Assembly: GCA_003054655.1 (NCBI GenBank)
Contig: QAYZ01000006.1
Span: 1 to 32,314 of the forward strand
DNA: 32,314 bases
Source: Spartobacteria bacterium LR76
GTDB taxonomy: Bacteria; Verrucomicrobiota; Verrucomicrobiia; Chthoniobacterales; Terrimicrobiaceae
Direction: 5' to 3'
The notes beneath the pieces are model-generated. The model was not told the origin of the DNA, did no database searches, and saw only the letters and a list, made by a program, of their open reading frames with translations. Every line of letters starts with the position of its first letter. Position 1 is the first letter of the stretch. This document shows positions 1-32,314 of the stretch, one piece after another. A program made the position numbers and the translations under genes.

Positions 1-284
1 CATATCACAGCACAACCCGCGCCATTTACCTCCTAAATCCGCCTTATCTTAATGCCATTCAGGTCAGCCTCTATTCCCGCCCCAGCTTTTGCATCAACCT
101 TCTGCCTTCCGCTCTGCTTCCTTCGCTTCCTTCTGTTCGACACCTGCCTTTGAGGCCTTTCCTTTGTGACCTTTGTGACCTTCTGTAAAAACCTGTCTTT
201 TTCTGCATCACTGAAAACTCGCGGTCTCCCGCCCCTTCCTTCTGTTCAAAATCCCCTCCCTGCGCGTAACGTCCGGCCAATCCG
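1..284. repeat. Non-coding, strand-asymmetric pyrimidine-rich stretch with short tandem units
   Basis: I see no credible gene here. The + strand is strongly pyrimidine-rich. It holds short iterated units: CCTTTGTGA is repeated back to back around 163-180, and TTCCTTCGCTTCCTTCTG lies around 116-134. Read on the minus strand it is a purine-rich tract of AAGG and GAAGG units. Low-complexity intergenic tracts of this style are, to my recollection, common in Verrucomicrobia and Planctomycetes genomes. Small ORFs across it look spurious because they only translate the repeat. Confidence 0.4.
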
Positions 285-902
285 ATGATCCGCAACGTCA
301 TCCTCGACTGGTCCGGCACCCTCGCCAACGATCTCGGCCCCGTACTGGAGGCCACCAACGCCATTTTCCACGACTTCGGGCGCGCCCCGCTCACGCTCGA
401 GGAATTCCGCCACCACTTCCGTCTCCCTTTCTCCGGCTTCTACGCCGAGCTGCTCCCCGAGGCTACGACCGAGGGACTCGAGGTGCTCTACGAGCGCTTC
501 TTTGCCAACCTCCAGGAGCGCGTCGAGTTGCTCCCCGGCGCGCGGGAATTTCTCGAGTTCTGCGCCAGCACGGGACGCCGCACCTTCCTCCTCAGCACGA
601 TCAAGAAGCACCACTTCGAGACCCAGGCCGGTCGCCTCGGCGTCTACGCCTCCTTTGAACACGCCTACGTCGAGATCATGGACAAACGCGAAAAAATCCG
701 CGACATCCTCCACGACCACAGCCTCAACCCCGCCGAGACCATGTTCGTCGGCGACATGGTCCACGACATCGAGACCGCCCGCCATGGCGGAGTGCTCGAC
801 GTCGCCGTGCTCACCGGCTTTGACCCCCTGGAAAAACTCACTCCGGCCCGCCCCAGCGTCATCGTCCAGGACCTCGCCGCCCTCCAGAGACTTCTTTCCT
901 GA
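285..902 (+). CDS. HAD-superfamily hydrolase, phosphoglycolate-phosphatase-like
   Basis: A 205-residue cytoplasmic protein with all four HAD motifs. Motif I is DWSGT at residues 8-12, with Asp8 as the predicted nucleophile. Motif II is Ser104 in FLLST. A lysine around 134-137 serves as motif III. Motif IV is GDMVHD at 156-161. A helical cap lies between residues 15 and 80. The usual second Asp (DxD) of HAD phosphatases is Ser10 here, close to the DWAGT of phosphonoacetaldehyde hydrolase, but I do not see that enzyme's cap lysine. The substrate is therefore open: a small phosphorylated metabolite is the family default. The ATG at 285 begins right at the motif I strand, which supports this start. 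Sixty bases separate it from folB on the same strand, so the two may be co-transcribed. Confidence 0.85.
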   Translation: MIRNVILDWSGTLANDLGPVLEATNAIFHDFGRAPLTLEEFRHHFRLPFSGFYAELLPEATTEGLEVLYERFFANLQERVELLPGAREFLEFCASTGRRTFLLSTIKKHHFETQAGRLGVYASFEHAYVEIMDKREKIRDILHDHSLNPAETMFVGDMVHDIETARHGGVLDVAVLTGFDPLEKLTPARPSVIVQDLAALQRLLS

Positions 903-962
903 TTTTCCCCGGATCAGCCCCGCCATCGCCCGTATCACCCCGTCCAAGACTCCATCACCACC

Positions 963-1316
963 GTGAACGAAATCTTCATCAAAGCCCTCGCCGTCGACGT
1001 CCACATCGGCGTCCCCGACGAGGAACGCGCCCAGCCCCAGCGCATCCACCTCGACATCACCATCATCCCCCGCGTCCCCTTCGACGCCCTCGACGACGAC
1101 ATTACCCGCACCGTCGACTACGACGCCGCCTCGCAAAGCATCGTCCGCCTCGCCCAGGCCCGCCCCCGCCGCCTCATCGAGACGCTCGCCAGCGAGATAA
1201 GCCGCATGCTCGTCCGCGACTACCCCGCCGCCTCAGCCACGGTCGAGATCCGCAAAGTCATCCTCCCCAACACCAAATACGTCGCCGTCCGCCACACCGC
1301 CTACGCCGAGGAGTAA
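963..1316 (+). CDS. folB: Dihydroneopterin aldolase
   Basis: A 117-residue FolB-family protein of normal length, in the folate pathway. It converts 7,8-dihydroneopterin to 6-hydroxymethyl-dihydropterin and glycolaldehyde. The N-terminal strand ends in GVPDEER (residues 16-22). Tyr53 in the TVDYDA segment, Glu73 in LIETLA and Lys98 in EIRKV match the conserved Tyr, pterin-binding Glu and catalytic Lys of the family. Translation starts with GTG at 963; there is no in-frame ATG that would keep the first strand. Base composition is GC-rich like the preceding HAD gene and unlike the locus beyond the tRNA. This looks like core chromosome. Confidence 0.93.
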   Translation: MNEIFIKALAVDVHIGVPDEERAQPQRIHLDITIIPRVPFDALDDDITRTVDYDAASQSIVRLAQARPRRLIETLASEISRMLVRDYPAASATVEIRKVILPNTKYVAVRHTAYAEE

Positions 1317-1676
1317 AAGCATCGCCCTCCCATCAGGGCTCTTTCCAAAACACCGCGCCCGGATCGGGCGGCTTCACGCGACAGCGGGCGAGAAGCGAAC
1401 AATCAGTCGCAGCGCGGCCCGGCTCGATCAGTATTCCTGAAGGCTTGCCAGCGCCAACCCGGGTCAGCGTGATCCGATGCATGTTTGCCAGCCATGCCTG
1501 CCTCGCCCCCAAGCCGCCAGCAAGACGACCTCAAAGGTCGCTTGTCATGCTCCCCGCTTCGCCGTCCCACCCTCTCTCCGGGGCCAAACACTCAAGGCTG
1601 GCAACTCCGCAAAGCACCCTCCCCAAGCAGGCCAGCACCCCATCGGAAAAAATCCGCAAAATTTCCTGAAAAGCCA
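1317..1676. other. Intergenic region between folB and tRNA-Gly
   Basis: About 360 bases without a gene I can support. Short overlapping ORFs of 60-80 codons exist on both strands, but they lack a recognisable domain and are rich in Pro, Ser and Arg, as expected from translating GC-rich non-coding DNA. No terminator hairpin with a T-tract is obvious after folB. Confidence 0.5.
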
Positions 1677-1705
1677 TTGACGTATCGAGCAAGTGCGGTA
1701 CTCTT
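1677..1705 (+). promoter_or_regulatory. Putative promoter of tRNA-Gly
   Basis: TTGACG at 1677-1682 is a five-of-six match to a sigma-70 -35 box. A weak -10-like TACTCT follows at 1699-1704 after 16 bases. Initiation would fall about ten bases before the mature tRNA 5' end at 1721. The -35 is convincing and the -10 is poor. Confidence 0.5.
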
Positions 1706-1720
1706 TGCCTCCCAAGTTAC

Positions 1721-1796
<76 letters not shown>

Positions 1797-1805
1797 AATC
1801 CTCAT

Positions 1806-1840
1806 GGCCAATGACTTACAAAGCATTGGCCTTTCTTTTT
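1806..1840 (+). terminator. Rho-independent terminator after tRNA-Gly
   Basis: A perfect 8-bp stem, GGCCAATG (1806-1813) with CATTGGCC (1824-1831), has a 10-base loop and is followed directly by TTTCTTTTT (1832-1840). It starts ten bases after the tRNA 3' end, so it almost certainly ends the monocistronic tRNA transcript. Confidence 0.9.
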
Positions 1841-1980
1841 ACCCAGAGTCATAACGGTAAGTCATAACAAGTCCGTTCTCGCCCACCTACTTCCGCCGAG
1901 TTCCGGATTGGCCTGACCCCGTGAAAGAGGCCGGTTGAAAAATGAAGTTCTGCCAGAGAGAAAAGGAGAGGCAGAACGAG

Positions 1981-2247
1981 ATGAAGAAGAGTCGATTCAG
2001 CGAAGAAGAAATCATCGGGATCCTGAGGGAGGGCGAGAGTGGGAGTTCGGTGAAGGCGGTGAGCGCCAAGCACAATATCAGCGAGGCGACGTATTACGCG
2101 TGGAAGCGCAAGTACGGGGGGATGGACGAGAGCGAGGCCAAACGGCTGAGGGCGCTGGAGGAGGAAAATGCGAGGCTGAAGCGGCTGGTGGCGGACCTGT
2201 CGGTGCAGAACCAGATCCTGAAGGAAGTGAACGCAAAAAAATGGTGA
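1981..2247 (+). CDS. IS3-family transposase OrfA (helix-turn-helix protein)
   Basis: An 88-residue protein when started at the ATG at 1981; an upstream ATG at 1942 would add 13 residues. The N-terminal part is the IS3/IS911-type HTH (RFSEEEIIGILREGE, then ISEATYYAWKRKYGGM), which recognises the element's terminal repeats. Residues from about 50 form a leucine-rich coiled coil (EENARLKRLVADL) used for dimerisation. It ends in NAKKW at a TGA just past an A7 run, the usual arrangement for programmed -1 frameshifting into orfB. Confidence 0.88.
   Translation: MKKSRFSEEEIIGILREGESGSSVKAVSAKHNISEATYYAWKRKYGGMDESEAKRLRALEEENARLKRLVADLSVQNQILKEVNAKKW
2235..2241 (+). promoter_or_regulatory. A7 slippery site for -1 frameshifting
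   Basis: Seven consecutive A residues lie at the end of orfA, with the orfA stop four bases later. A shift of -1 on A-AAA-AAA joins orfA to the orfB frame. This matches the known IS3-family way of making the OrfAB fusion transposase. Confidence 0.7.
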
Positions 2248-2864
2248 GCCCGTCGACCAAGAGGCGGGCGGTAAAGATCAGCGTGGAAGAGGGCTTGGGA
2301 TCAACGATGGCAGCGTGCCGGGCGTTGGGTCTGGCGCGGTCGAGTTATTATCGGACGAGCCGCCAGAGCGTGGAAACTCGGAGGGTGCGCAAGGAAGTGA
2401 TCGAATTGAGCGAGAAGCATCCGAGGTACGGATACCGGCGCATCACGGCGCTGCTGAGGCGGGACGGATTTGAGGTCAACGGGAAGCGGGTGGCACGTAT
2501 CCGCCGTGAGGAAGGCCTGAAGGTGAGCAAGCGGCAGCGGCGCATGAGAAGGCTGGGCCTCTCGACAGCAGAGCGTCAGCGAGCCGAGAGAGCGCGGCAG
2601 GTGTGGAGTTGGGACTTCGTGGAGGATCAGACCGAAAACGGGAGCCGGTTCCGTATCCTGACATTGATCGACGAGTACACCCGGCAAAGCCTGGCCGTCC
2701 ATGCAGCATGGTCGATCCGCGCCCTCGACGTCATTGGGGTGCTGGAAGTCGCCATCGCCCGTTATGGAGCGCCGGAACACCTGCGCAGCGACAATGGCCC
2801 GGAGTTTATCGCCTACGCGATCCAGGACTGGCTGGCAGAGGCGAAAATCAAAACCTTAATCTGA
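2241..2864 (+). pseudogene. IS3-family transposase OrfB, C-terminally truncated
   Basis: About 207 residues in the -1 frame relative to orfA. An HTH_21-like N-terminal part (YGYRRITALLRR) is followed by the integrase core. The first two catalytic Asp are visible, in WSWDF and in RSDNGPEF. The third catalytic residue, normally in PWQNGYxESFN, is missing because the reading frame ends at KIKTLI. The family's usual length is about 270-290 residues. The enzyme should be inactive. Confidence 0.85.
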
Positions 2865-2867
2865 GGC

Positions 2868-2983
2868 GGGCACTCCTGCCTCATTCTTCAGCTCATCCCG
2901 AAATCGCCCAGCTCTTTGCGGATATCAAACAAAACACCAAGGGCGTTCAGACAGCATTTTCGATCCTGAAGGAGAGAAGCTGA
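2868..2983 (+). pseudogene. Possible 3' remnant of an unidentified gene
   Basis: Directly after the broken orfB, a short open frame on the + strand ends with a helical, protein-like tail that includes HPEIAQLFADIKQ and TAFSILKERS before a stop at 2983. It has no start of its own. It could be the 3' end of a gene lost when the IS right end was deleted. I do not recognise the family, and it could be chance. Confidence 0.22.
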
Positions 2984-3096
2984 GAACTCATGTCAATAAG
3001 AACAGGCTAAAATGATAGGCCCCGCAATAACGACAGATTCGAGGACCTAGAACGGCAACAATAATAAGATGGAAGCATTCAGCGTCGACACGGACT

Positions 3097-5394
3097 CTAC
3101 TCTTCACGCATTTTCTGGGTGCGCTGTTCGAAAATGGCTTTGTCAGCCAGCGAGACGTGCCCGTCGACCATGCCATTGTCGAGCGGATCGTCAATGCGGG
3201 CTGCGAGATCACGGAAGAGCCGACGGATATCGACGACGCCACCGATGAAAAACCAGAAGGTGGAGACGATACCGACGATACCGGTCACGACCAGGCTGGT
3301 GATGAAGAAGTAGGTGCTCCACCATTCCGTCGGCCATGGAGATATGGCATTCCAGATCAGGACGGCGACGAAGCAGAGGCCGAACTTGTAGACGATGGCA
3401 TATCCCACCACGGACCAGGCGATCACCTTGTCGCCGAGAGTGTACTCGGGAGTGATGCCGATAAGTTTCTGAAACGCGTTGCGGAAGGTCCACTTGAAGG
3501 GCTCTTTGAATTCGCCCGCCACGTCGTAAACGCCGCGGTGGAGGAGCCGGTCGAGGTTGTAAGGTTGCTTTTGGGTGAGGAAGGAACCGATGACGTAGGC
3601 GGCGATGCCGATGACCATCGACATGAAGTACAACTCGTAGGAGTTGATGGGGAACTTCACCGGGTTCATTTCCCAGACGATGTAGGGATTGAAGGGCTGG
3701 GAGACGGTATGGAGCAGATTGCCGATGGCGACATCCCAGCCATTCGCTTGCAGCCAGGGGTAGACGTTCTCGGCCCAGTTGCGCTGGAAGAATAGCCCCA
3801 CGATGGAAAGCCCGGAGCCAAAGATCAGGGAGCAAAATGCCCCGGTGGTGGTGCCGAACCGGCTGTAGAGGCCGAAGATCATGATGGGGCCGGCACCGCC
3901 GAGCCAGATGGCGGTCATGATCGTGGTGAACATCTGGATGTAGTCGATCTGGACGAAGAACAGGGAGACGATGAAGAAAAAGACGCAGACGCCCGTCGAG
4001 ACCAGCCGGATGACCAGCAGGTGTTGCTTGGGCGTAAAGGGTGTTTTCCGGAACGGCATGATCACGTCCTGCACGATGGTCGATGAGGCGTTGAAGACGC
4101 GGGAGTCATCCGTCGAGAGCATTAGCATGATGACCAGCAGGCAGAAGAGGCCCATCAGGCCGATCGGAAGGATGTTATACAAAGCGACCGGCAGCATCAT
4201 TTGATGATAGAGGGTGCGAAACTTCTGGAACTGAAGATTACCCTCCGGAGTACCCGCGAGCGTCTCGTGGGCTGCATTCATGAACGGAGTGTCGATGTTT
4301 TGTTCGCTAGAAAGCGGGGTATCGACGCCTATTTCATGGCGTTGTACGGGGATCGCAGTCAGGCGCGCATCGAGACGGGATCGCGTATCGGCATCAGGAA
4401 CGGCCTCCTCGGCGACTCTTTGGCTGAGTTGCTGGCGAATGCCGTGGGCCTGATCGGCGAATTTTTGATGTGCCATCAGAGCGATGACCATCACAGCGAC
4501 GAGGAGCAGCATAAGGCCAGCGTAAAGTGAGCGCCAAGTGCCGAGGATACCAGCCATCTTCTGCTCATGTGGCGTCCGACCGCAGTTTGAGGTATCGTTG
4601 CCGATCCAGCTCGCTCGGTTAAGGATGCTTCCCATGATCGTCACAAAGAGAGCGAAGATGTTGAAGTCGCGTAGCTTCTCGATGTCGAAGGGATTGATGA
4701 AACTTTCACCCGGCACCCGATCTATCATCACGGGAGCGATGGTTTCATTCCACCCAAACTTGAGGAAAATATACCCGGCGATAATGACGAAAATCGGGTA
4801 ACTCATGAGGCCCTGAAAGGCGTCGGAAATCAGCAGCGAAATACGTCCTCCCGGCCAGATGACCACCATACAAAGGCAGAGAGAGAATCCCACCAGAAGG
4901 CCAAAGGTCGGGAGCGGAATGCCCACAACCATGACCCTGTGAGGCAGGCCGAGAAAATAGATGAAGAAATTCGCAGCGACCGCAGGCCCGATCGCATTAG
5001 TGAGCATCTCGGAGATCGTGCGCAAACCCGCTGCGATGATACGAAACGAGCGGCTGTAGCGGATCTCCAGAAACTGTCCGATGGATAGCGAGCGAGTTTC
5101 GCGGAATCGATAAACGCAGAATCCCGTAAGACCCATGATGATGCCCACAGGTACCGTGAGATATTCCCAGAAGGTGAGAGCATAGCCCACCTGGTATTTG
5201 GCCTCCACGAGGGCGACCAAGGTAATGACTCCTAATGTAGAAGTCATGTCCCCGGCCGAAAGAACGTACCGCCCGGCAGTCCGTCCCGCAGCGAGAAAAT
5301 CCGCAACGCCGCGCACATAACGCTTCGAGTGGACGGATAACCAGAGAATCCCGACCACGGGAATCAGAACAATGAGCCAGTCAATAAAATGCAT
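3097..5394 (-). CDS. Sodium:solute symporter family transporter
   Basis: A 765-residue polytopic inner-membrane protein with the SSS family look. The first segment (IDWLIVLIPVVGILWL) is followed by YVRGVADFLAAGR and AGDM near residues 25-50. GQFLEIRYS at 106-114 is the family's typical 'EF(L)..RY' region. I expect about 13-15 membrane segments. A hydrophilic loop of about 90 residues (309-400) is inserted between two membrane segments, and there is a C-terminal extension. The protein is longer than the usual 450-600 residues. SSS proteins of this long type are common in Verrucomicrobia and Planctomycetes glycan loci, so sodium-driven uptake of a sugar or uronate released by the neighbouring enzymes is likely. 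The substrate cannot be read from sequence. It is transcribed alone or with a weak link to the pseudopilin upstream, 384 bases away. Confidence 0.88.
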   Translation of the reverse strand: MHFIDWLIVLIPVVGILWLSVHSKRYVRGVADFLAAGRTAGRYVLSAGDMTSTLGVITLVALVEAKYQVGYALTFWEYLTVPVGIIMGLTGFCVYRFRETRSLSIGQFLEIRYSRSFRIIAAGLRTISEMLTNAIGPAVAANFFIYFLGLPHRVMVVGIPLPTFGLLVGFSLCLCMVVIWPGGRISLLISDAFQGLMSYPIFVIIAGYIFLKFGWNETIAPVMIDRVPGESFINPFDIEKLRDFNIFALFVTIMGSILNRASWIGNDTSNCGRTPHEQKMAGILGTWRSLYAGLMLLLVAVMVIALMAHQKFADQAHGIRQQLSQRVAEEAVPDADTRSRLDARLTAIPVQRHEIGVDTPLSSEQNIDTPFMNAAHETLAGTPEGNLQFQKFRTLYHQMMLPVALYNILPIGLMGLFCLLVIMLMLSTDDSRVFNASSTIVQDVIMPFRKTPFTPKQHLLVIRLVSTGVCVFFFIVSLFFVQIDYIQMFTTIMTAIWLGGAGPIMIFGLYSRFGTTTGAFCSLIFGSGLSIVGLFFQRNWAENVYPWLQANGWDVAIGNLLHTVSQPFNPYIVWEMNPVKFPINSYELYFMSMVIGIAAYVIGSFLTQKQPYNLDRLLHRGVYDVAGEFKEPFKWTFRNAFQKLIGITPEYTLGDKVIAWSVVGYAIVYKFGLCFVAVLIWNAISPWPTEWWSTYFFITSLVVTGIVGIVSTFWFFIGGVVDIRRLFRDLAARIDDPLDNGMVDGHVSLADKAIFEQRTQKMREE

Positions 5395-5778
5395 TTATTT
5401 TCCAAGGATCTATAATTTGGTCGACGAAAGCTTTTCAACCAAGCCTTCAAAGCCATCGCTTCTTCCGCACGTAAATTCGACAGAGTTCATTTTCCAACCC
5501 AGACACCTTCAGCCCGGCCAAATGCCAACAACAATCCCAAGCCCTTTTGAGAGAGACTCTCCCAACTATTGACTCAATGCTTCCACCAACAGCCTTAATA
5601 AACTTCAAGCCATGATCAATGCCGCGGAAACACTCGCATGGCAGCCGCTCTCAATAAAGACAGATCCCTCCTAAAACGATTCATTAAAAACGCTCATCCC
5701 TCAAGAGAGCCACACCCTTTCGTCAAGCACCGCCTTTCCCCGATAGAAAAAAACAATCAGTCAAACAACTCGCAAAAT
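5395..5778. other. Intergenic region upstream of the symporter
   Basis: The 384 bases between the symporter start and the pseudopilin stop hold a candidate symporter promoter at 5409-5438. The rest is AT-richer than the surroundings, with runs such as GAAAAAAACAATC. I see no copy of the 16-bp LacI-type palindrome here and no gene. Confidence 0.5.
5409..5438 (-). promoter_or_regulatory. Putative promoter of the symporter gene
   Basis: On the minus strand, TTGAAA (5438-5433) and TATAGA (5414-5409) are separated by 18 bases, upstream of the ATG at 5394. A short GGA lies about nine bases before the start as a modest ribosome-binding site. Prediction by eye only. Confidence 0.35.
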
Positions 5779-6426
5779 TCAAGGCTGGCTACCTGTCTTT
5801 AAAAGACTCGAAGGCGCCTCAATAAGCTTCACCGATCCATCAAGGTATGCAAAATGTCCCGCTGGCAACCCTTTCGGACCAGTCACACGATTAAGTTCGG
5901 AGAAGCCATCAGCACGCTGATCCCAAACAACAGGCACGCTCCCATCATCCGAGACCTTCTCTGCAGTTGGCGGAAAGCCATCCCCTCTCAACCAATACTC
6001 GGCACACACATAGGTATTCGACCCGAAATAGCAATTCTTACCCATTCCAAAAATATTCTTACCAAGCGGAAAACTCAGCCTGGCATTCAGCGGATTAATG
6101 AAGACTTTCGCGTCCTCAACATAGCCCTGCTGGACCAGGGGAACAAAGATAATGCATTCATCAACAAACTTCTGTTCGTTTCCGCTGGCATCTTTACCGG
6201 GAAAGGTCCTGGAGGGAAGATAGCCATTATTGTCATTTGCATAAAGCCGAAGGCCAACCATAATCTGACGAAGATTTCCCAACGCGACAGCAGAATCCGC
6301 CTTCGTTCGCGCCTCGCCAAAGACAGGCAGCAATAGTGCCGCCAATACGGCAGTAATCCCGATCACGACGAGAACCTCAACCAGCGTGAATCCGGCCCCA
6401 CTTCTCTTATCGCAGTGTCTCTTCAT
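5779..6426 (-). CDS. Type II/IV pseudopilin-like protein with an H-DG C-terminal motif
   Basis: 215 residues. A short basic leader ends at Gly12, followed by FTLVEVLVVIG with Phe13 and Glu17 (+5), then a hydrophobic helix. These are the class III prepilin signals cut by a prepilin peptidase. The body continues with a helix (ARTKADSAVALGNLRQIMVGL) and YANDNNGYLP, typical of the very large Planctomycetes/Verrucomicrobia pseudopilin family. Near the C-terminus, GHFAYLDGSVKLI is a compact form of that family's H...DG ending. The protein would be exported and membrane-anchored; its partners are unknown. It stands alone, between the symporter and the divergent LacI gene, and is not of the Verru_Chthon type found further on. 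Confidence 0.85.
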   Translation of the reverse strand: MKRHCDKRSGAGFTLVEVLVVIGITAVLAALLLPVFGEARTKADSAVALGNLRQIMVGLRLYANDNNGYLPSRTFPGKDASGNEQKFVDECIIFVPLVQQGYVEDAKVFINPLNARLSFPLGKNIFGMGKNCYFGSNTYVCAEYWLRGDGFPPTAEKVSDDGSVPVVWDQRADGFSELNRVTGPKGLPAGHFAYLDGSVKLIEAPSSLLKTGSQP

Positions 6427-6627
6427 ACGATCGCCATCCTCGAGCTCCCCGCCTCAATCACCGGAGAGATATTGCCATCAATCATATCTCCACGCCAAAA
6501 AGGAAGCCGTCTAGCAGACTCGGATAGCCCGACTAATTCAATGAACACAAGAGGGGGAGGGTTGCTCATAATTTAATGAGGTGACTGCACTGTAGAATCA
6601 CGCCAAATGACGCGCAAAAACATTCTG

Positions 6628-6643
6628 ACTTATCGCGATCAGT
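6628..6643 (+). promoter_or_regulatory. LacI-type operator O1, upstream of the regulator gene
   Basis: ACTTATCGCGATCAGT is a 16-bp palindrome with seven of eight symmetric pairs matching and a central CG, as in LacI/PurR-family operators. Closely related sites lie at 26940-26955 and 30270-30285, and a half-site at 23637-23652. It ends where a candidate -35 box begins, so it could serve autoregulation. It also lies about 200 bases upstream of the divergent pseudopilin gene. Confidence 0.7.
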
Positions 6644-6670
6644 TGCCAGCACAGTATTTTCTGCGATAAT
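6643..6670 (+). promoter_or_regulatory. Putative promoter of the LacI gene, possibly leaderless transcript
   Basis: TTGCCA (6643-6648) and GATAAT (6665-6670) are separated by 16 bases. Initiation about seven bases after the -10 would fall at or next to the GTG start codon at 6678. No Shine-Dalgarno sequence precedes that GTG. The transcript may therefore be leaderless. The -35 box touches the operator at 6628-6643. Confidence 0.42.
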
Positions 6671-6677
6671 CACCACA

Positions 6678-7877
6678 GTGAACTCCCCTGAAGCATCCAC
6701 CACCCCGACCACCCGCCAGATTGCGGAGGCCTGCGGTCTGAGCCAAGCCGCCGTCTCATTTGCACTGCGCAACAGCCCTGAGGTTTCCAAGGCGACCCGC
6801 GTACGCGTACAGACCATTGCCAAGTCGATGGGCTGGAAGCCAAACCCCCTCGTCTCAGCCTACATGGCTCACTTTCGTTCCACTGTTCAACCACGCTTCC
6901 GAGCCTGCCTCGCCTGGCTCATCTCAAATCCCGACAGCGGCGACACCGCAGATTTCTCCAACTTCGACCAACGTTGCTACGCGGGAGCAGCAAGTCGGGC
7001 CAGTGAGATTGGATACACAATCGAACCCCTCTGGCTCCATGAACCAGGCATGACCGGACGCCGCCTTTCGAAGGTCCTAAAAAGCCGGGGCATTCCAGGA
7101 ATGCTTATCCCGGGAATAATTCGGCCAAAGAATCCCGAGGAACTGTGGCAGCAACTCGATCTGGAGTCGCTTGCTGCCGTGACCATCGGCTTCCGCAATG
7201 AAAAGACTCCACTCTCCCACGTCCTCTGCAATGTCAGTCATCGCGTGGAACTCTCCCTCAACAAGCTCCGCGAGCTAGGGTATCGGCGTATTTCCATGAT
7301 CGTATCCGACTGGTACGATCGCTACCTTAATCATAGCCTGCTCTATCCGTTTTACTACCGCGAACGCGTACACGCCCCAGATGAATGGTTCAAGTCGCAC
7401 GTTTTTCCGAACTCACGCGCTTTTGAGCACAATGGCGTCGTGCGCATTGAGGCCGACGAAAAGTCCCGCACCGGTATCCGTCGTTGGCTCGAAAAGCATA
7501 AACCGGACGCCGTTATTGGCGAATCCGTCGTTTGGGACGTAATCATGAAGATGGGATGGAAGGTCCCGGACGATATTGCCTATGTCTCACCTGACTGGTC
7601 TCCACGTTTCCCTCATTTGGGAGGCATAGACCAGCGGCCCGAGCTATTGGGAAGCCTCGCCGTAGACCTTCTTTGGGCCCAACTCCTCCAAAACGAACGC
7701 GGCATACCGACCATTCCCAAGAGCCTTCAAGTCGAGGGGCAATGGCAAGATGGGGCAAGTATCCCCAACCGTCTGGAAGGCATGAAAAACGCACGCCCCG
7801 TCTCTCTAACAGCAAGGGAAAAGCGAGCCCCAGTAAGGAGAGGCGGAATTGACCTGATACGATTCCCAAAGAGCTAA
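6678..7877 (+). CDS. LacI-family transcriptional regulator
   Basis: 399 residues. The N-terminal HTH is clear: TTRQIAEACGLSQAAVSFAL, then SPEVSKATRVRVQTIAKSMGW with the PNP hinge start at about residues 56-58. This variant (ALRNSPEVS, then PNPLVSAYM) is typical of Verrucomicrobia LacI proteins. The rest is a periplasmic-binding-like effector domain, which I read less surely. The C-terminal 40 residues are basic and look unstructured. Start is GTG at 6678, the only start that keeps the HTH intact. It lies between the divergent pseudopilin and the esterase. The palindromes at 6628, 26940 and 30270 are the natural candidate targets, which would make it the local regulator, with a released sugar as effector (inference). 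Confidence 0.9.
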   Translation: MNSPEASTTPTTRQIAEACGLSQAAVSFALRNSPEVSKATRVRVQTIAKSMGWKPNPLVSAYMAHFRSTVQPRFRACLAWLISNPDSGDTADFSNFDQRCYAGAASRASEIGYTIEPLWLHEPGMTGRRLSKVLKSRGIPGMLIPGIIRPKNPEELWQQLDLESLAAVTIGFRNEKTPLSHVLCNVSHRVELSLNKLRELGYRRISMIVSDWYDRYLNHSLLYPFYYRERVHAPDEWFKSHVFPNSRAFEHNGVVRIEADEKSRTGIRRWLEKHKPDAVIGESVVWDVIMKMGWKVPDDIAYVSPDWSPRFPHLGGIDQRPELLGSLAVDLLWAQLLQNERGIPTIPKSLQVEGQWQDGASIPNRLEGMKNARPVSLTAREKRAPVRRGGIDLIRFPKS

Positions 7878-8144
7878 AAATCTGAAGCAAATCCACCCTT
7901 GAAGCCGGAGTGGACGGGAGACTTACTATAATTCAGCAAGCGCCGTCTCACTTCACCAGAGACGACGACGCCGGGTTGGCTTTTCTTGGGGAGCAGCTTA
8001 GCCAATCTTGATTCCACGGCTCCCGGCGAGACCTCTCCCGTGCTGACACGGCTATCAGCTATTTACTTTTGCCGCCCTATTTTTTTGCTATTTGAGATAC
8101 TGGCCCCCATTTAGGTAGGTTTCAACATTTCCAACGATCATTTC

Positions 8145-9137
8145 ATGCGGATCTTGATTCTCTCTCTCCCCGCCTTGCTATTACCTTTTACGTTCTCCTT
8201 GGCAGAACCGCCTCCCTCGCAAGTCTCAAGCTTGGATCAAAGTCCGAAGAAAAGGCAGGCTACCGAGAAAGAACGAGAGTACATCGCGCAAGTCGCCCTC
8301 CGAGCGGAGAGGATCGCCAGCCTGCCGGCGGGCGCCAGTACCCACCTAGACATACCGTATGTGAATTCCCCTATGCAGGGAAGTTCCCCCGCTTCCAATC
8401 AGTTGCTGGATCTTTATGTTCCATCTGGCGAAGGCCCGTTTCCCGTGATCGTCTACATCCACGGAGGAGCATGGAAAGGAGGATACAAGGAAGGCGAAGG
8501 CGCACTGCTGGCCCGGGAATGGGTGCCGGAGGGATTTGCCGTCGCTTCATTGAATTATCGTTTCGTATTCGACGCGCCATTTCCGGGAATGTTTCAGGAC
8601 TGTATTGACGCCATAGCCTGGCTTCGCAGCCATGCTGGCGAGTATCGACTTGATCCAGAAAGAATCGGCGTGATCGGCCTTTCGGCGGGGGCTCACCTGT
8701 CCGGCGTCGTAGGGATCGCCGAAGGAGACGAAAAATTCGTCCGCACCGGACCGCCCGTTCAGGCCATCGTTGTGCTGGCAGGATTTTTTGACCTGACTCT
8801 GGAGACCGGCCATTGGGATTGCGGACAATTCCCCGTTAATCCTGAGGACGATTTTTCCTGGCTCTACCCCCACAGGCGTTACGATGCGAAGATTGCCCGC
8901 TCAATGAGTCCCGCGCTGAATATTCATTCCCACGTTCCTCCAGTCCTGATCGTGAGAGGTGCCAAGGACGATATCGCTCCTGAGATCCAGTCACTATTGT
9001 TTCGGGATGCGCTCCAGCGCCAAGGCATCCCCGTGACCTATAGCGTTTACCCCGAGCGTGGACACGGGCTTCTGGAGCCCGATGTGTTGCAAGAATGCCT
9101 GAAATTCTTTCGCCACCATTTGCAGTTCCAGCAATAA
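8145..9137 (+). CDS. Exported alpha/beta-hydrolase, carbohydrate-esterase or carboxylesterase-like
   Basis: 330 residues. A signal peptide covers residues 1-20 (hydrophobic LILSLPALLLPFTFSLA, cut before EPPP). The fold is of the BD-FAE/hormone-sensitive-lipase type. The oxyanion motif HGGAW is at 106-110, the nucleophile elbow GLSAGAH has Ser180, the acid is Asp275 or Asp276 in GAKDD, and the base is His307 in ERGHG. Family members remove acetyl, feruloyl or other acyl groups from plant polysaccharides or from small esters. With the tannase-like esterase and glycosidases in the same locus, debranching of an esterified glycan is likely; the acyl group cannot be told. It follows the LacI gene on the same strand after 267 bases in which I see no gene. 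Confidence 0.85.
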   Translation: MRILILSLPALLLPFTFSLAEPPPSQVSSLDQSPKKRQATEKEREYIAQVALRAERIASLPAGASTHLDIPYVNSPMQGSSPASNQLLDLYVPSGEGPFPVIVYIHGGAWKGGYKEGEGALLAREWVPEGFAVASLNYRFVFDAPFPGMFQDCIDAIAWLRSHAGEYRLDPERIGVIGLSAGAHLSGVVGIAEGDEKFVRTGPPVQAIVVLAGFFDLTLETGHWDCGQFPVNPEDDFSWLYPHRRYDAKIARSMSPALNIHSHVPPVLIVRGAKDDIAPEIQSLLFRDALQRQGIPVTYSVYPERGHGLLEPDVLQECLKFFRHHLQFQQ

Positions 9138-9161
9138 CGCTAGCCTCGCAGATCTGGGGTT

Positions 9162-9184
9162 AGGGATTCATTCGAAATGACCCT
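9162..9184. terminator. Hairpin between convergent genes, possible bidirectional terminator
   Basis: AGGG (9162-9165) pairs with CCCT (9181-9184), and TCATT (9168-9172) pairs with AATGA (9176-9180), with a two-base bulge. It lies between the stops of the esterase (9137) and the converging cassette operon (9203). There is no T-tract on either side, so an intrinsic terminator is uncertain. Confidence 0.35.
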
Positions 9185-9202
9185 CCCGCAGGAATGCGAA
9201 GC

Positions 9203-9904
9203 TCATCCGCCGTTGCGAGGGTTTTTCTCCAGCCTTTCCACGTCGATCTTGAGTTTCTGAAGGATTGAGGAGAGACCCTCGGGCAAACTGAGCATCGCGG
9301 CGGGAGCTGGTTTCTGAATAAACGTGCGCACCTCGGCAGCCTGTCTCCAGAGGACAGGCGCGCGGCTTTCCGCATCGATCCAAGCCTCCTTGTCGTCGTT
9401 TCGGAAAATGAGACAGTTTCGTCCCGCCTTTTTCTCCATGCCCTGATAGCACTCCTGGTTCAGCCATTCAAAGTCGGGAAACTTGCCCGCGCCGAGAGCC
9501 GCAAGCACCCGGGCCTGGACACGCGGATCCAAATTATCCCGATTGATGGACAGAATCATGGGCTGAGCTCCATCCGGGAGAGGTGCATAGATAAGCATCC
9601 CATTCGACCAGAATTCCCGGGTTGAGCCCGAGCCCTCAACCACGATGGCATGCCAGAGAGGTCGTGTGCGGATCAGCTCGATTTTCTTCGGGTCTCTTTG
9701 GTGCAGTGATGATTTTCCGACCGGCTGACCTTCCTTAGCTTCATCATCGCGATACTGGAATGCGATCTCCCAGGCCGCCGTATTCTCTATCGCCGCCACG
9801 AGAGGTCCGGGAGGAAGCGGTTCCGCTGCTCCAGAGAAATTTGCCGCAGCACCGCAAGCAAAAAGCAACCCGCACAGCCAGAGAGAAACAGCTCGAGCAC
9901 TCAT
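9203..9904 (-). CDS. Exported protein of unknown function, last gene of the cassette operon
   Basis: 233 residues with a signal peptide (LWLCGLLFACGAAANFSGAA, mature from about residue 27). I recognise no domain. Visible features are a mixed alpha/beta sequence, a REFWSNGMLIY segment, a WLNQECYQGMEKK segment and a helical end rich in Lys and Glu. Its ATG overlaps the TGA of cassette protein A by four bases (ATGA), so it is translationally coupled to it and should act with the pseudopilin-like assembly. Possible roles are a periplasmic accessory or substrate-binding subunit, but nothing in the sequence decides. Confidence 0.8.
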   Translation of the reverse strand: MSARAVSLWLCGLLFACGAAANFSGAAEPLPPGPLVAAIENTAAWEIAFQYRDDEAKEGQPVGKSSLHQRDPKKIELIRTRPLWHAIVVEGSGSTREFWSNGMLIYAPLPDGAQPMILSINRDNLDPRVQARVLAALGAGKFPDFEWLNQECYQGMEKKAGRNCLIFRNDDKEAWIDAESRAPVLWRQAAEVRTFIQKPAPAAMLSLPEGLSSILQKLKIDVERLEKNPRNGG

Positions 9905-12900
9905 TCGGACACGACCTCGATTTGGCGATCGATGACCTTTCCAGTCAGACGATCAATGGCAATATGAACCCACAAGCGACGCTCGCCCTCAACTGTAAAA
10001 GCATCAACCCCACTGGCATTCGGGCCATAGCGCCCGGTCTGAGCAATGAGGTCGATCATCAGGTTCCATGTGCCCACCTGCCCCGAGGAGGAGAGAGCAC
10101 GCACGGGGGCCTCCCGTAGTCGTTCCACGAGGTTTGCCGGAGCGTTCACGCCTGATTCCACCCCGAAGTCTTTGCTGAAGCCGTCAAATGGAGCCGGAGC
10201 GCCCGCAAAGCCATTGGAGGCATCGGGAGCAAATCGCCCGACCAGGTCCGCTAGATTCTCCAAGGGGCCTTTCCCTGGGGCGCTGGAGGTCGTACGCGCT
10301 ACCAAGGCCTCGGCAAGAGTCGCCGCGCTTTGCTGGCTCATGGCCGCCTCGCCCGCATATCCGAAAAGCCCGTCGCGTTCATCCCGGTAGGCGTCGGTCA
10401 GGAGTGCTTCCAGTACCTTGGGCTGGCGCGTATTCAAATCCACCTTGCCAGCTATGACAGCGTCCGCCCTTTGAGATTCCCCAATGCAAAACACATCGAG
10501 CAAACCGGAAAAACCCGACTCCGGCGTAAAGAAATCCAGATTTCTCCAAGGGGTATCGGAAAAGACGTACCCCAACTCTCCCACGCTCCGAAAGGGACGA
10601 TGCAACAGAATCGGACGATTGAATCGCTGGTTGCCGCCTCCCGGTGTCGCCATCGGAAGTCCAACGAGCGTGGTGGCATCGTGATTCACACTCGGCACGT
10701 AGGCACCTGTCGGCCGCCGCAATACACCATCCGCATCTCGGAAAAAATCCCAAAGGATGAAATTATCCGTGCTGGCAGCTCCATACCCGTTTGACGTGAT
10801 GCCCGGTGGAAAAATGGACATTCCAGGCCGAAGCGTGGGCATTGTGCCGTCTGCGCTCAGGGGTCCGAGCCCGATCTCACCATTGGTATTCCACCTGATC
10901 GTGCGAGGGTCGTAGGAGAAATGTCCACGAATGCGCTGGCCGGAGGATGACTCCTTATCCCACCTCATTTTCACAGGCATGGTGTCGTAGTTGGAACCAT
11001 CGGACGCACGAGGAATCGTAACGCCAAGCAACTGACTCAATCCCACCACGACCTGGCGATAGGGAACCCAATGGCTCCCGTCCTGGAACTCCAGCGAGAA
11101 AGTAAGCCCCTTGGTTGGCAAATCTCCCACTCCTGCATAGGCGGAGTTCAGTGTATAGCTGTTTGACCCTTGGTCAAAAACGAGGGGGAACCTCCCGAAA
11201 TACACGCCGATGTAAGAGTCACCCGTACCGAACTCTGTGACCCCAGTCTGCGGGTATCCTTTACCAATCAGGAGATTCCCGCTGTCCAGGGCCAGCCCGC
11301 TTCCGGCAGGGACTCCGGGATTCATCAGCGGAGTAGGCTGGCGATAGAGCGAAGGAACATTCGCAAAGTACATGGCCGTATTATTCGTCGCATTTTCAAC
11401 AGGAGTTTCGATGGTTCCCTGAGCTGGGTTTAGCGAAATATTGGCATTCCAATCCGAGAAATTCGGATAGGTGTAAAAAATTCCATTGGCCGCATCCATC
11501 CCGACCAACACCATCGGAGTCTGGGTTCCGAAATAGGCCGTGGCAGCAGGATGCAGAGTGGTTACGCAAAGCCGGAGATTTCGGGGTGAAAGAGCTGCCG
11601 GATACGCTGCCGAGGAAACCGGAGCGTCATGGGGATTCCAGATCACTGGCACGAGAAACACAGCAACATCTCCGTCGCTGGTCCGTGGGGCGATGGGCCG
11701 TGGCGTGCCGTCAGTCGAGGGCATCGGATTCGCCTGCTGATGGAGTACCGCCAGATTAAATAGTCCGGAAAAATAAGGCAGATCGACCGTTCCCCAAAAT
11801 GACCGCACCCGCGTACCGTCATCAAAGACGATATGAGTGGGAAAGTTATCAGGCCCAGCCTGATCGATCATATTAGCCCCGATTTGGATGATCTGGTTGT
11901 TTGTGTAAGTCGTCATCTTGAGATTGTCCGAGATAGCCAGATTCTCACCAGGGGTCGCGGGATTGGACGCGTGCCACCCCGGTCGACCTTTACCGATCGC
12001 TCCCACGTCGATCGCGGACTTCAGCAATTCAAAAAAGTCCGGTTCTCGCTCCTGGACGGCCACATCCTCCAAGTAGGCGACCGGATTGCTGCCCGCTCCA
12101 TGCCCATCGTAAACCCAGTATCCATCATAGGATCCCGATCCCGCCACCCAGCGCAACCCGAACATCTGCCGAATCTTTTGCGCTGTTCCCTCCGCAAGAA
12201 ACTTCGCGTCGAGCCCTTCATCAACATAGGCCTGAAGGACCGGGTCACCCTGAGAGAGCGCCGCGCTCGGTCCCTTGCAGGTCAGCCAGGCCAGGCGGTT
12301 CAGGTCGAAGCGCGTTTTCACCAGCGGCTCTCCTTTGACAAACTTGGTTCCATCCATCCGCACGGCCGATCCAGTCTGGGCAACTCGAATGGCTGCCAAG
12401 GCCGGATTGCTCTGGAGATCAAATCCAAACGCCGCGTTACCAAAGTCGTTTGGCCAGTCTGGCCCCTGGGGCCAACTCCAGAAATTAACCTTCGGCGCCT
12501 GGCTAGAATATTTGGGATAGGCCGCATTTACGGATTGGGCCCTGGCGAAGGTCGGTGTGTTAAGAGACCGGCTGAATGTTCCCAAGAACCTCAGGGCGTT
12601 CCGAACTGCTGCGTCATTGGCCGCATTCAGGTTGGTTTCAAAAAATCCCAACAACTGACCCCGGCCGATGAACTGGCGGTCGGTTTGGGAACCGGAGGCA
12701 TTCAGGCTCATGGCTTCGCGAAAGCCACTGTCCGAAGTTGTCGCAAGTTTCCAGAAACTCTCTGCGGGTCTTTCGCTCAAGGTGGCTGCATTCCGCCATC
12801 CAGCCAGCAAGTCGGTCTGCGATTGGGTCATGCCGATCGCCGTGAGATCCGCATAGGGTGAGCCGACCTTATAGCGGACAGGAGACGCTAGCGAACCGCT

Positions 12901-13629
12901 ACCAGCCGACGCTTTGGCCGAGGAAGGATAACCAGCCACATTGGCGTCGAGCAATCCTCCCTCATTGTAAATGGCATAAGCATACCGACCGACCACCACG
13001 TCATTCGCTGCAAAATCGGACGACCAAATCATTGCCGTTTTGTTCCAGGAAGAAGGATTCCCTCCCCCGCGATTGACCAGTATCCAGTCCGGAGCGGGAA
13101 AGGCGGAGGGAGGTGTTGGCTGGTAAAAGCTTGCGGCGGGCATCAAGAGGGGCTTGTTCCATCGCTCTCGGGAAATGAGGCGTCCATTGCCCGAGGATGC
13201 CAAGGTGGAGGCGCCTCCAAATGCGCGTGAAGCCGCCCCGGAAAATGCCCCCGCAGAGCCGCTGCTGACCTTGACCAGGTTTTCCAAGCCCGCAGTCCGC
13301 AGAGTGGCTCCGGGGACGACAAAATCGGGAACGGCACGCGCTGGAGAGGCGGGGAAATACAACGTGACACCACTCCCCGGATCTTGATAGCTCGTCGAAT
13401 GAGCCAGATCTTTGATTTCGCTCAGGAGATCCGCAGTTATTGCATTGACTGCGCCTTGAGAAAACAGCTCTGTTGCGGTCTGGCTCGCGCTGGATCGCGA
13501 AGTCTTTTGCCGACCGGAACTCAGGGTAAAGAAGGCTAAAATGACTCCTAGTAATAGCACAACAAAAGCCAGCACAACCACCAGCGCTGCACCACGAGGA
13601 CGGCGCACGAAGGACCTTTTAAGCATCAT
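9901..13629 (-). CDS. Verru_Chthon cassette protein A-like (TIGR02600-like)
   Basis: 1242 residues. The N-terminus is pilin-like: a basic RRPRGAA stretch, then the single hydrophobic helix ALVVVLAFVVLLLGVILAFF, then SSGRQKTSRSSASQTATELF, as in PilX/GspK-type minor pseudopilins. The remaining 1150 residues are an exported body rich in Ser, Ala, Asn and Trp. Very long single-helix proteins of this style, encoded beside three short prepilins, define the A member of the Verru_Chthon cassette (established family, function unknown). It may be the tip or main structural protein. It follows cassette C after ten bases and overlaps the 233-residue gene at its end. Confidence 0.85.
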   Translation of the reverse strand: MMLKRSFVRRPRGAALVVVLAFVVLLLGVILAFFTLSSGRQKTSRSSASQTATELFSQGAVNAITADLLSEIKDLAHSTSYQDPGSGVTLYFPASPARAVPDFVVPGATLRTAGLENLVKVSSGSAGAFSGAASRAFGGASTLASSGNGRLISRERWNKPLLMPAASFYQPTPPSAFPAPDWILVNRGGGNPSSWNKTAMIWSSDFAANDVVVGRYAYAIYNEGGLLDANVAGYPSSAKASAGSGSLASPVRYKVGSPYADLTAIGMTQSQTDLLAGWRNAATLSERPAESFWKLATTSDSGFREAMSLNASGSQTDRQFIGRGQLLGFFETNLNAANDAAVRNALRFLGTFSRSLNTPTFARAQSVNAAYPKYSSQAPKVNFWSWPQGPDWPNDFGNAAFGFDLQSNPALAAIRVAQTGSAVRMDGTKFVKGEPLVKTRFDLNRLAWLTCKGPSAALSQGDPVLQAYVDEGLDAKFLAEGTAQKIRQMFGLRWVAGSGSYDGYWVYDGHGAGSNPVAYLEDVAVQEREPDFFELLKSAIDVGAIGKGRPGWHASNPATPGENLAISDNLKMTTYTNNQIIQIGANMIDQAGPDNFPTHIVFDDGTRVRSFWGTVDLPYFSGLFNLAVLHQQANPMPSTDGTPRPIAPRTSDGDVAVFLVPVIWNPHDAPVSSAAYPAALSPRNLRLCVTTLHPAATAYFGTQTPMVLVGMDAANGIFYTYPNFSDWNANISLNPAQGTIETPVENATNNTAMYFANVPSLYRQPTPLMNPGVPAGSGLALDSGNLLIGKGYPQTGVTEFGTGDSYIGVYFGRFPLVFDQGSNSYTLNSAYAGVGDLPTKGLTFSLEFQDGSHWVPYRQVVVGLSQLLGVTIPRASDGSNYDTMPVKMRWDKESSSGQRIRGHFSYDPRTIRWNTNGEIGLGPLSADGTMPTLRPGMSIFPPGITSNGYGAASTDNFILWDFFRDADGVLRRPTGAYVPSVNHDATTLVGLPMATPGGGNQRFNRPILLHRPFRSVGELGYVFSDTPWRNLDFFTPESGFSGLLDVFCIGESQRADAVIAGKVDLNTRQPKVLEALLTDAYRDERDGLFGYAGEAAMSQQSAATLAEALVARTTSSAPGKGPLENLADLVGRFAPDASNGFAGAPAPFDGFSKDFGVESGVNAPANLVERLREAPVRALSSSGQVGTWNLMIDLIAQTGRYGPNASGVDAFTVEGERRLWVHIAIDRLTGKVIDRQIEVVSE

Positions 13630-13639
13630 AATCGTCTGG

Positions 13640-14584
13640 TTACAACTTTGCTCCCACGTCGAGAGGAAAGGTTCTTTGATAGATCCGGATGGAGGATCTC
13701 ACTCTAGCTGGGAGGCCATTCCCGCCGCCGCCTTGCAGGGCAAGCGTCCACAGCTTCGCAGGCATCACCTGACTGGTTCCCGGGGCCTGAATCTGGGGGG
13801 CTTTGACAAAGGCGGCGGCCACGCCACTGAGATCCCCCGCCACGTCATGGTTCGAAGAGTCCAGTACACCAAGTGTCACCGTAACCGCCGCCACGTCTCC
13901 CCAGCCGATTGCTCGCCAGATGGGAGCGCCGCTGCCGTCTATCCCGACCGCCATCAAACCTCTCCCATCTTCCCCGATCTTGCGACCCACAAGAGGAGCG
14001 GTATCGGTATTGGCTTGTCGCATCGGCAGGGCCGCGTACGTCCCGTCCTTAAGCAAGAAATACAGATCCAGCCGGAAAACCCCCTGGCAAAGCACATGAA
14101 AGTCGTTATCCGAAAGTGCAGGCGCCGTGAGCACCCCACCCACCGGCGCTCCAGAGGCGTCATCGTAGCTGAGCGTCTGTAGATCGCTCCACTTCTGAGT
14201 CTTTGCCAGCCTCCTCAGACAGTAGTCGTCATCAATCGCATAGCCGACGAGTGATAAGCCGCTGACCTGGCTGGCCGTGCCTCCGATGCCAGGTACAGCG
14301 CTGAAAAAATACACCGCATCACTGCCTTTGTGCGCTGCAGGCTGAAACAGGAAATCCACATCCCGACGTTTCACCATGTTCGCAATATCCAGGCCGATGC
14401 GATCAAAGGCGAAGCGGGCCTGTTCATCCGCCTCGAGACGCCAGTTCGCGTTATTGGTCAGAAGTTTGGCATTCGCGACCAATTGGGCAACCAGCGAGAC
14501 CAAGATCAAGAAGACGGCAAAGGCCACCAGCAGCTCGATCAAAGTAAAAGCGCCATCGCGCGAGCGCGGAGGAAAATTCGTCAT
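13640..14584 (-). CDS. Verru_Chthon cassette protein C-like prepilin (TIGR02599-like)
   Basis: About 314 residues from the ATG at 14584, which overlaps the stop of cassette B as ATGA; an open frame runs further upstream to 14644 but adds an unlikely extension. The leader is MTNFPPRSRDGA followed by FTLIELLVAFAVFL, with Phe13 and Glu17 (+5). The residue before the cleavage site is Ala rather than the usual Gly. The helix is followed by a long globular part containing RLEADEQARFAFDRIGLDIANM, a GspJ/PilW-like stretch. It should be a membrane-held minor pseudopilin processed by a prepilin peptidase encoded elsewhere. Confidence 0.85.
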   Translation of the reverse strand: MTNFPPRSRDGAFTLIELLVAFAVFLILVSLVAQLVANAKLLTNNANWRLEADEQARFAFDRIGLDIANMVKRRDVDFLFQPAAHKGSDAVYFFSAVPGIGGTASQVSGLSLVGYAIDDDYCLRRLAKTQKWSDLQTLSYDDASGAPVGGVLTAPALSDNDFHVLCQGVFRLDLYFLLKDGTYAALPMRQANTDTAPLVGRKIGEDGRGLMAVGIDGSGAPIWRAIGWGDVAAVTVTLGVLDSSNHDVAGDLSGVAAAFVKAPQIQAPGTSQVMPAKLWTLALQGGGGNGLPARVRSSIRIYQRTFPLDVGAKL

Positions 14585-15072
14585 GGCTCCAATTGTGTGA
14601 CCGCCTCGAATACACCCAGCGGAGGAGTGACCCCCGCTGGCCAACTAACCAAAAGATGAACCGGAATCCCCTCTCCTCCTGCGGGCGAAACTCCGAAGGT
14701 GACCACAGCCTGGAATTTGCTCGCCGCTGTCTTTCCCTCTTCCTGCCAGACTCCGCCCTCCGTGAAATAGAGGGCCGGAGCGGAAACTTTTGCCGAACCA
14801 TCGGCAACGACAATCCGGAACCGGGGACTTCTGGTCAAAGCGATGCCCTGATCATCCCGAGTGACCAGCAGGTCAGCCGCAATCATACGGGCAATACCCG
14901 ACGCCTCTGTCTGGCTCACGGCATCCTGACTGATTCTCAGGCCGGTCGAAAGCAGCCCAACCAGCACTGCCAGGCAAAATGCGCAGATCCCAAAGGCCAG
15001 GACAACCTCCACCAAAGAGAAGCCGGCATGGTCCGTGCGACGAGACATCCCAGTTGATGCTTTTCCCACCAC
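14581..15072 (-). CDS. Verru_Chthon cassette protein B-like prepilin (TIGR02598-like)
   Basis: 163 residues from GTG at 15072, which shares a base with the TAG of the preceding gene, or 155 from the ATG at 15048. The latter gives a normal short leader, MSRRTDHAG, before FSLVEVVLAFGICAF with Glu at +5. The small globular domain resembles GspI/PilV-type minor pseudopilins (DAVSQTEASGIARMIAADLL). It overlaps cassette C by four bases, so the order D-B-C-A is translationally coupled. Confidence 0.83.
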   Translation of the reverse strand: MVGKASTGMSRRTDHAGFSLVEVVLAFGICAFCLAVLVGLLSTGLRISQDAVSQTEASGIARMIAADLLVTRDDQGIALTRSPRFRIVVADGSAKVSAPALYFTEGGVWQEEGKTAASKFQAVVTFGVSPAGGEGIPVHLLVSWPAGVTPPLGVFEAVTQLEP

Positions 15073-16337
15073 TAGAGAGAAGGCCGCACCGCCCGCGCCA
15101 CCCCGCTGGGGCCGTCCACCTGAACACCAAAAGCATTCGCAGTTCCCCCTCGCGCCGGGACAAATCCCATCACCACGTACGAAGGAATCACCCTCTCGCT
15201 GACCGACAGGCTAGCCGCCCCCGCCGGGGAGAATCTCACCACGGAATCAAACTCAGAAAATCCCAGACCTGGGCGAATGGCGTCTGCCGGAAAACTGATC
15301 TTCGAATCGGTAATCCGGCAGCCATTCGCCAAGGCGTTCGAACCAGTCAGAACGGCCGAGGCACCATCGGTATCCAGAGAGACGGCTTCAAAGACCAGCA
15401 CTTTGCTAATCGGAAAAAGATCATCCTTGGTCAAGGCATCGGAAGTCCCGGCCAGACCGTTCCGGGATGCAACGACACCCACCCAGATGGCGGAATCGCC
15501 ATTCATATTTCCAACTCTCAAACCCACGTACACATAAGTATTATGTGTCATGGCGTAAGACCTGGCCTGACTGAAGAGATCGGGAATTTCCCCAGCCGCT
15601 CGCGCGACCGCGTTACCCCGGTTCAGACTTCCTACAGCAGGCATCGTCACGGCCATCAACATCCCCACCAACCCCATCACTACCAGCAGCTCAACCAGCG
15701 TCATTCCACGTAGGTTGATACGACCACGATCCAGAGAAATACGGGAGGTCAACTTTCGAATCTTCCGCCGTTGCCTCAACAAAACAGCCGTAGCCCCACC
15801 CAACAAAAGCAGTGAAATCGACGGCTCGGGGACCGGGCTAAAAGCGGCACGATCAAAGGTAAAAGCAAAATTATCGGTCCCTGAAATACTCGTTCCTATT
15901 CCCCAATCCGTTATCCTCGTAGGATCGACTCCGGACCAGTCAATCTCTTTACCGACTTCGGCCAGGGTCGCAAAATCAGCAGTATCGAAAAAGACGATCG
16001 CCATATTGGAATCGGCATCCATCAAAAAGAAGTTAAACGAAGTCGTCGCATTTGAAGCTACGCCCGCTACAGCAATGCCGGAGAGATAGATGTGGGTATA
16101 TCCTGACCAGTCCAGCCCCATTTCTCCCAACCAGACCCCAAACCCTCCGTCATTGAGAGGCTGGCCGTTCCCGAAATTTCCAATGGCGAAGGAAGACGCC
16201 CCACTATGTGCGACATTCGAGCTCCACCCAGGGCTGTACCAAGAGGGAGTAAAACTTGAAAAGTCACTGATGATCTGCGCCCGAAGCGGACAAATGCCGA
16301 CGACTACGAGCAGGGCAAAGATGTATCGTATTTTCAT
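15072..16337 (-). CDS. Fusion of a PEP-CTERM exported protein with Verru_Chthon cassette protein D-like prepilin (TIGR02596-like)
   Basis: 421 residues in one uninterrupted frame. Residues 1-20 are a signal peptide (cut before QIISDF). Residues 21-165 form a beta-rich exported domain that looks carbohydrate-binding-like (DWSGYTHIYLSG). Residues 170-190 are a complete PEP-CTERM tail: PEP, the hydrophobic SLLLLGGATAVLL, then RQRRK. Twenty residues on, a full prepilin signal begins: NLRG, then MTLVELLVVMGLVGML with Met212 and Glu216 (+5). It continues as a GspH-like minor pseudopilin to residue 421. An in-frame TTG at 15752, with GGAAG nine bases before it, could start a separate prepilin with a 16-residue leader. 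The 5' end overlaps the upstream gene by four bases. Each half is recognisable; the joining is unusual. Confidence 0.82.
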   Translation of the reverse strand: MKIRYIFALLVVVGICPLRAQIISDFSSFTPSWYSPGWSSNVAHSGASSFAIGNFGNGQPLNDGGFGVWLGEMGLDWSGYTHIYLSGIAVAGVASNATTSFNFFLMDADSNMAIVFFDTADFATLAEVGKEIDWSGVDPTRITDWGIGTSISGTDNFAFTFDRAAFSPVPEPSISLLLLGGATAVLLRQRRKIRKLTSRISLDRGRINLRGMTLVELLVVMGLVGMLMAVTMPAVGSLNRGNAVARAAGEIPDLFSQARSYAMTHNTYVYVGLRVGNMNGDSAIWVGVVASRNGLAGTSDALTKDDLFPISKVLVFEAVSLDTDGASAVLTGSNALANGCRITDSKISFPADAIRPGLGFSEFDSVVRFSPAGAASLSVSERVIPSYVVMGFVPARGGTANAFGVQVDGPSGVARAVRPSL

Positions 16338-19300
16338 GGAGAAGAATAAAAGAAGAATGGCGAGGCAGCCGCAGGGCGATTGATCATGACCGGTCGTCCA
16401 GGGCTAAAGAGCAGAGTCGACTCGGCCGATCCGCCGCCTTGGCGACGCCAGCTCAAGCCATCGTAATAATAAGTCATCCAAACTGTTCCCGTCCAAATCT
16501 GGACATGATCGCCGACGGTCGGGAAGCCCGGTTCCACGTTCCAGCCCGGCAAGCGTTGCAACGCAGCCTCGGAGAAAGTCGCGGTGCGCGGTGTGGTTGC
16601 GATAAAACTCTGTTTCCCTGCGGGAGCCGATACCCTCACCCCCGCTGCGCCTAGCCTTCCCACAAGCTGCATAGACTTCGAACTACCTTTCCGTACTATG
16701 ATGTACCCTTGATCTGGACGTATGACTATATTACCTGCATCGCCACCCCCGACCTGAACCCACCGTACACCATTGTGATAATAGCTCAACCACGCAGCCC
16801 CATTCCAAACGCGGAGCTGATCTGCTTCGCCGGGCGATCCTCCTTGAAGACTCCCGGCGGGAAACAGCGAGCTCAGCGTGTGCGCAGGAATCAGTTCAAA
16901 TGAATCCACTCCGGCCTGAATTCCCAAAGCAGTCAGGTTCAACCCTCCAGGAAGAAGGTTTACGCGACTGTCCGTGTTTGCATTCGAGGTCGATACCTCC
17001 AGGAGCGTTCCTTTAGCGGTTCCACTGGTGACTCTTAGTAACCAAGGCTCCTCCGACTGGGAAAGCGCACCGGGCAGCCAGTTCGCATTTGCGCAGGTGA
17101 TATAGGAAGAACCTACTCCCGCAATAAGGCCGGCGCGAACCCCATGAAAGACGCTTTTGGAGACTCGTTCGAGCGGAAAAGCCACCGCATTCTCCCGGCC
17201 TTGCCGGAGCTGCATTTCAAGTCTTCCTCCGGCTTCGGTGGTTACTGAACTTGTCCCATACGAGACACGCAGCCGCAGGTATCTTGCCGGAGAAGTCTTG
17301 TCTCCATCGGTGTAAACGATCTTTTCATCAACGAAGCCCGGGTTTGTAACCAGCGGGGTCCAGTTTTTCAGATCGACGCTTCCCTCTATTACATAGGTCA
17401 GGTCTGCACAGTGCCGGAAGAACGACATCGAAAGAGCTTTGGTCTCATTCATCTCAATCTCTGGAAATCCCTCCCTTCCAGATTCCGCACTGTTCGGATC
17501 CCCTCCGAATGCATATTCAAGCAAGTTACAAACTCCATCGTGATCCGGGTCTTGGTCGGGGGCGCCGGATCCCTCCTCAGGCAGCCCGCACTTGAGCGTC
17601 CACGTTTTGAATGTGGATTTTCCGGTCACCTTGATATTGCTGAAGCGGGTATCGTCACCGCCTCCAAAACAAACCCGACTGAAATTCGAGTACGAGTTTT
17701 CCCCTCGGACGGTCTCCATAAGACGCCCATCCATATAGACCTTGAGCTGTCCGGTGTCTTTTCTCCATGTCAAACGCAGCTTGGCGAAAGGAAGAGTATT
17801 TACCTTATGCCCGGAGTTCTGCGGCGAGCCGAGCAACGTGCCAAGTGAGTCAAATGTGAGGGAGGAAAGACCGGAACCGGTGAATTTCCGGATACTGACT
17901 ACGCCGCATCCATCTTGCAATGTACTCAACGACGAATCCCAGGCGGCGCCATACCCATTTGTTCCGTCGGAGTTGAACAGTCCGATCCAGAGTGCGCGGG
18001 CATAACCCGTGTGCATCACATCTGCAGTCAGATCAAAGTCTTCGCTCAGATTACACACGAGGCTGCGAGTAAAGACCGCATTATTCAGCCGGGTATATCG
18101 ATCACCGTTTTCTTCTCCGAAGGTTGGAGTCGTGGAGGATCCAGCGGGACTCCACTTTTCACTCATACGATTCGAACCCGTATTCCAGCCAGTGTAATCA
18201 AATGCGTCGTCAAGGATGGTGTATTCCGCCGGATGCGCTCCGACAAAGAGAGTGACAGAATCCTTCCACTCTCCCGAAGTCGCCGTGACAGTGACGTTCC
18301 CTGCCTTGCGGCCTGCGGTGAACACTCCGTCCGCATTAATCGTTCCATCGCCATCCATTGACCAGACCACCGATGGCTGCGTGGCTAATTTATTAAATTG
18401 AGAGTCGTAGCAGGTGGCCTTGAATGCGATCGTCTCTCCAAAGGCGACCCTCGGTTTCTCGGAGGTGCCCGGGCTGATCCTTAGATATCCCGACATGGAG
18501 TACACTCCCTGGCTGGCGTTCTCGTAGGTCCCGGTAGAGGAAACCTCACGCTTCACTGCACGCACCATATAGAAGGAATCCGCGCTTCCTGCCGAGTCAA
18601 AATAGCTCATTACAGTTCCAGGAAGTTTGACGATGCGGGTGTAGGGCCCAGTCTCCGCTTCAGCTCGATAGACACGATACTCCGAGACGGCCCCATCCGG
18701 CGAGGGCGACCACGAAATCTGCTGTCCATTACAGAGAACGACTCCAGGCGGGGCAACCACATGCAACCTCAGAGTGGGATCCCCCATGAGAGCCATGTAT
18801 GTTCTGGTCGGCCACTCGCCGGTATCGTATATGGTCGACGTCGCATTCTGGGAGAGCAAATGGCTATATCCCGTCGTCATTCCCATTCCCATTGGATGAA
18901 ACAGCCAATAACGAAATCCAGACCAAACGCAGGTAAGCCCATAGGAGGTCGCGAGCGGCGCTCGCAACAAGACATTATCTTTCTGAAACTCGACGAAATA
19001 GCTTCCAAACAACATCGTGAACAACGCCCGGTGATTTAAATTTACGAAATCCTGAGTCGATACCACCCCGTCAGCGCTAGTGTAAGATCCCCCGCCAGAT
19101 CCGTAGGCAAACGTATAGTCATTGGTAGGTAGAACGGTGTTCCAATCGCCAGCGCCAATACTGCCTGCCAGCGTCCCCCAGCTTCGCCATGCGGCTGAAG
19201 GAAAAGTTGACGACCATGTGTCATCAACCAGCGCACGATTTGCAGCGACTAGCGTTTTGAAGCGAAATGCGTGGGTTTTCGCCAGATACTGACGGTGCAA

Positions 19301-20455
19301 TTCGATAGAATTCTTCGGAAACATCGTCATTCCCGCCAGATCGGCTCTACCCACTTGCAATGCCAAGGAGCCAGGAGCGTTGTTTTGATCGAACACCCCA
19401 TCGCCAGCAATGAACCCGGATGTGGCCGCTGTGTCCGTCCATCTTTCCGGCAGTGCCATGTCTGCATAGTACATATCGGCTGGAATGGCTCTGGGCGCGT
19501 GCCCATCTGGGGCATACCAACCGCTCATGGGAACCGCAACTCGTCCAAATATATAAACGGCTTTGAGTCGGGTCGGCGCCTCGTCGTATACCGAGTGAAT
19601 CACTTTTTTAACCTCAGTCGGCTCCTGGTCAGCGGTGATATCGCGCCTGACAACCTCCCAGCCGTCGCCCACTAAATCCATCACACATTGCGACAGTTCC
19701 CCAGATAGCGCGGCAGAATACGTCTGATCCACCAACAAAAGAACTCTGCCGCGATCTTCTGGGAGGGGAACATCGACTCCCGAGTAGATATACCCGTTCG
19801 AATTTGAAACCGAGGTATCTATCTTGGCGATTCGGTACTCGTAACATACTCCCGCCTGCACGGTATTATCTGTCCATGTATTTGCTCCTTTGGGAAGGGA
19901 TGCTACGGCTGAACCCCAGCCGGGTTGCTCCAGGGTTCTCCGATAGATTACCCAGCCCTGAAGCGTCTTAGTCGGCCACGTGGGCCAGTTCAGGGTGATG
20001 CTTGGAGGTGGTCCTGCTGATGCTGTCGCCTTCAATACGACGACCCGCTCGTAAGCTGGGGTGGACAGCATGAACTCCCCATCGCTCGTGTCCGTAGATG
20101 AGGGGTTGGAAAGACTTGTGATCCGAATGTAATTCCCGTCTGATGGGGTAACCCAGTTCCCCCAGGTGAAATTATAGCTCCCGGTATTGGGAGCGCTTGC
20201 CGCGAGCAAGCCAACTCCCCCGTTTGCCGGGGTGATCCACTCGATTTTCACGTTACCACCGTCGTCTGAGGTCCACTTGAAAGTGGATGTGGAGTCCCGG
20301 AAATAGACCTCTCCTCCCGAAGGCGAGGTGACAGTTATCGTAGCGTTCGCCAGTCCGCCGAGAAGAAAGAATGCAAAGACAAATCCAGCCAGCATTCGGA
20401 GTCCGGAGCACCAACGAGTGAACGATGAAAAGCGCATATCCAATATCAATTCCAT
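16334..20455 (-). CDS. Large exported multidomain protein with C25-like, jelly-roll and TIGR02597-like domains
   Basis: 1373 residues. Rough order: signal peptide (1-39); Kre9/Knh1-type beta domain from ITVTSPSGGEVYF (40-130); fibronectin type III-like (135-215); gingipain (peptidase C25)-like region (235-570), with VYIFGRVAVP, PADMYYADM and MGDPTLRLH; a second FN3-like repeat (575-650); bacterial Ig-like domain (655-740); concanavalin-like jelly roll (745-945); a calcium-type DQDPDHDG repeat followed by NLLEYAFGGDP (967-987); a YVIEGSVDLKNW repeat (1021-1032); and a TIGR02597-like C-terminus (1075-1373), with LTALGIQAGVDSFELIPA and two W/Y-rich repeats. In the C25-like part the segment where the catalytic Cys is expected reads LFGSYFVEF, so peptidase activity is doubtful. 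Its start overlaps the preceding stop by ten bases. A cell-surface scaffold or adhesin is likely (inference). Confidence 0.8.
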   Translation of the reverse strand: MELILDMRFSSFTRWCSGLRMLAGFVFAFFLLGGLANATITVTSPSGGEVYFRDSTSTFKWTSDDGGNVKIEWITPANGGVGLLAASAPNTGSYNFTWGNWVTPSDGNYIRITSLSNPSSTDTSDGEFMLSTPAYERVVVLKATASAGPPPSITLNWPTWPTKTLQGWVIYRRTLEQPGWGSAVASLPKGANTWTDNTVQAGVCYEYRIAKIDTSVSNSNGYIYSGVDVPLPEDRGRVLLLVDQTYSAALSGELSQCVMDLVGDGWEVVRRDITADQEPTEVKKVIHSVYDEAPTRLKAVYIFGRVAVPMSGWYAPDGHAPRAIPADMYYADMALPERWTDTAATSGFIAGDGVFDQNNAPGSLALQVGRADLAGMTMFPKNSIELHRQYLAKTHAFRFKTLVAANRALVDDTWSSTFPSAAWRSWGTLAGSIGAGDWNTVLPTNDYTFAYGSGGGSYTSADGVVSTQDFVNLNHRALFTMLFGSYFVEFQKDNVLLRAPLATSYGLTCVWSGFRYWLFHPMGMGMTTGYSHLLSQNATSTIYDTGEWPTRTYMALMGDPTLRLHVVAPPGVVLCNGQQISWSPSPDGAVSEYRVYRAEAETGPYTRIVKLPGTVMSYFDSAGSADSFYMVRAVKREVSSTGTYENASQGVYSMSGYLRISPGTSEKPRVAFGETIAFKATCYDSQFNKLATQPSVVWSMDGDGTINADGVFTAGRKAGNVTVTATSGEWKDSVTLFVGAHPAEYTILDDAFDYTGWNTGSNRMSEKWSPAGSSTTPTFGEENGDRYTRLNNAVFTRSLVCNLSEDFDLTADVMHTGYARALWIGLFNSDGTNGYGAAWDSSLSTLQDGCGVVSIRKFTGSGLSSLTFDSLGTLLGSPQNSGHKVNTLPFAKLRLTWRKDTGQLKVYMDGRLMETVRGENSYSNFSRVCFGGGDDTRFSNIKVTGKSTFKTWTLKCGLPEEGSGAPDQDPDHDGVCNLLEYAFGGDPNSAESGREGFPEIEMNETKALSMSFFRHCADLTYVIEGSVDLKNWTPLVTNPGFVDEKIVYTDGDKTSPARYLRLRVSYGTSSVTTEAGGRLEMQLRQGRENAVAFPLERVSKSVFHGVRAGLIAGVGSSYITCANANWLPGALSQSEEPWLLRVTSGTAKGTLLEVSTSNANTDSRVNLLPGGLNLTALGIQAGVDSFELIPAHTLSSLFPAGSLQGGSPGEADQLRVWNGAAWLSYYHNGVRWVQVGGGDAGNIVIRPDQGYIIVRKGSSKSMQLVGRLGAAGVRVSAPAGKQSFIATTPRTATFSEAALQRLPGWNVEPGFPTVGDHVQIWTGTVWMTYYYDGLSWRRQGGGSAESTLLFSPGRPVMINRPAAASPFFFYSSP

Positions 20456-23400
20456 GAGTTGTTGTAACTTTCCGCCGTGTAAGTCGTCGGCGACGCATTG
20501 ACAAAAACCGACTTTCCTTCCGGCACGCAGGTAACGGTGTTCCTCTCAAAAAGAATGCTCTGCCCAACGGAACCCGGCTCGATCAGGACTCCAAAATCAC
20601 CGGTTTTCCGTATGATATTCCGAAGAAATGAAACGGCATACTGCGGAGCGCCTCCCTGAATCTGCAAACCTTTGTAGGTCGCATCTAAAATGCGATTATC
20701 GGCGATAGTGACATTATTGATTGCAGCATGAATTGCCTCGCTGCCGAATAACCCGTTGTTCGAATTGCCAGCGAGTATCCAAAGGGCAGAACCCCATTGG
20801 CCGTTCAGCGGTGTTCCTCGTGCAAAGCCCCCACTTCGGAGGACGAGGTTTCGCCGGACGATCGAGTTTTCCAGCGCGAACATCCCAAAGTCTTCGGAAA
20901 CCGGTTGATTGATCCCTAATCCCGGGAAAAGGGCATTATCCACCAGGTAATTGTACTCCACCAAATGTCCCTTTCCTCCGCCGAGGTCGCCATTCATTCC
21001 CCACCAGATCGCAGACACCGTATTTCGCCGAAGCGTACAGTTTTCCGTCCGCGTGTCGCCTGTGTGGGTGCGATGGGACAGGATTGCGGTTCCATCATCG
21101 CCACAACCGCGCACATGATTATTTTCGATCAAGACCCCGTTCGCGCTATGAGCGATCGTGATTCCGTCCGCATAGGTAAATCGCACTCTGCAATTCCGAA
21201 CCTGACCTGTTCCCTGGACCCAGAATCCCGTCAGAGTATGCGAGATCCAGACATTGTTAACTTTCCATCCGGTCTTTCCCTTTCCCCCATCAAACGCATT
21301 GGATCCGATGCTGCGTCCGGTGCGCGCCAGACTCTCGACAAAGAGGTCCGACACCTCGACGTCGCTATCCAGCTTGAAGCCCATGGTCCCGCTCCAATCG
21401 TCCGGGGGATCGACCTGACTCCCGAGAATTTCCGTAAACCAAGGTCCCGCTCCGCGCACCTTGACGCCTGCGGGCACGGTGAAAGGCTGTTGCTGATAAT
21501 AGCGACCTGAGGGAATCCAAACGACCTTTTTGGGCTCGTACGCCGATGCAGCATTGAGACATTGCTGGATTGCCGCAGTGTCATCTGCGCTATCCGATCC
21601 ACTGGCCCCGAAATCAGCAACAGAAAGGAATGGCTCCGCCGGGGGCGCAATTGGAGTCGCGAATTCTAAATCAACCAAATCGACGAGATAATATTCCGCG
21701 GTGTCGCCTTGCGACTTTTTCAAGCGAAGCTTCGTCCCAGTCGGCAGCTCCTCTCCAAGCCGGACACGAACCTCGTCCCAAAAAACGCAAGGCTTCCTGT
21801 CCGGTGAAGAATCATTCGAAAGACCTTCATAATCGTTCGGGGTGCTGGCATTAGCGTACAGCCAGGCATGCGTGGGACTGATGACAACCGGACCTGCTTG
21901 AAGACTTTGCTCTACACCATTAACGACCTTCTGGAGGGTTAATGTGTAGGTCACGGAACTTCCCGAGGGAGCGTCAGGAACGCACACGCGGAAGACCGCA
22001 GTGTTTGCAGGTGAGGAAACAGGGATATCAATATAATCCCCCACCGTTCCGAGATGCGCATACGATCTGCCAGACGCTTCCCTCGCTGGTGAACTTACCG
22101 TCGGATCTTCCAGCCTTCGGACGAGTCCAGGATGTGCTGTATCCTCTGCCTCACAGGTTTCAAAAGGCAACTCGGCTCCGATGGGGATTCTGACTCTTAC
22201 ATTGTCAACGACATCTCCTTCGCTACCGCCGACAGCAACTCGCTGAAACGAACTGAAATCGGAGTCGATGTACGAATGGACCAGGCTTTCATTCATGTAA
22301 ACGTCGATCCTCCGGGAGTCCACACTCCAGCACACTCGAAAATGGGCGGGTTCCGAATCTGTGATCAGTTGATTTCCCGCACTCACGCCCCCGAGGAGTG
22401 CCGTCCCATAGAGATCGAAGGAGACAGGCGTCTGTTGATCGATTTTGTGTATGCGAACAATTCCCTTTCCTCCCCACATCGGGCCGCTTGGAGTCGTGCC
22501 CGAGGAGTCCCAGGACACGGCGTACCCGCTGTTACTGTCTTTTGAAAGCAGCCCCACCCATGCAAATTTCTGAAACCCCGCATGCCTGACATCAAAGGCA
22601 ATCTCCGCGTCATAAGTAAGAGGTTCCGACAACTGTGTCTCCGCGACACCATTATGCAAAAGAAGCCTCCCCCTCGATAGGGTGGGCATAGTCCCACTAT
22701 GGTGAGTCCATATCGCACTCAAGAGGTCTGTATTTTTGTAGGAGAAAGAATCCTGAAAAACAGTTCCGGGAAGCGGAACAGGTTGGACGCTCCTCACAAC
22801 AAGATTGTCAACCAGTCCTCCATTCGCCGAAGATCCATCTCTTCCGCCTCCGATATAGATCCTCGAAAACTCATCGAACGAAAAATCTTCCTTCTCCCCG
22901 ACGAAAGCACCATCCATAGACACCCGCAGTTTTCCTTCCGTGCGGTTCCAACTCAGCGTAATCCGTGCAGGCGGCGCCTGGGAGAATGAGTGATATGAGC
23001 CCATTTCCGATGGATTTGGCAGCGGACTCCCGCAGTAATAGGTCGTAAGAGATGCCGCCGAGGGAACATCGATCTTGCTCACTCTCAGAAAACCCTTCCC
23101 ACCCCAATTGCTAGCGCTAGCAGAATCCCACGAGACAGAGTAGCCCTGCGTACCAGAGGCATTCAAAATCGCCACCCAGATCAATGACTGGCTTCCAGTG
23201 TGAAGAGCATCAAACGTCAGCTCAAAATCGTCAGAGACAACTTCGGTCAATTCACGCCAAACAACACCATCCCGGAGCCGCAACGCCCCGCCCTCTACAA
23301 CAGGCCCAGAACCGCTGCTGACCTGCCATCCCGAATTCAGAGTTCCAGAGTCAAAATCATCCTGCAAAGCAGGAACCAAACGCCTCGGTGTCGCGTGGAC

Positions 23401-23457
23401 AACACTCAAAGACACCAACATCAATAAGGATAAAACCCTTCGTTTCATCACTTTCAT
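20446..23457 (-). CDS. Exported GH87-like beta-helix glycosidase with two jelly-roll domains and a CBM
   Basis: About 1003 residues from the ATG at 23457; a GTG at 23475 would add six and numbering here uses that longer form. Signal peptide to about residue 28. Two homologous concanavalin-like domains follow (36-230 and 238-430), then a CBM6/35-like module starting at ETCEAEDTAHPG (438-607). From DFGASGSDSADDTAAIQ (621) to the end is a pectate-lyase-type right-handed beta-helix. Its core, NNVWISHTLTGFWV, then YADGI (Asp770), then GCGDDG (Asp793, Asp794), has the sequence style and the 23-residue spacing of the catalytic Asp trio that I recall for GH87 alpha-1,3-glucanase/mycodextranase (D1045, D1068, D1069 in Agl-FH1). 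Likely an alpha-glucanase; another glycan is possible. First gene of the seven-gene operon. Confidence 0.8.
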   Translation of the reverse strand: MKVMKRRVLSLLMLVSLSVVHATPRRLVPALQDDFDSGTLNSGWQVSSGSGPVVEGGALRLRDGVVWRELTEVVSDDFELTFDALHTGSQSLIWVAILNASGTQGYSVSWDSASASNWGGKGFLRVSKIDVPSAASLTTYYCGSPLPNPSEMGSYHSFSQAPPARITLSWNRTEGKLRVSMDGAFVGEKEDFSFDEFSRIYIGGGRDGSSANGGLVDNLVVRSVQPVPLPGTVFQDSFSYKNTDLLSAIWTHHSGTMPTLSRGRLLLHNGVAETQLSEPLTYDAEIAFDVRHAGFQKFAWVGLLSKDSNSGYAVSWDSSGTTPSGPMWGGKGIVRIHKIDQQTPVSFDLYGTALLGGVSAGNQLITDSEPAHFRVCWSVDSRRIDVYMNESLVHSYIDSDFSSFQRVAVGGSEGDVVDNVRVRIPIGAELPFETCEAEDTAHPGLVRRLEDPTVSSPAREASGRSYAHLGTVGDYIDIPVSSPANTAVFRVCVPDAPSGSSVTYTLTLQKVVNGVEQSLQAGPVVISPTHAWLYANASTPNDYEGLSNDSSPDRKPCVFWDEVRVRLGEELPTGTKLRLKKSQGDTAEYYLVDLVDLEFATPIAPPAEPFLSVADFGASGSDSADDTAAIQQCLNAASAYEPKKVVWIPSGRYYQQQPFTVPAGVKVRGAGPWFTEILGSQVDPPDDWSGTMGFKLDSDVEVSDLFVESLARTGRSIGSNAFDGGKGKTGWKVNNVWISHTLTGFWVQGTGQVRNCRVRFTYADGITIAHSANGVLIENNHVRGCGDDGTAILSHRTHTGDTRTENCTLRRNTVSAIWWGMNGDLGGGKGHLVEYNYLVDNALFPGLGINQPVSEDFGMFALENSIVRRNLVLRSGGFARGTPLNGQWGSALWILAGNSNNGLFGSEAIHAAINNVTIADNRILDATYKGLQIQGGAPQYAVSFLRNIIRKTGDFGVLIEPGSVGQSILFERNTVTCVPEGKSVFVNASPTTYTAESYNNSWN

Positions 23458-23636
23458 TTTCTTAGGGGGATACACCTGGAAGGCGTTAAACTAATTGGCT
23501 AGCGACATCTACACCTCACTCATCAGGACGCGAAAACACACTTGTCTTCGCGTCAATCTTCCACCGCTATCAACGGCAGCAGAATCCGCAGACTTCACAC
23601 TTAACCAGACTCACGTTAGCTTTTTTGAACCGCGAA

Positions 23637-23652
23637 CCTTATCGCAATTCGC
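23637..23652 (+). promoter_or_regulatory. Candidate operator half-site upstream of the GH87/cassette operon
   Basis: CCTTATCGCAATTCGC keeps the left arm CTTATCGC of the palindrome found at three other promoters, but the right arm is degenerate. It lies in the 275-base gap in front of the operon, the only place where its promoter could be. No other clear motif is seen in the gap. Confidence 0.35.
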
Positions 23653-23750
23653 AAAAGCAACCTGAAAATGGTCGGAACTCCACATTATAACTACAGAAAA
23701 TTTTCTTCGAACGAACTGCGGCAAGGCATCAGGTGAAATGGTGACCGGTT

Positions 23751-24473
23751 TTACTCGCCAGACAATTCCACGCTTCGATATATCGCCCCACCCATGCCGG
23801 AAAGAACGACTTCGGAAAACTCTTCAGCTTGATCAAGAAAGGCTGTGCCGATCAATGAATCTTCCATCCACAGATCCAAGCGACCTTCCGTACGATTCCA
23901 AGTCAGCCGGAATTTCGCAAATGGCTCGGTGATGGCCTTCTGTCCGCTCACTCCCGCTTTTGCGGGAAGCCCCTGCGGCGTCGACATTCTTTCCGCCCCC
24001 TCACCGTTTAGGATCAGCATGTAGGGTGGTTTGTCCTCCGTCGTCCTATTTATCGAGTATAGGCATGCAAATCCGCTGGAATCCCAGTTTTCGGGATGTG
24101 AGGCATCCCAAACAACCACGACTCCCTTTTGGAAATCGCTCGTAAACAATCCAAACCACTGGCCTTGCGCGTATTTCGTATGCAGTAGTTCGACCTGGAG
24201 CGAAAACTCCTGAACAACCGGTCTTTCAAGGTTGAAACTTACGACGGTCTCACTAAGAAAAAGTCCCTTGCCCGACTCAAAAGTCGGCTCGGGGCCAGAT
24301 AGACGGCTCCAAGAATCTTGAAAAGTCGTCTCCGCTTTTTGATCTGCGAAATTGGTGCTTAAAAGGGTGCCTGCCAACGCTTCATTCATTTGGAGGGAAA
24401 GCACCCCCGCCAATGCCGGAATTAAAAACAAACGACGCGTCAAGCCCAGGGGTATAAGAGTTTCGAGGTTCAT
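23751..24473 (-). CDS. Exported concanavalin-like jelly-roll protein
   Basis: 240 residues. Signal peptide about 1-35 (RRLFLIPALAGVLSLQMNEALAG). The rest is one copy of the domain shared with the two large proteins of the neighbouring operon: LLHTKYAQGQWFGLFTSD, then VVWDASHPENW, then FRLTWNRTEGRLDLWMEDSL near the end. The WNRTEG motif is identical to one in the GH87-like protein. There is no membrane anchor or PEP-CTERM. It is probably a secreted glycan-binding or lyase-like protein; a bare jelly roll cannot be assigned to a CAZy family from sequence alone. It starts 24 bases after the beta-helix gene, so it is the last gene of the 26902-23751 operon. Confidence 0.75.
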   Translation of the reverse strand: MNLETLIPLGLTRRLFLIPALAGVLSLQMNEALAGTLLSTNFADQKAETTFQDSWSRLSGPEPTFESGKGLFLSETVVSFNLERPVVQEFSLQVELLHTKYAQGQWFGLFTSDFQKGVVVVWDASHPENWDSSGFACLYSINRTTEDKPPYMLILNGEGAERMSTPQGLPAKAGVSGQKAITEPFAKFRLTWNRTEGRLDLWMEDSLIGTAFLDQAEEFSEVVLSGMGGAIYRSVELSGE

Positions 24474-24497
24474 ACAGTGTCCTGATATCGCTATTTT

Positions 24498-25988
24498 CTA
24501 CTCGCCGTCTTCAATCATTTTACGGGCCTTATCCACATTTGGCGAGGTTCCGACCAAAAGCAGCCTGTCTCCACTCTCGAGGGTCATCTCTTCTCTCGTG
24601 CTTTCCGGGCCAGCGATCCACGAATTTCCTCGCCAGATTCCCCGGACATAGGCTCCTCCAGCAGTTATTTTCGACTCCTTGAGAGATTTTCCGGAAAGGG
24701 CATCGTTCTTTAGTTTAACAACCGCCTCTTGAACAGGAAGGCCGAAGCCGTTGGGAATCTGAGGCAAGGCGACCGGCGCACCGCCGAGAATGCTAGAGCT
24801 GATGGTTGACCCAGTAACATTCCCCCCTTCGCTTTCTGCGGACTCGGGAGCGGGGAAACTATTGTTCCTGACGAAGATTGACTTCACCAGCCCATGAATA
24901 CGCACCGGATTGCTTGGACTATTCTCGACTTTGTTGTTTTCAATCAAGACGTTCTGAACCGGTAGTTCCGTGCTTGAGAACACCTCAATTCCCCCTTGGA
25001 GGAAGTCTGGAAACAGCCGATAGAGCCCTGGACAGTTCACTACGGTGTTGCCTTGAACCAGCACGTTATCCACCCCGAAGGTTTGATACGAACTTTCGCT
25101 GGCAATGTAAATTCCCGCTCCGGATGTATTGGCGACCCGATTGTTGCGAATCGTGACGTTCTCCCCACCTACGACGGTTATGCCTCGGCCCCAGTACTGG
25201 TCGGCCACGTCGTTGTTTTCGATCATGATGTTCCTACACATCTCCTTCTGCACCTGATAACTCACCACGGCAATACAGTCGTCGCCGCTGTTGCGAACCA
25301 AGTTACCCGCGATGTAGATATCGCTGGAGTGATTCGAGACATGAATGGAATCGGACTTTGTATTCCGAACAAGGTTGTTGGTAACCCTCCCGTTCTTGGC
25401 ATAGATCATGATCCCTGCTGCGTTGGCGCCATCAATCTCGATGTGAGAAATCTCAAACCCATCGGCATCGTTCGCCTGCACAGCATCATTCTCGGAGTCT
25501 CGGCGGGTTGGCACCGTCGAGACTCTGATGTTCTCGATGGCCGGCTTGTCACCCTTCAATACGATCATCTGTTTTTTCGGATCGGGTGCAAACAGAGTGG
25601 TCTTGTCAGATCCCGCTCCCTTCAGACGCACACTGTCAATAGTCAGCTTACGATACTCCCATGTTCCTTCCGGAATATAAACGACGCGCCCAGCTTCCTT
25701 GGCGGCGGCCAGAGCCTTGGTTATCGCCTCGGTCGAGTCGAAGTTCTTTTCCGGACGAGCGCCATAGTCGACAATATTTATCGCCTCATCGCCCCCAAGG
25801 GCCGCAGAGAAGGAAACCACGCTTAGCAACAACAATAGCGCGCTTGCAGCAACCATCCGCCCCGCAGGGAAGAGATCGCGCGAAGCGAATAGCGTCCTTG
25901 ACCCTGGATCAGATCCCCCAGAGCGAGCCCCGCAAGTGATTACCCGACCAGAAACCCAACCCCGCATTCCAAGGCGAAAAACATTCAT
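24498..25988 (-). CDS. Exported right-handed beta-helix protein, GH87/GH28-like
   Basis: 496 residues from 25988, or 452 from the ATG at 25856. The latter starts just before the hydrophobic signal core (MVAASALLLLLSVVSF) and is attractive; the extra 44 residues are Arg- and Gly-rich. The mature part begins with a pectate-lyase-type INIVDYGARPEKNFDSTEAI, followed by many beta-helix rungs of the form 'NNxVxN'. It holds SDSI (Asp213) and SGDDCIA (Asp236, Asp237), the same 23-residue spacing seen in the GH87-like enzyme of the adjacent operon. A C-terminal domain (about 410-496) reads as two small repeats and ends DKARKMIEDGE. Either a glycosidase or a lyase on an alpha-linked glycan; polygalacturonase is an alternative given the GDDC motif. 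It follows the PEP-CTERM gene by 20 bases. Confidence 0.75.
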   Translation of the reverse strand: MNVFRLGMRGWVSGRVITCGARSGGSDPGSRTLFASRDLFPAGRMVAASALLLLLSVVSFSAALGGDEAINIVDYGARPEKNFDSTEAITKALAAAKEAGRVVYIPEGTWEYRKLTIDSVRLKGAGSDKTTLFAPDPKKQMIVLKGDKPAIENIRVSTVPTRRDSENDAVQANDADGFEISHIEIDGANAAGIMIYAKNGRVTNNLVRNTKSDSIHVSNHSSDIYIAGNLVRNSGDDCIAVVSYQVQKEMCRNIMIENNDVADQYWGRGITVVGGENVTIRNNRVANTSGAGIYIASESSYQTFGVDNVLVQGNTVVNCPGLYRLFPDFLQGGIEVFSSTELPVQNVLIENNKVENSPSNPVRIHGLVKSIFVRNNSFPAPESAESEGGNVTGSTISSSILGGAPVALPQIPNGFGLPVQEAVVKLKNDALSGKSLKESKITAGGAYVRGIWRGNSWIAGPESTREEMTLESGDRLLLVGTSPNVDKARKMIEDGE

Positions 25989-26008
25989 CGACGGATTATG
26001 ATTATGAT

Positions 26009-26902
26009 TTATCGCACGTCAGAACCGCGACGAAGACCGACATATCGACGGCGCAGAATGAATCCAAGCGCGGCCGTCCCCAACAGAAGCGAGGTGCCCG
26101 GCTCAGGAACAGTCTCCACAGTCAGATTGTTGAAGTTCGCAAAGTCCATTCCCGCGATCACAACAGAAGAAAATGACCCAAATGTTGTATCGCTTCCCGT
26201 AAAGATGGGAACTCCATTTGCGGCGAGCTCTATAGCTCCATTGTCACCTAACGAGAAGGTGAAGGTCGTCATTGGCGTTTCGCTGGTGGGGCCTGCCGGG
26301 ACAAAGTTAACCAGCCCCGGAGTCACATACAATGGAGGGAAGTATCCGCTATTCCCCGTCACGCCTGAAGCCGCCGCAAGATCGGAAGCATAAGCATTAT
26401 AATTCCACCAGGTCTGCCCCTGATCCACGGGGATGGAAACCTTCCTGATGAGGAGATAATTTGTATCAATGGCAAAGGTATATCCGTTTCGACCACTGGC
26501 GTCGAACACGCCGACCGTCTGGCGCGCCTGATTGTTCGACGAGATTAAATCTATCGTCAATTTGAAGTTGCTGATGGTCTCCAGCAACGAACGCTGAATG
26601 ACTCCGTTTCCCAAGGACGCAAACGGAGCACCAGCTATCGCCGTGCTTGATGAAACCATGAAAGGAGAGTTTTCTGACAGGGTTGCCCAGTTCGCTCGTA
26701 GAGCAGCATCTGTGGAATAGTCAAAAGCATCCTGCAGAACCACGGTAGCTCGACTCATGCTCGGCAGGCAAACAGCGGCTGCTGCGCATAAACCAAAGAC
26801 GATCTGCCTGCCACGACCAGAGAACGGAAGAGTCCACTTCTGAGAAACGGCCTGAATGACGGGGGAGTTGCGATGTGTGTTCATATCAGAGGAGGCACCC
26901 AC
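26009..26902 (-). CDS. PEP-CTERM protein with a diverged jelly-roll domain
   Basis: 297 residues from a GTG at 26902 preceded by GAGGA; an ATG at 26884 is an alternative. The N-terminus is unusually long: about 30 polar residues, containing PVIQAVSQKW, precede the signal core IVFGLCAAAAVCLPSM, which is cut after SRA. Residues 53-260 contain VVLQDAFDYS and GVFDASGRNGYTF, a diverged version of the jelly-roll domain of its neighbours. The tail (from about 265) is a PEP-CTERM signal: VPEPG, hydrophobic SLLLGTAALGFIL, RRR, plus a short basic extension. Such tails are cut by exosortase and retained at or released from the surface; no exosortase gene is in this window. First gene of its operon, with operator and promoter at 26934-26963. 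Confidence 0.85.
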   Translation of the reverse strand: MGASSDMNTHRNSPVIQAVSQKWTLPFSGRGRQIVFGLCAAAAVCLPSMSRATVVLQDAFDYSTDAALRANWATLSENSPFMVSSSTAIAGAPFASLGNGVIQRSLLETISNFKLTIDLISSNNQARQTVGVFDASGRNGYTFAIDTNYLLIRKVSIPVDQGQTWWNYNAYASDLAAASGVTGNSGYFPPLYVTPGLVNFVPAGPTSETPMTTFTFSLGDNGAIELAANGVPIFTGSDTTFGSFSSVVIAGMDFANFNNLTVETVPEPGTSLLLGTAALGFILRRRYVGLRRGSDVR

Positions 26903-26955
26903 CTTCGTTCCTCGGCTTCAATCGGGCAAAGACATTGTATCTTATCGCGATTAGT
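26735..26955 (-). repeat. Promoter-leader repeat, copy 1 (PEP-CTERM gene)
   Basis: About 220 bases covering operator, -10 box, leader and the first 50 codons align without large gaps to 30065-30285. Shared landmarks are the operator, TCAGAGGAGG at 26885-26894 and the residues MGASS, PVI, QKW and SRAT. Confidence 0.75.
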
Positions 26956-26963
26956 ACGCCCAA
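26934..26963 (-). promoter_or_regulatory. Promoter with LacI-type operator O2 in its spacer
   Basis: On the minus strand, TTGGGC (26963-26958) and TACAAT (26939-26934) are 18 bases apart. The spacer is filled by the palindrome, whose + strand reading at 26940-26955 is TCTTATCGCGATTAGT (six of eight pairs symmetric). A repressor bound there would block RNA polymerase directly. The geometry, with the operator ending at the -10 box, is repeated exactly at the tannase gene. Confidence 0.65.
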
Positions 26964-26997
26964 GTCGTGACAACTCTCGCCCAGCAAGCTCGATATG

Positions 26998-27174
26998 TCA
27001 TCTGCAGTTCAAACATTCCACGCATTGAAGTTCCCGAAATATTCGTAACTTCATTCCACGAATAAGCCTGTCTGAATCGTTCAACTCAATGAGCTGAAGT
27101 CTATAGCGTTCCGATACCGGCAAGAGGCACGCCGGGCATTGATTGACTTGATAGCACACTTCTCCACCGGTCAT
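26998..27174 (-). CDS. Small cysteine-rich protein, possible zinc ribbon
   Basis: 58 residues from the ATG at 27174, which has GAGGTG seven bases before it; an ATG two codons earlier (27180) is possible. Cysteines are clustered at both ends: C-x5-CPAC near the N-terminus and CVECLNC just before the stop, with a charged helical middle (LIELNDSDRLIRGMKLR). Two CxxC pairs about 35 residues apart suggest metal binding, as in small zinc ribbons. It sits upstream of the PEP-CTERM operon on the same strand, ending about 35 bases before that promoter. I do not recognise the family. A chance ORF cannot be excluded. Confidence 0.42.
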   Translation of the reverse strand: MTGGEVCYQVNQCPACLLPVSERYRLQLIELNDSDRLIRGMKLRIFRELQCVECLNCR

Positions 27175-27180
27175 CGTCAT

Positions 27181-28503
27181 TCACCTCATACCATCTTACA
27201 CCCCAGCTTGAGCCAAAATTCCAGATGACTCGGGCACGAGTGCTACCTATAACGGCGAGAGAAGCGAGACTCACCGTGAAAGAAATGTCGGGTGAAACAA
27301 TAGCCCAGATTACTCAGGCCACATACAGACGGACAGATCGATGTTTCTCGAAAGATGTTCCGCGGTATCCGGTGGGAAGTATAAATTGTCAGACTCCTCG
27401 CTCTCCTACACAAAACGAAATCCACATCACACTCAAAAGAGCTGAATTTGACTGCTCCGCGCTCAGAGAGACCTACCCCACGTTGAAAATTTTCCAGCCA
27501 ACCGTAACCGCCGTGATGCCCGTACCTTTCCTTTCGCTCGTTGAAGGACGGCGATTGAGATACGCCAGTACTGACATCCACAATAGCCGCTCAAATTACG
27601 GCTGATTGTTTTGCTATCTCCCCATCATTTTCACCAACCCGCTCTCAATCAAATCCCGCGATTGCTTTTTTGGTGACGCAATCCATCGCGAGGAGCTCCT
27701 ACAGCACCTCTTGAAAAGTCCCGGTGGAGCAACGGGGAAACTTGTCGCGATTCTCAGCAACACCAAGTACCCGCTGAAGCTCTCTAGTGGCTTGGGTAAC
27801 ATGTACCGGAGGATATCGGCGTTGCTTCGTTGCACAGGCTGGCCCGGACGATCCCCTGTTCAGGAATGTCCGGCCCGTCAGAAAAGAGCGGGACCTACGC
27901 GGTCGATCTCGATTGAGCGAGGAAAATTACTCAATACGAGATCCACTTTCGGACTTTTCATAGAAGACAGCGAATTCACATCTTCCAACCGCATCGCCAC
28001 GCAACTTGGTCAGACCGTTCCAGCAGAGGATTGTCTTACGGCGTCTTTTGCTGAAGAACCGGCCGGGCAGTGGCGGCAGCTGCCAAGGGACTCACCCCTC
28101 CGAAAAACGGGTTACCATCGTCTTCGGTTTTCCAGAGAAAGATCAACGAGCCACGTCGCCAGTAGTTATTGCTTCCTTTGACTGCTGCAAGCCGCCGAGT
28201 GTCACCATTGGAAAACGAAACAAGCACGACGTCCCCGCATACCTAGCCCCCGTCCCGTCGTAGAGCACAATCATCGTCCCGGATTTCCCCGATTCGTCTA
28301 TGTACTCAGAATGAAAATCGATCAGGGTTCCTCTCTCGCTCAGCGCTGCCAAACTTGATACTTCTGATAGTCGAGGCAAAGTTCCGCACCGTCTCCGCCT
28401 CATTCGGCAAGCCGGAACAGACACATCACCAAACTCCGGGATGGCACAAAGCCAAACCTGCACTTGCAGCTTTCAGCGAATCAGCCCGTTCCCGCACTTC
28501 ACC
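27181..28503. other. 1.3 kb with no confident gene; probable decayed region
   Basis: Open frames up to 190 codons exist on both strands, but none has a recognisable domain or a convincing start. On the minus strand between about 28400 and 28036 two frames look protein-like and seem to join across a frameshift near 28225: GTMIVLYDGTGARYAG in one, then FSNGDTRRLAAVKGS and GSLIFLWKTEDDG in the next. This could be the wreck of a gene. It lies between the tannase and the PEP-CTERM operon, which share a duplicated leader. Confidence 0.4.
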
Positions 28504-30231
28504 CTACTCCGTTGCCGCCGGGCGGAATTTCTCCGCCACGGTCTCGACTCCACCGCGAGGGCCGTCCACAGCGTGGTAAGTCGACGTAACCGGGTCCCAT
28601 GCAGTTTTCTTCGGGTACGGGTAGACTGGCATCGACCACTCCTCCTTACCGTTGGCCATGCGCTTGCCGATGAGTTCGCCCGGTGCAACTCCTTTCTCGC
28701 GCCACGCTCTCACTGCGGCCAGCGTGTCGGGCGGATTGTTAATACCCGGACCGTCACCGTGGGCCATGCCCGGAATGAGGTAAAACCGCAGAAACTCTTG
28801 TGCCTTTTCCAGGCTGCCCTCACGGGCGACCACTCGCTCGAAATAGTCAATCGACGCCCAGCATGGCACGATGGAATCGACTGATCCCGCCATCATGATC
28901 ATCTTGCCACCGCGTTTGGCAAAGGCGCCCAAATCGTCGTTCTCCGCGTTCAGCCATGGTCCGAGCGCGGCGGAGTACGTGTCGATATCCGCGCCAAAGT
29001 TAATGTCGGAAAGGCTCTTTCCCGCGCCGAAGACCCAATTGAACAAATACAGGTGGCCATGCGACGCCCCTAGAGAGCTCCCAGGCGGCACCCCGCCAAA
29101 GATTCGCGCGCCCGTACCCTCCTGCGTCGGCCCGTCAAAAAGCTTCCGCAGCGCGTCAGCGTGTTCAGGCGTGAGCGTCGGGTCCTTTTTCAGCGCCAGC
29201 GCGATCACGGCCTCCTTGTCCTTCGCATCCCAGCGCGGATCGGAAACAAACTTCCCCGCCGCCACCGGCACCTCGCGCGGAGCCATGTATTCGTTCGCCG
29301 CCGCGATCACCGCAGCCTCCTGCTCTTGGGTAAAGGAACACTTGGCAAAGATCTGGTCATTCCATAGGAAGTATGCGTGCAACGGCGCGCGACAGTGCGC
29401 GGGGATGTGGGCTGCTATGCCATCGTAATCCTCCGGGAAACGCTGCGCCTCCTGCATGGCCTGCTGCCCGCCGGTCGACCCGCCATTGAAGTACGAAAAC
29501 TCTGGCCCGCGCCCGTAATACGCCCGCACGGCATCCTTGGCCACCACAGTCATGAGGTGGGTCGCGCGATAGCCGAAGTCGCGCCACACCTCGCGATTGC
29601 GCACGCCCGAATCGGGATTCGGCGCGGTGCCCATGTCGGTCGTAGCGACGGCGTATCCCTCCAGGGTCGACCACGCGAGCGAGCGGGAATTGATGATGCC
29701 CGCCGCCCCGCCGTTGCCGATTCCGAGGAATCGGCCGTTCCACTTTGGTTCATCGGGCAGCCAGATCTCCACCAGGATGCGTGATCCCCTCGCTGGGCGC
29801 AACTCAACCTTCATCTCCGCACGTGGAGGCAGGTTTGTAATAGGCAGGTTATCCGGGATTTCCATGGTTGGCGAATCGATATGCTCGACAGAGGTCACTA
29901 CCGCGCCAGGTATCTCCAACGAGCGCAATCGTGCCACTCGCTCCTCCAAACCGCCGCTCATCGTAGCAGCCTCTTGTGCGCTCGCCATATCAACTGTCAC
30001 CATGCCAGCCACAAAGGTCAAAACGATCACCTTCAAAATCCCGGGGAGACGAAGACTCTCTTCGACGCCTCGAAGAACCGATGTCGCCCGGCTCACACCT
30101 TTGAAACAGGCGCCTATGAGCGAACAGAAACCGATAAATATCTCAGTACAACTCCCAAACGCCCACTTTTGATAAACGGTCGGAATAACGGGGATTTTGC
30201 TATGTATTTTCACCTCAGAGGAGGCTCCCAC
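28504..30231 (-). CDS. Tannase/feruloyl esterase family protein with a captured leader
   Basis: 575 residues. The catalytic domain of the tannase/feruloyl esterase family spans about 90-560: FLGIGNGGAAG, then the nucleophile elbow GGSTGGQQAM (Ser252), Asp452 in AGSVDSIVP, and His491 in PGMAHGDGPG. The family acts on galloyl or feruloyl esters outside the cell. The Cys normally next to Ser and the Cys next to His are both Gly (251 and 492), so the usual disulfide of the CS-D-HC motif is absent. Residues 1-52 are homologous to the N-terminus of the PEP-CTERM protein at 26902. A second signal-peptide-like core (KVIVLTFVAGMVTV, then ASAQ) follows and could be used from a TTG at 30036. Which start is real is uncertain. 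Confidence 0.85.
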   Translation of the reverse strand: MGASSEVKIHSKIPVIPTVYQKWAFGSCTEIFIGFCSLIGACFKGVSRATSVLRGVEESLRLPGILKVIVLTFVAGMVTVDMASAQEAATMSGGLEERVARLRSLEIPGAVVTSVEHIDSPTMEIPDNLPITNLPPRAEMKVELRPARGSRILVEIWLPDEPKWNGRFLGIGNGGAAGIINSRSLAWSTLEGYAVATTDMGTAPNPDSGVRNREVWRDFGYRATHLMTVVAKDAVRAYYGRGPEFSYFNGGSTGGQQAMQEAQRFPEDYDGIAAHIPAHCRAPLHAYFLWNDQIFAKCSFTQEQEAAVIAAANEYMAPREVPVAAGKFVSDPRWDAKDKEAVIALALKKDPTLTPEHADALRKLFDGPTQEGTGARIFGGVPPGSSLGASHGHLYLFNWVFGAGKSLSDINFGADIDTYSAALGPWLNAENDDLGAFAKRGGKMIMMAGSVDSIVPCWASIDYFERVVAREGSLEKAQEFLRFYLIPGMAHGDGPGINNPPDTLAAVRAWREKGVAPGELIGKRMANGKEEWSMPVYPYPKKTAWDPVTSTYHAVDGPRGGVETVAEKFRPAATE

Positions 30232-30285
30232 GTTCAGTCCATTCCATTCCCTAGAGCAAAAACATTACAACTTATCACGATCAGT
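30065..30285 (-). repeat. Promoter-leader repeat, copy 2 (tannase gene)
   Basis: A diverged copy of 26735-26955, with the same start codon context, the same TCAGAGGAGG block (30215-30224), the same operator position and a homologous first 50 codons. Similarity fades where the tannase signal peptide begins (about 30065-30060). Confidence 0.75.
30264..30285 (-). promoter_or_regulatory. Promoter with LacI-type operator O3, tannase gene
   Basis: ACTTATCACGATCAGT on the + strand at 30270-30285, directly abutting a minus-strand -10 box TGTAAT (30269-30264). Six of eight arm positions are symmetric, and one central base differs from O1. The -35 is weak (CTGAAA, 16 bases from the -10). Confidence 0.6.
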
Positions 30286-30458
30286 TTTCAGCGTCACAAA
30301 AAGAAGCCGCAGTACGTTCTCAGAATGACGTTGTCGCTTCCTGCAAGCATGCTCAAAAATCCCTCCCTATAGGGCGCTCTGAACGGATTCTACTGCTAAA
30401 AAATACGACCTTTGAAGAAGAGGCATCCTGATCTGTCTCAAGCGGGCGTCCCATCCCG

Positions 30459-31308
30459 ATGATCAAATGCAATGCGCAGGCTCTCAACCAGCTCTTCCCG
30501 GCGAGTCTGTTCCGCCAGAATGAGATTATAGAGGAGCATCACGCCATGGATGGCTTCGGAAACCTCCCCGCGATGGATCCCGCCGATACCCTGTTGGATG
30601 CCAACGCCCAGGATCTGGCGGTAAATGCCAGGATCACTCAACCTAATCAACCTCCCCTGGAAGTGCTTCAATCCGGAGAGAGCTGGAGGTTCCCGCGCGC
30701 CTCCAGCAGTGATGCCACCCGTGTGATTCTCGATTTCGGAACGGTTCAAAATGGCTGGTTGTCCTTCAAGGCCTTTGGGCAAAAAGGGGGACGTTTCCTT
30801 TTTTCGTTTTTCGAGGCATTCGAAGACGGTCCTCCCTTGCGAATCAACTGGCCCGAAGCGTGCAATAACGCACTGAGCTACCACCTTCAGGACGGCTGGC
30901 AATCCTTCGAGAACTTCTACGCCTATGGATTTCGGTACGTTGCCATTCACTACACCGGAAAGAGCCCGGCTGATCTGAGGGACCTGTGCATGCTCACGGC
31001 AAATTGCGAAAATCTCCCGCAAGGCTCCTTTCGTTCGAACGACGTCACTCTCAACGCCATTTACTCTCTCTGCGAGCAGACAACCATTTCGGCCACCGAT
31101 GACACATTGACCGATTGTCCGACCTACGAAGCGGTGAATTGGAACTTTGACAACCGCCTCGGCGCGATGTCCAATCTGGAGACCTGCCGAAACATCGCGG
31201 TGCTGCGCAACAGCATCGAGCAATTTGCTCGGGATCCGCTCTACCCCGCGCTTGTGCGTTCCCATTGTCCCAGCATGTGGGATATTAGCATCCCGGTTTT
31301 CAGCCTGT
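30459..31308 (+). pseudogene. GH78-like alpha-L-rhamnosidase fragment, broken at both ends
   Basis: An internal part of a bacterial rhamnosidase. DFGTVQNGWLSFKAFG and YGFRYVAIHY come from the beta domain before the catalytic barrel. They are followed by SLCEQTTISATDDTLTDCPT, the family's 'DCP(S/T)xE' entry to the six-hairpin domain, with Asp and Glu in CPTYEAVNW. GH78 proteins are usually 700-1000 residues; here only about 280 remain. The 5' side has an in-frame TGA at 30429 and lacks the N-terminal domains. The 3' side ends in IS DNA near 31306, after which the frame adds a few foreign residues. No ribosome-binding site is evident. It indicates that the ancestral locus also attacked rhamnose-containing glycans. 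Confidence 0.8.
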
Positions 31309-32314
31309 GCTTGGGCCCCAGATTTAGGTCCGGATGATGTGAGAGGGTTTCCGGATTGTTGATGTTTTGCGATGAAGGTGGTGACGGAAGGAGGGCGTAG
31401 CCCGACTGGAGTCGACGCCTTCATCTTGGGCGACCTTGGCAAAGGCTCCCGGGGTTAGCAAGCCTAAGGATCAGTGCGGACGGGTTTCGTTGTAGTATTT
31501 GCGCCACTGATCAAACACATAGCGGGCTTCGCTGAGGGTATAGAGCAACTCGCGATCCAGGCATTCAACCCGGAACCTGCTGTTGAAGCTCTCGGCGTAT
31601 CCGTTTTGCCAGGGGCACCCTGGATCGATATAGATCGTCTTGATCTGGTGCTCGGCCAGCCACTGCTGGATGGACTTGGCGATGAACTCGGGGCCATTGT
31701 CGCTGCGGATGTACCGGGGTGTTCCGTGCTGCCGGATGGCCTCAGCCAGGATTTCCAGGACATCGGTGGCCCGGATGGCCCGGTCCGCATCGATGCGGTG
31801 GCATTCCCGGGTGTATTCGTCGATCAGGTTGAAGACACGCAACTTGCCGCCTCGCTGCGTATAGTCGCTCATGAAGTCCCAGCACCACACATGATTGCGG
31901 TACTGCGCTTTCTGGGGCAGTCCGGTCGACACCCCCTGCCTTCGCTGGCGCGGCTTCGGCGGCGGCACCTGCAACCCCTCCTCACGCCGCACCCGCTGCA
32001 CCTGCTTTTTGTTTATGCGATACCCTTTGTCGCGGAGCAACCGCGTGATCTTCTTGTACCCCATCGTTGGATGCTCCCCCGACATCCGTACGATTGCCTG
32101 CTCCAGCAGCCGTTGCCGATCCGATACTGGCCGGGGACGATACCTCATCGTCGAACGATGGAACCCCAGCCACCGACACGCTTTGCGCCCGGAACACCGC
32201 AGCGCGGCCTGCACCTTCTCGGCCAGACCGCGCTGCCGCTCCGGGCATAGCTGTTCAGTCCCAGGGAGTGCCGGTGCGGATCAGTTCTAAAGCGGTGAGG
32301 TTCCTTTTGGAAGG
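31306..32314 (-). mobile_element. IS3-family element, continuing past or truncated at the window end
   Basis: It holds an IS3-type orfB with the full DDE triad. The end next to the rhamnosidase fragment is placed near TGGGCCCCAGATTTAGG because the rhamnosidase homology stops there. The other inverted repeat and orfA are not in view. Between 32257 and 32314 the minus strand reads a frame ending RTGTPWD, which does not look like an IS3 orfA tail, so the element may be cut there as well. It differs from the element at 1909. Confidence 0.75.
31324..32214 (-). pseudogene. IS3-family transposase OrfB with an in-frame TGA
   Basis: GTG start at 32214. The first stop is TGA at 31473-31471, giving 247 residues ending YYNETRPH. 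All three catalytic residues are present: Asp in WCWDF, Asp in RSDNGPEF and Glu in NGYAESFN. The reading frame continues past the TGA with SLGLLTPGAFAKVA, which is the normal continuation of this family (RPHSSLGYLTP-like), and runs to a TAA at 31324. The TGA therefore replaces a Ser codon, as a nonsense change of TCA. Loss of the C-terminal 48 residues may or may not abolish activity. Confidence 0.75.

Follow-up and report, generated by a model that had tools for sequence, protein, structure and literature searches.

A minus-strand operon of Spartobacteria bacterium LR76 contains a five-gene cassette, D-B-C-A-S, that probably encodes an alternative minor-pseudopilin tip, made together with glycan loci and carried on the filament of a shared machine, likely a type II secretion system (T2SS). 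We analyzed the whole 32,314-nucleotide stretch of DNA around it, here called the window, alongside cassettes from the same genome and from relatives. The reading starts from the gene order of the cassette, its prepilin signals, a GspK fold in the model of the giant protein A, an insertion in A that is partly variable, and 19 giant-K genes in the genome against single core genes.

Inference begins with the assembly of a tip and extends to its dependence on the T2SS, to what S does, and to whether the linked glycanase or its substrate is exported or recognized. A single prepilin peptidase gene was found in the genome, and its product would process the prepilins. D, B, C and A would then cap a filament as an H-I-J-K-like complex; the machine driving that filament would be a shared one, most probably the genome's only T2SS, encoded elsewhere. 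The GspK body of A would anchor the tip, and the insertion would be displayed and select a glycan or cargo. S may be a periplasmic chaperone or sensor, working on the tip or on its cargo. By making the tip together with the glucanase and the 1373-residue protein, the operon would let the machine be re-tipped when that glycan is met.

Operon layout and genomic neighborhood

Seven tightly packed open reading frames (ORFs) run from 23475 down to 9203 in the ORF list of the window, the successive junctions, 5' to 3' along the operon, being overlaps of 10, 4, 1 and 4 bases, a gap of 10 and an overlap of 4. An earlier, sequence-only reading had described this run with the same overlaps and gap, and recomputation gave identical values. 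The 314 residues of C are counted from an ATG; the longest ORF starts at a TTG at 14644.

Table 1. Positions and predicted identities of genes in and around the operon
Feature	Position	Strand	Remarks
GH87-type glycanase	20446-23475	-	1009 aa, GTG start
1373-aa protein	16334-20455	-	C25-peptidase-like region (weak), glycanase-like module, TIGR02597-like tail
D	15072-16337	-	PEP-CTERM-like part and prepilin part in one frame
B	14581-15072	-	putative prepilin, GspI/PilV-like, 163 aa
C	13640-14584	-	putative prepilin, GspJ-like, 314 aa from ATG at 14584
A	9901-13629	-	putative giant GspK-like minor pseudopilin, 1242 aa
S	9203-9904	-	exported, 233 aa; beta sheet predicted to be LolA/RseB-like; fifth in the cassette family
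Stand-alone protein with shared module	23751-24473	-	240 aa, 275 bases upstream of operon
Right-handed beta-helix protein (GH28-related)	24498-25988	-	C-terminal TrkA_C domain (Pfam)
LacI-family regulator	6678-7877	+	PF00356 33.5 bits (cut-off 27); near the 3' end of the operon
Alpha/beta hydrolase, BD-FAE type	8145-9137	+	PF20434 147.8 bits; convergent with S

The first gene of the operon is, judged from its sequence, a GH87-type, alpha-1,3-glucanase-like exported protein, with a catalytic region that exceeds the cut-off of 27 bits for both PF22815 (83.1 bits) and PF22816 (72.3 bits). Its N-terminus carries two repeated modules, 38% alike over 117 residues. The earlier description of a glycanase with binding modules is borne out for the enzyme; the 'binding' label is unproven because the modules match no model in a Pfam scan. 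In the 1373-aa protein, PF01364 reaches 19.6 bits, below its cut-off of 23. The proposed TIGR02597 likeness of its tail is present at residues 1132-1262 (30.6 bits), at a score short of the family cut-off of 50. The shared module recurs in the stand-alone upstream protein, which is 29.6% identical to the 1373-aa protein over 186 residues (blastp) and has no match in a Pfam scan. Further upstream, the beta-helix protein matches PF13229 (70.3 bits), PF12708 (58.2), PF00295 (29.5) and PF02080 (37.0).

The LacI gene that had been placed close to the operon is present (Table 1). The carbohydrate-type operators proposed nearby find no backing: LacI-type palindromes with at most two mismatches number 10 against 13.75 expected, and promoter-like and terminator-like sites occur at the level of shuffled sequence. 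Across cassettes, a LacI gene lies within 10 kb in 12 of 32 cases (about 4.25 expected, P 0.0004); within 5 kb there is no excess (4/32 versus 2.4 expected), the excess appearing only at 10-15 kb. A PEP-CTERM gene stands immediately upstream of 9 of 56 cassettes, as opposed to 6 of 204 control genes. The suggested association with carbohydrate-active enzymes (CAZymes) holds moderately in the wider flanks, with up to 9/41 versus 2/48 among the matches listed (P 0.012), and is weak for the immediate upstream gene, where the difference is not significant (6/51 versus 2/48, P 0.15). The GH87 partner is not a conserved one: no GH87 occurs among the matches listed (the best two per gene) at 19 loci outside the window, and the closest relative of the window cassette, whose A is 45% identical, is flanked by GH3 and GH38 genes instead.

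Two alternatives bear on these neighborhoods. Cassettes might simply multiply in islands of secreted-protein genes with no functional tie to the enzymes, as the differing neighbors, the adjacent-gene CAZyme result, the distance of the LacI excess and the 19 of 56 upstream neighbors on the opposite strand would allow. The LacI excess at 10 kb and the PEP-CTERM excess, the short overlaps throughout the window operon and a cassette order kept in other genera make this passive explanation very improbable. Hardly more credit goes to the original proposal, in which a pseudopilus-like machine, self-contained and dedicated to this task, would load the glycanase or the 1373-residue protein onto the surface. 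Seven genes that all overlap or nearly touch, and a module common to the 1373-residue protein and the glycanase's neighbors, speak for it; against it stand the missing GH87 link at the closest cassette and the spacing at loci outside the window, where a distance of at most 30 bases separates the cassette from just 7 of 37 co-directional upstream genes. Nor does the cassette look self-contained: of the window's genes that were scanned, none was recognized as a secretin, motor ATPase or prepilin peptidase, and the model of A is that of a GspK-type tip subunit. For the preferred reading, a tip on a shared machine, the operon partnership with a glucan-cutting enzyme hints at tips matched to particular sugars.

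The giant protein A and its partners

D, B and C had been described as pseudopilin-like, A as a giant single-helix protein and S as small and exported, and these descriptions stand. A class III prepilin signal with Glu at +5 is found in D (71/71), B (53/53) and C (52/54), and Glu at +5 is absent from A (0/17). When Foldseek's list was re-aligned to the AlphaFold (AF2) model of A, a prediction rather than a solved structure (pTM 0.85), the first four of 963 aligned chains were all GspK or XcpX (3ci0_K, Z 11.4; 5vtm_X, 10.8; 9a1f_T, 10.4; 6utu_C, 10.3), after which Z drops to 5.5 at rank 5. The best of these alignments, to 3ci0_K, covers 237 of 280 residues with an rmsd of 3.5. A GspK-like fold is well supported for the modeled protein. 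Counting against the tip reading, Foldseek by itself returned nothing significant for A (best E 0.16). Profile comparison is weak, at 32-45% with E. coli GspK and 12% with the core GspK. The giant ORFs match the GspK model NF037980 (cut-off 130) at positions 1-88 only, with 21-34 bits, short of full-length membership. Five A-type genes score above the PF03934 cut-off (24.2-28.2 bits); so do three ORFs of 821-882 aa outside cassettes (24.4 bits), which again counts against the tip reading. The A of the window is absent from the listed NF037980 matches; the short core GspK itself scores only 64.7 bits.

Among the A proteins of the genome, identity is 39-59% in the first helix, residues 206-290, residues 985-1050 and the C-terminal strands, and falls to 22-23% at the poorly conserved residues 601-960 of the long insertion. 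The insertion is only partly variable, because its residues 431-600 are as conserved (40%) as the first helix.

In D, residues 1-192 look like a PEP-CTERM protein, and the same reading frame continues into a prepilin that starts near residue 208: TIGR02595 (21.8 bits, cut-off 16) lies internally at 169-192, followed by the N_methyl signal (22.7 bits, cut-off 21.2) at 210-231. It is one of three apparent PEP-CTERM-prepilin fusions found in the genome. The prepilin part of the D family is GspG/GspH-like, nearer to E. coli GspG (hhalign 97.3) than to GspH (86.1), and by sequence closest to major pilins. B matches TIGR02598 (32.5 bits) and XpsI (30.3 bits), both in the signal region; at E ≤0.1, TIGR02598 is matched by all 30 members of its family, PilV by 27 and GspI by 11, and hhalign gives 93.5 with the core GspI and 90.0 with the core GspH. 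C has an N_methyl match of 27.3 bits, and its family scores 96.0 with E. coli GspJ and 88.3 with GspG. What makes D, B and C resemble H, I and J is mainly the common N-terminal helix, which counts against the tip reading. The model of S (AF2, pLDDT 85.7) appears to resemble LolA/RseB, with RseB 2v43 at E 1.9e-5 and TM 0.38 in Foldseek; in the VIA alignment, 2v43_C has Z 9.6 over 141 aligned residues and an ependymin-type protein ties at 10.3. S immediately follows A at 48 of 87 loci.

Cassette families and shared machinery

The cassette had been taken for a Verru_Chthon cassette, an identity that we reject. With the models TIGR02596, 02598, 02599 and 02600, D scores 34.4 bits (cut-off 70), B 32.5 (51.4), C 23.9 (256.5) and A 23.2 (332.3), all far below the cut-offs and confined to the N-terminal prepilin signal region (residues 13-80 in A). 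TIGR02600 gives 25.2-32.5 bits in four relatives, and 958 and 881 bits over positions 1-1296 in two genuine A proteins elsewhere in the same genome, where other cassettes reach or nearly reach the cut-offs of these models. The window cassette is a parallel family that has no model of its own. The two families, both found in this genome, share three prepilins and a giant single-helix protein, and TIGR02598 is the best model for the window's B family. They differ in order, the Verru_Chthon locus L041 having B-C-D-A in place of D-B-C-A-S.

Within the cassette family, D-B-C-A, the gspH-I-J-K order of E. coli K-12, occurs in 30 of 31 loci with all four genes called, and also in the window; another cassette of the genome, L037, has B-C-D-A. 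A profile of the A C-terminus finds 10 genes in this genome, and 12 and 11 in two congeners, a count taken after merging two rows of one gene. With 9 other giant-K genes the genome holds 19, 17 of which adjoin at least one called prepilin gene; the A gene L038 and the giant L173 have none called. Against these stand a single full-length secretin of T2SS type, a single short GspK and a single gene for a prepilin peptidase, the last being single in each of four genomes. In the same four genomes NF037980 has one full-length short match each (64.7-85.2 bits, below the cut-off of 130), and matches by its first 60-88 positions only 13, 17, 15 and 9 ORFs of 922-1595 aa. Each of the three congeners has a single full-length secretin match to TIGR02517, at about 312 bits against a cut-off of 351. 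In this genome that secretin is found at C9:28251-37463, in the company of pseudopilin-signal genes and of matches to GspK and GspE. Another contig, C15, is the window in full, and its cassette is not encoded with these core genes. Two counts weigh against the tip reading: among nine relatives in which A matches strongly, six have a full-length GspD match, and in a sample of the phylum 4 of 115 genomes have a window-type A and 86 a TIGR02517 match.

The cassette could instead tip a type IV pilus-like filament, with A as a glycan-binding adhesin at the end of a surface pilus that keeps the cell attached to polysaccharide, and the glycanase working alongside it rather than as cargo. PF00437 finds eight ATPases in the genome, one inside the T2SS stretch; PilB- and PilT-like ATPases other than that of the T2SS are present, as are four secretin matches other than the full-length one. 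A genuine Verru_Chthon A cassette adjoins a tandem PilB-like pair, S. sanguinis PilA (7o5y_D) ranks tenth for A with Z 5.0, and D is closest to major pilins. Yet four GspK structures head A's list by a wide gap, the two-part body of GspK is a T2SS feature, and PEP-CTERM and enzyme genes beside cassettes suggest cargo; we consider the pilus rather unlikely, at roughly one chance in four. Extending the T2SS tip reading to the whole genome is more tentative than the reading itself and falls somewhat short of an even bet: one T2SS would carry up to 19 interchangeable giant-GspK tips, each induced with its own glycan loci, the choice of tip would set the glycan gripped or the enzyme exported, and some pilin-PEP-CTERM chains would be cut by the prepilin peptidase.

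Comparison with known systems

The cassette resembles the T2SS set GspH-GspI-GspJ-GspK (XcpU-V-W-X; 3CI0, 5VTM, 6UTU) in that its genes stand in the same order, three members have class III signals with Glu at +5 while K has none, and the model of A has the GspK fold. It differs in that A, with its long insertion, is about four times as long as GspK, a genome has many copies outside the stretch of T2SS core genes, S is an extra gene, and GspK sequence models stay below cut-off. The giant cassette protein, so far without a name, would gain an identity as a GspK with a long inserted region. The four T2SS minor pseudopilins form a tip said to bind substrates (PMC6211770), and the old question of how one type II secretion machine recognizes many unlike cargoes becomes testable.

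In Streptococcus sanguinis a minor pilin of modular build carries a lectin module and displays this binding domain at the filament tip, a likeness that also favors the pilus alternative; that filament is a Type 4 pilus of a host-associated species, with other added domains (PMC9934059). Within the same phylum, Verruconatronum alginivorum has multiplied pseudopilin genes, with 67 homologues, one over-expressed on polysaccharide; these are PulG-like, unlike the H-I-J-K-like cassettes with a giant K (PMC13274419). Interchangeable minor-pilin tips have been demonstrated for the Tad pili of Myxococcus, where the Kil system combines several paralogous KilLMN sets, with variable end domains, with one filament machine, as we propose for the cassettes (PMC12075869). 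The comparison is one of architecture only: KilLMN are TadE/F/G-type pilins in four sets that serve predation (PMC12075869), whereas the cassettes, putative tips, have a GspK-type giant, 19 giant-K genes and glycan loci. If the tip reading is true, the interchangeable-tip principle of the Tad pilus would also hold for Verrucomicrobiota that degrade polysaccharides, in a filament like that of type II secretion.

The operon and its cassette family

ORF calling bore out the seven minus-strand genes of the operon, with overlaps of 10, 4, 1 and 4 bases, a gap of 10 bases and a last overlap of 4; C most probably starts at the ATG at 14584 and not at the TTG at 14644. Matches to PF22815 at 83.1 bits and to PF22816 at 72.3 bits (cut-off 27) make the first gene GH87-type, as proposed from sequence alone. 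The 1373-residue protein contains a weak C25-peptidase-like region (19.6 bits, cut-off 23), in which the catalytic positions look altered by eye, so the protein may be an inactive scaffold. Upstream on the same strand, beyond a gap of 275 bases, lie three further genes (26902 to 23751; Table), one of which encodes a TrkA_C domain, usually located in the cytoplasm. The PEP-CTERM protein among them and a tannase-family protein have a similar 57-residue stretch (42% identity by blastp; N-terminal by eye), which looks as if it were a copied export leader. The module common to window proteins was considered as a general cargo tag and rejected, being near-absent from the non-window loci compared: among the best two blastp hits, its one match outside the window covers 47 residues of the PEP-CTERM end at cassette locus L037. 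Transposase-like ORFs lie near both ends of contig C15, all of which the window covers, and are perhaps the reason why it ends at 32 kb.

Table. Features in the window and at other loci of the cassette survey
Feature	Location	Strand	Remark
Transposase-like ORFs with SDNGPEF motif	window 1935-2864 and 31471-32214		by eye
PulG-like pseudopilin, stand-alone	window 5779-6426		divergent from LacI gene; N_methyl 27.3 bits
Protein S	window 9203-9904	-	small exported protein
Protein A	window 9901-13629	-	giant GspK-like protein
Protein D	window 15072-16337	-	PEP-CTERM protein joined in frame to prepilin
1373-residue protein	window 16334-20455	-	
Stand-alone protein	window 23751-24473	-	module also present in 1373-residue protein
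Beta-helix protein with C-terminal TrkA_C domain	window 24498-25988	-	TrkA_C 37.0 bits
PEP-CTERM protein	window 26009-26902	-	upstream of operon
Tannase-family protein	window 28504-30231		
PEP-CTERM-prepilin fusion, 932 aa	L036:1944-4742		own genome; adjoins LacI gene
PEP-CTERM-prepilin fusion, 553 aa	L158:9-1670		own genome; in blind control stretch
T2SS stretch	C9:28251-37463		own genome
Genuine TIGR02600-protein cassette	L150:754-6639		own genome, contig C11
Proteins of 323-338 aa immediately upstream of cassettes	L034:8295-9287, L054:6743-7711, L076:4905-5918		three different genomes

The cassette had been assigned to Verru_Chthon, a name that its scores do not sustain. D, B, C and A have no better NCBIfam hits than the Verru_Chthon models, yet the matches are confined to the prepilin signal and reach 34.4, 32.5, 23.9 and 23.2 bits against cut-offs of 70, 51.4, 256.5 and 332.3. 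With TIGR02600, four sister A proteins, among them the L091 protein of Chthoniobacter flavus Ellin428, likewise score 25.2-32.5 bits. Genuine members occur elsewhere in the same genome. At L041 (contig C9; gene order B-C-D-A), A scores 958 bits over positions 1-1296, D 93.2 and B 75.9 bits, with C slightly under its cut-off at 246.4; at L150, A scores 881 bits, with B (49.5) and C (224.7) slightly under theirs. We therefore rejected the name, and on these profile scores the window cassette belongs to a family parallel to Verru_Chthon, for which the library searches yielded no model. Near the L150 cassette stand two PilB-like ATPase genes in tandem, a hint at the motor of the Verru_Chthon sister family. 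In the open-access literature searched, the Verru_Chthon name, its spelling variants and three of its TIGR numbers were not found.

In the own genome, 10 A-type genes were detected with a profile built from the last 258 residues of A; two congeners have 12 and 11 (two rows counted as one gene), and each of 16 other relatives has 0-3 matches. This search scored all 22 of its own candidates, and one other A search scored 11 of 26. Across a phylum sample, 4 of 115 genomes had matches to the A profile; one of these four carries 11 genes and a fragment. Scanning the genome collection yielded 173 relatives, from which 79 distinct loci were kept; the record titles name Spartobacteria, Chthoniobacterales, Verrucomicrobium, Methylacidiphilales, other Verrucomicrobiota and one Proteobacteria. 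Among 87 loci with a full-length A, the order is D-B-C-A in 30, B-C-D-A in one (L037, own genome) and incomplete or variant in 27; the 29 with no B, C or D upstream of A reflect a contig end, a missed call or true absence. Genes in other genomes were called with a window-derived codon table, which misses some. S directly follows A in 48 of the 87, and two loci, L119 and L088, each carry two tandem cassettes or cassette fragments.

Protein A and GspK

Protein A has a single N-terminal membrane helix. In alignment columns, a glutamate at position +5 is found in 71/71 D, 53/53 B and 52/54 C proteins and in 0/17 A proteins. GspK is the T2SS pseudopilin that lacks this residue, as does the E. coli K-12 GspK sequence, and D-B-C-A corresponds to the gene order gspH-I-J-K. 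An AF2 model of A residues 43-1242, computed with 29 relatives, reached a pTM of 0.85 and a pLDDT of 75. Foldseek alone found nothing significant for this model (best E 0.16). When it was re-aligned to 963 chains with VIA-align, the top four were all GspK/XcpX: 3ci0_K (Z 11.4, 237/280 residues, 3.5 Å), 5vtm_X (Z 10.8), 9a1f_T (Z 10.4) and 6utu_C (Z 10.3). The fifth chain was a C2 domain, placed on model residues 577-869 with a Z of 5.5.

At the level of sequence, support for this assignment is weak. In four genomes, 13, 17, 15 and 9 giant ORFs match the GspK model NF037980 at their N-termini, and a profile comparison of A with GspK gave 32-45% in one comparison and 12% in another. Pfam returned one weak T2SSK match (E 0.037) among 17 A proteins. 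T2SSK (PF03934) exceeds its cut-off in five A-type genes and also in three unrelated ORFs, and was rejected as proof of GspK. Against PDB chains, the A profile found no relevant chain and the B profile none at all, while the C and D profiles found mainly pilin N-terminal helices. Taken together, the predicted fold, gene order and signal evidence make it very probable that A is GspK, and we regard this as the firm new result. Comparison of nine own-genome A proteins shows 39-59% identity for the first helix, residues 206-290 and 985-1050 and the C-terminal strands. Identity falls to 32-40% at 76-205, 291-600 and 1051-1140, and to 22-23%, with many gaps, at 601-960. This pattern indicates a pilin body that is conserved and an insertion whose second half varies.

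Fused prepilins, protein S and cassette neighbours

The fusion in the window D is not a unique case, as two more such proteins occur in the own genome (L036 and L158), in both of which the PEP-CTERM end passes directly into the prepilin signal. The own sequence surveyed, about 1.03 Mb, contains 68 distinct prepilin-type ORFs, of which these are three; one more hit of the pattern is false, being the GspD gene. No other cassette D among 70 examined has a PEP-CTERM fusion, the longest N-terminal extension being 114 residues. By topology the PEP-CTERM helix of a fused chain would end in the cytoplasm, where a prepilin signal must begin, and a cut by prepilin peptidase would yield two proteins; the order of membrane segments would suit such a double protein. 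Translation that starts inside D, at codon 196, is the plainer alternative.

An AF2 model of S (pLDDT 85.7) resembles RseB and LolA by Foldseek (E 1.9e-5 and 6.6e-5), and VIA-align gave a Z of 9.6 to RseB and 10.3 to an ependymin-type protein. That S binds a lipid or a hydrophobic segment would be only a guess from this predicted fold.

PEP-CTERM genes recur beside the cassettes, standing immediately upstream in 9/56 against 6/204 control genes (P 0.001) and 25/647 other genes (P 0.0007). For this count 41 of 97 loci were dropped (A incomplete, D not called or upstream gene out of view). Four of the 56 rows repeat a locus already counted, and without them the figure is 9/52; counting two near-identical Verrucomicrobium strains once gives eight (P 0.0018 against 25/647). 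Among the families listed for 51 upstream genes, PATR (autotransporter-type repeats) leads with 7 and LacI-type sugar-binding domains follow with 4; SASA, GH43, GH29, GH3 and AXE1 are also present. The 323-338-residue proteins upstream of three cassettes have like C-termini by eye and are possible recurring cargo.

The carbohydrate-type operators supposed to lie near the operon did not stand out, LacI-type operators and promoters being no more frequent than in shuffles. As for LacI-type regulators themselves, in three genomes 12/32 cassettes have one within 10 kb (4.25 expected, P 0.0004) and 15/32 within 15 kb (5.9 expected, P 0.0001), but at 5 kb there is no significant excess (4/32, 2.4 expected, P 0.21). 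Two further counts agree. Own contig sizes were known, two sizes for genome G002 and the rounded one for G132 are estimates, 44 of 45 G002 matches were taken in, and genome G001 was left out.

The proposed association with CAZymes held in part. Among the matches listed, it was moderate in the flanks of nine own-genome cassettes (up to 9/41 against 2/48 controls, P 0.012) and weak, without significance, for the immediate upstream gene (6/51 against 2/48, P 0.15). These counts were hand-read from the best 25 of 52, 37, 36 and 26 families in four Pfam tallies, with 48 of 77 control proteins as control, since another control tally was limited to the best 25 of 92 families; 9/41 assumes matches in different proteins, and 6/51 two GH2_N matches in two SASA proteins. 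GH43 genes in four genomes are few, clustered on one own-genome contig and too few for a distance test. The tie to the GH87-type glycanase is not kept in the closest relative cassette (L043/L052), where a GH3 gene lies 168 bases upstream and a GH38 gene 75 bases downstream. The enzyme partner thus differs between loci, as one would expect of tips for different glycans, though the neighbourhood may be passive.

Giant-K genes and a proposed shared machine

Nineteen genes of the own genome encode giant GspK-like (giant-K) proteins: 10 window-type A, eight further by NF037980 and one at L150. At least one prepilin gene was called beside 17 of the 19, the others being at L038 and L173. The same genome has a single prepilin peptidase gene and a single full-length match to a T2SS-type secretin, which at 312.7 bits falls short of the cut-off of 351. 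This secretin gene lies in a stretch of contig C9 together with genes for a 304-residue GspK and an ATPase of GspE type and with others whose pseudopilin signals were identified by eye. A candidate ORF for the core GspJ looks spurious, and core GspJ was not identified. Numbers are alike in two congeners. Nineteen giant-K genes against one full-length T2SS-type secretin and one peptidase gene fit alternative tips, that is, minor-pseudopilin complexes on a shared machine. We infer that interchangeable tips are the best-supported mechanism, a step beyond the GspK identity of A. The counts do not prove which machine is shared; the own genome also encodes further ATPases of PilB- and PilT-like type and gives four additional secretin matches. 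A full-length GspD match is present in 6/9 relatives with a strong A match, and its lack in the other three is uncertain, as these are drafts of 160, 180 and 410 contigs. The gene arrangement described in the sequence-only reading stands, and the interpretation built on it changes as to name and mechanism.

Comparable arrangements appear in three reports. Myxococcus has one Tad pilus with four interchangeable minor-pilin tips bearing variable domains (PMC12075869), and a Streptococcus pilus carries at its tip a minor pilin with a lectin module (PMC9934059). The genome of Verruconatronum alginivorum holds 67 homologues of a PulG-like pseudopilin, and a pseudopilin is over-expressed on alginate (PMC13274419); the stand-alone PulG-like pseudopilin of the window resembles these multiplied pseudopilins.
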